Part shown: positions 1-64,000 of the stretch, in pieces
Layout of the letters: every line of letters starts with the position of its first letter
Numbering within the stretch: the stretch's first letter is position 1
Origin: Carallia brachiata
Lineage: Eukaryota > Streptophyta > Magnoliopsida > Malpighiales > Rhizophoraceae
Length of the DNA: 64,000 nt
Assembly: GCA_021464245.1 (NCBI GenBank)
Contig: JADCRB010000038.1
Coordinates: forward strand, 3,088,320-3,152,319
Direction of reading: 5' to 3'
The notes under the pieces: generated by a model
Database searches by the model: none
The model's input: the letters and a program-made list of their open reading frames with translations, nothing else
Told to the model about the DNA's origin: nothing
Position numbers and translations under genes: made by a program

Positions 1-3000
1 TTATATGTGTATACTAAAATATTTGATTATTTTTAACTAATTATTTTTAATTGATAACGTGCTAGATTTGTTAGAAAATAATTAAACTGTATTAAATTTA
101 TTAATTGTTAAAGGTTGTACTAGATTTGTAAAAAAATAATTAGACTGTGTTAAATTTATTAATTTTTAAAAATTGTGTTATATTTGTAAAAAAACACAAA
201 AATGGCACTATTTTATCAACCCATAATTTTATTCATACTTTAGGTGAGTGGGATTATAAAATTCTTTTAGACTTCAAATGCTGAGCACACACAAAAAAAA
301 AATTTAATGCCGATTACATTGCACGATATTAATTCTTAATTCTATATTTAGTCTTATAATTAATTGTGATTGTGAATTCAAAGATCAAAATTATACAACA
401 AACTATCCTTTTTTATAGTATATATAATGTGTGAGCTCCTATCTGTACTGCATCAGACCCATCTTAGAATATTGAATTTTAGGTGAGAAAGTATTTATCT
501 GCTCGGAAGGAGAAAAAGTACACGAAAGTTTGTCGTCTCTCCCACTTGCTCAGAGTATTCTTCGAGGAAAACGCCATTTTAGGTCAAGGTATCGGCACTG
601 CTGCATTCTTGGCATATGTTGTTCTAATTTTGCCTGTGGTTAATGTTTGTACATGTCACTGCATTTTTTACTGCAAATTTTTTTAGGGGGTGCCTTTTCA
701 GATAGAAACACCCGCAAATATTGATGGCTTATTAAGGAGCTGCAACCAGGAACTTTTTTGTAAGGAAAGTTTTGCTGCTACAATTTTTTTTTAATCTTAA
801 AAAAAAAGTTAAAAAGTATGAAAGATGTTTTTGTGCCCGTATCAGAGAATGTTTATAAATCACTAAAAATTTATAATGAAACTTACGTATCATTATTCAT
901 GAGAGATTCCAATAATAGCTAATAAAATTCAAAGCCGAGATGAAATATATTAACTACTAAATTCTTAATCATCAAACCAATTGGCGTTTTGCTCCTATTT
1001 TGTAGGAAACTGCTTTAGTTGCATAATGTTGATGTTGGATCACGGCCCAACACCTTTAGCCTTTTCCTTATTTTCAGCCCATCATCAGAAAATTCATCGC
1101 GAGTCGCATTGCTTAAGATAATGGAATGAAGTTTTAATTTCACATTAGCATAGAAAATTATAAAAGCCAAAACCAAAAACTTTCAAAATAGGATGTAAAG
1201 GAGGAGTTATAACCTTATCTATGAATTATCAAATTTCAATGGGTCAAGAATCTCCATCCTACCAATTATAGAATCCCCAAAAGAATGTGAAAATAATGAC
1301 ATAAAACAAGAACATCACAACCATCCAAGCTGTTTGTCTCAAATCAATTGATCGCAAAAACTTCATAAAAATCAAACAATGGCACACGTGAGCAAATTTT
1401 CCATACAATATAATAGTCCATATGTTCATAACATTCAAACAAAAGTGCCTCTCAAAGCAATCGAGAATTTGTTGCAAACAAAACCCATATGAAACATGAT
1501 TTCAGAAAATTGAAATAATAAAACCAAGCTAATTAGAATATTTGTCAGAAGGATTGCAATTAAGAGAATAGATATGTCTGAAAATGTGTCTGTTCCATCT
1601 TCTCCTGAAGTTTGTGTTGATGGATATCTGTAGTTCTATTATTGCTACATCTCTAAGAAGGTTTCCTGGTTCAAGCAGTGATAAATCTTGGTGTACGAGG
1701 GGTGTTTCTTAAACAAATAAATTTTTTCTAGTTATTTAAAACAATGAGTAAGAGTTCATGAATGAATAAGGCACAACCCTCACAGGCTATCACGATTCTA
1801 AAAAATAACCAAAGCTTGATAACCTGGCAATATGATGTTTTAATATCCAATAAACTAGAGACCCAAAGCACTTGAAACCGATGAACCCTATAGCCCAATA
1901 AACCCCAAACCCAAAAGCTCGAAACTGGAAACAACCTAATTTGACTGTTTGCCACCTCTAATTGAATCAAATTCTTTCAACTGAATTTTGTAACTTTTAT
2001 GCTGATCCAGACAATATGTTTGTTTGCACCGTGAAACATAATTGCCATTTTCAAATGTTTTCTCCCCTTTTCCAAATTGCAAATGTTAAATTGATGCTAG
2101 TTAGTAGTTACTTTGACAGGCTGGGCCAAGAACAAGTGTTACGAATAATTTATCTGCAAGAAGCTCTCGATTTTTCAAAGAATATCTTAGTGATTTAAAA
2201 CTTTAAACCTCAATCTTCAATATCTCAGATTATAATTTGAGAAGAAAATATAAAATTTGTAAAAATAAAGAGAATTATACTTATTATTTAGTATACAGGC
2301 CAATGCCCTTCTCAGTGAATAAAGCAAATGTCCTCATTGTTTAATGGGATAAGAAACCGTTTGTGTGGGGTTCCTATAAGCGTCCAAATCTATGCCGACA
2401 TGTACCTCGAATGGCTAGTTGTTGACAATATACACAATAATCGCAGCAGGGGAATATTCTCTCTCTTTCTTACATGAAGTCCAAGCAAGTGTGACAAATT
2501 AAGACAAACCGGCTTGGGGCCTGATCAGCTTTCTCGTATATTGCTCAGAAACTAAATACCATTACCAATTGCAATTGTTTAGTATGGAAAGAAGCGGACA
2601 ATCGGGACTAAGCTACGGAGAACATTGGCGTCTGAGTTTTTGGGACAGTGCTTTTTGGTTTTTTGTGTAGTTGTAAGGAAGCTCAGTTTCTTTTTTTTTT
2701 TTTTTTTAAATGATAAAATAATTAGTAGTTAGCCTATTAATAATTTAGCAAAGTGAACTTAAGGGGACAAGCCACATAAATCCCACACTTAAGTGGGTGT
2801 TTGAGGAATTTTCCACCTCCCTCGTCCCTTTGGAGTTGATAACCACTCAAGTTAATATACAAAAAATAGAGGTATTTACCTTTGTACACTAAAACACGAA
2901 GCAACTACAAATAGATCACTAACCAGACACATACGAACCAAATTGGAACAAGGCTTACTTGAAACAAGCTTTTGTTTCCACCCCACTTTTCATTCTCCTA

Positions 3001-4640
3001 GTATTCACATCTAAAGCCTTCAAGACAAACATAATTACTAGTAACAGGCCTTAGTCCAGTTGGCAAAGAGAGGAACTCTTTTTCTATGACTAAGCTTCAG
3101 GTTTTGTTGGAATTACTATAGGAGTAAATTTTTAATACGACTAATTAGAAAATTCTATTGAAACCATTTTATCTTGTGTTTGAATTTAGTGATTATATTC
3201 TCCTTTCGTGACATTTCAGCCCCCTTTATTATTGAAAAAATCTTTATTGCACTAGAGAAATATAAGTGCGACTTTAAGATCATTTAGGGATGAGCTTATC
3301 ATTCACTCAAAGAAAAAAAAAGGGATGAGCTTATTATTCTCAATTAATGTAAAACTTAGCCCGAGCCTGCCCTTTCATAGTAAAGACCCAAAAAAAAAAA
3401 AAAAACGACTGCAGTTCTTGACTGAGGATGGAACAAATATTCTGGCCAACATTGCTCAGCAGCCTTGCTCATAACAAAATACCCAGACAGCTATGGAACT
3501 GACTAAATTCAAGTAATTTGGGATTGCGGAGCTAGATAAACTATCGCAGGTTTGATTTTTCCTGGATTCAAGCCAAGAAGCACATGGAGGTCTTAATGGT
3601 GATTGGTGAATTGCATTACTAGTTTCCCTCAATTATTTGGAAAATTTTTGGTTCCTTTCCGATCTGCACCCCCCAAAAAAAAAAACAAAAAGAAAAGAAA
3701 AGAAAAATTTGTGACTTTCGTTTCCCAGCATCCTTGTGCTATCTAATACTGAAAACACATACATTATTTTATCTACAAAAATGTAACCTCTGCGCCATTT
3801 TTTTTGTTTTAATGTGAGTCTGATGCAAATCTATAGAAAAAGTATCACTTTACATTATTGTGAACATTAATTACACATTTTTAATAGTTCGATGCATAAT
3901 CATAATTAATAATAAAAACTACAAATATGTAATAAACAGTCATGCCCACATTAATTCTGTATCAAACAATATGTGTTTACTATGGGCGATTGTTACAGGC
4001 TAATGGTAGTGCCTGTGCAGTGGAGCATGAAAAAGGCTAGGCTAATTTTGGGCCTTGCAGCCCAACTAATAAAAGACCGTCTCATTTCTTAAATAGCCTT
4101 TGTTGTATTCCAGTAGGAGTGGGACAACCATAATTACCCGTGTCAAAGTGTTTAAACGATCGTAAAGAACAGGAGAAAAGAAAGGAGAGGTAAATTGAAA
4201 AGCGGGTTAAAATAGAAATTCTTTGATATTAAATTTGATATTAAAGTCTTTTATTTCCAATCCACCGTCGCCTCTTGGTTAAGAATTAGAAAACTAAACA
4301 CCTTATGCTTCGTTTCCAAAAAGGAATATATGGCAGTCTACTGTTTCCGATAATATTTTGCCCAAAAAAAAAAAACCCACAACATACAGAATTTCTATGA
4401 TTAATCTGATCAAAGTGTGCCTCGTTAACCACAAACTATATAGTCTCGGCAGAAATACTAAATTTTTTTTAGTCTTGATACGTGCCAGGGTTTTAACCCT
4501 GACAACCCAAATAAAAAAGAATAATCTTGCTGGGCAGCTCAAAGTTGCTCCTTCGCTATTTAGTGAAGATAATCCAGTCTATATTGTAAGTAGTTAGTCC
4601 ATTTCTATATGATAAATTTGCAGGGTGGCACTTTTGATTT
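1..4640. other. AT-rich intergenic DNA, no gene recognised
   Basis: No open frame here looks like a known protein or has a convincing exon structure. A 67-codon plus-strand frame at 483-686 follows an attttag acceptor-like site and ends in a hydrophobic stretch, so it could be an exon relic, but I do not recognise it. Long A and T runs and short AT-rich repeats dominate. A degraded tRNA-like segment (tagtccagttggcaaagag, near 3,050) may be an old SINE. Confidence 0.5.
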
Positions 4641-4653
4641 CTTATTTTTTTAA

Positions 4654-4656
<3 letters not shown>

Positions 4657-4699
<43 letters not shown>
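4657..4699. repeat. (AT)n microsatellite
   Basis: Uninterrupted AT dinucleotide tract of about 43 bp, flanked by ordinary AT-rich DNA. Confidence 0.95.
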
Positions 4700-4704
<5 letters not shown>

Positions 4705-6048
4705 AAAAGGTGGGTTATTATTACTTGCACCCATGTCCAACAAATGCATAGTTTAATCACACCAGGCAGTATATTAAGCCGTACATTTAGGGTAAAATAT
4801 TCTGCAGGCACAACTATGTTGACCATTTTGATATCTATTTTTTTGGTTTATCTTACAGCTATATCTTTAATGGCATGGAGGACTAAGTGGAGAAAACATC
4901 ATTCCTATTTAAATTATAAACACTAGAATTGAACTGTTTCCAATACGAGTACAAATAGATTTACAAATTCACCTTGTCTCATTCCATTCGTGTGTGCATT
5001 TTCTAATAGATTGCTGAGAGATCGAAGGAATCAACACAATAAAGATTTTGACAAGAACTTTGTGTCTCGCTAAAGCAAATTAACCATCCTGTGAAAGTTC
5101 CTAGCAAATTGCCCCCTACTCGATGCTGGCTCCAGTGTCAAGGGAAATAGACAAAACTTGAATGTGGTTGTTCCTACTTCTTATCATATATTCGGCGACC
5201 TTCGCATGTGAACATAATCCGTGTCAAACAAAAAGGACGTGGGGTTTTCAGCAAGATTATAGTCGACATAAAAATTTTTTGAACACGTAACTATAAGAGT
5301 GCGGTAGATACAAAATAATTTAGACTGTTAAAACGTAAAAAGTATATTAAATTTGAAAAATAAAAAAAAAGATAAATCATTAGATACCGTTAAATTAATT
5401 GTATAATTTTCACATACTTCATTCAATATATTCACGTAATCTTACTCTGTAAACTGAAGACGAGAATGCATCAATAGAACTATTCCATGCCTATGCAGAA
5501 TCTTAGGGTTCATACTAGAACCTAGCGGCTAGATTGATTTGCACCACAAGAAACGTTGGGCAACTTAAACAAGTGTTGCATCAATGCAGTAGTTTTGCAA
5601 TTAGTGGTCCGTTGATTAATAACACTGGATAATTCGTAAGAATTTATTTTTCTAAAAAAAAAAAATTTGTTAGGTGACTATAAAGTTCAAGTCGGGGTTT
5701 TGGCGGACATCATCACGTGTTAATGTATTGATGATAAGGTTAGTCATTATAAGTTTGTTTTATCTCCCATATAATTTAAAAGGATTAGGACGTAAAACAA
5801 TGAACTAGATTATATTCACAATATAGGTTTTGGGTACGTGAGAGAAAATTTTGATTTGTACTCCTTTAATCTTGGAGACTATTTTTGCTAATGTCGGCAA
5901 AACCTTCAAATTTAGTGAGATTTATTTTTCTTTTTTAATAAACCCAAAATAGCTAAAGAGTAGTATATGCTATTAGATGCTTAAATTCATGAAAAAACAT
6001 AAAAATAAAAATATTGTCAGATATTACTAAATGAGACTGCGTAACTAC
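4700..6048. other. intergenic, no gene recognised
   Basis: AT-rich DNA with no supported coding exon. A 60-codon frame at 4,744-4,926 has a hydrophobic middle but no family resemblance that I recognise. Confidence 0.5.
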
Positions 6049-6405
6049 TTATTACTACCTATCTGAAGTTACATAGCATTATACTATTTTAAATTAAGTA
6101 AATTTATTTAACTATTTTTTTTATTTACATTATTACTACCTATCTGAAGTTATATAGTATTATACTATTTTAAATTAAGTAACATTTATTTAACTATTTT
6201 TTTATTTACATTAAACTTCTTTCTCATATATCCTCTCCTAAAACCTCTTAGTACATGTTACCTATGTGAAGTTACTTATTATTAGTTATGAAAAGTTACA
6301 TGGTATTACACTGTTTTAAATAAAGTAAATTTATTTAACTATTTTTTTTATTTACATTAAACTTTTTTCTCACATATCCTCTCCTAAAACCTCTTAGTAC
6401 ATGCT
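6049..6405. repeat. degenerate minisatellite, unit about 80 bp
   Basis: Two adjacent units of about 80 bp (6,049-6,128 and 6,129-6,209) share ttattactacctatctgaag and end in a T-rich ttatttaca. A third, more diverged unit lies at about 6,277-6,357. The sequence that follows unit 2 (ttctcatatatcctctcct) recurs after unit 3, so a larger block of about 150 bp was also duplicated. Confidence 0.85.
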
Positions 6406-6848
6406 AATCTGCTCTAAAGATGTACAAGTTAATTAACTATAACTGTTAACTTGATGTTAGAGTATGATGACCTGTATCCTATTTAGACTAACTCCTTGTA
6501 GCTTTTGCATTTCTTATGCTTTTGACATTAAAAACGTTTGAGGTCGATGTTGCTCTGCTCTCGTGGTGGTCCTTCCAAAACTCACTAGGCCACTAATGGA
6601 ACCACTAATTTGTTCAATAATTTAAATTTATGGGAGATTGAGGTATCATGAAGAGAGTTAAATCTGAGGTTTGGGCATGATGAAGATGGTGTTGTGCGTA
6701 GGAATCCTTGGCCAGGAATGGGTAATGTAAATCTGCCTCGGGTTCGAAAAAATAGTCCCATCGAAATGGGTTTTTCTTGCTTGTGAAATGGACACGCTGG
6801 TGCTTAGATTGAGGAGCCTTCATTGTGTTGTGGGCTTGGTTTACTTTG

Positions 6849-6957
6849 GAGAGAGAGAGACGGAGAGGAGAGAGAAAGGAAGGAGAGAGGAATGAGGAGA
6901 GAGAGGAAAGGAGGAGAGAGAGGCGAGGAGAGAGAGCGAAGAAGGATGAGAGAGAGA
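6849..6957. repeat. GA-rich simple-sequence tract
   Basis: Imperfect GAGAGA/GGAGAGA purine tract of about 110 bp. The frames through it encode only Arg/Glu low-complexity peptide and are not genes. A similar GA tract plus downstream AT-rich DNA recurs near 9,470-9,660 and 56,518-56,545. Confidence 0.85.
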
Positions 6958-6999
6958 AATTTTCTTTATTTTTGATTTTTCTAATTGTTAAAAAAAGAA

Positions 7000-8340
7000 A
7001 TCTTATCAAAAAGAAATTATTTTGTTAAAATTGCTTTTTATTATTTTATTTTATTTATTTTATTATTTTAAACAAAACTGCAAGAAATTTAAAAATTTTA
7101 AATTAAACTACATCAGCAAATATTTATGATGCGGCACAACGATGCGGCGATTTTTATCTAATATGATAATTTGATATTTGTCACATAATTACACTAATGG
7201 AAAAAGCGGTGTAGTTGATATTATTAGACTGACAAAATTAACGTGTTGGGAAAGATTTAACAAAAAAAAAAGTTATGCACAATAAATAAGAAACCAAAAA
7301 AGGTTTGAATAAAATTAATCATTAAGCCATATTACTTAGGGGACCATCTCAGAGGGGTAGCCATTGAGAAAAGAAAATTTAAGGGACCAAGAGGAAGGTG
7401 AGCCAACAAGTCATTCTATAATTCTTACAACTCCATTGGGTAAGTGCTCCATTGCTCTTAGTGCAATCCTATGTAGTACAAATACAGATATAGTAATATG
7501 ATTACGGCATGTATTTAATATATATTTATTGTATGTCTACCGAGTGTTCGTTTAGAACACATATTTAACACACAATATTTTTAAATTTAAGCTTATTTGT
7601 GCCTCATAGCTACATCCACAGGCTTGCCTACGCTTTTGCAGTTTCACTATTACAATTTTAGGAGTCATAAATTCATAATATATGAATAATACTAAAAGTA
7701 TTATATTCGTTTTGGGAAATTTACAATTACCATATTTTAGTTCGCATTTTGTAACAATTCACACGCTAGTTTTTGAAATGTAACCAAGGTTAATCGAAAG
7801 TAACGATGGGAAAAACACATATACCCTTTCATTTATGTCGTGTTAAAGTAAAATTTTTGAAAAAATAAATAGTTAGTTTTTATATTTGTTTAAAAAAAAT
7901 GAGGTACTACAAGATAAATAAAAACGAAGATACAATTTAATTAAAGGACTAAAAAAATTCAAATTTTTATTGTTAAATTCAAAATAAATTAAAAATTTTT
8001 ACATAAAATTGAAATTTATAATAATTACAAATCGTGATTGATATATTTGAGATAAAAATTTTGTAAATTAAAGATCTTTAAGAAAAAAAAATCAAGATAT
8101 AAATGTTTATGATTTAGGGTTAATCAAGTAAAATATATAAAATTTTCATTTGTTTTAATTTTATTATAAATTTTTTATTTTTTAAATATATTATAATTAT
8201 TTACTTAACTCTAAATCTATAGTGTTGTCAATATATGATAATAAATTTTGTTAAAGTATTGACGTGACAATCTATAAGCCATACACTGCCATATGCACAT
8301 TCCACATGTGAAAAAAAAAATATTTTTAAGATAAAATTAA
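7000..8340. other. very AT-rich intergenic DNA
   Basis: Strongly AT-rich, with homopolymer runs. I see no coding exon, RNA gene or clear transposon terminus. Confidence 0.5.
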
Positions 8341-8368
8341 AAGAATAATCAATACGTCTCTGACCCAA

Positions 8369-9670
8369 TCTCTCTCTCTCTCTCCCTCTCAACCACGCGG
8401 TATCTTACTCTCACGTTCATCCCCTCTCTCTCTCTCTCTCTCTCTATAGTCTCGCTCTTTCAAAGTTTCTCTGGCCATGGAGCTTCAATTTCAGGAGCTT
8501 GCGCCACTATTCCTGACACCCAAACGAGGCATCAAATCATATCACCTAGAGCCAATTTTGCTTCAGACCAATTATGAGGTCATAATTAAGTTTTAACCCT
8601 CAGAGGACAAGGCAATACGCCAAACTATGCGCGGCATCAAAACATCACCTAAAGCCAATTGAAAAAGGTAAATGATTGTTTTGTTAGGTAGTTTCGTAGG
8701 ATTATATATGATGTAATAAAAAAATTATATAATTTATTAAAAAAATAAAAAATATTGTACGATATATTATAAAAAATTATATGATGTATAATTAATTATT
8801 AAAAATTAAATTTTTTTTAATAATTAATTACACTTCATATAATTTTTTTAATACCTCACATAATTTTTTTAATCATAGCGGATACGACGTCTATATAAGC
8901 TCTCTAAGGCTACTTCCACCAAGTGATGTACAAGCCAATTTTACAACCTCTAAGAGCACCATAAATGGCTTGTTTCCAATTTTGAGGATAAACCGATAGG
9001 AGGACTCGAACCAGTCGTAGTGGGTATCCTTGTGTATTTAATTGAAAATTGCTTAAAGATCCACCTCCATGCTTTGGGCGCTGAAGCTTGCAAGTTGCAC
9101 CAAATTTACAGGTTCCAGTCTTTAAATAAAACTGCAGATGAAGAAATTAAAAATGTGTTGACAGTCTTTTCGAAGCTTGATAGCAAAACTGCTATATTCC
9201 CCTGGCATGGAGGTTCAACCACTCGTTCTGGGTATTCCCCTGTAGCTCTTATAGCTTCCTCAACCAAAGCAGTATTCAGTGCCAAGAAATTATAAGAAAC
9301 CAAATTCTGGCATGTGGCCGTGTTAATTGCAGATAGGCAATAAGAACAAAATCATTACACGTCTGAACCGTAGAGCTTTGCAAGATTTCCAGCAGAAAGA
9401 CAAAACCTTTGATTTACCTAAAAACATAGCATACTCAATTCTGCAGTTCACAAAAACCCAGATCATATTGAGAGTGAGAGAAAGAGCTGACGAGAGAGAA
9501 AGAGAGGGAGACAAAGAGCCAGATTAGAGAGGTTGAGAGTGAGATCGATCCCTTGAGTGAGAAAGGAGACTGAGCGAGAGAAAGAGTGACACTAGAGGGA
9601 GGGTAAGATTGAGAACGAAAGCAAGAGTGAGATACAGCATGAGAGAGGGAGAGAGAGAGGTAGAGACGAA
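8369..9670. other. CT tract to GA tract block, possible degraded transposon
   Basis: The left side has CT microsatellites (about 8,369-8,388 and 8,423-8,448) and the right side a long GA-rich tract (about 9,470-9,660), giving a loosely inverted outline. Between them lies more complex DNA with overlapping frames (9,020-9,295 plus, 9,106-9,303 minus). I do not recognise either peptide; they may be captured gene fragments or chance. An AT-rich segment with a tcatgtcagcac motif follows, resembling the DNA after the GA tract near 56.5 kb. Confidence 0.35.
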
Positions 9671-9962
9671 GCTTGAAATTGTGTTGGTGCCAAATTATTT
9701 TTTGTTTTTTGACTAGAAATTTTTTTATTTAAAAAAAAACAGTTTTTAACACATGGTAATGTGCTGCATTAGAATGTCATGTCAGCACTTTAATAGAATT
9801 CATTGTTTTGTTACGACAGTGCAATAAATTTAAAATTAAATGAATAATTGGTGATATATTTAAAAAAATTAAAAGTTCACGATAGAATTAAAATAAAATA
9901 AAAAGTTCATGTATTTTTAAGAGATTAACCTATAGTTTATGATAAGTACTACGATAGTATAG

Positions 9963-10405
9963 GGTGTTTGGATAAAGTTTTTAAAAGAATATATTTATAT
10001 TTTATTTTTAAAAAATTGGGAAATAAAGTTTTAGTAAATTTTTTTATACTGCTTAATTCCGTTTATTTCCTTATATATAATTATCTAATAGCAGTTGATT
10101 GAAAAACAGTTTAATAGTACTTTTGTTATTTTTTAAATTATTTTTTTAATATAATAATAATTTATATGAACTAAATTATCATTAAAAAATATTTATATAA
10201 TTTCATTTTTTTCTTATCATATAAATTAAATATGTTAATCTATTTTACTAATATTTGTATAAACACAATATTTTTATTTTTTAATAATTCTTAAATAATA
10301 TTTTTTGTTTCGATTATCTTTAATATTAACACTTATAAAAAAAATTTGAAAAATTATATTTCTTAGCATCTAGTAAAAATTGATATTTTTTTAAAATAGA
10401 TTTTC
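9963..10405. mobile_element. MITE-like element with GGGTGTTTGG terminus
   Basis: Starts with gggtgtttggataaag and runs about 440 bp in very AT-rich DNA. Part of it (about 10,261-10,400) matches, in inverted orientation, about 55,525-55,640 in unit B, where the related element ends in caaacaccccc. Two dispersed copies with a GTTTGG-type end suggest a non-autonomous DNA transposon. The right end is not sharply defined and no target duplication was seen. Confidence 0.45.
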
Positions 10406-12346
10406 TCTTGTCCATTGGATCTCTAGTTTGAGACTCAACTTCCTCGTGTATAGCAAATTTTTTTTAAGAAAAACAGCTGGGGGCCCACAACGGGCCAGTT
10501 GTTCCTCACTGCACAGGTTAATCAAGTTTGTGTTATTCTACACTTCTACTTATAAGCGCACGCTAACGAAAAGGTTTGTCACATGATGAAGAGTTAGTTA
10601 AATTTAATGGGTCGATTGAAACTTTGTCTATGGACGAACTCTATGTTTGCACCATACATTCTGCTCTGTTATGTTCTAACATTAAGGTTGGACAAAACAA
10701 ACAGATCAAGGAACAAAAGAACGTATGTTCAATTACCATCGTCTCCCATTTTTTCTTTCCTCACTCCCATCCCAGTTCAACACAATAATAGACTAATAGT
10801 TTCAAAGCCAATACGTTTCACCCACAAAACATCAAAGTAATCGTCATACTAACTGCTACTCCCTTAAATGCTTAGTAGACTACCAACTCCAACACGCTAA
10901 ATGTTCAAGGGATTAACACTAACTATAGAAATAATAAGTGGTGAATTCAACGAATGAATGAAACAATTGTAGGACACTGAAGTTCAAGGCTGTGGCCATA
11001 GGGACCTGTATACCAATGCAATTGCTTTCTTTTATAAGGGAGGACGAAAAAGTAAAAACTAGAATTTAAGAACAAAATAACTATTTGCTAAAAAATGGAA
11101 ACATAATCACTGTGACCAGAATACAGGACCAAGAGATTTCAATACAATTACTATATTGGTACATCAAAAACATGTCAAATAATTACGCAGAAAAGTTTTT
11201 TTCTTGAGACGGAGACTTGATGGTATAGCAAAACTCCAAAGGAAAAAAAAAAAAAAAGAAGAAAAACATCTGAAGTGCATTTTAAACAGAGTAGTTTGCC
11301 CAAATAGTTGTCAGTACGGGAAATCTTGTGTACTTGCAAAATATTCCATGTTGTTCATTTTCTTTCGACTTCTTCCTCAAAGACAAGCAAATAAAAATGA
11401 AATCTAGTCACAGGGAAAACAGAAACATACAATAACAATCAAAACGATCATATCGGAGACAATCCAAGCATTTTGTTTTCCCCATGCCTAATCATGGAAA
11501 AAGTGAACAAACAGGCAACAAATTTAGTCCTTGAGTTTGGAGCGTCGGGACATGGGACCCCTTGCACCATTTTTCCAATTTCGCCCTATGAAAAAGTGGG
11601 GTGAATGATTTCTGTTGATTAATCGGTAGGAAAAGGTTTGGTGTATTCAGTCGGTAAACAAAGCTATCTACCGAGTAGTATATTAATTTTTTTAGAAATT
11701 AAAGAGTGTAAGCCTGTAAGGTTTAAATTTTGAGTTTAACCAGAGTGATAACCCCTTCAAACTTAAATTTTAATTTCCAAAAACGTGACTCGGTGTACAC
11801 AGTGGGGCCCTAATTGGTAGTACTGAGATGGGGCGAGCCTGGTTGTTAAAATAAACATGCAAACCTGACAATATGTGATGTTGGGTTCATCCTTTTTGGT
11901 TCAGACAGAACTGTGGGTCAAAGCTTTCAGGGTATGGAAATTAAATATTGTCTGATTAATAATTTCGGGGAAGAAGACAGGAATTCACCCATAGAGAGAG
12001 AGGGGAAAAAGCAGATTCCCTTTTAGTGCTAGGTCCCTAGGTGGTGTTTGCTACATACAATGTATACATACTACTGCATAACAAACGAAGAAAGTCATTT
12101 TCATATCTGTTTATGGCAAAACGTTTATGATTATAAAAAAAAAAAGAAGAAGTTATTCATATGGTATTTCGATTGTGACATTCAATATATTTTGTATAAC
12201 TGTAACAAAAAAATATGAATAAAAAAATGTAACTATTTTGTTTTAAATTTATATTTTTTTTATAATTATTAAAAAAAATACTGATTATTACAATTTAAAT
12301 ATTATATAGACAATTTTTTTTTTGTATGATTACATGGGACTCTCTG
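10406..12346. other. 5' intergenic region of the bHLH gene
   Basis: No supported exon. Contains A/T runs and, near 11,640-11,760, a weak SINE-like stretch. The last few hundred bases are presumably the distal promoter of the bHLH gene that starts at 12,459. Confidence 0.5.
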
Positions 12347-12357
12347 TTTATATATCC
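12347..12357 (+). promoter_or_regulatory. TATA box of the bHLH gene
   Basis: The sequence tttatatatcc lies about 105 bp before the ATG at 12,459. A (GA)n tract at about 12,425-12,443, typical of plant 5' UTRs, lies between them. Transcription would start near 12,380-12,390. Inferred from position and motif only. Confidence 0.6.
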
Positions 12358-12458
12358 CTTCAAACTTGGTTCAACTTCATGTTTCCAAGCATATACTTTG
12401 AAACATAATTCCTGGATCATTTTAGAGAGAGAGAGAGAGAGAGACTGAGTGAGTTAGG

Positions 12459-13810
12459 ATGGACTTCACTCAGCATTGTTTCTTAGAGGAGCTACTGCAA
12501 GCTCCAAGAGGAGATAGCTTGGGAAATTTTCCAAGTGGGACTGGTGAGTTTTTCTCCAATGGATGGAGCTTAGATTCTTTTGATGGGAGCACAAACTTGG
12601 CTACAGCAAATCCTTCACTCCTGTTATCATCCACCCCAACAGAAACTGGCTTTCGTTGCCCTTTCAGTGACCAAACCTACCCTTTTGTCGACGGGTTCAT
12701 AGCACCTGCTGAGATTGACAGTTCATATGCCAAAAATGATACATTTCCTTTTCCACCCCAAGAACAATACCCATCAATGGTTGAGGAGCAAGATCTTGGC
12801 ATGTTAAGCAATAACAGCTGTGAAAGTAGAAGGCATGGCTGCAATGTTGAGATCGAACAAGCAAGCAATGTTCAGGATTTCGGCATGGGTTTTTGCAGCG
12901 AGGATAACAAGAGCAAGTCCAAGAAGTCAGAAGGGCATCCTTCAAAAAATTTAATGGCAGAGAGAAGACGAAGAAAGCGCTTGAATGATCGCCTTTCAAT
13001 GCTAAGATCAATAGTTCCTAAGATCAGCAAGGTGATCTATGTTTTGTTTCTGGACTTTACTTTGTTCCAGATTATACTTGACAATGGATTATGGATGTAT
13101 GCATCCTTGATGTCCTTTGTCATTGCAAGCACTTTGTTTTTTGCATAACTGATAACAGAATGTGAATTTTAGCAGATGGACAGAACTGCCATTCTAGGTG
13201 ACACCATTGACTATATGAAGGAACTGCTTGAAAGGATCAACAAGTTGCAGGAAGAAGGAAGTGAAGAGGGTTGGAATCAAATGCACTTAATGCCCAACTT
13301 CAAAGAGCCAAAGTCAAATGAAGTAACGATGAGAAATTCCCCCAAGGTACGATGAAAATTACAGGTTAAGAATTGCAAAATGCATAAACAGGCACTCAAT
13401 TCCTTAGCTGAATCTTTCCACAACGGGTTTCTGCAGTTTCAAGTGGAGAGGAAAGAGATCGATACCCGGATCGACATCTGCTGTGCAACAAGGCCAGGAC
13501 TATTGCTTTCAACAGTAAACACTCTGGAAGCACTAGGCCTCGAAATCCAGCAATGTGTCATAAGTTGCTTCAATGAGTTCTCAATGCAAGCTTCTTGTTC
13601 AGAGGTGGGCATCTTAGATCCCAGATATACCAATTGCTTCCTTTTACATTAGCATACAAATGCCTCAAATCAACCGAGGGTCTAATATTTCTTTCTTTTT
13701 TTTTTTTGCAATTATCTAATTAGGTTGCAGAGCAGAAAAACTTAATGAGTCCTGAAGATATAAAACAAGCATTATTTCGGACTGCTGGCTATGGAGGAAG
13801 ATTTCTTTAG
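12459..13810 (+). CDS. bHLH transcription factor, bHLH93-like (4 exons)
   Basis: Exons 12,459-13,031, 13,176-13,346, 13,437-13,604 and 13,724-13,810, all phase 0 with GT-AG introns of 144, 90 and 119 bp. They give 332 aa, close to Arabidopsis bHLH93 (about 350 aa). The N-terminal 160 residues are a diverged region starting [13 protein letters not shown]. The basic region ([16 protein letters not shown], from N164) has the Glu and Arg expected for E-box binding. The helix-loop-helix is split by intron 1 at ...[15 protein letters not shown], as I remember for this subgroup. Residues about 252-304 ([21 protein letters not shown]) form an ACT-like dimerisation domain, and the C-terminus [20 protein letters not shown] matches the family end. 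It is a nuclear DNA-binding dimer; the Arabidopsis relative acts in flowering-time control under short days. No disabling lesion was seen. The continuous frame past 13,031 is intron read-through. Confidence 0.95.
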
Positions 13811-13911
13811 AATGAAGGAGTGCAAAAATACAAGTTGTCTCTTACAAAGCCTGCAGAGATTGACCATATCTGAGTTTGTTGTTCAATAAGTTTCTGCAAA
13901 TGAGAAGCTGT

Positions 13912-13917
13912 AATAAA
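13912..13917 (+). terminator. polyadenylation signal of the bHLH gene
   Basis: An AATAAA hexamer about 100 bp after the stop codon at 13,808-13,810, in a plausible 3' UTR. Motif and position only. Confidence 0.6.
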
Positions 13918-16040
13918 TGCTCAAGCCATAAGCACTCGTTAGACCCACTTCTAAACCAAAAAAATATATGATCCACTTGGGACATCAATTATATGAGGAT
14001 CATTTGTTCCTTCTCTACCAGAAACCATTAATGTATGTCCTAGGCAATGGACAAGAATGTTTGTCTATTCTTTGCCAGAATATTTTGTATAATTTCCCTT
14101 TGGCGGAGCAAGAATGTTTCTAGAATGATTATCCTCTGAAATAGTGGCCTACCTATTTTTATGTTTACCATGCTGAAGCACACAATTATTGGATTGCTTA
14201 GCCGTGCCAGGTAACCACACAAATAATTAAGAGCTGGAATTCCAAAGGAAAGCGACCTTTTGTCCCCAAAAATCTTGAAGAAAATCTAAACCACTTATAA
14301 TATAGAGACAAAAACAAACAGTGACACGGGGAAACATCTCCAAATCCAACCAGAGAAGAAACTCATTTACTGTTAGGGCCATCACTAAATAATTGTAATC
14401 CAAAGGGCCGATTAACACTCTCAAATCAGGATACACACTGTCTTTCAAAGAATAATTCCTGATACTAAACTACTGTTTTATGGACTAATTTATCAAACTT
14501 CTACCGATGGAGGCAGAACAAACCCAGATGAAGAGTTGTATTATATTCCTGAATCAGTGTGGTTGTGGTACTCAAGGGGCAAGGGCAGTGCAAATCCAGT
14601 GATATATTACTTGAGTCTTGCTTCATGAGATCCAATAGGGTATAACAATGAAAAAATTGTATCAAATATTGGGAACAAACATAAGTTTACTAAGTGTGCC
14701 TGGAGTCCACAGTTAGAGAAAAGGGAAAAAATAATAATAAATGAACTGTTCACAACAAAAGCTGACACTCCATCTTGAAAATCAGGAGATAAAGATTTCC
14801 AGATTATTACAAAACATCAGTTGGAAACAAAATGAAGACCCACACTGACGGAGATGCTTATCTGCTCTGAGGAAGTATGCAGTTTACTCAGCAATGTTTA
14901 ACTTGATTGGGACATAGGTCTAACGAATGGCATCTAGAGAAGTGGAGACAGTTAGAGATGTTGGGATCAATCTGTCCTTCTTAAAATGAAAGAGAACTTT
15001 AGAATTCAGCCACCATAGAAATGCAGGCGGGAGCTTCTAACAACTTCAGTTTGCTTCTTTCGGCTTTTGGGTTTCCATTTGTTGTAAATGAGTCGATATC
15101 CATGGTCCAGCCTCAATCCAGCAGTGCCACAGCATTGAATTGCTAGTTACGCAGCAAATGAAGAAATCTTGAGATAGAAATTAAAATACGAAAGCATCAT
15201 CTTCACATCGCATATAAAACTGAATTTATAGTCACTGCATAATCCAAGATGTTGATCTAATTCATATTGATAAACCAATTCTTACCCTTAATTGCTTACA
15301 ATTTATGTCTTTGGAACAACAACAAAGATTCATGAAGAATATAAACAAAGGGTAAGCCAGAGACATTGTGACAGGAAAGTAGGAGCATTGACGTCCCGTG
15401 TACTGGCCATGACACTTGAATTCATGGACCTATGCTCTAAAAATCTCTGAATACTTTCCACAGAAAGCTAGTTCTCTTGTGTAACAATATTAGAAGAGCT
15501 ACTATTAGCTCAAATTGCATGCTTTTCACGGAGAATGCTGTCTAAGGAAAATTCCAATTCCAATATTACTCGCCAATGCCACATAAAGCTCTAGCAAAGA
15601 TTGATAGTAACACTTCGGTGGAACACCTTTTTTTTAGTTAATTGGCTACGACTGAGACTCGAACTCTAAAACTTAAATCGTGGAGACACTCTAGTACCAA
15701 TTGATGTATAACTCATTGGTTAAAACGCCTTTTTCTTATTGACCCCGTTGTCTTTCACATAAGCCTCATTAAAAACAATCCCAGTTTAATATTCCACAGC
15801 TCTTATCAGCAACCAAAAAAATCACAGGTAAGGCCCTGGAAAAAGGACATCATCTTCATCCAAAGGGACAAAAGAGATAACAAGAAGAAAAATACTGAAC
15901 CCACAAATATCATGAAAATTAAAAAGAATATTGCAACATGGGAAGTCTGAAAAATAGAAAAGACAAAACAAAAACCAAAGAATAGCAAAAATTAGCAGCT
16001 CAGAAACCTGCTTCCAGAAACTAGGAGATGGGTTTCGTGT
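13918..16040. other. intergenic, with a SINE-like relic
   Basis: No coding exon recognised. About 15,635-15,735, read on the minus strand, has an A-box-like aaccaatgagttatac and a B-box-like gagttcgagtctcag, consistent with a degraded tRNA-derived SINE. The rest is ordinary AT-rich DNA. Confidence 0.4.
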
Positions 16041-16044
16041 AAAT

Positions 16045-16470
16045 TTAAGCTCTCTGCAAAGCCATTACTTCTTGCCATGTGTTGGGGTCCACCATGGGGA
16101 TCGCCTGGAACTCGAAACTTGCCGAAATGGATCTGCTAGTTTCAAAGATCTTTGCGAAATCTCGGGAACTGAGGGTGATGTTTCATTAGATTGGTTGGAG
16201 TTCTATGATTCCCGGCCGTCGTGAGCAATCCCTGAAATTGCTTGTGGGTTTTTGGTCTTGTGAGTTCTATGAAGGGAAGTCTCGGAGGTCGACGGAGAGG
16301 GATGGTGGGTAGGTGATGTAAGGCGGTGGCTGTGGAGGAGGAGACGGTTGCTGTGGATTTTTCGGAGCTTCTCTGTTTTGGCATTTCGACAAGCATCTTG
16401 GGGACGTTCTTGATCGTTTCGCCTTCTGGTTCGGGGTTTGGGAGGGAAAAATGGGGCAGACGGTTGGCAA
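16045..16470 (-). other. GC-rich block, possible minus-strand 5' exon or UTR
   Basis: About 430 bp markedly richer in G+C and CpG than its surroundings. On the minus strand it has pyrimidine-rich, UTR-like sequence and overlapping frames (16,142-16,396 and 16,267-16,641) that are Pro/Ser-rich and match nothing I recognise. A 16-codon frame starting MVDPNTWQEV lies at 16,045-16,095. It could be the first exon or leader of a transcript running toward 14 kb, or part of an old insertion. I cannot assign a product. Confidence 0.3.
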
Positions 16471-16599
16471 TTTGAAATGCTTGTGACCCGAATGGGCTTT
16501 TGTTATATCTGGCCTTTTGGAGAGTCCATGTCCAAGAAAAATAATATACAAAACTACGGTTTGTTTGGGCTGAGGCCCATCTCTATTGCACTGGTTAAC

Positions 16600-17605
16600 T
16601 TTTTTTTTTTTTTTTTTGTCGTATAACCTGTTTACCATCAAACTTAAATGTTGTGAACTGCTCAGATATCAGTTCGGATAGACCAAAAAAACAAAAAAAA
16701 AAAACTTACAATTTGGGATGAAATTTAAAATTTGAATTTTAAGACATCACTCTTGTTCCCCTCTTACAATCTAACTGTGTAAGGTTATACTAACCAAACA
16801 CAAAGCCTATATTTGGATGTGTATTTTAAATGTGTAAAGTGAACATGAGGAATGATGAAACAATGCCCAAGACTAAAAGGTGGAACTTAGGCACGAAAGA
16901 AATTGTAAAAAAAAAAAAAAAAAAAATTGAAGTCTTTCAGAAAATATTTTAATAGTTAACAACTTAAATCTTTATTTTCAATAGCTTAAATTATAGTCCT
17001 TGAGAGAGGTAAAAGTTTGTGAGAATTGAGATAGTTATTTTATTGAATAACTCATGACCAATATATCTCTTAACAAAAAAAAAAAAAGGAAAAGTGAAAT
17101 CCTTGTATAGGTTGTATGGATGCTAACACCATGTAACTGAAGGTAACAAATTGAACATATACGATCATGAGACCGTAGGGGAGGACAAAGGAAATAGTAC
17201 ATTAGCTCGATATGATAAGAGCTAAACTTACGTAAATAGCCATATTAACTTAATTTGCATTGAATAGAAACATCAATGACATGTAAAACGAAACACAAGT
17301 AATTGAAATAATCTGAATTCAAAATGACTTCAAATTTGCTTGATCAGAAGCTTAATATATTAGAAATTCAATGTACTTGAAATGCAATGAACATGAGATC
17401 TAAGGTATAAATCTGATCCGATACTAAAAATCTAATGAATATGAGATTTGATATACATATAATCTAATAAACTTGAAATTTGATATATCTATAATCTGAA
17501 ATATCTGAAATTCTGATAACTTAAAACCTAAACCAACTTGGTCTAAAATTATTATACTTATTTTTCACCTCTAGCCCAAGCGAAGGAAACTTGGTAAGAT
17601 CAAAA
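16600..17605. other. AT-rich intergenic DNA
   Basis: Poly-A and poly-T runs and a diffuse internal repeat of aatctgaaatttgatat-type phrases around 17,390-17,520. No gene recognised. Confidence 0.5.
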
Positions 17606-17609
17606 TGTA

Positions 17610-18410
17610 CAAGATGTTTATTGATAGATACAGCCTGTCACAGCCTCAGACCCCAGGCCCAGGCTTCGCTATGCTGCCGAACAAAGACCTACTAACAACT
17701 CGCAGGGACTTATTGGTAGCTCTCTGAGCAGCTCACTAGGAGCTATTCCCATGGGAGCTCGCTAAGTAGCTAGCGGTTCGCACCCAAGCACTCATATCCT
17801 CAAACTGCCTACGGTCTTTCCAAACATCAAACTACTACCACATAGGCAAGTACAAGACCCAAGGAAGCATGCTTGGAACCAGGGACCTGAGACCTCTAGC
17901 AGCCTTCTGGACCTCAAACCATACCTTGAAGGAAACACCCCTCAGGCAATCTCTCTCTTTTCTAAGTCTTCATCACGAACACACACCCTCGTAAGTAAAG
18001 AGAGTTTGATAAAATTTATCCCATGAGTTTTCATTGATTACAAGTGAATATATATAGTACACTAGATAAGAAAGTTTACAACAATGGTTCTAATTTGAAA
18101 CTTAACAGAGAATGAAGATAGAGTTTGTTATTAAGATATTTTAATTTGAAATTTGAGTAGCATAATCCAATGTTATCTATTATTAAGGACCATAGTACAT
18201 GTCACCAACAGGGCACCCACCTCTAGAACCTCCTCATTGTAGGCCTCTGCTGGGAACCTTACTGGGCTTCCTTGGTTTCCCTCGACTTCTTATTGATTTG
18301 AGCGTCAAAGTGTTTACACCAGGGCATCCCCGACCCAAACCTAATTATTTTGTAGGTCCATAGACGAGGCCCAATGGCTGCTGAACCACATATTAAAGGT
18401 GCAAATTAAC
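17610..18410. mobile_element. retroelement-like relic, possibly LTR-derived
   Basis: Two GC-richer stretches (about 17,630-17,990 and 18,210-18,400) flank AT-rich DNA. The phrase ttgatttgagcgtcaaagtg near 18,293 resembles wording common near the ends of plant Gypsy LTRs. No coding domain and no clear TG...CA boundaries or target duplication were found, so this is a weak call. Confidence 0.3.
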
Positions 18411-19029
18411 TATCAAAGAAGCGTAGAAGTGGTGAAAAATAATGCATTTAACAATTTGTATAGCCAAATTCGAATTACTACGGAGGAAAGAGATTTATAA
18501 ATTAGCTCGAATAAGAGAATTAAATAGTCAGGACCTCAAGCAAGACGCGTGCAATAAGGATAAGGCACACGAGGTGCTAGTAAGAAATGATAAAATTAAA
18601 CAAAGATAGAAGTATACTTTCAGTCAACATAACTTTAGTGATCTTAGTTGAATCTCAATCCACCGGTACCCCTCTTGGTCAAACAAGTTATATATGTGAA
18701 TTTGTGTTAGAGAATAAAGAAATAATATTTTTATTATATAAGAATTTATTAATATCTTGTATTTATAATGATAATTTGGATTTTCTCATGCTAGATATTA
18801 TTATGTAAGAATATTTTTTAGTTAGAGTTATTATACTATTGAGATTGCTTATGATAATTGATAATTGATATTGAGTTTTCTAGGAGTGTAATTCTAATTT
18901 GTTTTCGGGTGGATTTTCTTGTATTATGAGTGGATTTTCATTGCTTTTCTATTTTTCATGTGTATTTTCGAGTTGTTTTTTTGTTATTGTTGGTCCTAGA
19001 TCAATTTCATAAACTGTCATGCGTCAGTT
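18411..19029. other. intergenic DNA left of the tandem duplication
   Basis: AT-rich, no gene recognised. The sequence does not match the DNA left of unit B, which places the left edge of the duplicated unit near 19,030. Confidence 0.5.
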
Positions 19030-19392
19030 TGTTGGCAAGATTAATAGAAATTGGTTCTTATATTTTGTTCTTTGAATATGGAGTTAAACTTCACTCTGTC
19101 AATTTACTAAAGTTCATTGCAAAGCGAAGATTTTAAGCACGTTCCTTTCAAATACTTAACTAATGGTGTTAATGAAGAAACAAAGTGCAATTTGAACTCT
19201 CCCACGGATCCTAGTTTCCAATACTCTATTGCTTATTGATTAAGTGTGATTTTAGTTCCAACTTAGATTTGTCTTTCCACATTGAGCAGTGCAGCTGGTC
19301 ATCAATAAATTAAAGTAGATTACATAGTCTTCTAATAAGATCATCATAATAATATGGGAATGGCATTTTGTCAACGATAAAATAGGCAACCA

Positions 19393-20206
19393 AGTCCCAA
19401 GAGCTTGCTATCGTGCACCAGTAGTTAAAATCCCGATCTGCCTTCGTCGCCATTGTTTTGCGCCGGCGTTCGTGCTCTCTTATGAAGCTTCGTACCCCTT
19501 GTGGGTTGGATGCTGGTTTCTTTCCCTTTGTGGTGTTAGTGGGTTCGCAGTTCTTTTTGTTTTTGGAACTCCTCAAATTCTAGTAGTTAGTGAAGTTTTG
19601 GGGGTTTTGATGGCCTCCCTTGGTTCAACCCTGTGCTTTGCAGGTGGGAGTGGGGGAGGGGGTATTTTTTGGAGCTGAGGGTGCTTATGTATTGTTCATC
19701 CCGCACTGCCTCCTGTTATGCTCGAGTCATCGACTTTTGGCTGGCTTTCGCTTCCTGCTTCTTGTTGTTCTCTGCAGCTATGGCTTTGTTTAGTGCTTTG
19801 TTTAGCGCAATGGCGTTATCTAGTGTGCGTCTAGCTTCTGCTTATTCTCTGCTGCCATCAGGCCCTTTGAGGGTTGTCACTTCCCTTGCTTGTCTGGGGC
19901 TCACCGTTTCGTCGGTGGTGTTGGTGTAGTTGGAGTTTCCAAACGCTTCTCTTTTCAGGTCGAGCTTTGGGTCCAACTTGGGTGATTGCAGGCCTCCTTT
20001 TCCTGAGCTTTGGGCCCAGGCTAGATATTTTCTGTGGGTCTATTTGGTGTACTGCAGGAAATGAGTTTCAGGTTGTGGTAAATTTCACTCGTATGTTAAA
20101 ATAGCCTGTTTTTCCTTGTGTGAGTTTAAATTTGGACTGTCTTCTATGTACTTGTTTAATACTTATCTAATGCATGAATTTACCTTCTGATGAAAAAAGA
20201 AAAAAA
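19393..20206 (+). mobile_element. poly-A tailed retroposon (truncated LINE-like or retrocopy)
   Basis: About 814 bp that is GC-richer than its surroundings, ending in an A-rich tail (gaaaaaagaaaaaaa). It is flanked by a direct repeat aggcaacca at 19,384-19,392 and 20,207-20,215. Unit B has the empty site near 40,905-40,920 (gaatggcattttatcaac then attttattttac). This is the signature of target-primed reverse transcription. Hydrophobic frames at 19,472-19,678 and 19,633-19,929 match nothing I recognise; the body may be the 3' part of a plant L1-type LINE or a reverse-transcribed cellular RNA. Confidence 0.7.
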
Positions 20207-22679
20207 AGGCAACCATGCTTTTTATTTTACGTTTGTTTTCGTGGGGTTTATTTTGGATGTCCGCCACAAAATTAGGGGGTCCTACCTCAAAAATAATTTT
20301 TATGTGGAACAAATGTATGGTGAAAAAGTATCGCTCGGAAAGATTTTTCTTTCTTAGCAGAGGATTAAACACAAACATAAAAAAGAAGAAAAAGGGGGTT
20401 GTTGCATGCTAACATCAGCATCCACTGATAGGAAAAGACCACTTTGGACGCGCTAGCTGATATTTGTCCCTATGTTCCCATGTGATTATCGTCACCATAA
20501 AAGGGTGCCGGACTCGCTTATCATCCGTACTTTTTAGAAATCTTGCTTTCCCCGAAATTCCACCAAAAAAAAAAAAAAAAAGTCTTAAGTTTTTATGATT
20601 GAGTTTAAAATGTTTTCAACTTTTTATATCAATCTTGAATGTTTAAAATCTTTTTGAAATAAAGATCTTTTTGGATGGAAATCAGTCAGATTATTAATAA
20701 ATTTCGTCAGCTGATTGTAGATATTCAACGATTTGACCTCTTTCTGTCTAAAATAGTACTTATTGTGGAAAGGATTTTATATATGTAGGATTGATATGAA
20801 AATTTGGAAAGGCTTAAGACCTAATTATAAACATTTATTATAAAAGTTTAGAATGAATTTTTTTTATATCCCTTTATTTTCACCAGAGCATATTTGTGAG
20901 GGGAACGGTATGGCCCATGAAGCTTTTACGGCAGCCATATGTTCCTCCTTTGTTAGACAACTTTGTTAGGGGGACCTAAGGATGGCAATAAATAGCGTCT
21001 CACTCAACAAAACAGCAATTTGGCAATTGGGGTTGTTTGGGTTATTTGGTAAGTCCTTTTAAGTTTTATCCCACTTTCTAGTATTTAATTTGGATCATCC
21101 ATGCTAACTGATGGACATGATTAATTTCACTGGGAGAAATGCTATTCATATACATGATTTTTGCAAGCAAATCATTAAAAATACCTTTTCCACCAATCAC
21201 AATAGATCATTGTAAAATAAGCTTATTTTAAGCTTATTGTAAATAAGCTTATAAGACTCACTAGTCATTACTATGATATTTTTGACATATATATATATAT
21301 ACATATATATATTTTTTTTTGACATAGTCATTACTATGATATAACAATAACAAATCTCATTAGTGTCACATATGTTTGTCAGATTAATTTACTAGGTTGT
21401 TTGTGGATACGTGCATTTTTTTCTCCAGTAATCATGAATGCTGGAGAGGTTTTTAATTAGGTGAATCAAATAATAATCCTCAATAATGGATCCAACTAGT
21501 TGGTATGATACAATCTTAACACTACGATTCGTTTATGATTATGTTGGTAGAATAAATTCGCCTACAAGAATTTGCAGTATGTGCACTAGATTTTTTTTTT
21601 TCTTGAACTAGAAAATACTTGGTTGTTAGATGTTAGTTGTCATATATTGGTTGTTAGCGAAGAACGACATTTCTCCAAGTCATGTACCACAAATTTAAGA
21701 AGGCAGTGAAATTCAATCCTATCATGATAAACTCAAGGTCACTGGAGACAAACCAAGCGATTAGCATACGAACACGTGTTCGTCTGATCTTTAAAATTTT
21801 CACCCCACACTTTTGCCATGGGTTCCAGTCTTTTCAACCTATTATAAATTAACCATTGATTTATCTTTTTATTGAAAAAATATATATTCAAAAATATGTC
21901 CGTCATTAATTTATAAATCGAGATTAAAAATAATATATTAACATTTTTCTTCAATCCTTTATATAAAAATAATGTATTATCTAAATACTGTTAACGTCAC
22001 ATTAGCCTTTCCCATGGGAAAACGTTCACTCTTGTTGAACGTTCACACTCTTCCAACGTTCCCACCCATTATCGTGAAACAGAAGATGTTGTGTGGGAGA
22101 ATTATAAGGCAGAAAAGGGCCGCAGGTACCGGTACTCTTTTGTCTCCAAATGCAGCGTTCTACCCACTTATGAATAAAGTATGGTCAAATCAAGTAAGTC
22201 TTATTTTTTTCGCAACAAACAAAAAGAAGTAACAATCAAAGGGTCACTTTACAGATATATTTCAAAGAATACATAAAAAATATATAGTTAATTTAATAAT
22301 ATTTAATTATTTTTTATTTTTTATTTTTTTAATTTAATTAATTTTATAATTTAATAATTTAAATAACTACATATCTACTATATTTTTACTTATGTATTTT
22401 TACTTATTTTTTTCCATTTTATTTTTTCTTCGTTGGGTATGATTATTTGGTTGATTTTAAACATAAAGGCAAAAGAAGAATAGACAAGTGATGTGCATGT
22501 ATAGTTAGTGAGTAGCATCGTCATGAACATCCAAGGATTAGAACAGACTAGCAACATCCTGAACAGAGGATGCTCGGAATGTAAAATAGCAACTTTGTAA
22601 AGGCAACAGTGAAATTAGGCCATTGCATGATAGAGGGAATATGCTCTAAGCTCTCTCCAATAACTTGATAGAGAATGAC

Positions 22680-23390
22680 CTTATCACTTCAGGAGGTGAT
22701 TGTTTAATTAGTAATTTATATATTTTTTATTACATTAGTTTGAGTTTGAATTCCAGCAACAACACTTTTATGTCAGAATATCTATGTTTTATGCACCGCT
22801 TGTTTGAAGATTTGTTAACGTTCATGTTTGAAGATTTGTTAACATCGAAACTGGACGCATGAAAGACCCACTTGGATACAATAATATTTGGGTGGTAGAT
22901 TCTTCTTATGAAAGAGATTAAATGAGGACGTTATGGGTATACCTTGCCTCGGTCCACAAGTGTGATAACCAATACACCGACAATACACTTTTTTGTTTTG
23001 ATTAAAAAAAAATTTAATACACAAAAATATTACCAACATTACTTAAAATGATAAATTTCATATCAATTTTAAAAAATAATAAATGTATTATCAACTTTAC
23101 TTAAAATAATAAATTTAACACGTTGTAAAATTTTTTGAATAGAATTTATTTATTTCGATAATGTGATACTAATTTATATGATTATTATATCATTAAAACA
23201 GATATATTTTTATAAATCTGTTATCGAAACTAATATATTATATTCATATAAAATTATTCTGTATTAAATTTTTTAATTTTAAATAAAATTGGTATTAAAT
23301 TTGTTACGTTTTAAATTTTGTTTTACATTTATTATTTTAAATAAAATTAATAATATTTTTGTATATTAAAAAAAAACCATAGAGAATGAC
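22680..23390. mobile_element. 711-bp insertion with 12-bp target duplication
   Basis: The direct repeat atagagaatgac occurs at 22,668-22,679 and 23,379-23,390. Unit B reads straight across (near 53,760, gacagagaataac then atgaaacct). The inserted DNA is AT-rich, has a short internal direct repeat (tgtttgaagatttgttaac, about 22,800-22,850) and ends with an A run, so retroposition is likely. No coding capacity was recognised. Confidence 0.7.
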
Positions 23391-24027
23391 GTTTGATATG
23401 AAACCTATACGTGCGCAATGCACTTTCTTCGTAGTGCCTTTTCAGGTTTTCATGACATCAAATGGATTTGCCATGTAATTTTTTTTTAAATATTTAGTGA
23501 AATTATTTAAATGAGATCAAAGTAAAATAAATATTAGGTGACTAAATTTTTTTTTTTAAAAAAAAGTTAGAAGTTGTCAAATAAATTATATATCCTTTTT
23601 AATGCTATCCAAAATACAAATATATATGGAACTCTTTTTCTTTATTGCAATTATGGATACCACAAATTAGTTTAAGATCACCGTAGAAAAATTCGATTTC
23701 TTCTCTTTGTATCACGTAAAGCCTCAAATCTTTTCCAAGAAAAGAAAAAAAAAAAAAAGGTAATTTGAAAGCTACTATCAGTTGAATTTTGTGAAATGAG
23801 TCAAATGACAACCATGATACGTTTGCCTTTAGTTGGTATCAGACAAATTCCATTCTTTTAATAAAGTCGTCCGCACCATCGGTAATTTTCCTTTTTTTTT
23901 TTTTTCAATTTACTGTATATTTGGAGATCCTTATGGGCTCGACTCGAGCTTGCTTTCACACCAGGGCAAAGCATTGAGTTAGTTACCATCGCCAAATTAA
24001 AAGGGCAAACTTCCCATCTTATTCTAA

Positions 24028-24767
24028 GGGCGTGTTTGTTTTGGTTTTTGAGCCTGCTAATTGCTTTTCAAATCCAAAAAGTACGTATGATAGTGTTTGG
24101 TATTTTTTTTTTTTTACTATAGATAAGTATTCTTATTAACAGTTGATAAAAAAAAGTAATTTAAAATTATTTTTCTAGTCCAATAACAACTGATTCATAT
24201 TTTGTAGACCAAAATACCCTTAATATTATACCTAATCCACACATCTCTACACTTACAGGCCTACGTCGTCTCCCTCATCACGCCATCTGTAGACAATGGG
24301 TACCCTGCTTCCTCTCGGTTTGTTTTTGCGAGCTTCTTTTGGGCTATCTTCCCTTATTCTTTGATTTTTTTTTTCTTTTTTTCTTCTAGTTGTTATCCTC
24401 CCGAAGCTCATTGAACAAAGATATTTTCCATCTTCTTGAAGAATAATCTGCCATAAGGTTAGCTACATTTTTCCTATTTGTTGTTAACAGCAACCAACAA
24501 ATCATAACATAAATTATATTTGTTTGAGATACTGATACTAAATTGGTATTTTTGTTATTTGTACAATGCAAATTATAGCATGTTTTAGTTGTCCTCAAAA
24601 GTCATTCTAATTATTTGACAGAAACAGGTAGCATTAGTTTAACTAAACATTATACTTTTATTTTATCCATCAATAATAACAATAAGTAATAGTAATCAAT
24701 AATAAATAACATAATCAGTAATTAATAACAGTATTAATAATTAATAACAATTAAACCAAACAAGCCC
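24028..24767. mobile_element. MITE-like element, TIR GGGCKTGTTTG
   Basis: The left end gggcgtgtttg and right end caaacaagccc form a terminal inverted repeat of about 11 bp. Unit B lacks the segment: near 55,030 it reads cccatcttaggtgatc directly. TAA and TTA flank the ends, which suits the TWA target of PIF/Harbinger-type elements but is not an exact duplication. The interior is AT-rich with TAATAA-type repeats and no transposase frame. Confidence 0.65.
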
Positions 24768-24817
24768 TTAGGTGACCTACATACTTTTTTTTCCAGCTCT
24801 GACCTTCTAAGAACCTT

Positions 24818-25063
24818 CACTATGTTTGGAATGAGAGAAAATGAGTAGAAAAGAAAATTAATAGAAAATAGTACAGTAATTATGATGTTATGATTAATAA
24901 AATGTAATGATTAGAAAGTTTAAAAAAGAAATGAATAGTAATTTGTGAGAAAAAAAGTACAGATAATTGTTTGAATTGATAGAAATAAATAAAAAAAAAT
25001 AAATAAATAATATTTTTCTTTTATTTCCTTTTTTTTTCCATTGAAAAATTGCCAAACACAGCC
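24818..25063. mobile_element. MITE-like element, TGTTTGG family, copy 1 of 3
   Basis: The left end tatgtttggaatgagag and right end ccaaacacagcc form a short imperfect inverted repeat. Unit B lacks it at the matching place near 55,085. The interior (gatattataattaataaaaag-like phrases, then a T/C-rich run) matches two further copies at 37,696-37,885 and 59,325-59,515. No coding capacity. Confidence 0.6.
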
Positions 25064-25239
25064 TTTGAATCTGCCAATTTTTGCTTTTTAAGAATGGCAA
25101 ACCACATGATTAAATGGCTTAGGACAAACTACACAAGGGTCATGCCCCGGCGCCAAGTATATCATAATTATTAAGATGTTTTGCACTTATCTTGAAGACG
25201 GACGCACTGTTTTATTGATATAGCTGTTAGGACACAATT

Positions 25240-27848
25240 CTTGCTTTCCTATTTAATTATTTTTTTTGGGTGAATCTCTAGTATTTGAAAACTCATTAGA
25301 TTCTGACTATTTCAGTTTGAGCATTTGTTGGACTCGTAATAGGAGCAGTTGTCCGAGCACTATTTTTTTCATTCACAATGTTTGAACCTGATATCTTACT
25401 TGAGAGATATCAATTATCTTACCACTCAAACTAACAGTTGTTGGTGCTTTTTTATTTAACTATGAGTAAGGTGAATTTCAAACATAAATTCTTTTTATTT
25501 TTAAACATTGTAATAGTAAATAATTAATAATTAGAAATCAATATACTGGAATACTGCAGGTCTGAGATCTTCCTTTTGCATAAAGTCTTGGCCACTTGCA
25601 CTACTCCAGGTACTAACTCAAAGTGAGTTAATTTTCATAATAATAACACTAAGCAGATTTATTTAAACAATTTTAAAATAATTTCAAAGTCATATAAATT
25701 TTTGAATAATTAAATTTAAAAAAAATAAAAAAAATTAATTATTGAATTACTCATATAACTTTATAACCAGAAAATAAAACTACTAAAGGATAAGGGGATG
25801 CCCTCCCCCCTACCCCATGAAACTTTATATTTGTACACCATGTTTTGTCAAATTGCCCCTCCTTTCAATGTATCTTGCCCCCTCTTGTTTCACCAATAAC
25901 ACAAATCAAAAGAAAAATATTGTTTTGGTAGTTCTGGCTCTAATGTTTAAAAATTATTTCTTTTATTTTTCTTAGTCTATGCCATAGTCTTTTTTATTTT
26001 TTTACTAATTTAACTATAATGAGACCTTTTAAGTTGTTTTTCATCATCACGTCATCACCATATTTTTTAATATTTTTCTTGATAATATAATTTTTAAAAT
26101 TTATCAGTAAAAAGATTTTTTTACAATGAATATTATAATTTTATGGTATTGTGAATATATATATAATATATATATATATGTCAATGAAAAGAGTATTCAA
26201 AATTGAACTGATGTATAAAAAAATTGTAATAATTATTGTACAAGATCATTAATAATATTTTTTCACTTTTATATAATTTTTTATTGTTATAATTATTGTT
26301 ATATATATATTTTTGTCTAACAAAGAGATTTCTGCTCTCTTACACATGATGTTGCCCCCTAAAATAATTTTCTGACTATCTCTGTTTGTACCCACTTAAA
26401 TCAATCCACAGAGTATTTTCCTTTTCACAAATTTAATTAGTCGCTTATGAATTTGATAGAGCAGAGTCAAGTTGACCTAAAATAGTTGTTAAGATGAGTT
26501 CATAGGTCATTATTAACATAGGCGAAAAGGCTTAAAATGCTCATCTTTTGAGTTTAATTGGTCGGAAAAGGAATGTAAAAACGAATTATTACTTGCTTAA
26601 CTGAGACAAAGGCCTACGAGGAGTTTTTGATCTGTTGTCATAATCATTTGTTAAGCCCGGAGACGTACGGTAGAGTTCCATTGACACATCTTTTTAAAAA
26701 ATCAAAAAATACTATATCTCTAAAAAATATTCTCTATTTTTCAAAAAAAAAAAAAAACAGTGAATTGTCAGAGAAAATATAATACTTGGTTTTTTTTAAT
26801 CTTTCGTATTGGTGGCTCAACCGTAGAAAAATAGGAAAAGTGACGGTGTGAGCAACAATTCCTACTAGACTAGAACCTTCATAATACCCATTTTTTTTTT
26901 TTTCAAACGATTAAAATATTCTTCACTCTTACAAATATCATGTCTTGTCAAAAAAAAAAAAAGTATTCTTTAAAATAGTATTTAATTGCTCAAAGTGCAA
27001 TAAAAATGTAGCATTGAAACTCGACCTCATACCTACCAAACGTCAAGCTACCTCACCGCTCATTGCTAAATAATCAAGCCTCAAATTTTCCTTTATAAGA
27101 CACTAGAAAAAGAAACATAAGTACTGTTAGGTAGACACGAAATGGGGGACAAGAGAGGGTCAGAATTACTTTTTGTATAATTTTTATAATTCTATTACAT
27201 ACAAACTTTAATAATATGCACATTAGAAGTAAAAAAAAATATCAAAACTTATAAAACTTGTCACTAAAATTAATATATAATAAACTTATCAATAATAAAC
27301 GTACTGAGTAACTCTATTAGTCTTGTGTCCTTTCGGTTAGCCACTTACCAAACCGGAAGAAGTGCACCTCACAGCATAGTTGTGAAAACCGAACTGGACC
27401 GGCCGGTCCGACTGGTCGAACCGGTGACCGGCCGGTAGTCCGATCCAGTTCAAGGCAAAAATTAAAGGAAACTCGAACTGGTCAAAATCGGTAAAAACTG
27501 GACCTGTCCAACCGGTTCAAGTAAAATATAAAAATTAAAAAATTTTAATTTGATCCCAAAGTTTATTTAAATTATAATTTGAATTCTAAATTTATTAAAA
27601 ATTTTCAATTTAGTCCTAAATTTATCAACACTTTCAATTTAATACTTAAAACTAAAAAAATTAATATTTAACCACTATATATATATATATTATTTATTTA
27701 AATTACTTTTATAAATATATATATTATTAAATACTGGTTCAACTGATTAAATTTTAACCTACTAATATTTTTGGTTCGATATCCAATCTGATTTTAACAA
27801 CTTTACCTCATAGTACATGTTGAAAAATGAAAATAGGCCTAGATACAA
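25240..27848. other. unit-A-specific block, AT-rich, no gene
   Basis: Homology with unit B stops near 25,235 and resumes near 27,850, so about 2.6 kb is private to unit A and about 1.6 kb (55,240-56,820) to unit B. Contents include a SINE-like relic on the minus strand (about 25,370-25,442, tagtttgagtggtaag and caggttcaaacattg), A/T runs and an inverted-repeat element listed separately. No coding exon was recognised. Confidence 0.5.
27378..27802. mobile_element. MITE-like element rich in CCGG/CCGGTT
   Basis: The left end agttgtgaaaaccgaactgg and, read inverted, the right end agttgttaaaatcagattgg form an imperfect terminal inverted repeat of about 20 bp. The left third is dense in ccggccggt-type words, a composition I remember from a dispersed plant MITE class. 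It lies inside the unit-A-specific block. No target duplication could be fixed. Confidence 0.5.
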
Positions 27849-28485
27849 ATGCATCTCCCCGGGCTACAAAAGAAATGCCAAAAGTTAATTCCCATGTCGT
27901 TGGTTGAACTTGCACTTACAAACCCCACTGATCACTTCAAATTCCAATATTGTCAACAGTATTCCCATGGCATGGCGATAATATTTTTCACTGCATAAAA
28001 AAAAAAAATTGCTCTATTCAAAAAGACTCCTCGACACTTATGTAGACGAGTGAATGGGTGTGTACATTTAAACTCATGTTATTAAATCTTAATTATTACT
28101 TAATTATAATTAATTATTAAAATTGAGTGATGTAGATCTGTATTTAATTCTTATTTTCATGTAATAGAATTGAAAAAAAAAGCCAAAAAAATTATTTGAG
28201 CAAAGAAAAAAAAAAGGACCAGCCGTTTATTAAGTAGTAATTTTTTTTACAAAAAAAAAAAAAAAAAACAAAACTACCACAAATGAGATGCTTCTATATC
28301 TTTTTTTTTTCACTTCTCCAATAAAATTATATTACACATTAAGAAACATTGACGTTATAAATTTACCCTGTAACCCATATTGAAGTGACAATGGAAATAA
28401 GCCTACGACTTGAATTATTCAAAAATAAAATTCTAGACAAAAATCAGAATTTCAAGTCCATGGTATACACCAAATGCCAAATTTG

Positions 28486-29146
28486 TTAGAACAAATACAC
28501 CGGAAATCGTGGTGTCTTCGGTGGCTTTGCAGGCTTCATAATAAGCTTCTCTGTTCGGGGCGGCTCACATGGACATGGCAATGCTATGAACCTTGGAATT
28601 TGTTCTCCAGGCATCAATACTGGCATGCTTTGGCCTTGTTTTTGCTTCAAGTCCTATAAATATATGAAATAGCCAAAGGAAATCGTCATTTATAATTATA
28701 TTCAACGCAAAGACTCATTTTTTTTTTCCCTTTTGCAAGTTTGATAAAAATTTGGAAAAAGATAAATAGATGGACGATCATTTTGAGCAAATCTTCTGTC
28801 GAGATTTGTGGAATAAAAAACGATGTCAGCATGAAATCATTATTCTATCTGAGTTATGGTTAAATCGTCCTGCCAACGCTCCAAAATCTTTTTGGGGTTT
28901 GGAGAAATTAGTTACCGTTTCTGCTGACTTGGACTTGGGCGACGATGATGCTTCAATGTCTTCCTCAGGAATTGGGTCTTCGAAGAAAGACCTACGGAAT
29001 GACCTGAGCTTGTCCCAGTGGTAGACGCAGAAGAAAATGCCACCGAGGCTGAAGATGAAGATCAAGAGGAGGGCGGTGCCAAGAGGGAATCCAAGGGAAG
29101 GCCTAGATGCATCCACGTGGGGCGGCGAGAAATCTGGACTCTCCAT
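28486..29146 (-). CDS. small proline-rich membrane protein, At5g65660-like (copy A)
   Basis: Two exons on the minus strand: 29,146-28,916 and 28,653-28,486, with a GT-AG intron between. The product is 132 aa starting MESPDFSPPHVDASRPSLGF. An upstream in-frame Met at 29,170 is possible, but the family starts near MESP. Residues about 20-42 are one hydrophobic membrane segment, followed by YHWDKLRSFRRSFF, an acidic patch (EDPIPEEDIE) and a Ser/Lys stretch. Exon 2 gives MPVLMPGEQIPRFIALPCPC, then a Pro/Lys-rich tail ending FPVYLF. From memory, Arabidopsis At5g65660 has the same order and is labelled hydroxyproline-rich glycoprotein family; its biochemical role is unknown to me. The relative is close to bHLH93 in Arabidopsis, so synteny supports the call. 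No lesion was seen. Confidence 0.88.
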
Positions 29147-29417
29147 TGCGCAGACTAATTCCGGCAGCACTAGCCCCTTCTCTCATGTGTTACAAGAGGA
29201 AGAAAAAGGAGAACCAAAAAAAAAAAAAAAAGACAAAAGGGGGTCTAGTGTACAAAACTTTCACACTTGAAGGTTTGATGAATGATCGAATGAAAATAGA
29301 AGGGAGAAAAAAGCAAATGAAAATGGGAGAAAGGAGAGAAAAACAGAACAGAGAAGCTAAAAGAGAGTGTTGAGAAAATCAGGCTTTCGGGCAGCCAGCA
29401 CGAGGTGGTGTTTGGGG

Positions 29418-29427
29418 GTATATATTA
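29418..29427 (-). promoter_or_regulatory. TATA-like box of copy A membrane-protein gene
   Basis: On the minus strand the sequence reads aatatataccc about 275 bp before the ATG at 29,146. A pyrimidine-rich leader lies between. The matching site in unit B (about 58,386-58,394) is weaker (atgtatat). Confidence 0.45.
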
Positions 29428-30065
29428 AAAAAAAAAAAATTGAGGGAGAAGATAGAGTACGCGTAAAGGTACACCAAAATGTCTCGGCTAATGTACGGAA
29501 GAAAGAGTAGGGTCCATTCGCCAGTTGTAGGCGTCAGCTGCCCAAATATATCGGTGTTATATTATTAACACTTTTTTTTATTTATTAGTTTTTGCACGTT
29601 AATTTTTTTTTTTCAAATGATAAAGACTTAAAACTTTATTTTTGACACATTTTTGTTCTGATTAATACGAAATTTTAAATTTTAATTTTAAAATGTAGGT
29701 AAAGAATTTGTGAGAATGGGAAAATTTGACTTCTTAATAAAAAAAAAAAAAAATAAAGAGATAGTTAATATAATAGATGGAAAAACATAAGTAATGAGAG
29801 ATTTACAGGAAGTGTAGCAAAATGTTTTTTTTTTTTTTTTTTTTAAGACTCAATAATAGCTGGTATAGATAGAAATAAGCTTTCAACTGGTTAAATTTGA
29901 AAGTCTAACATCAACTCCCTTTTTCATCGTTCTCTATTCCCAATTACTGGTTAGTAACTCTCAAAAATTATATAAAAAAAAAAAAACAGAGGTTGCTCTT
30001 TTTTTCTGTCCTGAATTTTGGTTTTTCTTTTCTGTTACGCGTAGAAAGCGTTTCAACTCTCAACA

Positions 30066-30223
30066 CGCCCACTACTCTTGAAGCTTGTCCTGTGACAAAT
30101 TGCGCTTCTGTTTATATTGCTTTCCCGTTTCAAGCACGGCTTTTGGCAATTGGTTTGGCCCCGGAGCAGGAATTTCAAGATACAACATAGGATTGGCTAC
30201 AGCATTCAATGGAATGGAGAAGT
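30066..30223. other. block conserved between duplicates, possible exon
   Basis: The segment from cccactactcttgaagc to the LTR insertion is nearly identical to 59,529-59,688 (I see two mismatches in the first 120 bp), while flanking DNA differs much more. A plus-strand frame through both copies encodes TTLEACPVTNCASVYIAF and onward. I do not recognise it; it stops after ...EFQDTT in copy A but continues in copy B. It could be an exon relic, a non-coding RNA or a recently converted tract. Confidence 0.35.
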
Positions 30224-30228
30224 GTCCT
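30224..30228. repeat. target site duplication, left, of LTR element copy 1
   Basis: gtcct here pairs with gtctt at 37,597-37,601. The empty site in unit B at 59,689-59,693 reads gtctt, so the left copy has mutated by one base. Confidence 0.8.
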
Positions 30229-30272
30229 TGTAAACATCATTTTCAAAGAAAAAAAAAAAAAAAGTCAAAATT

Positions 30273-30302
30273 GGCGTTGCCGATTTCAAAGTCGGCAACG
30301 CC
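30273..30302. promoter_or_regulatory. LTR hairpin 1 (11-bp perfect stem)
   Basis: GGCGTTGCCGA, eight-base loop, TCGGCAACGCC. Conserved in the 3' LTR (36,830-36,859) and in the 3' LTR of copy 2 (about 41,975-42,004). One arm has drifted in the 5' LTR of copy 2. Located in U3, about 70 bp upstream of the TATA box. Confidence 0.8.
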
Positions 30303-30336
30303 AACTTTAAAAAATATTTTCAATTTAAAAGATTCA

Positions 30337-30363
30337 TTTCCCATGTGATGTTCACATGGGAAA
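30337..30363. promoter_or_regulatory. LTR hairpin 2 (12-bp perfect stem, 3-nt loop)
   Basis: TTTCCCATGTGA, tgt, TCACATGGGAAA, ending about 8 bp before the TATA box. Both half sites contain a CACATGGG/CCCATGTG word that could bind E-box-type factors. Present in both LTRs of copy 1 and the 3' LTR of copy 2; eroded in the 5' LTR of copy 2. Confidence 0.75.
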
Positions 30364-30370
30364 GTAACCC

Positions 30371-30378
30371 TATAAATA
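30371..30378 (+). promoter_or_regulatory. LTR TATA box
   Basis: tataaata inside a GC-richer context (accctataaataggcccc), the typical form of an LTR promoter. The matching site in the 3' LTR is 36,928-36,935. Confidence 0.8.
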
Positions 30379-31049
30379 GGCCCCTGCCCCTCAGTTCAAA
30401 AGACATTCAATAAATCTGTAAATAGAAAAATTCAGAGAATTTGAGAGAAAAAGAAAATTTTGAAAATCTCTCAAGAAAATTTCTCCTTTTCTTACGTGCT
30501 TTTACTCTGCAGTATACTCTCCTAACTCTTTTTTGAGAGATATTTCAGGGGTAAGGCCCAAAAAATTTGCTGTTTCCATTTCTAAAGTTATTTTTAAATT
30601 TATATTATCGGATCGCTCTAGATCTGATTTCTTTTCTGAGAATATAGATCTAAAAATATCAAATTACTACAAATCCGGCTGGGATTAAGCCTCATACGGC
30701 CCTCAGCAAAATCCAGGCAGCTCATCCGAGAACAAGTCTCTTCGACCCTCGGTGAAATTAAGTCAGATCGGCTCAGATCAGCTCTCTGCGGTTCGTAAAC
30801 GTAGTCAAAAATATCCAAATCAGATACAGTTTCAGTCTATCCAGTTCAAGGAAAATCTGTGGAAATTATTTCTGTCAAGATCAAGCTCGTGCAGCCCTTG
30901 ACGGAGTCCAAAAAGGAACACTAATCGGAGGATCTACGGAGATCGACCCCACGTAAATTTTCTTTTACTTTACAATTTTTATTTGTAATTTATTTTTGTA
31001 TTTTCGAGTTTAATTGTTTTAGACTCGAAATTTACGCTTTACAAATTTT

Positions 31050-31067
31050 TGGCACGCTCGGTGGGAC
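31050..31067 (+). other. primer binding site of copy 1
   Basis: tggcacgctcggtgggac begins six bases after the 5' LTR end, with the TGG expected to pair with a tRNA CCA end. The same site in copy 2 (about 50,811-50,826, minus) reads with one difference. I cannot name the primer tRNA. Confidence 0.65.
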
Positions 31068-31094
31068 ATCTTCACTTCCCATCTCTTGTTCCTT

Positions 31095-31275
31095 AAAAAA
31101 AAAAAAAAAGAGGTAAAAGGGGAGCCGAGAGAAAAAAAAAAGTAAAAAAAAAAGTAAAAGTAAAAAGTAAAAAAAAAAGTAAAAAGTAAAAAAAAGTAAA
31201 AAAAAGTTAAAAGTAAAAAAAAGTAAAAGTAAAAAAGTAAAAAAAAAAGTAAAAAAAAAAGTTAAAAAAAAAAAA
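31095..31275 (+). repeat. A-rich (GTAAAA)n leader before gag
   Basis: Irregular tandem array of aaaagta units between the primer binding site and the gag ATG at 31,308. The same array precedes gag in copy 2 (50,636-50,790), so it is an old part of the leader. The minus-strand Phe/Leu-rich frame is a shadow. Confidence 0.85.
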
Positions 31276-31307
31276 GAAAATTTCCTGTAGGTATCCAGCT
31301 TCATCAA

Positions 31308-32092
31308 ATGGCACTAAAGAAAAGTACAACCGAGGGTACCAATAAGAAGGCAACTGTTCCATTGCCTGCATCAACTACCCTACTCGGGTACACGGGCCCA
31401 CAAACCCGTGGACGGACACAGTTCCTTGACACTCAGATGAGTCCACAGACTCGCGCAAGAACAAAGTTCCTCGCCACCAACAAAGTTAAAATTGAGGACT
31501 TGCGGCTCACACAGCAGTTAGATTTCTCACGTGACTCTGTCACTAAACAGAGGAGTCGATCACCTACCCCTACCGAAGTTAGGGGTAGAGCATCAAATTC
31601 TGCCCAACAGCAAAATCCGACCTATTCTGCACAAACGAACACAGAGGAAGAAGAAGATCCCTCTACTCCAGTCTTCTATAGAGCATCAAATTCTGCTGAA
31701 CAGCAAAATCCAACGCGTTGTGCTGAAACAAGTCAGGAAGATCCGACGGGCCCTCTACAACAGTCTTCCGTGGAGAACCATCTACCGCTGCTGATGTCAG
31801 GCTGACCAACACCACCAGAATAGAAAAAAAGTTTGTAGATTTAAACCGCGGATATTCACAGCTGATTAGCGGATATGCACAGTTGATTGAAAATATGAAG
31901 GAATTAAGACAGCAAATAGATGACGTCAACAAAGGGCTTCACCAAGCCCAACCCGCTGATGCAGTCAACCGCGAAGATCGTCCTCAATCATCTCGATTTG
32001 GGGGCACAGTTTTTAGCCAATCGAACCAACAGAAGGACGAGAGTACCGACTCAGCCACAAGCTCATTTCCAAGTGGCCTGCCCGAAAGATGA
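31308..32092 (+). pseudogene. gag N-terminal remnant, copy 1
   Basis: An ATG frame at 31,308-31,805 begins MALKKSTTEGTNKKATVPLP and resembles the gag start of copy 2 (MAPKRSTTAATKKKATAPLP). It then breaks, and a second frame (31,883-32,092) continues with a short coiled-coil-like stretch. The Retrotrans_gag core and zinc-binding region seen in copy 2 are absent. Near 32,074 the sequence jumps directly into reverse transcriptase (ggcctgcccgaaagatgac). The protein cannot form normal capsids. Confidence 0.8.
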
Positions 32093-32511
32093 CTTTCCGT
32101 TGCCCATAACGGAGATCACAGTCGATGCAACAACGGGTCACGAAGCATTGTCTTTCATGGATGGTTCTTCAGGCTATAACCAAATCAGAATGGCACCAGA
32201 AGACGAAGAGTTGACAGCATTCCGCACCCCAAAAGATTGTAGAATGTTATGTTGATGACTTAGTTGTAAAGACTAAGAAGCGCAAAGACCACCTCGAGGA
32301 TCTCAAGACAGTGTTCGAAAGACTTCGGAGGCATCAGCTCAAAATGAACCCTCTCAAGTGCGCATTCGGTGTCACATCAGGAAAGTTTCTTGGATTCGTG
32401 GTGCGCCATCGTGGAATCGAAGTTGATCAGTCAAAGGTTGAGGCAATTCAAAAGATGCCTGAACCTAAAAACCTGCACGAGCTGCGAAGTCTACAAGGAA
32501 AGCTGGCTTAG
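32074..32511 (+). pseudogene. reverse transcriptase remnant, copy 1
   Basis: Begins mid-domain at CPKDDFPLPITE and continues through SFMDGSSGYNQIRMAPEDEE. A deletion of about 98 nt near 32,237 (relative to copy 2, ends sharing aag) removes the IYCYKVMPFGLKNAGATYQR block and shifts the frame. The catalytic YVDD and the following KTKKRKDHLEDL are still encoded just downstream in another frame, and the last part (MFERLRRHQLKMNPLKCAFG) runs at 32,311-32,511 to a stop. It is inactive. The missing N-terminal third is part of the 3-kb deletion. Confidence 0.88.
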
Positions 32512-32562
32512 ATTCGCCGTTTTATCTACAATTTAGTTAGGAGATGTCAACCTTTCCATCGG

Positions 32563-33382
32563 TTGATGAAGAAGGATGGCAACTTCGAGTGGGACGAAGC
32601 TTGCAGCAAAGCCTTTGAGAGCATAAAGAAGTACCTTTCCAATCCACCGGTCCTAGGTGCTCCAATTCAAGGAAAGTCATTGATTCTCTACATTGCAGCG
32701 CATGAAAGATCTTTGGGAGCCTTGCTTGCACAGGAAAACGAGCAGGGAAAGGAAGTTGCCCTGTACTACTTGAGCAGAACACTAAACGGTCCGGAGCTGA
32801 GTTATTCGCCCATTGAAAAGACATGTCTAGCACTGTTCTTTGCCATTGACAAGCTAAGGCACTACATGCAGGCTCACACGGTACGTCTCATTGCTAGAGC
32901 TGATCCTGTCAAATATATCTTATCTAGACCAATCTTGTCAGGACGACTTGCCAAGTGGGCAGTAATCCTACAAAGCTATGACATTGTCTACGTGCCTCAA
33001 AAAGCAGTCAAAGGACAAGCTCTAGCAGACTTCCTTGCAGATCACCTTGTTCCGTCAGATTGGGAGTTCACAGACGATCTTCCAGATGAAGAGGTCTTTT
33101 ATATTGAGACACTGCCACCATGGACGATGTTCTTTGATGGTGCAGCAAGGCGTGATGGTGCTGGTGCCGGCATAGTGTTTGTCACTCCTCAACGACAAAT
33201 ACTACCATATGCTATCATTCTCGATTCCAACTATAGAAGTCCATGGAGATTCCCAGCTCGTCATCAACCAACTTACAGGATTGTATGACGTGAAGAAAGA
33301 GGACCTTGCGCCTTACCATCAACGTGCTCGACAGCTAATGGATGAATTTGAAAGCATCACCTTGGAGCATGTGCCTCGATGA
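32563..33382 (+). pseudogene. RNase H and second RNase H remnant, copy 1
   Basis: The frame at 32,563-33,288 carries the degenerate Tat-type first RNase H (LILYIAAHERSLGALLAQE, with no canonical first Asp), the connection region and the start of the second RNase H (TMFFDGAARRDGAGAG). A deletion of about 85 nt near 33,223 relative to copy 2 removes the NVAEYQALIIGLQ segment with its catalytic Glu and shifts the frame. The remainder (IEVHGDSQLVINQL) runs at 33,179-33,382 to a TGA that replaces an Arg codon. Two RNase H domains in tandem mark the Tat lineage. Confidence 0.88.
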
Positions 33383-33403
33383 GAAAACACTCTGGCAGAC
33401 GCG

Positions 33404-34793
33404 TTGGCTAACCTGGTTACTTCTCTTGCAAAGTCAGAAATCCAGGCTACAGTTGTTGCCGTATGCCAGAAATGGATAGTGCCACAAAAGGATGATGAAG
33501 AAACTACAGCAGCCAACGCCGTATCTGTACGTCTCGCGGAGGACGAGGATTGGCGCCAACCAATCATTGACTACCTACAGCACGGGAAGCTGCCCGAAGA
33601 TCGTCGTCATAAGACAGAAATTCAACGACGAGCTCCCCGCTTCATATATCTCAAGGATGCTCTGTATCGAAGGTCTTTTGATGGAGTTCTACTTCGCTGC
33701 CTAGCCAATGAAGAGGCAAAACAGGCTCTCACTGAAGCACATTCTGGTGTTTGTGGCGGACATCAATCGGGGCCTAAGTTGCACTTCCAACTCAGAAGGA
33801 TGGGATACTACTGGCCAACTATGGTACGTGATTCAATTGAGTTTGCTAAAACTTGTCAAGCTTGTCAATTTCATGCGAATTACATACATCAACCACCGGA
33901 GCCACTGCATCCAACTGTCTCATCCTGGCCCTTTGAAGCTTGGGGTCTCGACTTAGTGGGGCCCTTGCCAAAGTCATCCCTAGGTCACCTGTACATCCTC
34001 GCAGCAACAGACTACTTCTCAAAATGGGCCGAAGCCATTCCACTTAGAGAGGTAAAGAAGGAGCATGTTGCCAATTTCATCCGGACTCAGCTGATCTATC
34101 GCTATGGAGTCCCTCGATTCATCATCACTGATAATGGCAAGCAGTTCTACAACAGCTTGATCGACAAGCTCTGCGAGAAGTTCAAGTTCAAGCAGTACAA
34201 GTCATCCATGTACAATGCCCCAGCAAATGGCTTGGCCGAAGCATTCAACAAGACCTTATGCAACCTGTTGCGGAAGGTAGTCTCTAAATCCAAAAGAGAT
34301 TGGCATGACAGAATTCCGGAGGCATTATGGGCGTATCGTACAACTTACCGGACTCCAACACAGGCGACGCCATACTCACTTGTCTACGGTGTCGAAGCAA
34401 TACTGCCGTTGGAAACACAGATTCCATCTCTGCGCATGGCGGTTCTGGAAGGACTCACACAGGAGGAGAATGCTCGCCTACGTCTGGATGAGTTAGAAGC
34501 TCTCGATGAAAGGAGGCTCGAAGCACAACAGCAACTTGAGTGCTACCAAGCCCGGCTCACCAACACGTTCAACCGCAGGGTCCGCCCTCGATCTTTTCAA
34601 GTTGGACCTTGTTCTTGCAGTGCGACGGCCCATCAACATGAAGCATCGGCCTGGTGACAAGCTTACTTCCAAATGGGACGGGCCATACTTAGTGCAGGAG
34701 GCCTACACTCACAACGCTTACATACTGTCAGACCAAGAAGGCGTCCGAATCGGCCCAATCAATGGTAAATTTCTGAAACAATATTATGTGTAA
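33404..34793 (+). pseudogene. integrase, copy 1 (nearly intact, C-terminal frameshift)
   Basis: The frame at 33,404-34,657 holds the zinc-binding HHCC (AHSGVCGGHQSG and KTCQACQ), then the catalytic triad: Asp in WGLDLVGPLPKS, Asp in FIITDNGKQF and Glu in NGLAEAFNKTL. After SFQVG a 2-nt loss relative to copy 2 (ggacc for ggagacc, near 34,607) shifts the frame. The C-terminal DLVLAVRRPINMKHRPGDKL to FLKQYYV is encoded in the overlapping frame ending at 34,793. The core looks intact, but upstream lesions remove the polyprotein context. Confidence 0.92.
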
Positions 34794-34799
34794 ATATAT

Positions 34800-34802
34800 T
34801 TG

Positions 34803-34833
<31 letters not shown>

Positions 34834-35115
34834 AAAAAAAAAGAAGAAAAAAACAAAAAAATCAAAAAAAAAAGAAAAAAAAATCAAAAAATCAAAAAAA
34901 TCAAAAAAAAAAAAAAAAGTTCGGAAGTCCCGATCTGAAAGTCCAAGCGAAAATCCAAATCCAAAATCCAAACCCAAACACTTGAGCCCAATTCAGAAAA
35001 CACAAAACCTAAGTCCAAAACCCAAACACTCAACCCAAATTCAATTCAAAGCCCAAAACCCAAAAAATTCCAAGTTCCAAACACAGTCCAGAAACCAAGT
35101 TCAAAATCCAATCCA
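34800..35115 (+). repeat. low-complexity linker between integrase and WOX gene
   Basis: First an A-rich (tcaaaaaa)n-type run (34,803-34,920), then a C/A-rich tract of cccaaaa, aatccaaat and cccaaacac phrases to about 35,110. Copy 2 has the same two-part linker at 43,845-44,155. It separates pol from the captured gene and could contain the pol 3' UTR. The frames across it are not genes. Confidence 0.85.
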
Positions 35116-35157
35116 ACTCCTGGCCCGCATGAGTATAAACTGTGAACGGCCCAAAAA

Positions 35158-35165
35158 TATAAAAG
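35158..35165 (+). promoter_or_regulatory. TATA box of the element-borne WOX gene
   Basis: tataaaag lies 95 bp before the WOX ATG, in gcccaaaaatataaaagcg, followed by a plausible short leader (ctcagcatcagtctcaatcg). In copy 2 the site has lost two bases (aaaaataaaagaacgg). This suggests the captured gene has, or had, its own promoter separate from the LTR. Confidence 0.6.
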
Positions 35166-35252
35166 CGACGGAGGGTTTGAGTCTGAAACTCAGCATCAGT
35201 CTCAATCGATCTTCACCACACACCAGACCTTTGCTCCTCTGCCACAAGAAAG

Positions 35253-35609
35253 ATGGAACCAGTTGCAGAACCTCAAGAAAAGGGAGAAGAAAGGTCACCC
35301 CGCACAAGGTGGCAACCAACCATGGCGCAACTGCAAATTCTAGAGGAAGTCTTCCACAACAATGGAGGTATTATGCCTAATGCATCTCAGATTTACCAAC
35401 TTGTCTCACGATTGCGCCCACTCGGGGCAATCGAAGGAAAAAATGTGTTTTATTGGTTCCAGAATCGGAGAAGCAGGAAGAAACCAGCACTGAGAGCTGA
35501 TTTTTCCAAAGAACAGTCTGCTGTTCCGATGGTAGATCCCACCGTACAACTTCGCCGTCAAATGAAGCAGGTCCGAGTTCTACCACTACAATGTCTCTCC
35601 ACGGTATAA
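35253..35609 (+). pseudogene. WUSCHEL-type homeodomain gene captured by LTR element copy 1 (3' frameshift)
   Basis: The 118-codon frame starts MEPVAEPQEKGEERSP. Residues 18-79 are a WOX homeodomain: TRWQPT at the start of helix 1, an extended helix 1-helix 2 region, then IEGKNVFYWFQNRRSRKK as helix 3, the family's hallmark. The frame is lost near 35,545, where one base is missing relative to copy 2, and it ends at an out-of-frame stop. In the other frame downstream, copy 1 still encodes a WUS-box TLPLFP (35,737-35,754), and further on LDLEL (35,826-35,840) in an EAR-like context. Homeodomain, then WUS-box, then EAR is the order in WUS-clade proteins. The gene lies in sense orientation between integrase and polypurine tract and shows no intron. 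As it stands it would give a truncated nuclear DNA-binding protein without the repressor motifs. Confidence 0.9.
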
Positions 35610-35875
35610 CATCAAAGCCGTAGCCCATGAGCATGCACGCTGGTCCTGGTGGTCTTACGTCAGCCAAGGGTTCATCCCTCCTAAATACTTAAGTCTAGGA
35701 GGAATTTTTCTAGCAGAAAGGAGTCATTCCGGCGAAACTTTGCCTCTCTTTCCAGAATATTCCGGCAGCATCAACCAGCTGGAAAGCGACGTCAACATCA
35801 CATCGGCCCACCAGACGAGGTCGAGCTTGACTTGGAGCTTGCCCGGGCCCCGCTAGGACGGCCGACAAGATAAGG
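35610..35875 (+). pseudogene. out-of-frame C-terminal part of the copy 1 WOX gene
   Basis: Continues the captured gene after the frameshift. It holds the WUS-box codons at 35,737-35,754 (TLPLFPEYS context) and, after a further 2-nt difference from copy 2 near 35,793, the LDLEL codons at 35,826-35,840. Three separate small indels distinguish the two element copies over this segment. WUS-box and EAR motifs recruit TOPLESS-type co-repressors in cellular WUS proteins. Confidence 0.8.
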
Positions 35876-35955
35876 TGCAACGACTTTGGCAGCACACGGT
35901 AACGACTTCTGCAGCACACGGCAACGACTTCTGCAGCACACGGCAACGACTTTCG
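35876..35955 (+). repeat. tandem array, unit about 21-22 bp
   Basis: About four units of the type acgactt(ctg)cagcacacgg(ca), directly after the WOX gene. Copy 2 has the same array with different unit lengths at about 42,990-43,070. It may be part of the WOX 3' UTR. Confidence 0.85.
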
Positions 35956-36146
35956 TGACACGCGTCAGCCGCTGCCTCTTTTGTCTCTTATGCAGGAAAG
36001 GGACGTGGATGGCCCTACTCGAATCTGCATACTTCTTTTTGACTTTTCAAAAAAAAAAAAAAAAAAACCCTTTATCGCATGTATATATATATATCTTGCA
36101 TTCCCGAGTTATAACTCACCCCTCAGCTCTTCTTTCTCAAAAGAAA

Positions 36147-36224
36147 ATGGCTAGTCTCTGCACTTGTCTCAGGAAGTTCTTCGATCAAGAAGTTGGAGGC
36201 GCACGAGCTAAGAAAAGAAGGTAG
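36147..36224 (+). CDS. small ORF MASLCTC..., copy 1 (25 aa)
   Basis: MASLCTCLRKFFDQEVGG and onward, ending in a Lys/Arg-rich tail. It is preceded by a TATA-like run (gtatatatatatatcttgc, about 36,078-36,096) and a leader with a good ATG context (aagaaaATGGCT). Copy 2 encodes the same first 13 residues and then differs because of a 1-nt indel. Conservation in both elements and its own TATA-like run suggest a real short gene or a fragment of a second captured gene. No family recognised. Confidence 0.4.
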   Translation: MASLCTCLRKFFDQEVGGARAKKRR

Positions 36225-36425
36225 TCTTCCTGGGATCCCTAACGCCATCGGTGTCATGGAGTTCCAACTACTCTCCTTAGTTCACATCTACTACAGAGGG
36301 ATGAGACGCTGCAATTATCCTAATCTTCCTTTGGATGCCGCGATGTACGGGGAAGTTCCAACTACTCTCCTTACGTCGAAGCAGACTTAGGAATCATCAC
36401 TACAGTCAGTCTCTCTGTGCGCAGG

Positions 36426-36518
36426 TCTTAAAGTTCCAAAGTGCTGGGCCTTCCTCTTGGGGAGGTTCAAGTTCTTTGCCTACCGGATCATCCTCACCAG
36501 AGCTCTGGAACTTTAAGA
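36426..36518. repeat. inverted repeat in the 3' non-coding region of copy 1
   Basis: Arms tcttaaagttcca (36,426-36,438) and tggaactttaaga (36,506-36,518) are perfect complements with about 67 bp between. The same pair is present in copy 2 (about 42,415-42,510). It could form a stem in the element RNA. Confidence 0.7.
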
Positions 36519-36768
36519 GATATAAAAAATCCTTTGCGGGCTATGGAAGCTCGAATGCACCTGGAGCCAGAAGGTCAATTTTTATATTGGCTGGGCTGCT
36601 AACTTTCTCAAGATCGTATCGGGTTCCTATTGCGATCCAACAACAGCAGACATGGTCAAAGATAGAAGACTCCAAAGATTCAATGTTCATCAGGACGTTT
36701 CCAAGTTTCAAACTGGACTTCAAGACTCGGTGCGGATCATTTCTGTAAAAATCTTCCTTACCGACCCT

Positions 36769-36783
36769 TGAAGTGGGGGCATT
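36769..36783 (+). other. polypurine tract of copy 1
   Basis: tgaagtgggggcatt immediately before the 3' LTR (TGTAAAC). The purine core gaagtggggg would prime plus-strand synthesis. Conserved in copy 2. Confidence 0.75.
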
Positions 36784-37596
36784 TGTAAACATCATTTTCA
36801 AAGAAAAAAAAAAAAGAAAAGTCAAAATTGGCGTTGCCGATTTCAAAGTCGGCAACGCCAACTTTGAAAAATATTTTCAATTTAAAAGATTCCTTTCCCA
36901 TGTGATGTTCACATGGGAAAGTAACCCTATAAATAGGCCCCTGCCCCTCAGTTCAAAAGACATTCAGCAAATCTGTAAACAGAAAAATTCAGAGAATTTG
37001 AGAGAAAAAGAAAATTTTGAAAATCTCTCAAGAAAATTTCTCCTTTTCTTACGTGCTTTTACTCTGCAGTATACTCTCCTAACTCTTTTTTGAGAGATAT
37101 TTCAGGGGTAAGGCCCAAAAAATTTGATGTTTCCATTTTTAAAGTTATTTTTAAATTTATATTCTCGGATCGCTGTAGATCTGAATTTCTGAGAATATAG
37201 ATCTAAAAATATCAAATTACTACAAATCCGGCTGGGATTAAGCCTCATACGGCCCTCAGTAAAATCCAGACAGCTCATCCGAGAACAAGTCTCTTCGACC
37301 CTCGGTGAAATTAAGTCAGATCGGCTCATATCAGCTCTCTGCGGTTCGTAAACGTAGTCAAAAATATCCAAATCAGATACAGTTTCAGTCTATCCAGTTC
37401 AAGGAAAATCTGTGAAAATTATTTCTGTCAAGATCAAGCTCGTGCAGCCCTTGACGGAGTCAAAAAAGGAACACTAATCGGAGGATCTACGGAGATCGAC
37501 CCCACGTAAATTTTCTTTTACTTTACAATTTTTATTTATAATTTATTTTTATATTTTCGAGTTTAATTGTTTTAGACTCAAAATTTACGCTTTACA
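36784..37596 (+). repeat. 3' LTR of copy 1
   Basis: 813 bp, TGTAAACATC...GCTTTACA, with the same hairpins and TATA box as the 5' LTR. About 19 differences from it by eye. Followed by the target duplication gtctt. Confidence 0.95.
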
Positions 37597-37695
37597 GTCT
37601 TTGGTGGATTCTTTCTTGCATAAGCTTTTAATTGGGAATTCCTTCCATGAATTAGGCAAGGACGCGGAGTGTCTTCAACTACTGTTAGGCACTAA

Positions 37696-37885
37696 CTAAA
37701 AATAAAAAATAGTATAATAATAATGATATTATAATTGATAAAAAGTAATAATTAAAAAGTTGTGAAAAAAAAAATAATAATTTATGAGAAAAAAATAAAA
37801 AATAATTATTTAAATTAATAAAAAATAAATAAATATATATATATTTTTTCCTTTTTTTTTTCCTTTGAAAATTTTCAATCACAGG
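37696..37885. mobile_element. MITE-like element, TGTTTGG family, copy 2 of 3
   Basis: The AT-rich segment with gatattataattgataaaaag, ending in a C/T-rich run and gaaaattttcaatcacagg, closely matches 59,325-59,515 and more loosely 24,818-25,063. Unit B lacks it at the matching place (59,790-59,800, gcactagcttgcattaaagg). The ends are eroded; no coding capacity. Confidence 0.55.
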
Positions 37886-40228
37886 ATAAAGGTTTTGCCT
37901 ACTTAAGTGGCTGGATGTCACAGAATCGACCAAGGAGTGGTGACAAAACTTGTCAGTGTTTAGATTATCTCAAGGGTGGTGTGGATTCTGCACCGAGCTT
38001 AAATCTGGACTGTGCCTCCAGGTACTATTAAAAAATACAACTGTCTAATTTTTTAGTGTAATCATATAAAAAATTTGAAATAAAAAATTACAAAATTAAA
38101 ATTTAAAATTAAATAAATATTATTCAAGAACTTAAAATATGAATCTCACATAATATACATTAAGATAAAAAAATTCTTTAAAAAAAAAACCTAAAAGAAT
38201 CAGCACCGTTATGCCGAAAAATGCAACTTTGGTAGTGCCAATTCCGGCGCAAAAACACTATCGTTAACTCAATAAAAAAAAAAATTGAAGGCAGCACTGC
38301 ATTAACATATGAAAAGCACATAATAAATCTAATAATATCTCTATTTTTTTAATTTTAATATATTTTTTTATATCTAATAATTTAAATTTCACGTGCTAAA
38401 AAAACAATAATGAGCTATACATTTTACTTTACACTTAAAGACTTACTCCACACAACTTATTTTGAGGTGATTTAAAATAACCTTATCAGATTTAATGTCA
38501 TGAGCCTTGGTTTAAAATTTGAACTCAAGAAATTATTTAAGCATCATATTGCAACATAGGAATTTGTTAGTAATTGTTATTTTTTATTTTTTTTATAGTC
38601 TTCATATGTGGCACGTATTGATTAATTATTAAAAAAAAAAATTAAATATATTATAATTTTATTAAAAATATTAGTATACTAATTTTTAATTAATAATTAT
38701 AAAAAAATAAAAAAACTATCTATAACTTTTATAACATAATATGTTACTAGGTAATTTGCCGACCACTTTTTATTTTATCAGAATACTTGCCAACTACTTT
38801 GAGAGCTATTTGGCCACTCTTTTCAACTAAAAAGAGGAAAGAAGAAACAAAAAAGGAGAATCCAAATGTCCACAAAGAGAAGTAACATATGGAGAAAAGT
38901 GATCCGTAAAAAATAATAATATGGAGAAAAGTGATCATGGATCGTACTACTGTATCCGTAATGTTTTAACCTGAAGTCAACATTTTTCCCGTCGCTTATA
39001 CTTTATAACTAAGACAGTGGCTAAGGAAAAAAAAATTAGTTACATAATTTAATTTTAAATAATAATAAAATAATTTAATAATTTATTTAATAATATTTAA
39101 TAATTTATTTATTTTTTTCTTATTCAAATTTTAATCGTCCGAAACTCATACCACTTTATTATTATTTTGTTACTATATAAATATTATTAATTAATATTTT
39201 TCTTTAAAAAAAAACAATAGAACTAAAGCACAAAAACTTTGAGTTACCGTTTTAAGAACATGTGATTTCTCAATGGTCAATAATTATGATCGATTCCTGC
39301 GAGCTATCTTAGAAGAAATGCCGTGTGGGATTCAAATTACAAGAGAATTCATTTTTCTTTAGACAAAGCCTCCCTCAGCTAAATACTTAGAGAAAATTAA
39401 AAAAAAAAAGTAGTTCATTCCCTCAATTTAATACTCGGATGACTATTTTTGGGTAACTTAGCAACGGATCCGTGGCCTTGGCAGGCCAAAAATGATAAAA
39501 CGTTTCACTAAAATATAACCTGCACTCACATAATGGGGCTCTTCTTGAAATATTGGTTCAATTAGGCTGTATAGGATTTGAGGTTTCATGGATTACAGAT
39601 TTCCAAGGAAAATACTGCAAACTGTAAGCTCTCTCTGCCTTTGGTCCTTGACCTAGCCAGCAACAGCTGAATCCAAGCTGCAAAATCACAGAGCAACATC
39701 CCAAGTCATTTTCACATCTTTCTGGTGCTTTATGCTTGTCCCAGTCCAATGGACCAAAATGACAGTGTCTCATTTGTTTAGAAGCGTTAAGATTTATTGG
39801 GTCAACATTCTTTTATAAACTATATCACCTTCATTCCCTTATATCAGTGTTACATATGTTCCTCTTATTTTTAGGTCATAAAAATAAAAAAGTATAAATA
39901 ATATTCTACAGTCATGCTAGAAGTTACGTATATCTTCTTGTGGTTCATATTTGAAATTGCAAATGGTCATTTCCCTCCCACATCTGAATTTTTACCAAAT
40001 GGCTTTGCGGGCCAACGACCAATTAGTCCCCCTGAATTACAAATAGAAGTTGTCAAACTATTCCTTTGTTTCTTGAACCAGTGAGTTCGTGAACTATACC
40101 ACACGTTTGGCAACCGACTCATCAAAAACGATTGCATGTTTGGTTGATCAAAAAATAAAAAAACAAAATTCATACACATTTTGGCTTACTCGCTCATATG
40201 ATTGCGGATGGAACAGTCTTCCCATTCA
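37886..40228. other. unit A right part, non-coding
   Basis: Matches 59,800-61,617. No exon recognised. The stretch 39,586-39,890 is unusually well conserved against 61,010-61,315, while most of the rest differs by many substitutions and indels. Confidence 0.5.
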
Positions 40229-40530
40229 CTTTCCATCAACTGATATATTGATTTGAAACAAAATTGAAAGATTTAATATTTAAATGTAAATAGGTATAAA
40301 AGTTTAGAATTAAAAAAAAATTTATATTCCTTTTGTTAGCAAGATTAATAGACATTGGTTCTCATATTTTGTTCTTTGAACATAAAGTTAAAGTTCACCC
40401 CGTTAATGTACTAAAGTTCATTGCAAAGCGAAGATTTTAAGCACGTTCCTTTCAAGTACTTAATTAATGGTGTTAACGAAGAAACAAAGTGCAATTTGAA
40501 CTTTCCCACGGATCCTGGTTTCCAATATTC

Positions 40531-40730
40531 TTTTTTTTTTTTTTTATCTTTGATCAGGGTATCCACCGTCGATCACGATAATTAATCCCCTCGCTGATTT
40601 GCAGGCACCTCGAAAAGTGGGACAGCTGGCTCAAGGTTTTAAAGTTGCTCCATATTCAAAGTCAGAAATCGAATCCCTGACCTTTAGTTAAGGATGGAGG
40701 AGTCCTTTCCACTGAACCACGCCCTTTGAT
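40531..40730 (-). mobile_element. tRNA-derived SINE
   Basis: About 200 bp, read on the minus strand: starts atcaaagggcgtggttcagtgg (A-box-like), contains ggtcagggattcgatttc (B-box-like) and ends in an A tail (T run at 40,531-40,545). A target duplication of about 15 bp, (t)ctggtttccaatattc / tctggttttaatattc, flanks it. Unit A has the empty site at about 19,215-19,230. This is a full set of SINE hallmarks. No protein is encoded. Confidence 0.85.
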
Positions 40731-41227
40731 TCTGGTTTTAATATTCTATTGCTCATTAATTCGGCATGGTTTTAGTTCCAGCTTAGATCCAACTTCTTTT
40801 CACATTGAGCAGAGCAGCTGGTCATCAATAAAGTGAAGCAGATTCCATTGGTTATTGAACGAGATCATCGTATTAATATTGGAATGGCATTTTATCAACA
40901 ATAATAATAGGAAATCACACATTTTATTTTACATTTGTTTTTCCTGAGGTTTATTTTGGGACGTCCTCTCAAAATTAAGGGTCCTCCCTCAAAAATAATT
41001 TTATATGAAACGAGTGTAGGGTAAAAAGTGTTGTTCTGACAGATCTTTGGGCACTACTACAGCATCAAAGGATTTTGTTCGAAAATAATGATAATTGTAA
41101 AAATTGAGAACGTCATTATATTTAGATAAAATTTTAAAATATATTTTTTTTTGTTGTAATATTTTCCTAAATCTTTTATGAAAGCAAAGTTGCATGCTAA
41201 CATCAGCATCCACTGATGGGATAAGAC

Positions 41228-42039
41228 TATAAAGCGTAAATTTCGAGTTTAAAATAATTAAACTCGAAAATACAAAAATAAATTACAAATTAAAAGTTGT
41301 AAAAATAAAAGAAAATTTACGTGGTTCGATCTCCGTAGATCCTCCGATTAGTGTTCCTCTTTTTTGACTCCGTCAAGGGATGCACGAGCTTGATTTTGAC
41401 AGAAATAAATTCCACAACTTTTTCTTGAATTGGGTAAACTGAAACCGGATCTGATTTGGACGTTTTGACTACAGTTAAGGACCGCAAATACCAAATCTGA
41501 GCTGATTTGGTTTAATTTCACCGAGAGTCGAAGGAACTTATTCTCGGATGAGTTGCCTGGATTTTGCTGAGGGCCGTATGAGACTTAATCTCAGCCGAAT
41601 TTGAAGTAATTTGATATTTTCAGATCTATATTCTCATAAATTCAGATCTACAGCGATCGGAGAATATAAATCTAAAACTAACTTTAGAAATGGAAACAGC
41701 AAATTTTTTGGGGCTTACCCCTGAAATATCTCTCAAAAAGGAGTTAGGAGAGTATACTGCAGAATAAAAGCACGTAAGAAAAGGAGAAATTTTCTTGAGA
41801 GATTTTTAAAATTTTTCTTTTTCTCTCAAATTCTCTGGATTTTTCTGTTTACAGATTTGCTGAATATCTTTTGAACTGAGGGGTAGGGGCCTATTTATAG
41901 GGTTCCTTTCCCATGTGAACATCACATGGGAAAGGAATCTTTTAATTAATTTATTTTTTTTTTTCAAAGTTGGTTGGCGTTGCCGACTTCAAAGTCGGCA
42001 ACGCCAATTTTGACTTTTTTTTTTCTTTCTTCATTTACA
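41228..42039 (-). repeat. 3' LTR of copy 2
   Basis: 812 bp. The outer end reads tataaagcg where TGTAAAGCG is expected, a single change in the terminal CA. Contains hairpins 1 and 2 and the TATA region (about 41,894-41,901, minus). Confidence 0.92.
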
Positions 42040-42211
42040 AATGCCCTCACTTCAAGGGTCGGTAAGGAAGAATTTTACAGTAAAGATCCGAACCGAGTTG
42101 AAGTCGGCAACGCCAATTTTGACTTTTTTTTTTCTTTATTCATTTACAAATGCCCCCACTTCAAGGGTCGGTAAGGAAGAATTTTACAGTAATGATCCGA
42201 ACCGAGTCTTG
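41994..42211 (-). repeat. 109-bp tandem duplication across the LTR/polypurine boundary
   Basis: The unit (gtcggcaacgccaattttgac through the LTR start, polypurine tract and ccgaaccgag) occurs twice, offset by exactly 109 bp. The second LTR start ends at 42,148. The element therefore has two adjacent LTR starts and two polypurine tracts. Confidence 0.9.
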
Positions 42212-42710
42212 AAGTCCAGTTTGAAACTTGAGATGTCTTAATGAACGTTGAATGTTGAAATCTTCTATCTCTGACCATGCCTGCTGTTATTGGATCGCAA
42301 TAGGAACCCGATACGATCTTGAGAAAGTTAGCAGTCCAGCAGCCAATATAAAAATTGACATTCTGACTCCAGGTGCGTTCGAGCTTCCATAGCCCGCAAA
42401 GGATTTTTTATATGTCTTAAAGTTCCAGAGCTCTGGTGAGGATGACCTGGTAGGCAAAGAACTTGAACCTCCTCAAGAGGAAGGCCCAGCACTTTGGAAC
42501 TTTAAGACCTGCGCACAGAGAGACGGGTTATGGTGATGATTCCCGAATCTGCTTCGACGTAAGGAGAGTAGTTGGAACTTCCCTGCACGTCGCTGCATTT
42601 GTAGATCCAGGAGACGATCAGAACTTCTCGCTCGCTGCGATAGATGTGAACTAAGGAGAGTAGTTGGAACTCCATGACACCGATGGCGTTGGAGATGAGT
42701 TTCGAGGGTT

Positions 42711-42809
42711 TTAGGGATCCCTCGAGAAGACTACTCCTTCTTTTCTTAGCTCGTGCGCCTCCAACTTCTTATCGAAGAACTTCCTGAGACAAGTGCAGAG
42801 ACTAGCCAT
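42711..42809 (-). CDS. small ORF MASLCTC..., copy 2 (32 aa)
   Basis: Starts MASLCTCLRKFFDKKLEAHE and ends ...SRDP. The start and first 13 residues match copy 1, as does the upstream leader. A longer open frame runs upstream to 43,070 without a supporting start. Possible second captured gene fragment; function unknown. Confidence 0.4.
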   Translation of the reverse strand: MASLCTCLRKFFDKKLEAHELRKEGVVFSRDP

Positions 42810-42989
42810 TTTCTTTTGAGAAAGAAGAGCTGAGGGGTGAGTATACAACTCGGGAATGCAATATAATATACATACGATAAAGTTTTTTTTTTTTTTTGAA
42901 AAGTCAAAAAGAAGGTACGCAGATCGAGTAGGGTCATCCACGTCCCTTTCCTGCATAAGAGACAAAAGAGGCAGCGGCTGACGCGTGTC

Positions 42990-43070
42990 ACGAAAGTCGT
43001 TACCGTGTGTTGCAGAAGTCGTTGCCGTGTGCTGCAAAGTCGTTACCGTGTGCTGCCAAAGTCGTTGCAC
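42990..43070 (-). repeat. tandem array, unit about 20 bp, copy 2
   Basis: Units of the type gtcgt(t)accgtgtgctgc, the complement of the array at 35,876-35,955 in copy 1. Located just 3' of the WOX gene. Confidence 0.8.
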
Positions 43071-43696
43071 CTTATCTTGTCGGCCGTCCTAGCGGGGCCC
43101 AGGCGCAGCTCCAAGTCAAGCTCGACCTCGTCTGGTGGGCCGATGATGTTGACGTCGCTTTCCGGCTGGTTGATGCTGCCGGAATATTCTGAAAGAGAGG
43201 CAAAGTTTCGCCGGAATGATCCTTTCTGCTAGAAAAATTCCTCCTAGACTTAAGTATCTAGGAGGGATGAACCCTTGGCTGACTCCGTAAGACCACCAGG
43301 ACCAGCATGCATGCTCCCATGGGCTACGGCTTTGATGAACATACCGTGGAGAGACCATTGCAGTGGAAGAACTCGGACCTGCTTCATTTGAGGGCGAAGC
43401 TGTACCAGTGGGATTTACTATCGGAACGACAGACTGTTCTTTGGAAGAAGCAGTTCTCAGTGCTGGTTTCTTCCTGCTTCTCCGATTCTGGAACCAATAA
43501 AACACATTTTTTCCTTCGATTGCCCCGAGCGGGCGCAATCGTGAGACAAGTTGGTAAATTTGAGATGCACTAGGAATAATACCTCCATTGTTGTGGAAGA
43601 CTTCCTCCAAAATTTGCAGTTTGCCATGGTCGGTTGCCACCTTGTGCGGGGTGACCTTTCTTCTCCCTTGTCTTGAGGTTCTGCAACTGGTTCCAT
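43040..43696 (-). pseudogene. WUSCHEL-type homeodomain gene captured by LTR element copy 2 (frameshifted)
   Basis: ATG at 43,696 (MEPVAEPQDKGEERSP). One base is missing relative to copy 1 near 43,624 (ggcaaactg for ggcgcaactg), within helix 1. The rest of the homeodomain (FHNNGGIIPSASQIYQLVSR, then IEGKNVFYWFQNRRSRKK) lies in the frame ending at 43,116. That frame continues past the point where copy 1 breaks, through SNEAGPSSSTAMVSP and WEHACWSWWSY. It shifts again before the WUS-box (TLPLF codons, 43,192-43,206). The EAR-like LDLELRL codons are at 43,100-43,120. Only two residue changes separate the two homeodomains apart from the frameshift site, and the recognition helix is identical. The lesions differ between the copies, so each broke independently. 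Confidence 0.9.
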
Positions 43697-43844
43697 CTTT
43701 CTTGTGGCAGAGGAGCAAAGGTCTTGGTATGTGGTGAAGATCGGTTGAGACTGATGCTGAGTTTCAGACTCAAACCCTCCGTTCTTTTATTTTTGGGCCG
43801 TTCACAGTTTATACTCATGCGGGTCAGGAGTTGGATTGGATTTT

Positions 43845-44155
43845 GAACTTAGGTTTTGGATTGTGTCTGGAACTTGGAATTTTTGGGTTTTGGGTTTTGG
43901 ATTGGATTTGGGTCGAGTGTTTGAGCTTCTAGACTTGGATTTTTGGATTTGGGTCGAGTGTTTGGGTTTTGGACTTGGACTTTTGGATTTGGGTTGGTGT
44001 TTGGACTTGTTTTTGGGTTTGGGTTTTCGCTTGAACTTTCAGATCGGGACTTCCAACTTTTTTTTTTTTTTTTTTTTTTTATTTTTTTTTATTTTTTTTT
44101 TGATTTTTTTTTCTTTTTTTTTTTTTTATTTTTTTTTTAAAACATATTTACACAT
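43845..44155 (-). repeat. low-complexity linker, copy 2
   Basis: T-rich run (44,060-44,140) and G/T-rich ttttgggtttgg phrases, the complement of the linker at 34,800-35,115. Plus-strand Phe/Leu/Gly frames across it are artefacts. Confidence 0.85.
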
Positions 44156-44163
44156 AATACTGT

Positions 44164-45410
44164 TTCAGAAATTTACCATTGATCGGGCCGATTCGGACGC
44201 CTTCTTGGTCTGACAGCATGTAAGCGTTGTGAGTGTAGGCCTCCTGCACTAAGTATGGCCCGTCCCATTTGGAAGTAAGCTTGTCACCAGGCCGATGCTT
44301 CATGTTGATGGGCCGTCGCACTGCAAGAACAAGGTCTCCAACTTGAAAAGATCGAGGGCGGACCCTGCGGTTGAACGTGTTGGTGAGCCGGGCTTGGTAG
44401 CACTCAAGTTGCTGTTGTGCTTCGAGCCTCCTTTCATCGAGGCTTCTAACTCATCCAGACGTAGGCGAGCATTCTCCTCCTGTGTGAGTCCTTCCAGAAC
44501 AGCCATGCGCAGGGATGGAATCTGTGTTTCCAACGGCAGTATTGCTTCGACACCGTAGACAAGTGAGTATGGCGTCGCCTGTGTTGGAGTCCGGTAAGTT
44601 GTACGATACGCCCATAATGCCTCCGGAATTCTGTCATGCCAATCTCTTTTGGATTTAGAGACTACCTTCCGCAACAGGTTGCATAAGGTCTTGTTGAATG
44701 CTTCAGCCAAGCCATTTGCTGGGGCATTGTACATGGATGACTTGTACTGCTTGAACTTGAACTTCTCGCAGAGCTTGTCGATTAAGCTGTTGTAGAACTG
44801 CTTACCATTATCAGTGATGATGAATCGAGGGACTCCATAGCGATAGATCAGCTGAGTCCGGATGAAATTGGCAACATGCTCTTCTTTACCTCTCTAAGTG
44901 GAATGGCTTCAGCCCATTTTGAGAAGTAGTCGGTTGCTGCGAGGATGTACAGGTGACCCAGGGATGACTTTGGCAAGGGCCCCACTAAGTCGAGACCCCA
45001 AGCTTCAAAGGGCCAGGATGAGACAGTTGGATGCAGTGGCTCCGGTGGTTGATGTATGTAATTGGCATGAAATTGACAAGCTTGACAAGTTTTAGCAAAC
45101 TCAATTGAATCACGTACCATAGTTGGCCAGTAGTATCCCATCCTTCTGAGTTGGAAGTGCAACTTAGGCCCGATTGATGTCCGCCACAAACACCAGAATG
45201 TGCTTCAGTGAGAGCCTGTTTTGCCTCTTCATTGCCTAGGCAACGAAGTAAAACTCCATCAAAAGACCTTCGATACAGAGCATCCTTGAGATATATGAAG
45301 CGGGGAGCTCGTCGTTGAATTTCTGTCTTATGACGACGATCTTCAGGCAGCTTCCCGTGCTGTAGATAGTCAATGATTGGTTGGCGCCAATCTTCGTCCT
45401 CCGCGAGACG
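44164..45410 (-). pseudogene. integrase, copy 2 (frameshifted)
   Basis: Three overlapping frames (45,695-44,985, 45,189-44,848, 44,734-44,300) together cover the integrase seen in copy 1: HHCC zinc region, Asp of WGLDLVGPL, Asp of ITDNGKQF, Glu of NGLAEAFNKTL, then the C-terminal part to 44,164. Single-base losses relative to copy 1 occur near 45,172 (one g of ggggcc), near 44,880 (one g of aaggag) and near 44,440. All catalytic residues are still encoded but not in one frame. Confidence 0.9.
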
Positions 45411-46470
45411 TATAGATACAGCGTTGGCTGCTGTAGTTTCTTCATCATCCTTCTGCGGCACTATCCATTTCTGGCATACGGCAACAACTGTAGCCTGGAT
45501 TTCTGACTTTGCAAGAGAAGTGGCCAGGTTAGCCAACGCGTCTGCCTGAGTGTTTTCTCGTCGAGGCACATGCTCCAAGGTGATGCTTTCAAATTCATCC
45601 ATTAGCTGTCGAGCACGTTGATGGTAAGGCGCAAGGTCCTCTTTCTTACACATACAATCCTGTAAGTTGGTTGATGACGAGCTGGGAATCTCCATGGACT
45701 TCTATAGTTGGAATCTTCATATCGACAGCCATTTGAAGACCAATGATCAAAGCCTGGTATTCAGCAACATTATTTGAACATAACTCACCGAGAATGATAG
45801 CATATGGTAGTATTTGTCGTTGAGGAGTGACAAACACTATGCCGGCACCAGCACCATCACGCCTTGCTGCACCATCAAAGAACATCGTCCATGGTGGCAG
45901 TGTCTCAATGTAAAAGACCTCTTCATCTGGAAGATCATCTGTGAACTCCCAATCTGACGGAACAGGGTGATCTGCAAGGAAGTCTGCTAGAGCTTGTCCT
46001 TTGACTGCTTTTTGAGGCACGTAGACAATGTCGTAGCTTTGTAGGATTACTGCCCACTTGGCAAGTCGTCCTGACAAGATTGGTCTAGATAAGATATATT
46101 TGACAGGATCAGCTCTGGCAATGAGACGTACCGTGTGAGCTTGCATGTAGTGCCTCAGCTTGTCAATGGCAAAGAACAGTGCTAGACATGTCTTTTCAAT
46201 GGGCGAATAACTCAGCTCCGGACCGTTTAGTGTTCTGCTCAAGTATACAGGGCAACTTCCTTTCCCTGCTCATTTTCCTGTGCAAGCAAGGCTCCCAAAG
46301 ATCTTTCCTGCGCTGCAATGTAGAGAATCAACGACTTTCCTTGAATTGGAGCACCTAGGACGGTGGATTGGAAAGGTACTTCTTTATGCTCTCAAAGGCT
46401 TTGCTGCAAGCTTCGTCCCACTCGAAGTTGACATCCTTCTTCATCAACCGATGGAAAGGTTGACATCTCC
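45410..46470 (-). pseudogene. RNase H and second RNase H, copy 2
   Basis: The frame at 46,242-45,646 holds the end of the degenerate first RNase H, the connection (VPQKAVKGQALADFLADHP) and the second RNase H with Asp in MFFDGAARR, Glu in NVAEYQAL and Asp in VHGDSQLV. The last Asp (TQADALANL) lies in the frame that starts near 45,695. The catalytic quartet is therefore complete but spread over two frames. The N-terminal part up to 46,470 is also shifted. Confidence 0.88.
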
Positions 46471-46473
46471 CAG

Positions 46474-47874
46474 CTAAATTGGAGATGAAACGGCGAATGT
46501 AGCCAGCTTTCCTTGTAGACTTCGCAGCTCGTGCAGGTTTTTAGGTTCAGGCATCTTTTGAATTGCCTCAACCTTTGACTGATCAACTTCGATTCCACGA
46601 TGGCGCACCACGAACCCAAGAAACTTTCCTGATGTGACACCGAATGCGCACTTGAGAGGGTTCATTTTGAGCTGATGCCTCCGAAGTCTTTCGAACACTG
46701 TCTTGAGATCCTCGAGGTGGTCTTTGCGCTTCTTAGTCTTTACAACTAAGTCATCAACATAACATTCTACAATCTTGTGCAGCATGTCATCAAAAATTTT
46801 TTGCATAGCACGTTGATAAGTGGCGCCAGCATTTTTCAATCCAAACGGCATAACTTTGTAGCAGTATATACCTTTTGGGGTGCGGAATGCTGTCAACTCC
46901 TCGTCTTCTGGTGCCATTCTGATTTGGTTATAGCCTGAAGAACCATCCATGAAGGACAATGCTTCGTGACCCGTTGTTGCATCGACTGTGATCTCCGTTA
47001 TGGGCAACGGAAAGTCATCTTTCGGGCAGGCCTTGTTAAGATCTCGAAAATCAACACATACCCTCAACTGTCCATTCTTCTTTCTTACCGGGACAATGTT
47101 GGCAATCCACGTTGGGTAGGTGACCTCTCGGATGAAGCCAGCATTGATCAGCTTGTTCACCTCCTCCTCGATTTGTGGAATGAGTTCCGGGCGGAACCGT
47201 CGTTGTGGCTGCTTGACAGAACGAACACCCTTCTTTACTGCTAGACGATGCACCGCAATTTTTGGGTCAAGTCCAGGCATTTCTTTGTAACTCCATGCGA
47301 ACACGTCCCTGTATTGACTTAATACCTGAACATATTCTTGCTCTTCTCTGTAGTAAAGCACACTTACAAATGTAGGTCGAGGATCTTCCGGAGAGCCAAG
47401 ATTGACCTCCTTGAGTTCATCAACAGTTGCTTGGCCACCATCTTCAAGTTCCGGGGGAGCCTCCTTCACTTCACCATCTGATGAGTCGGAATCAGCCTCC
47501 TCGCTAATTGTGACATGAAATGCAGAACCTCTGACTTCACCTTCTTTGTTTGACTGGATAAGCTGTCTGTTTGGTGGTGGTGTGGTGATGGCACGTGCAT
47601 CAGCTGCTCGGCTTCGGCTCTTTAGCGTGATCCGCACAGGTGACTTCTCCTGATAGCCTAAGCCAGGTCGGGACTGTGATGTTTGAGAAGCGGCGCCATG
47701 TGTGGGGCGGCAGCGTACCCATTGTGCTCGGGTTTGAAAGTCATAGCCCGCCTTTGCCAAAAGCTTGTATGCATTAGGATCAAATCCTTCATGTGTTCTT
47801 CTTTCTGGAAGTGAGCCGCTTCGACTGCCCCCGTGTGTGGTTTTGATGAAGCCTTTTAATGGTTTTGAAGACAA
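46474..47874 (-). CDS. reverse transcriptase region of pol, copy 2
   Basis: An uninterrupted 466-codon frame. The N-terminal 190 residues are an acidic linker after protease. The RT domain runs from about residue 225 (FRPELIPQIEEEVNKLINAG) through VCVDFRDLNKACPKDDFPLP, LSFMDGSSGYNQI, YKVMPFGLKNAGATYQRAMQ and the catalytic YVDDLVVK to GFVVRHRGIEVDQ and LRSLQGKLA. All key Asp residues are present. It converts element RNA to DNA in virus-like particles. The frame is lost at the RNase H boundary, so it is probably not productive now. The best-preserved pol block in the window. Confidence 0.93.
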   Translation of the reverse strand: MSSKPLKGFIKTTHGGSRSGSLPERRTHEGFDPNAYKLLAKAGYDFQTRAQWVRCRPTHGAASQTSQSRPGLGYQEKSPVRITLKSRSRAADARAITTPPPNRQLIQSNKEGEVRGSAFHVTISEEADSDSSDGEVKEAPPELEDGGQATVDELKEVNLGSPEDPRPTFVSVLYYREEQEYVQVLSQYRDVFAWSYKEMPGLDPKIAVHRLAVKKGVRSVKQPQRRFRPELIPQIEEEVNKLINAGFIREVTYPTWIANIVPVRKKNGQLRVCVDFRDLNKACPKDDFPLPITEITVDATTGHEALSFMDGSSGYNQIRMAPEDEELTAFRTPKGIYCYKVMPFGLKNAGATYQRAMQKIFDDMLHKIVECYVDDLVVKTKKRKDHLEDLKTVFERLRRHQLKMNPLKCAFGVTSGKFLGFVVRHRGIEVDQSKVEAIQKMPEPKNLHELRSLQGKLATFAVSSPI

Positions 47875-47881
47875 AACCGGC

Positions 47882-48620
47882 TCAATCTTTGGTATCGGCA
47901 GAGTGTAAGTCTCCTTCAGGTTGTGCAGCTCCTTTGTTTGGGTTGGCTATGACCTTGCTCCTGTTTAAGATCAATACAATAAGAGAAAGGGGGTTGACCT
48001 TCTGAGCGTCGTGACTTCGGCACATAGCGTAGGACTGGAGTGGAGCTTGAAGATGCAACATCCTTCGGACGAAGTTCAGCAGGCTGTGGCAGCTTTTCAT
48101 TTGTTGGAGCCTGGGGTTGGCATTGGCAGGTTCTTCGACAGCTTTTCCCTTTTTGTGGATGCCCCCAGTCCAAGTAGCTTTTGATGGAATGATCTCCGGA
48201 TTGTCTGTGTCGGTGTAGAAGACTGCATCCGCCAAATGTGATTCAGCATCATCGAACGGCTTTAAGTCAGCATTGACCTTTTGAACGCCACCATTGTAGT
48301 ACTTGAAGCACTGATGCAGGCTTGAGAGCACAACTCCATTTCCATGAATCCACGGTCGTCCTAGCAACATCTTATATGTGGTACGTGCATCAATCACGTG
48401 AAATAGAGTGCTAGAAGTGAGATTACCGATAGTTAGCTCCAAGCGAATCATCCCAATTGCTTTCTGTCCTCCTTGATTAAAGCCATGAATCATCAAGCGG
48501 CTGTCTGATAATTCATCAACCGATGCCGAGCTCCTTTATGGTGGATTTTGGGATAATATTGACTGCTGAGCCATCGTCGATCAGAATACGTCGGACCTTC
48601 TGTTCTTTCACATAGCCTGA
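47882..48620 (-). pseudogene. aspartic protease region, copy 2
   Basis: The active-site DDGSAVNII is encoded at 48,551-48,577. The frame then hits a TGA after ...GIG because of a small indel. The rest of the retropepsin fold (MMIHGFNQGGQKAIGMIRLE, YKMLLGRPWIHG) continues in the frame 48,496-47,882. It would cleave Gag-Pol. The region is entirely missing in copy 1. Confidence 0.87.
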
Positions 48621-48666
48621 TACATACAGCGGCCGATTGTGGGGTTTGGACCCCAGCAGGAGATCC

Positions 48667-49322
48667 TCATCTGAAAATGAGATAGCAGAGTAACATCCGA
48701 CGTGATTTTGGCCGTCTGTTGCTCCGCTGAGTTAGAATCATTTGATGCTGTGATTCAGCTGAGGTCTGGAGAGTATTGCTGACTTGATTTTGCCACACTT
48801 TTGTTGATTGCAAAGCTATAAACAGCTCAGGGTTAGCGAGAAGGGTTTGGAGAGCTTCATATACCTTCTCCGTTGTCGACTTTTTGTTGTCGAGCGGCTC
48901 CTCCTTACGGTGTGTCACCTCTTCTGATGGTTTTGAAGTGATGGTGGTCTGGTTTGCGAGGTTATGCCTTCCTGGTCCAGAATGATTTTATTCTGGCTTT
49001 TGAGCTTCATGATTAGCTCCTTCAGGACGAAACACTTCTCGGTTGGATGACTTACTATCCGGTGATATTTGCAGAATCTCGGATCGCTGACTCGATCCTT
49101 TTCATTCGGCCGCTTGCACTCTGGGAGTTCGATCAGCTTCGCCTCCAAGAGTTGTTCAAGAATGTCGGGGACGTCTGAGTCGGGGAATGGATACTGCTTC
49201 TGCTCCAACTCTCGCAATGTCACCTTCCGCCTTTCCTGTTGTTTTGGCTGAGTTATTTGGGTCGGAGGATTTACCTTAGCTTTGGCGCCCACTTTTACTG
49301 GTGCGGCTTCAACAGTCATCAC
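48667..49322 (-). pseudogene. gag C-terminal region, copy 2
   Basis: The frame 49,322-48,915 encodes a basic, Gln/Pro-rich linker and a Tat-type zinc-binding stretch (FCKYHRIVSHPTEKCFVLKE). A further frame (48,918-48,667) continues toward protease. The zinc region binds genomic RNA during packaging. Frame breaks on both sides show decay. Confidence 0.75.
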
Positions 49323-50004
49323 TTCTTTCCTTTTCCGGAGCTGTTGGGTTTCTTAATCTCCCTTCTGCCCCCTTGCTGGTCCAACTGGATGGGAACCGTG
49401 CCTCCGGAAGTCTGGATGCTTATCTCCATATCATGTGCGCGGGTCGCCAGTTCTTCGAAAGTTCGGGGTTTGACACCCTGCAGGATGTATAACAGCTCCC
49501 AATGCATTCCCTGGATGCACATCTCACGGCAGAAGTCTCCGTCAGGCGATCTTTGCAGTCCAAGCTGAGGGCACGCCATCTGTTGATGTATTCGACAACG
49601 GGCTCTCCTTTCCTTTGTTTGGTGCTGGTAAGCTCCATCATACTTACCGTCCTTCGAGTGCTGAAAAATCTGTTGAGGAACTCTCGTTGTAGCTGTTCCC
49701 AACTGTCGATCGATTCTGGTTCAAGATTTATGAACCAGGTGAAAGCGGTCTCCCTGAGTGAACGAACAAACTGCTTCACCAAGAGATCTCCATAAGTCCC
49801 TGCGTTGTTGCAGGTTTCAACGAAGTGGGCGATGTGCTGTTTGGGATCGCCTCGTCCGTCGAATTGTTGAAATTTGGGCGGCTGGTAGCCCAAGGGCATG
49901 TTGAGACTTTCGATCCGTCTGGTGTACGGTTTGACGTACATCTGTGATCCTTGGAAGGATGTAGCTTGTTGCAGTCGGATCGTATTGGCTATCATTTCCT
50001 GCAA
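49319..50004 (-). pseudogene. gag core (Retrotrans_gag-like), copy 2
   Basis: The frame 50,004-49,420 encodes YQPPKFQQFDGRGDPKQHIA, then FVRSLRETAFTWFINLEPES, LQREFLNRFFSTRRTVSMMEL and EPVVEYINRWRALSLDCKDR, the standard order of the Ty3/Gypsy capsid domain. The frame shifts near 49,560, and the end (FEELATRAHDMEISIQ) lies in 49,702-49,319. Structural capsid protein; absent from copy 1. Confidence 0.88.
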
Positions 50005-50024
50005 TTGTTGAACAGATAGCGAAG

Positions 50025-50612
50025 CTACAGAATTTGAGGGTGGCAGCTGTGTAGAACTACCTGGTCGCTTTTCTGTGGGAAGACGTCGGCTGGTGTGGCT
50101 TCTGGAGTGAAACCGGGTGGATATGGTTGCTCCTCGCGGATCTCAGGATGGATCGGGGCTTTTCCTTTGAGAGCTGCGATCTGTTGATCTTTTTCCTCCA
50201 CGACTCTGATCAGCTGCAAAATTTTGTTCTCCAATTCTGAAATTCTTTCCTCTGTGCTGGTTGTGTTGGTCATCATGACGGCAACAGATGAGGCTCCGGG
50301 AAAGACTGGGGGAGAAAACTCTTCTGATTCTTCTGTGTGAGTCGGATTTTGTTGAGCAGGCTTCGTCGTGTTGCCCCCGACTTCGATCGGGGTGGGTGAT
50401 CGACTCCTCCATGCGGCAAGAGAGTCAGGGGAGAGATCCTGTTGTGCGAGCTGTGGACTCTCCATTTCGACATTTTGTCGGGTTTGGACGGCAAGAAATT
50501 GTGTCCGTCCCCGGGTTTCTGGTCCTGCGTACCCAGGTAGGGTAGTTGATGCAGGCAATGGAGCCGTTGCCTTCTTTTTTGTGGCAGCAGTTGTACTCCT
50601 TTTCGGTGCCAT
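50025..50612 (-). pseudogene. gag N-terminal region, copy 2
   Basis: The ATG frame begins MAPKRSTTAATKKKATAPLP, runs through a Ser/Pro/Gln-rich disordered region, a short coiled-coil (EERISELENKILQLIRVVEE) and FPQKSDQVVLH, then shifts before the capsid core. It matches the start of copy 1 gag. Confidence 0.82.
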
Positions 50613-50635
50613 TTGATGTGCTGAACACCTGTAAA

Positions 50636-50790
50636 TTTTTTTTTTTACCTTTTTTTTTTACTTTTTTACTTTTTTACTTTTTATTTTTTTTTTACTTTTT
50701 ACTTTTTACTTTTTTTTTTTACTTTTTACTTTTTTTTTTACTCTTTTTTTTTTCTCTGCTCCCCTTTTACCTTTTTTTTTTTTTTAACAA
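50636..50790 (-). repeat. A-rich (GTAAAA)n leader before gag, copy 2
   Basis: Plus strand shows tttttactttt repeats. Same position and composition as 31,095-31,275 in copy 1. Confidence 0.85.
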
Positions 50791-50832
50791 GTGATGGGAG
50801 GTGAAGATGTCTCACCGAGCGTGCCAAAAATT

Positions 50833-51643
50833 TGTAAAACGTAAATTTCGAGTCTAAAATAATTAAACTCAAAAATACAAAAATAAATTACAAATTAAAA
50901 GTTGTAAAAATAAAAGAAAATTTACGTGGTTCGATCTCCGTAAATCCTCCGATTAGTGTTCCTCTTTTTTGACTCCGTCAAGGACTGCACGAGCTTGATC
51001 TTGACAGAAATAAATTCCAAAACTTTTTCTTGAACTGGGTAGACTGAAACCGGATCTGATTTGGACGTTTTGACTACGGTTAAGGACCGCAGAGACCAAA
51101 TCTGAGCTGATTTGGTTTAATTTCACCGAGAGTCGAAGGGACTTGTTCTCAGATGAGTTGCCTGGATTTTGTTGAGGGCCGTATGAGGTTTAATCCTAAC
51201 CAGATTTGAAGTAATTTGATATTTTCAGATTTATATTCTCATAAATTCAGATCTACAGCGATCGGAGAATATAAATCTAAAAATAACTTTTGAAGTGAAA
51301 ACAGCAAATTTTTTGGGGCTTACCCCTGAAATATCTCTCAAAAAGGAGTTAGGAGAGTATACTGCAGAGTAAAAGCACGTAAGAAAAGGAGAAATTTTCT
51401 TGAGAGATTTTTAAAATTTTCTTTTTCTCTCAAATTCTCTAGATTTTTCTGTTTACAGATTTGCTGAATATCTTTTGAACTGAGAGTTAGGGACCTATTT
51501 ATAGGTTTCCTTTCCCATATAAACATCATATGGAAAATGAATCTTTTAATTAATTTAATTTTTTTTTTTTAAAGTTGGTTGGCGTTGCCGATTTCAAACT
51601 CCGCAACGCCAATTTTTAATTTTAATTTTTTTCTTCATTTACA
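50833..51643 (-). repeat. 5' LTR of copy 2
   Basis: 811 bp; inner end tgtaaaacg at 50,833, outer end ...catttaca at 51,643. The primer binding site follows inside, at about 50,811-50,826. The hairpin 2 region and the TATA surroundings are more eroded than in the 3' LTR. Confidence 0.93.
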
Positions 51644-52160
51644 TAGACCACTTTGAACGCGCTAGCTAATGTTGACTCTGTGTTCCCATGTGCTTATCGT
51701 CACTATAAAAGGGTCCCAGACTCTACTTTCACCCATTGAAGACAGTGCTTGTCATCCGTGCTTTTTAGAAATCTTGCTTTCCCAAAATTCTACAAAAGAA
51801 AAAAAAAACTTAAATTTTTATTAAATTTTTATAAATAAATTTTAAGTTTTTGAATTTTTATATCAATCTTAAATGTTTAAAATCTTTTTCAAACAAATAT
51901 CTTTTTGGATGGAAATCAATCAAATTATCAATAAATTTCATCAATTCAATGTAAATATATCTTACAATCTGACCGTTTTTTTGTTTAAAATAGTAGTTAC
52001 TTGAATATTTGGGATTGATATGAAAATTCGAAAAGGCTTAGGACCTAATTATAAAAATCTATGAAGATTTAGAATGATTTTTTTTTTTTTTTGGTTCGAA
52101 TTTTTTATATCCCTTTATTTTCACCGGAGCATATTTTTGAGGGGAAAAGTATCGCCCATG

Positions 52161-52189
52161 AAGCTTTTTGTGGCCGCCACAAAAAGCTT
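52161..52189. repeat. 29-bp near-perfect palindrome
   Basis: AAGCTTTTTGTGGC, one central base, GCCACAAAAAGCTT. Unit A at about 20,918-20,940 reads aagcttttacggcagcc without the second arm, so the palindrome arose in unit B. Confidence 0.85.
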
Positions 52190-52257
52190 TTTTATATCCC
52201 GTTATGTTCCTCTTTTGTTATACAGCTCTGTTATGTGGACTTAAGGATGACAATAAA

Positions 52258-52434
52258 CGTTCTTTATAGAATACTTAAGTGGTTAGAGTTTAAAATTTTT
52301 GTTTTAAAATTAAAATTTTTGTTTAAAGATTTTGAACTGAAATTTTAAGATGAGAGGGATGAATTTATGGAAAAAGAGAGCTGTTTCCACCATACAGCTC
52401 ATGACCCAACAAAATTTTTAATTAAAAAAAACAA
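52258..52434 (+). mobile_element. SINE-like insertion with 15-bp target duplication
   Basis: About 177 bp flanked by aaggatgacaataaa (52,243-52,257) and aaagatggcaataaa (52,435-52,449). The empty site in unit A is at 20,978-20,992. It contains A-box-like tacttaagtggttagag and B-box-like gattttgaactgaaat and ends in an A-rich tail. A short tRNA-derived SINE is the best fit. Confidence 0.75.
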
Positions 52435-54350
52435 AAAGATGGCAATAAATAGAATCTCTCTTAACAAAACGGCAATTTGGCAATTGGGGTTGTTTGGGTT
52501 ATTTATTAAGTCCTTTTGTCCCACTTTCTAGTATTTATTTTGGATCTTAAACTGATGGACATGATTAATTTCACTGGGAGAAATGCTATTCATTTAAACA
52601 ATTTTTGCAAGCAAATCATAAGAAGCACTTTTTCCACCAATCACAATATATCATTGTAAAATAAGACTCACTAGTCATTACTATGATACAAAAATAATAA
52701 ATCTCATTAGTGCTACATATGTTTTTTTTTTCACCAATAATCATGAATACTGGAGAGATTTTTAATTAGGTAAATCAAATAATATTCTCCATAATGGATC
52801 CAACTACTAGGTATGATACAATCTTATCACTACGATTCGTTTATGATTATGCTGGTAGAATATATTCGCCTACAAGAATTTGCAGTATGAGCACTAGGAT
52901 ATTTTATTTTTCTTGAGCTAGAAAATACTCGGTTGTTAGATGTTAGTTGGTAGCGAAAAAAGATGTTTCTCCGAGTCCTGTGCCGCAGATTTAAGTAGTG
53001 AAATTCTGTCCTATCATGATCAACTCAAGGTCACTTTGAGATAAACCGTGCGATTAGCGTACGAACACTAAATGGAATTTGTTGGAGCGTTCGTCTGATC
53101 TTTAAAATGTCCACTCTCACGTTTGCCATTGGCTCCATTCTTTCGACCTATTATTAATTAACCATTGATTTATTTTCCTAATAAAAAAATAATAATTCAT
53201 AAATATTTATGTCATCAATTTATAATTTAAGACTAAGAATCACATATTAATAATTTTTTTTATTTCCTTCGTAAAAATAACCAGCTAGCTAAATACTGTT
53301 GGCGCTGCATGCGGCTTTCCCATTGGAAGAACGTTCACACTCTTGTTGAATGAAAGAAAATATATTGGATATAAGGTGCTGAAAAGATGTGTCATATAAT
53401 TTATAAGGCAGAAAAGGGCCGCAGGCACAGGTACTCTTTTGTCTCCAAATGCAGCGTTCTACCCACTTCTCAATAAAGTAAGGTCAAATCAAGTAACGAT
53501 GTTATTTTTTCTTATTGGGTATTATTATTTGGTTTTGATTTTAAGCATAAAGGCAAAAGAAGAATAGACAAGTGATGTGCATGTATAGTCAGTGACTAGC
53601 ATCATCATGTACATCCCAGGATTCGAAAAGGCTAGTAAACATCCTGAACAGAGGATACTTGGAATGTAAAATAGCAACCTTGTAAAGGCAATAGCGAAAT
53701 TAGGCCATTGCAAGATAGAGAGAATATGCTCTAAGCTCTCTCCGATAAGTTGACAGAGAATAACAATCGATATGAAACCTATGTGTGCACGGTGCACCTT
53801 CTTCGTAATGCCTTTTCAGGTTTTCATAACGTCAAATAGATTTGCCATGCCATGTTTTTTTTTTTTTTAATTATATGAAATTATTTAGGTGAGATTAAAA
53901 TTATAAGATATTAACTGACTGAAATTAGAAAAAAATAAAATAAATAGTTAAAAATTATCAAATAAAATATATATCGTTTTTAATACTATTTAAAATACAA
54001 TTGATATATATTACTCTTTTTTTTTACTGCAAATTATGGGTACCACAAATTAGTTTAAGATCACCGTAGAAAAATTCGATTTCTTCTATTGGTATCCCGT
54101 ACAGCCTCAAATCTTTTCCAGGAAAAAAAAAAAGGTAATTTGAAAGTTTCTATCAGTTGAATTTTGTGAAATGACAACTATGTCACGTGTGCCTTTTGTC
54201 GGTATCAAACAAATTCCATTCTTTTAATAAAGTAGTCCGCACCATCAATAACAATTTTTTAGACATCTTCTTTTTTTAATTTACTGTATATTTGGAGACT
54301 CCTTATGTCCTCGAGTCGGGCTTGCTTCACATCAGGACAAAGCATTTACG

Positions 54351-54958
54351 CTCAGTTTGGAGTGAAGAGAAAAGGGGAGAAAAAAAAGAAGAAGAAAGAA
54401 AATTAAGGTGGAAGTAACTTTTCTTCTATTTGGACTGCTATTACAGTGAGGAGAGAAGAAAAGAAAGCGAAAGTAAGTAACTCCAGAATTGAAAGAAATG
54501 GGAAGAAAGTGTGGTTGTCAGCTCCATCAACACAGTAAAATGACTATTATACCCAAACCACATCCTTTTGAAGCACTGTGAAGAGAAATTATTGCTAGCA
54601 CTATTGTCAGATAGCCAATCACATGTAATTACATATATAATTACCATTGGTTATAAAAACGTGAGCCAATTGTAGATTTAAGATTTTCGAAAAAAAAAAA
54701 TACCATTGATTATAAAACCGTGAGCCAATTGTGACTAAATTGGAGGGTATATTTGTCATTTATAATTAAAAACTTTCTCTCTCTACTTTCTTCTTATATG
54801 AAAATAAATTATTATTTTCTTTCTACTTTCTTTTCTTACATTTCTTTTATCACTCTAAACAATATAAGAGAGAATTACATTCTATCCCTCTACTTTCTTT
54901 CTCATCACTTTCTTTCTCTTTATTTTCTCTCTCCACCCTTTTTACATTCCAAATAGAG
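54351..54958. mobile_element. MITE-like element, ends CTCNNTTTGGA
   Basis: Left end ctcagtttggagtgaagag; the right end, read inverted, is ctctatttggaatg. Unit A reads straight through near 23,975. An internal direct repeat (taccattggttataaaa... and taccattgattataaaa...) spans about 54,641-54,735. The rest is GA-rich on the left and CT-rich on the right. No coding capacity. Confidence 0.6.
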
Positions 54959-55251
54959 TTTTAGAGTTTTTTTTTTTTTTTAGAAGATTTATAGTTAGTT
55001 ACCATTGTTGAGTTTAATAGGCAAACTTCCCATCTTAGGTGATCTGTACACTTTCGTCTCCAGCTCAAGTCGTCTAAGAACCTTGTTTTTAATAGGCAAA
55101 CTTCCCATCTTAAGTCTGCTAATTTTTGTTTTTTAAAAGGATGGCAAACTGTGCAAGGGTCGTACCACGGTGCTATCTATGTCGTTATTATTCAAAATTT
55201 CCACACTTACCTTGAAGATAGACACAATATATTTTGATATAAAACTTATTT

Positions 55252-55973
55252 AGATTACCTATTGAATGTTGTTATTACTGATTGTTACTGTTGATTGCTA
55301 ATTGTTAATTCTTATTTACTGTTACTGACTGCTGATAAAACTAATGAAATATTTAGTTAATATTATACTTATTATTACTGTAAAATAATGAAATGTCTAA
55401 TTTAGATATCTAATTTATGCAGATATATTATATTGAAAATTTTATTTTTATATTTTATAATTTTATATTTTTAGAATAATATTCTATAAATAATATTGAG
55501 AACTGTTCTACTTAATTTTTAACTTTAAAAAAATATTAATTTTTACTAAATGATAAAAATTGTTATGTTTGAGATTTTTTTATAAGTGTTAATATTAAAG
55601 AAAATTGAAATGAAAAAATATTGTTTAAGAATAGCTGAAAAAAGAAATTATTGAATTTATATAAATCTAATAAAATAAATTAATATATCTAATTTATTTG
55701 GCAAGTAAAAAAATAATAGTAAAATCATATAAGTATCCTTTAAAAGTAATTTAATCCATATAAATTATTATTAATATTAAAAAGTGAAAAGACATCCAAA
55801 AAGCAGCAAAAACTAGTATGAAGCTGTTTTTTAATCAGCTGCTGTTAGAGAGTTAAATAAGAAAATAAGCAGAATCAAACTGTAGTATCAAAAAATTTAC
55901 TAAACACTTATTTTCTTACTTTTTGAAAATAAAACGTAAATTCACCCTTCAAAATCTTACTCAAACACCCCCA
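55252..55973. mobile_element. MITE-like element related to 9,963-10,405
   Basis: AT-rich, right end caaacacccccataa. The interior matches 10,261-10,400 in inverted orientation (ataagtgttaatattaaag). It lies in the unit-B-specific block; the left end is uncertain. Confidence 0.45.
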
Positions 55974-56079
55974 TAATTATTGAGGTATCATTTCTACTTC
56001 TTGTTCTTACAATTTAGTTTTGACTTTTATCCCATGAATATGATGTAAACTAGGGCTGGTTATTTCTCTAAAGGAAAAG

Positions 56080-56370
56080 GCTAAATGGTTGTAGTCATAG
56101 GTAGCTTCTATAGCTATCATATACGAAGTGATAAAAAAAATTATACAACGTATTAAAAGAAATTAAACGAAGTGTAACCAATTATTAAAAAAAAATTTTG
56201 GTTTTAAATGACTAGTTACACGTTGTATCATTTCCAAGGATACATTGTATAATTTTTAATGACACGTCGTATAATTTTTAGTTACACGTGGTATAATTTT
56301 CAATGACACATCCTATAATTCTTATGTTATATCGTATATGACAGTTACAGAAATTACCTAAGACTACAGC
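56080..56370. mobile_element. foldback-type AT-rich repeat
   Basis: Left arm with attatacaacgtattaaaag and right arm with several acacgttgtatc / cacgtcgtataatttt phrases form an imperfect long inverted repeat. Similar vocabulary occurs at about 8,700-8,890. No coding capacity; probably a MITE. Confidence 0.45.
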
Positions 56371-57523
56371 CACCTAATGGTGTCCTTCTCTAAATTGTTT
56401 TGATGTGGCTTGTAAAAATGTAGCACATCACATGCCTGCTCTGCTCTGAGTAAGGATTTACCTAGATGATCTTGGTTTGGAAATCATTTTATTGTTGGAT
56501 GGAGAATTGAGGTTCACCGAGAGAGAGGCGGAGGAGAGAGAGAAATATTGAGGAAAAAAATTAATGACCGTCGCGTCATCAAAATTAACTGATGTGGATT
56601 AATTGCTCTCCACATCAGCACAACATTGTGACCTGTCATGCTTACATGTAAGTGCCACGTCAATAATTAATGGCAAATTTAACAGAATTCGAGTTAGTGA
56701 CTTATTAGTATACTTTTTTTAACAATTCTGACCTAAAATAAATTTTTTTTTTAATTATCCACCTATTTTGATATTTTTAAAAAGTTACAAATCTAAAAAA
56801 AATACTTAACCCGATTACTGATGCATCTTCCAGGGCTACAGAAGAAATGCCAAAGGTTAATTCACATGTCATTGATTGATATTGCACTTACAAACTGCAC
56901 TGATGACTTCAAATTCCAATATTGCCAACTTTATTTGCATGGCGATAATATTTTTCACTCCATTAAAAAAAAAAAAATTGTTCCCCTAGAAAAGACTCCT
57001 CGACACTTACGCAGACGAGTAAATGGGTATGTACATATAGGCTCGGGTCATTCAATCTTATTACTTAATTGTAAGTAATTGTTAAAATTAAATGATGCAG
57101 ATCTTTGTCTAATCATGTTTTCATTTAATAGAATTGAAAATAAAAAAAAAACAAAAAAAATTATGTGAGCAAAGAAGGAAAAAAAAAACAAAATGGACCC
57201 AGTACTTTATTAAGTAGTAAAAATTTAAAAAAACAAGAAAACTACCACAAATGTGATGCTTATATATATATATTGTTTAACTTATCCTAGAAGATTATAT
57301 TATACTTTAGTGAAATACAGAGATTACAAGAAACATTAACATTATAAATTTACCCTATAACCATATTGGACTTGACAATGGAAATAAGCCTACGACTTAA
57401 ATTATTCAAAAAATATAACTTGAGGCAAAAATCTCAGTTTTAAGTCCATTATAAACACCAAATGTCAAATTTTTTAGAACAACAAGAGCGGAAATGTTGG
57501 TGGCTTAGGTGGCTTTGTAGCCT

Positions 57524-58114
57524 TCATAACAAGCTTCTCTGTTCGGGTGGCTCACATGGACATGGCAATGCTATGAACCTTGGAATTTGGTCTCCAGGCA
57601 TCAATACTGGAATGCTTTGGCCTTGTTTTTGCTTCAAGTCCTATAAATATATGAAATAGCCAAAGGAAAGCGTCATTTATAATTATATTCAACGGAAAGA
57701 CTCTTTTTTTTTTTTTTTCTCTTTTGCAGGGTTATTAAAAATTTGGAAGAAAATAAGTACACATCTTTTGTCAGAATTCATTCAGTAATCACGACATCAT
57801 TATTTAATTTTTATGAATAAAAAATAACATCCAGAATATTGGGCAACGCTCTAAAATATTTTTGGATTGGAGAAATTAGTTACCGTTTCAGCTGACTTGG
57901 ACTTGGGTGATGATGATGCTTCAATGTCTTCCTCAGGAATTGGGTCTTCGAAGAAAGACCTGCGGAGTGACCTGAGCTTGTCCCAGTGGTAGACGCAGGA
58001 GAAAATGCTGCTGAGGCTGAAGATGACAATCAAGAGGAGGGTGGTGCCAAGAGGGAATCCAAGGGAAGGCCTAGATGCATCCACGTGGGGCGGCGAGAAA
58101 TCTGGACTCTCCAT
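57524..58114 (-). pseudogene. At5g65660-like gene, copy B, frameshifted in exon 2
   Basis: Same structure as copy A: exon 1 at 58,114-57,884 (MESPDFSPPHVDASRPSLGF, one membrane segment, HWDKLRSLRRSFFEDPIPEE) and exon 2 from 57,640. In exon 2 one C is missing near 57,546-57,550 (accc for ccccg in copy A). The reading frame therefore leaves the family after ...ALPCPCEPP and reaches TGA at 57,526-57,524. The predicted product is 115 aa against 132 in copy A and lacks the Lys/Pro-rich tail. The membrane part is intact, so a truncated protein is possible, but a decaying duplicate is more likely. Splice sites are conserved; the TATA-like site is weaker than in copy A. Confidence 0.82.
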
Positions 58115-59324
58115 GGTGCAGACTAATTCCTGCAGCACTAGCCCCTTCTTTCATGTGTTACAAGATGAAGAAAAAGGTGAACAAAAAGGCAAAATGGGTA
58201 CTGTGTACAAAACTTTCACAGTTTAAGGTTTGATGATGATCGAATGAAAGTAGAAGGGAGAACAAAGCATATGAAAAATGGGAGAGCGAAGGAGAAAAAC
58301 AGAACAGAGAAGCTAAAAAGAGAGTTGAGCAAATGAAGCTTTTGGGCAGACAGGACGAGGTGGAGTTTTGGGGGTGGGGGAGAAGGATATACATTAAAAA
58401 AACCTAAAATGTTTGTGGGCAAATATTATGTAATTGTGAGTAATTTTTATACAATTATAATGATAATAAATAATATAAAAAATATTATTATCTTTTCACT
58501 TTATTTTTTTAATTATAATTACATAAAAATATTCATAATTATATAAATTATATGTATATAAACACAATTTATCAATCAATATCTGTCATAGACAGTCCCC
58601 TTAAAAAAAAAAGGATCCATTATATAATCAAACAATTTTTTTCTATTATATCTGCATGTATTTTTTTTATGCAACTACATATAAAAAAATGTGCAACGAA
58701 AAAATAATAATATTTTTTAAATTATTTTTTATCGATTTAATTGCACAAAACACGTTCTTAATTACACAAAAAAAAATTTACATAGAGACAATAAAAAAAA
58801 TTATTTGAACATAAACTTTTTTCCTAAAAAAACATGCAGAGAGATGATAGAGTACGTGCGAAGGACACCAAAATCTCCGAGCTAATGTGCGGAAAAATGA
58901 GTAGGGTCCACTCGCTGATCGTGAGCGTAAATGACAACGGCTTAAAATTTTATTTTCGAAATTTTAAATATTTTTTTATTAACATGAAATCATAAAATTT
59001 AATTTTGAAAAGTACGTTAAGAATATGTGGGAACAGGAAAATTTGACTTCATGGTAGAAAATAAAAAAGGAAAAAAAAATGAAGAGATGGTGAATATAAC
59101 AGATAGAAAAAGATAAGTAATCACAGATTTACTGAAAGTGTAGCGAAGTGGTTCTTTTTTTTAAAAAAAAATCTATAATAATTTATGTGATTAAAAGCAG
59201 CCACTTCAATCAAGAGATCTAAAATTTTAACTTTATATCTCTTTCTCATCTTTCTTTATTCTTAATTATTGGATTATTAATTTTAAAAAAATTAAAAAAC
59301 AAAAAAAACAGTAACTTTTTTTCA

Positions 59325-59515
59325 GTACAATAATAATGATATTATAATTAATAAAAAGTAATGATTAAAAAATTGTGATAAAGAAAATAAATGATAATTT
59401 ATGAGAGAAAAAATAAAAAATAATGGTTTGAATTGATTAAATATGAATAAAAAAATAAAAAAATATTTTTTTTTTCTATTTTCCTTTCTTTTTCCTTTGA
59501 AAATTTTGAATCACA
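59325..59515. mobile_element. MITE-like element, TGTTTGG family, copy 3 of 3
   Basis: Very like 37,696-37,885 (gatattataattaataaaaag through gaaaattttgaatcacag). It is inserted at a different place in the unit, next to the conserved block at 59,529, and is followed by ataaaggttttgcc, which is also what follows the 37,696 copy. Confidence 0.55.
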
Positions 59516-59528
59516 GCATAAAGGTTTT

Positions 59529-59688
59529 GCCCACTACTCTTGAAGCTTGTCCTGTGACAAATTGCGCTTCTGTTTATATTGCTTTCCCGTTTCAAGCACG
59601 GCTTTTGGCAATCGGTTTGGCCCCAGAGCAGGAATTTCAAGATACAACATATTGGATCGGCCACAGCATTCAATTAAAATGGAGTAGT
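59529..59688. other. conserved block, unit B counterpart
   Basis: Near-identical to 30,066-30,223. Contains the uninterrupted LTR target site (gtctt at 59,689-59,693) just after it. The plus-strand frame TTLEACPVTNCASVYIAF continues to 59,715. Function unknown. Confidence 0.35.
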
Positions 59689-61009
59689 GTCTTTTGTGGG
59701 TTCACTCTCGCATAAGCTTTTAACTGGGATTTGGGAATTCCTTCCATGAATTAGGCAAGGAGCTGGAGTGTCTTCAACTACTACTAGGCACTAGCTTGCA
59801 TTAAAGGTTTTGCCTACCTAACTTAGCTGCCTGTAACAGAACTTGAAGATTATCTCAATGACTAGGATGAAAAAAACAAGGGCACAATTATGTTACCATG
59901 TAATCTGCGACACGTAAAATTTACATAATTAATTTAACGATTTTTTTAAATTTAATATATTTTTTATAATCTAATAATTTAAATTTTACATGTCAATTTT
60001 GTGTCTTCATACCTTTTTCCCAAAAAAACAATAATAAGCTATACATTTTGCTTAATACTTAATCCACACAAAACTTATTTCTAACCTTACCATGTTTAAT
60101 GTCATGAGCCTTGGTTTAAAATTTGAACTCTAGAAATTATTCGAGCACCATGTTGCAACATAATATGTTAGTAGTCAAAAAATAATAGAACTTTATTTTA
60201 TGTCGAAATGCACTGAGCAAGGCTATTTGCCGACTACATTGAGAGCTATTTGGCCGCTCATTTCAACAAAAAAGAGAAAATAATAATAATAAAAAAAAAG
60301 AGAATCCGAATGTCAACAAAGAGAATTAACATGGAGAAAAGGGAACATGGATCGTACTATTGTATCCGTAATGTTTTCACCTCAAGTCAAAATTGTTCCT
60401 GTCGCTTGTACTTTATAACTAAGATAGCGGTGGAGAAAAAAAAAATTCATTTAGTAATTTAATTTTAAATAATAATAAAATAATTATATAATTTATTAAA
60501 AATATTTATTATTTTATCTTTTTTTTAATTTTAATCATCTAAAATTTATATCATTTTATTTTTTATTTTGATTATTATTTAAATATTATTATCTAATATT
60601 TTATAAAAAAAAAATTAGAGCAAAAGCACCAAAAATTTGAGGCACCGTTTTTAGAACATGTGAGATATGTATGCAATTTTCTCAAAGGTCAATAATTAAT
60701 TATGAGTTATTCTTGTGGACTATTTTAGAAGAAATGCCGTGTGGGATTCAAATTACACAAGAATTCATTTTTCTTTAGACAAAGCCTCCCTCACCTCAAT
60801 ACTTAGAGAAATTTTTTTTAAAAAAAGTAGTTCATTTCCTCAATTTAATATTCGGATGACTATTTTGGGTAACTTAGCAACGATCCCTAGCCTTGGCAGG
60901 CCAAAAATGATGAACGTTTCACTAAAATATAACCTACGCTCACATAATCATGTTCTTTCTGAAATATTGGTTCAATTAGGCTGCAGTCAGCCAATACAGG
61001 ATTTGAGGC

Positions 61010-61315
61010 TTCATGGTTTACAGATTTCCAGGGAGAATACTGCAAACTGCAAGCTCTCTCTGCCTTTGGTCCTTGACCTGGCCAGCAACAGCTGAATCCA
61101 AGCTATAAAATCACAGAGCAACATCCGAAGTCATTTTCACATCTTTCTGGTGCTTTATGCTTGTCCCAGTCCAATGGACCAAAATGACAGTGTCTCATTT
61201 GTTTAGAAGCGTTAAGATCTATTGGGTCAACATTCTTTTATAAACTATATCACCTTCATTCCCTTATATCAGTGTTACATATGTTCCTCTTATTTTTAGG
61301 TCATAAAAATGAAAA
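61010..61315. other. strongly conserved non-coding block
   Basis: Matches 39,586-39,890 with only scattered mismatches over about 300 bp, much better than the DNA on either side. The overlapping frames differ between the two copies, so coding constraint is unlikely. It could be a non-coding RNA, a regulatory element or a converted tract. Confidence 0.4.
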
Positions 61316-61617
61316 AGTATAAATGGTATTCTACAGTCATGCCAGAGGATACGTATATCTTATTTTGGTGCATATTTGGAATTGCAAATGGTCATTTCTC
61401 TCCCACATCTGAATTTTTAACCAAATGGCTTTGCGGCCCGACGACCAATTAGTCCCCCTGAATTACAAATAGAAGTTGCAAAATATTCCTTTGTTTCTTG
61501 AACCAGTGAATTCTTGAACTATAACGATTGCATATTTGGTTGATCGCAAAAATAAACAAACAAAATTAATACACATATTGGCCAACATGCTTCTATGCTT
61601 GCGAATGGAACACTTTC

Positions 61618-63205
61618 CTAATAAAAGAATGGGGCTAGTAATGATATTGATTCCCCGAATGGGCTTAAGGCTCAGACTCGCCCTTGATAACTTAACAGTA
61701 GTAGGAAGCCCACTTTGGCAGGCTTGTCCTAGGACCCCAAAAAGAATTTCCAGAGCAGTCATTCCTAAGTCCGAAGAATAGGTCCAATATGAAAGAAAAC
61801 TTTCTAGAAGACTATTCTATTAATATCCTGAAACGATGACATCAATGTATATACGTAGTTATAAATATCACACAGAGTTTATATAGAGTTACAGTCCCAA
61901 GATAAGCTTTAATTGCTCAATATTACATTGCTTGTTATCCTTAGACCACCATGCTGATGTAGACATTGGAGTGCTAGTATTGCATATTCACCTAACATAC
62001 CATAGCCTTCTTGTCTTCCAGCTCAAAGAATCCGAATAATCTTGCGGTGACCTAGTCCAAACTCACATACCCAGAACCCAAGTTAGTTGAGCCCATTGCT
62101 AGTCTCTTAAAGTCAACTCAAGTCTCCACTCTGAGACTCACTTGATTAGTCAATATTGTGAGAAAACAAACCCTGGCCTCTCTTGCCCCTTAATTTATCA
62201 CAACACTTGCACGGACCTCATCAAATCTTCATTATACTAGAAAGCTTAAATATTGACAAGACTTGTGAAATTAGATTGGTTCTCACTTGCGATTTGCTGT
62301 ACGAAGTTAGGTCTTACTAATCATCTTCCAATTTGAACAAAAGGCTATGGCTGAATTCTTGCATGCTCCCCAATAAATGTATTGACGGAGGGTCGAAGCG
62401 TTATCGAATTGGGTTTGTGGCTTCGAAGTCGAGGTATAAAAGGCATGGAATTTATGGATTTTCTATTGACTTTTTGTGGCAAGGATAACAAGCTGAAGCC
62501 CACCAAGACCTAAACGAGGCTCTGGTTACCATTCCTTTAGGTCAAATTAAATCCTCTCATGGCTTTTGCAGGTTTTGGATTGGCTCATATTTTCCATCTA
62601 CAGCTGACTAAGAATCAATTCACCAGTAAATGAAACCATCACAAATTTTCTTTTTATTTTCCTTTTCATTCGAATGCCAATCAAGTTGATACAATTCGAA
62701 TTCCTGTTATATAATTTCTCCGTAAGTTGAAATATGTTAGATGTCCCTAACTAAAATGGAATGAGTGATTTGGTTGAAGTGCAAATATTAGGTTCTAGAA
62801 TCAGCAATGAAAGAATTATGTTTGGTCTCTAACATTTAACAAGTTAATTACTGATTATTTCGTATTAAAAAACAAATTTACCCCTCTCTCTTCCAGATGT
62901 GTGCCAAAGACACTAAGTTGCTAAACTGGGCGGTTGCCGCCTCCTCATCAACCCCTTGGTTCAGATTTTCCCTCCTATTACATGTCAGAAAGGCTAAAAA
63001 AAAAAACACATTTGTAAACGTGTCAACTTTTGTTGGATGCAAGGATTCGTATGCCAATCGCTTTTATTTTATTTATGAGCACTATTATGTAGATGTAGGA
63101 TAAGAATATGTAAGCGAACGTATGATAAATTTGATAGTATCTAACAATTTATTCATTTTTTTGAATTCAACCATTTAATTATCTAGATTTCACTTTAATC
63201 CCACC
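61618..63205. other. intergenic DNA right of the tandem duplication
   Basis: No match to unit A and no recognised exon. A TATA-like gaggtataaaaggc near 62,432 has no convincing gene after it. Short frames at 61,536-61,781 and 62,897-63,103 are not recognised. Confidence 0.45.
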
Positions 63206-64000
63206 TAATTTGTTGGTCCTAAATGTACCCAAGAAGGGGTGAATTAGATAGTCAAATAACATGTTACTAACACTTGTATAGGATGAAAATAAAAACTTAA
63301 AAGTAAACTGTCACTGAAAATATATATATAGCCAAACAATAAACTTTAAGAAATAAATTGCAATGACTATAACGTATGGAATGAATAAATATATAACAAG
63401 TGATAGAAATTGCAAGATAAGAAAACAACTTAAAACTATAGTCAATATGAGAAGAGAATCAAGTGAATAAATAAATTGTGACGTGTGTGCGTAAAAAAAA
63501 ATATTAAAGAGTATAAAGAAAAGTAGGACGTAGAAAATTTATAAAAGTTCAGAACTTTTGTTCCTACATTCTCTTTTCGAGACCTTTCGTCTTGAGAGTT
63601 TAAGCTCTGCTAATAAAATAATTTTCTAATTGTGAGGAGAACAACAATAATTTGGTGATTTATCGATCAATATTGCAACCTTGAATGCTAGTGTGACCTT
63701 AAGAACACACACTAGCTTTCTCAAATAAAAAAACACTTTTTTTCTTTCAACACAAACACCCTCTCTTCTATTTTGAAAGCTCACTTTTGTACATCACAAA
63801 GAAAACACTCCTCTTTCACAATAACAATCCAACACAATAGATAGAATGAGAGGAATAGAGAGGGATTAAGTTATTGGAACAGGAAAGAGGGTAAGATTGA
63901 AAATGAAAAAATTGCTTCAAGTCGTGTAAACAATATTACTCTCCTTAAGACAAAATTTGTCATCACTAAATTGTAACAGAGGTATAATGCGAACTCTCTC
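63206..64000. repeat. unclassified dispersed-repeat-like sequence to the window edge
   Basis: Begins near ttggtcctaaatgtacccaa and gaaggggtgaattag, wording I remember from a common plant repeat class whose type I cannot fix. No domain is visible before the window ends. Confidence 0.3.

Follow-up and report, generated by a model that had tools for sequence, protein, structure and literature searches.

Two LTR retrotransposons of a single family, lying in the 64,000-nucleotide stretch of Carallia brachiata DNA analysed here (the window), each hold a host-type gene that sits within the LTRs and moved with the element, the arrangement of a gene-capturing LTR retrotransposon. The original prediction held that an ancestor of this retrotransposon had captured a WUSCHEL-type host gene and carried it through transposition. 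Sequence comparison leaves this view well supported, because the gene displays WUSCHEL-diagnostic features, occupies the matching position in two separate insertions, and is accompanied by two empty sites, one for each element.

Structure and insertion of the two elements

The features of the two elements, in window coordinates, are the following.

Element 1
30224-30228: target duplication, left copy, GTCCT
30229-37596, plus strand: element 1, a Tat-type Ty3/gypsy retrotransposon with an internal deletion and the WUS-type gene inside, recognised by its LTR pair, primer-binding-site region and polypurine tract
30229-31043, plus strand: 5' LTR
31049-31063, plus strand: candidate primer-binding-site region
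32512-33285, plus strand: RNase H region (PF17919 and PF17917, domain matches at 32563-33288)
33404-34657, plus strand: integrase (PF17921, PF00665)
35131-35252, plus strand: leader 5' of the WUS-type gene, with a TATA-like TATAAAAG
35253 to about 35902, plus strand: WUS-type gene, start at 35253, with the motifs other than the homeodomain in other frames
35298-35495, plus strand: WUS-type homeodomain, frame intact
35737-35754, plus strand: WUS box TLPLFP, in a frame different from that of the homeodomain
35823-35840, plus strand: EAR-like motif ELDLEL
36766-36783, plus strand: polypurine tract region
36784-37596, plus strand: 3' LTR
37597-37601: target duplication, right copy, GTCTT

Element 2
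41223-41227: target duplication, AAGAC
41228-51643, minus strand: element 2, of the same family as element 1 and longer, with gag, reverse transcriptase, RNase H, additional RNase H and integrase
43043-43696, minus strand: WUS-type gene between integrase and 3' LTR, start at 43696, stop at about 43043
44303-45204, minus strand: integrase pieces in two frames (PF17921, E 1e-5; PF00665, E 7e-4, below its cut-off)
45646-46242, minus strand: RNase H followed by the additional RNase H (RVT_3), the remainder of RVT_3 lying within 44988-45701
46474-47874, minus strand: reverse transcriptase (PF00078)
49423-50142, minus strand: gag (PF03732)
51644-51648: target duplication, other side, TAGAC

Element 1 lacks much of gag, the protease and part of the reverse transcriptase, and its pol ends in a stop at ~34792. 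Its RNase H and integrase are located 5' of the WUS-type gene and in the same sense, so that the gene lies, as had been predicted, in sense orientation after the integrase and before the polypurine tract. The same gene was also expected, and found, at the same internal position of element 2, which runs in the opposite orientation and is 91.5% identical to element 1 across 3702 aligned columns. The assignment to Tat-type elements is likewise supported: Tat lineages of angiosperms are reported to contain an additional RNase H between RNase H and integrase (PMC6317226), and in element 2 RVT_3 follows RT_RNaseH and precedes the integrase. The TATA-like TATAAAAG in the element 1 leader, near 35158, is changed in element 2 and may play a promoter role.

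The empty sites of both elements reside in old duplicated (paralogous) blocks of the same 64-kb window. The joined flanks of element 1 align with 59529-59796, where 239 of 268 positions are identical through the junction (~59690) with the target GTCTT, and those of element 2 align around ~20436, with 421 of 559 positions identical through the junction and the target AAGAC; the 2-nt gap at the latter junction arose because the left flank was trimmed at 41224, which falls within the target copy (41223-41227). Because these paralogous sites contain neither element, each element, gene included, must have arrived as a single insertion. The target duplications carry one mismatch per pair (GTCCT/GTCTT for element 1, AAGAC/TAGAC for element 2). 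The prediction that element 2 has its own target duplication and orientation stands with respect to the minus-strand orientation and the separate empty site, the duplication itself being imperfect by one base. A host WOX gene or pseudogene placed by chance between unrelated repeats, which has the proximity of other host genes in its favour and nothing further, is a vanishingly improbable reading, ruled out by two empty sites that each lack the entire unit and opposed by the matching internal position of the gene in two oppositely oriented elements.

Several other observations concern the elements and their surroundings. Read in element orientation, the target of both insertions is GTCTT, which lies within GTCTTTT at the empty sites (37597-37601/~59690 and 41223-41227/~20436); with n=2 sites, this coincidence is perhaps due to chance, or it may reflect a target preference. 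The LTR pairs diverge by 2.2% in element 1 (18 of 811 aligned positions) and by 5.9% in element 2 (48 of 808 positions), compared to an integrase dN of 0.5% between the elements. Ages read from the LTRs seem to be too high, which may be explained by gene conversion between the two inverted copies or by template switching. In element 2, a tandem duplication of ~109 nt (41992-42207) covers the polypurine tract together with the first part of the 3' LTR. In element 1, the region from the WUS-type gene to the 3' LTR contains a second small sense ORF (MASLCTCLRKFF...) at 36147-36221 on the plus strand, and additional possible coding stretches are located at 36301-36745, with a counterpart in element 2 near 42714-43088; a Pfam search with 36305-36745 and 42714-43088 yielded zero matches. 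Elsewhere in the window, duplicated blocks with ~75-98% identity occupy 19000-24000, 28500-30200, 37600-41200, 51600-54200 and 57500-61300. An ORF (MESPDFSPPHVDASRPSLGF...) recurs in these blocks at 28829-29182 and 57854-58150, its first copy being without a match in a Pfam search, and a host gene for a bHLH transcription factor that contains an ACT-like domain has exons at 12453-13649 (plus strand).

Assignment of the gene to the WUSCHEL type

The ORF from which the prediction started, with TRWQPT and IEGKNVFYWFQNRRSRKK, is present on the plus strand at 35253-35609 and encodes 118 amino acids. Its WOX-type homeodomain was recovered as predicted, with a match to the Pfam homeodomain family PF00046 (E 5.1e-13), NVFYWFQN in helix 3, and Arabidopsis WUSCHEL as the best match among solved structures in the PDB (E 7.3e-19). 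The next PDB match is STENOFOLIA (E 1.4e-16), a protein of the WOX1 type, and those that follow are animal homeodomains with E-values of 0.038 or worse. These matches show that the frame is not open by chance and that it encodes a WOX homeodomain. The element 2 homeodomain also matches PF00046 (E 7.5e-9).

The position of the gene end, which had been placed at 35609, has to be revised: the stop at 35609 in element 1 comes after a frame break, and the motifs of the gene, a WUS box followed by an EAR-like motif, continue 3' to about 35902. At the matching places, element 2 encodes TLPLF followed by Q, rather than TLPLFP, and ELDLEL. In dinucleotide shuffles of 35541-35880, TLxLFP appeared by chance in 3 of 20000 cases and LxLxL in 3275 of 20000, so the EAR-like motif is weak evidence when considered alone, yet it occupies the position that it has in WUSCHEL. 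The WUS box and the EAR motif are reported to be repression motifs (PMC6274733). An acidic region was not apparent by eye in the linker between the homeodomain and the WUS box; this region is reported not to be strictly conserved (PMC6274733).

For comparison, we used as references the best 120 of 3890 protein matches at E <=0.001 (8000 candidates scored), a set without labelled WOX2, WOX4 and WOX5 proteins. The spacer from RWxP[TKS] to NVFYWFQN comprises 40 residues in 28 of these 120 listed WOX proteins and 39 residues in the remaining 92; the element homeodomain belongs to the former class. All 28 spacer-40 references contain the LYYN stretch of WUSCHEL, and although many of them are unnamed, most of the named ones are annotated as WUSCHEL or wuschel-like, with one (P0005) labelled WOX7-like. 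A one-residue insertion (Tyr54) at the end of helix 1 has been reported to be WUSCHEL-specific within the WOX family (PMC7203112), and the extra residue of the element homeodomain at this position is His, not Tyr. A WUS box was recognised in 69 of the 120 listed references (none in the other 51) and has the form TLPLFP in 13 of the 69, all 13 of which have the 40-residue spacer. An LxLxL motif follows the box in 12 of these 13 references and in the single reference with TLSLFP, compared to 1 of the 55 with TLQLFP or TLELFP. In an ungapped alignment, the element homeodomain retains the WUSCHEL base-reading residues R38, Q89, N90 and R94, has Ala at the position of F101, and has Arg at the position of S36, a replacement that in WUSCHEL reportedly increases TAAT binding about six-fold (PMC7203112).

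The overall similarity of the homeodomain is less easily interpreted. The mean alignment score was 185 for WUSCHEL-type domains, 168 for WOX3, 161 for WOX1 and 129 for WOX11; the best-scoring WOX3 domain shares 38 identical residues with 3 gap positions, and the best-scoring WUS domain shares 34 in an ungapped alignment. In a tree of 80 rows, the long branch of the element sequence emerges between WOX11 and the others, and in a tree of 33 rows, the sequence falls beside WOX11 with values of 79/78, which do not amount to support, and with a risk of long-branch artefact. None of the four constrained groupings was rejected (p-AU of 0.205 for WUS with an Ipomoea protein, 0.383 for WUS, 0.462 for WOX3 and 0.363 for WOX1). 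The homeodomain tree, with its long branch, therefore fails as a means of placing the gene and does not on its own put it within WOX; the assignment to WUS is based on the discrete features, that is, the spacer, the box and the motifs. The nearest listed proteins are 51% identical over 61% of the query and, in another search, 56% identical over 24%, values that come from protein searches requiring shared five-residue words and from annotations that often mask repeats.

Selection and decay between the two copies

Across the 65 codons of the homeodomain, the two copies differ by 6 synonymous and 2 non-synonymous changes (dS 0.149, dN 0.013, omega 0.09), and the probability of observing at most 2 non-synonymous changes among 8 under equal rates is 0.0025. 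When 91 codons are considered (35253-35530), there are 7 synonymous and 7 non-synonymous changes (omega 0.275, P 0.023), and the pieces around the WUS box, of 4 and 14 codons and hence too short to be informative, contain 0 synonymous changes and 1 non-synonymous change; the codon counts leave out 35583-35850, where the homeodomain frame is broken. Between the same two elements, the integrase accumulated 18 synonymous and 4 non-synonymous changes (dS 0.074, dN 0.0047, omega 0.06) and the RNase H region accumulated 9 and 6 (dS 0.058, dN 0.011).

Low divergence by itself does not demonstrate coding constraint, because the presumably non-coding leader before the gene (4 of 119 positions different) and the segment after it, 35876-36045 (4 of 168), are also little diverged. 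Between the copies, 24 of 191 positions are changed in the spacer 5' of the gene and 46 of 468 in the segment 36301-36780, and LTRs compared across the two elements diverge by 9.6-11.7%. Given the low divergence beside the gene, the argument for a protein comes from the synonymous bias. Constraint on the homeodomain during the separation of the two lineages is probable, a conclusion drawn from only eight differences, and past selection on this domain is moderately supported.

These estimates have to be weighed against the possibility that the gene is a passenger, i.e. a WUSCHEL-type retrocopy that was captured accidentally, brings no benefit to the element and is now decaying, which we regard as a serious contender although well short of probable. 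Such decay would fit the nine frame-breaking indels of 1-2 nt that separate the copies within 623 bp, the 16 differences among the 225 positions of the linker from the homeodomain to the WUS box, and the predominance of non-synonymous changes (5 of 6) where codons beyond the homeodomain were counted. It is not readily reconciled with the low omega of the homeodomain next to a pre-gene spacer that differs at about one position in eight, or with the fact that the homeodomain, the WUS box and the EAR motif are all recognisable despite a very long branch.

The frame breaks themselves affect both copies, after the open homeodomain in element 1 and within the homeodomain in element 2, where a one-base indel disrupts the frame right after TRWQPTMA and a second break lies 5' of the WUS box. 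In total, 28 substitutions separate the copies over the 623 bp of 35253-35875, along with 10 indels, of which 9 are 1-2 nt long; the two pol stretches compared have 44 substitutions and 7 indels of 1-2 nt. That these breaks are assembly errors and that at least one of the two genes is really intact, a reading compatible with any of the others, is somewhat unlikely in our estimation. The many frame-breaking indels contrast with the few amino acid changes, 5 of the 9 short indels in the gene occur at homopolymers, and the integrase dN is just 0.0047 despite broken integrase frames, all of which could be attributed to such errors; however, 4 of the 9 gene indels are located away from homopolymers, and element 1 carries a large internal deletion.

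Possible role of the captured gene and comparison with known systems

The reading that we favour, tentatively and at less than even probability, is that an intronless WUSCHEL-type coding sequence was captured long ago and has been retained as an accessory regulator. Under this model, a Tat-type Ty3/gypsy element would have taken up the coding sequence, most likely from spliced mRNA, in sense orientation between the integrase and the 3' LTR, and would have kept it as an accessory regulator of the element. The protein may be, or may have been, produced, perhaps by means of the gene's own leader and TATA box. It would be expected to bind WUSCHEL-type sites and to repress host genes via the WUS box and the EAR motif, and this repression could favour transcription and transposition in meristem cells with germline descendants. 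This proposed action of the element-encoded WUS-type protein is deduced from its motifs.

The absence of an intron between the homeodomain and the WUS-box region of the element gene fits mRNA capture but does not prove it. Each of the 12 physic nut WOX genes (PMC7325900) and each of the nine Dendrobium huoshanense WOX genes (PMC11847974) is reported to have introns. Because no homeobox introns are reported in 73 genes (PMC6274733), only the absence of introns downstream of the homeobox counts in favour of RNA capture, and only weakly. A poly(A) relic of the captured mRNA was considered and rejected: A-runs of 19 and 15 follow the gene copies, yet the elements contain 7 and 5 runs of at least 12 A.

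A more specific version of the favoured reading is doubtful. In it, selection would have maintained in this family a WUSCHEL mimic, with the DNA-binding domain and both repression motifs, that serves to reprogram or enter the stem-cell-like tissue leading to gametes. A cell-fate gene would then have become a transposition factor, comparable to the growth regulators carried by some animal retroviruses. The germ cells of plants are reported to trace back to subepidermal stem cells at the shoot apex, where LTR elements are among those transiently up-regulated (PMC7560203), so that a WUSCHEL mimic could favour the cells leading to the next generation. WUSCHEL is also reported to be involved in excluding RNA viruses from the shoot-apex stem cells (PMC10589665).

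Alternatively, the accessory protein might serve the element directly, through an internal promoter or the choice of integration site, for example, and not act on host cell fate, which we consider decidedly unlikely. The leader and spacer 5' of the gene contain 8 TGAA compared to 4.5 in shuffles (24 of 500 reach 8) and one tandem TGAA (35 of 500 shuffles), weak signals that are two of 18 motif tests, and the two insertions (n=2) share the GTCTTTT target. Speaking against an action of this kind, six WUSCHEL-type patterns (TGAA, TAAT and four others) showed no enrichment in the two LTRs tested of the four, a result that also leaves self-activation via the LTR unsupported, and GTCTTTT is not known to be a WUSCHEL site.

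An element with a WUSCHEL-type regulator would make the germline access of plant elements directly testable. The element gene would further represent a natural WUSCHEL variant with an altered N-terminal arm and helix 3, and element-borne WUS-type genes call for caution in WOX gene censuses.

A search of titles and abstracts in the open-access literature listed no WOX gene in a retrotransposon. The terms homeo*, WUSCHEL and WOX are absent from the main texts of PMC11963269, PMC7264820 and PMC3726574, and homeo* and WUSCHEL from those of PMC6317226 and PMC9289625. No relatives of the gene or of the integrase were confirmed in viral contigs, nor relatives of the integrase in genome contigs. The survey of extra ORFs in PMC6317226 is described as counting ORFs of at least 250 codons, so that a gene of about 217 codons would have been missed.

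Compared to WUSCHEL itself, the element gene is alike in the length of the homeodomain with the helix-1 insertion, the R38/Q89/N90/R94 residues, and a TLPLFP WUS box followed by an EAR-like motif. It differs in that its homeodomain is identical to those of the 28 spacer-40 proteins at 31-33 of 62 residues, helix 3 ends in RRSRKK, His replaces Tyr54 and F101 is gone, as well as in being intronless, in having no acidic region seen by eye, and in being housed in a retrotransposon.

Among the Tat elements, extra ORFs are reported to be common, such as the plant mobile domain that 57% of Ogre elements contain (PMC6317226) and Transposase_28 in Retand (PMC11963269). The present elements resemble them in combining an extra gene outside gag-pol with an additional RNase H between RNase H and integrase, and differ in that the extra gene is a sense homeodomain gene. 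Neither the plant mobile domain nor Transposase_28 was matched among the element ORFs tested, and none of the 5 antisense ORFs tested for a Retand-type Transposase_28 matched Pfam at E 0.1. The features of the Retand sublineage, an antisense ORF and a long region between pol and the 3' LTR, are not seen here, this region spanning about 2 kb in element 1 compared to the 2.9-6.6 kb reported for Retand (PMC11963269).

The retention of a host-type gene by a Gypsy family has a parallel in the AlkB-like (2-ODD) ORF that Phalaenopsis (orchid) Gypsy elements are reported to have acquired, with activity tested in vitro (PMC9289625); there, the product is an RNA demethylase, whereas here it is of a developmental transcription factor type. 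Bs1 and the LTR-captured genes of rice and sorghum similarly consist of host sequence within an LTR element, usually in sense orientation (PMC7264820, PMC3726574). In contrast to these captures, a single gene is present here in two family members that have diverged from each other, and its DNA-binding domain shows signs of constraint. The kind of element is known, and the WUS-type gene that it carries is a new cargo.
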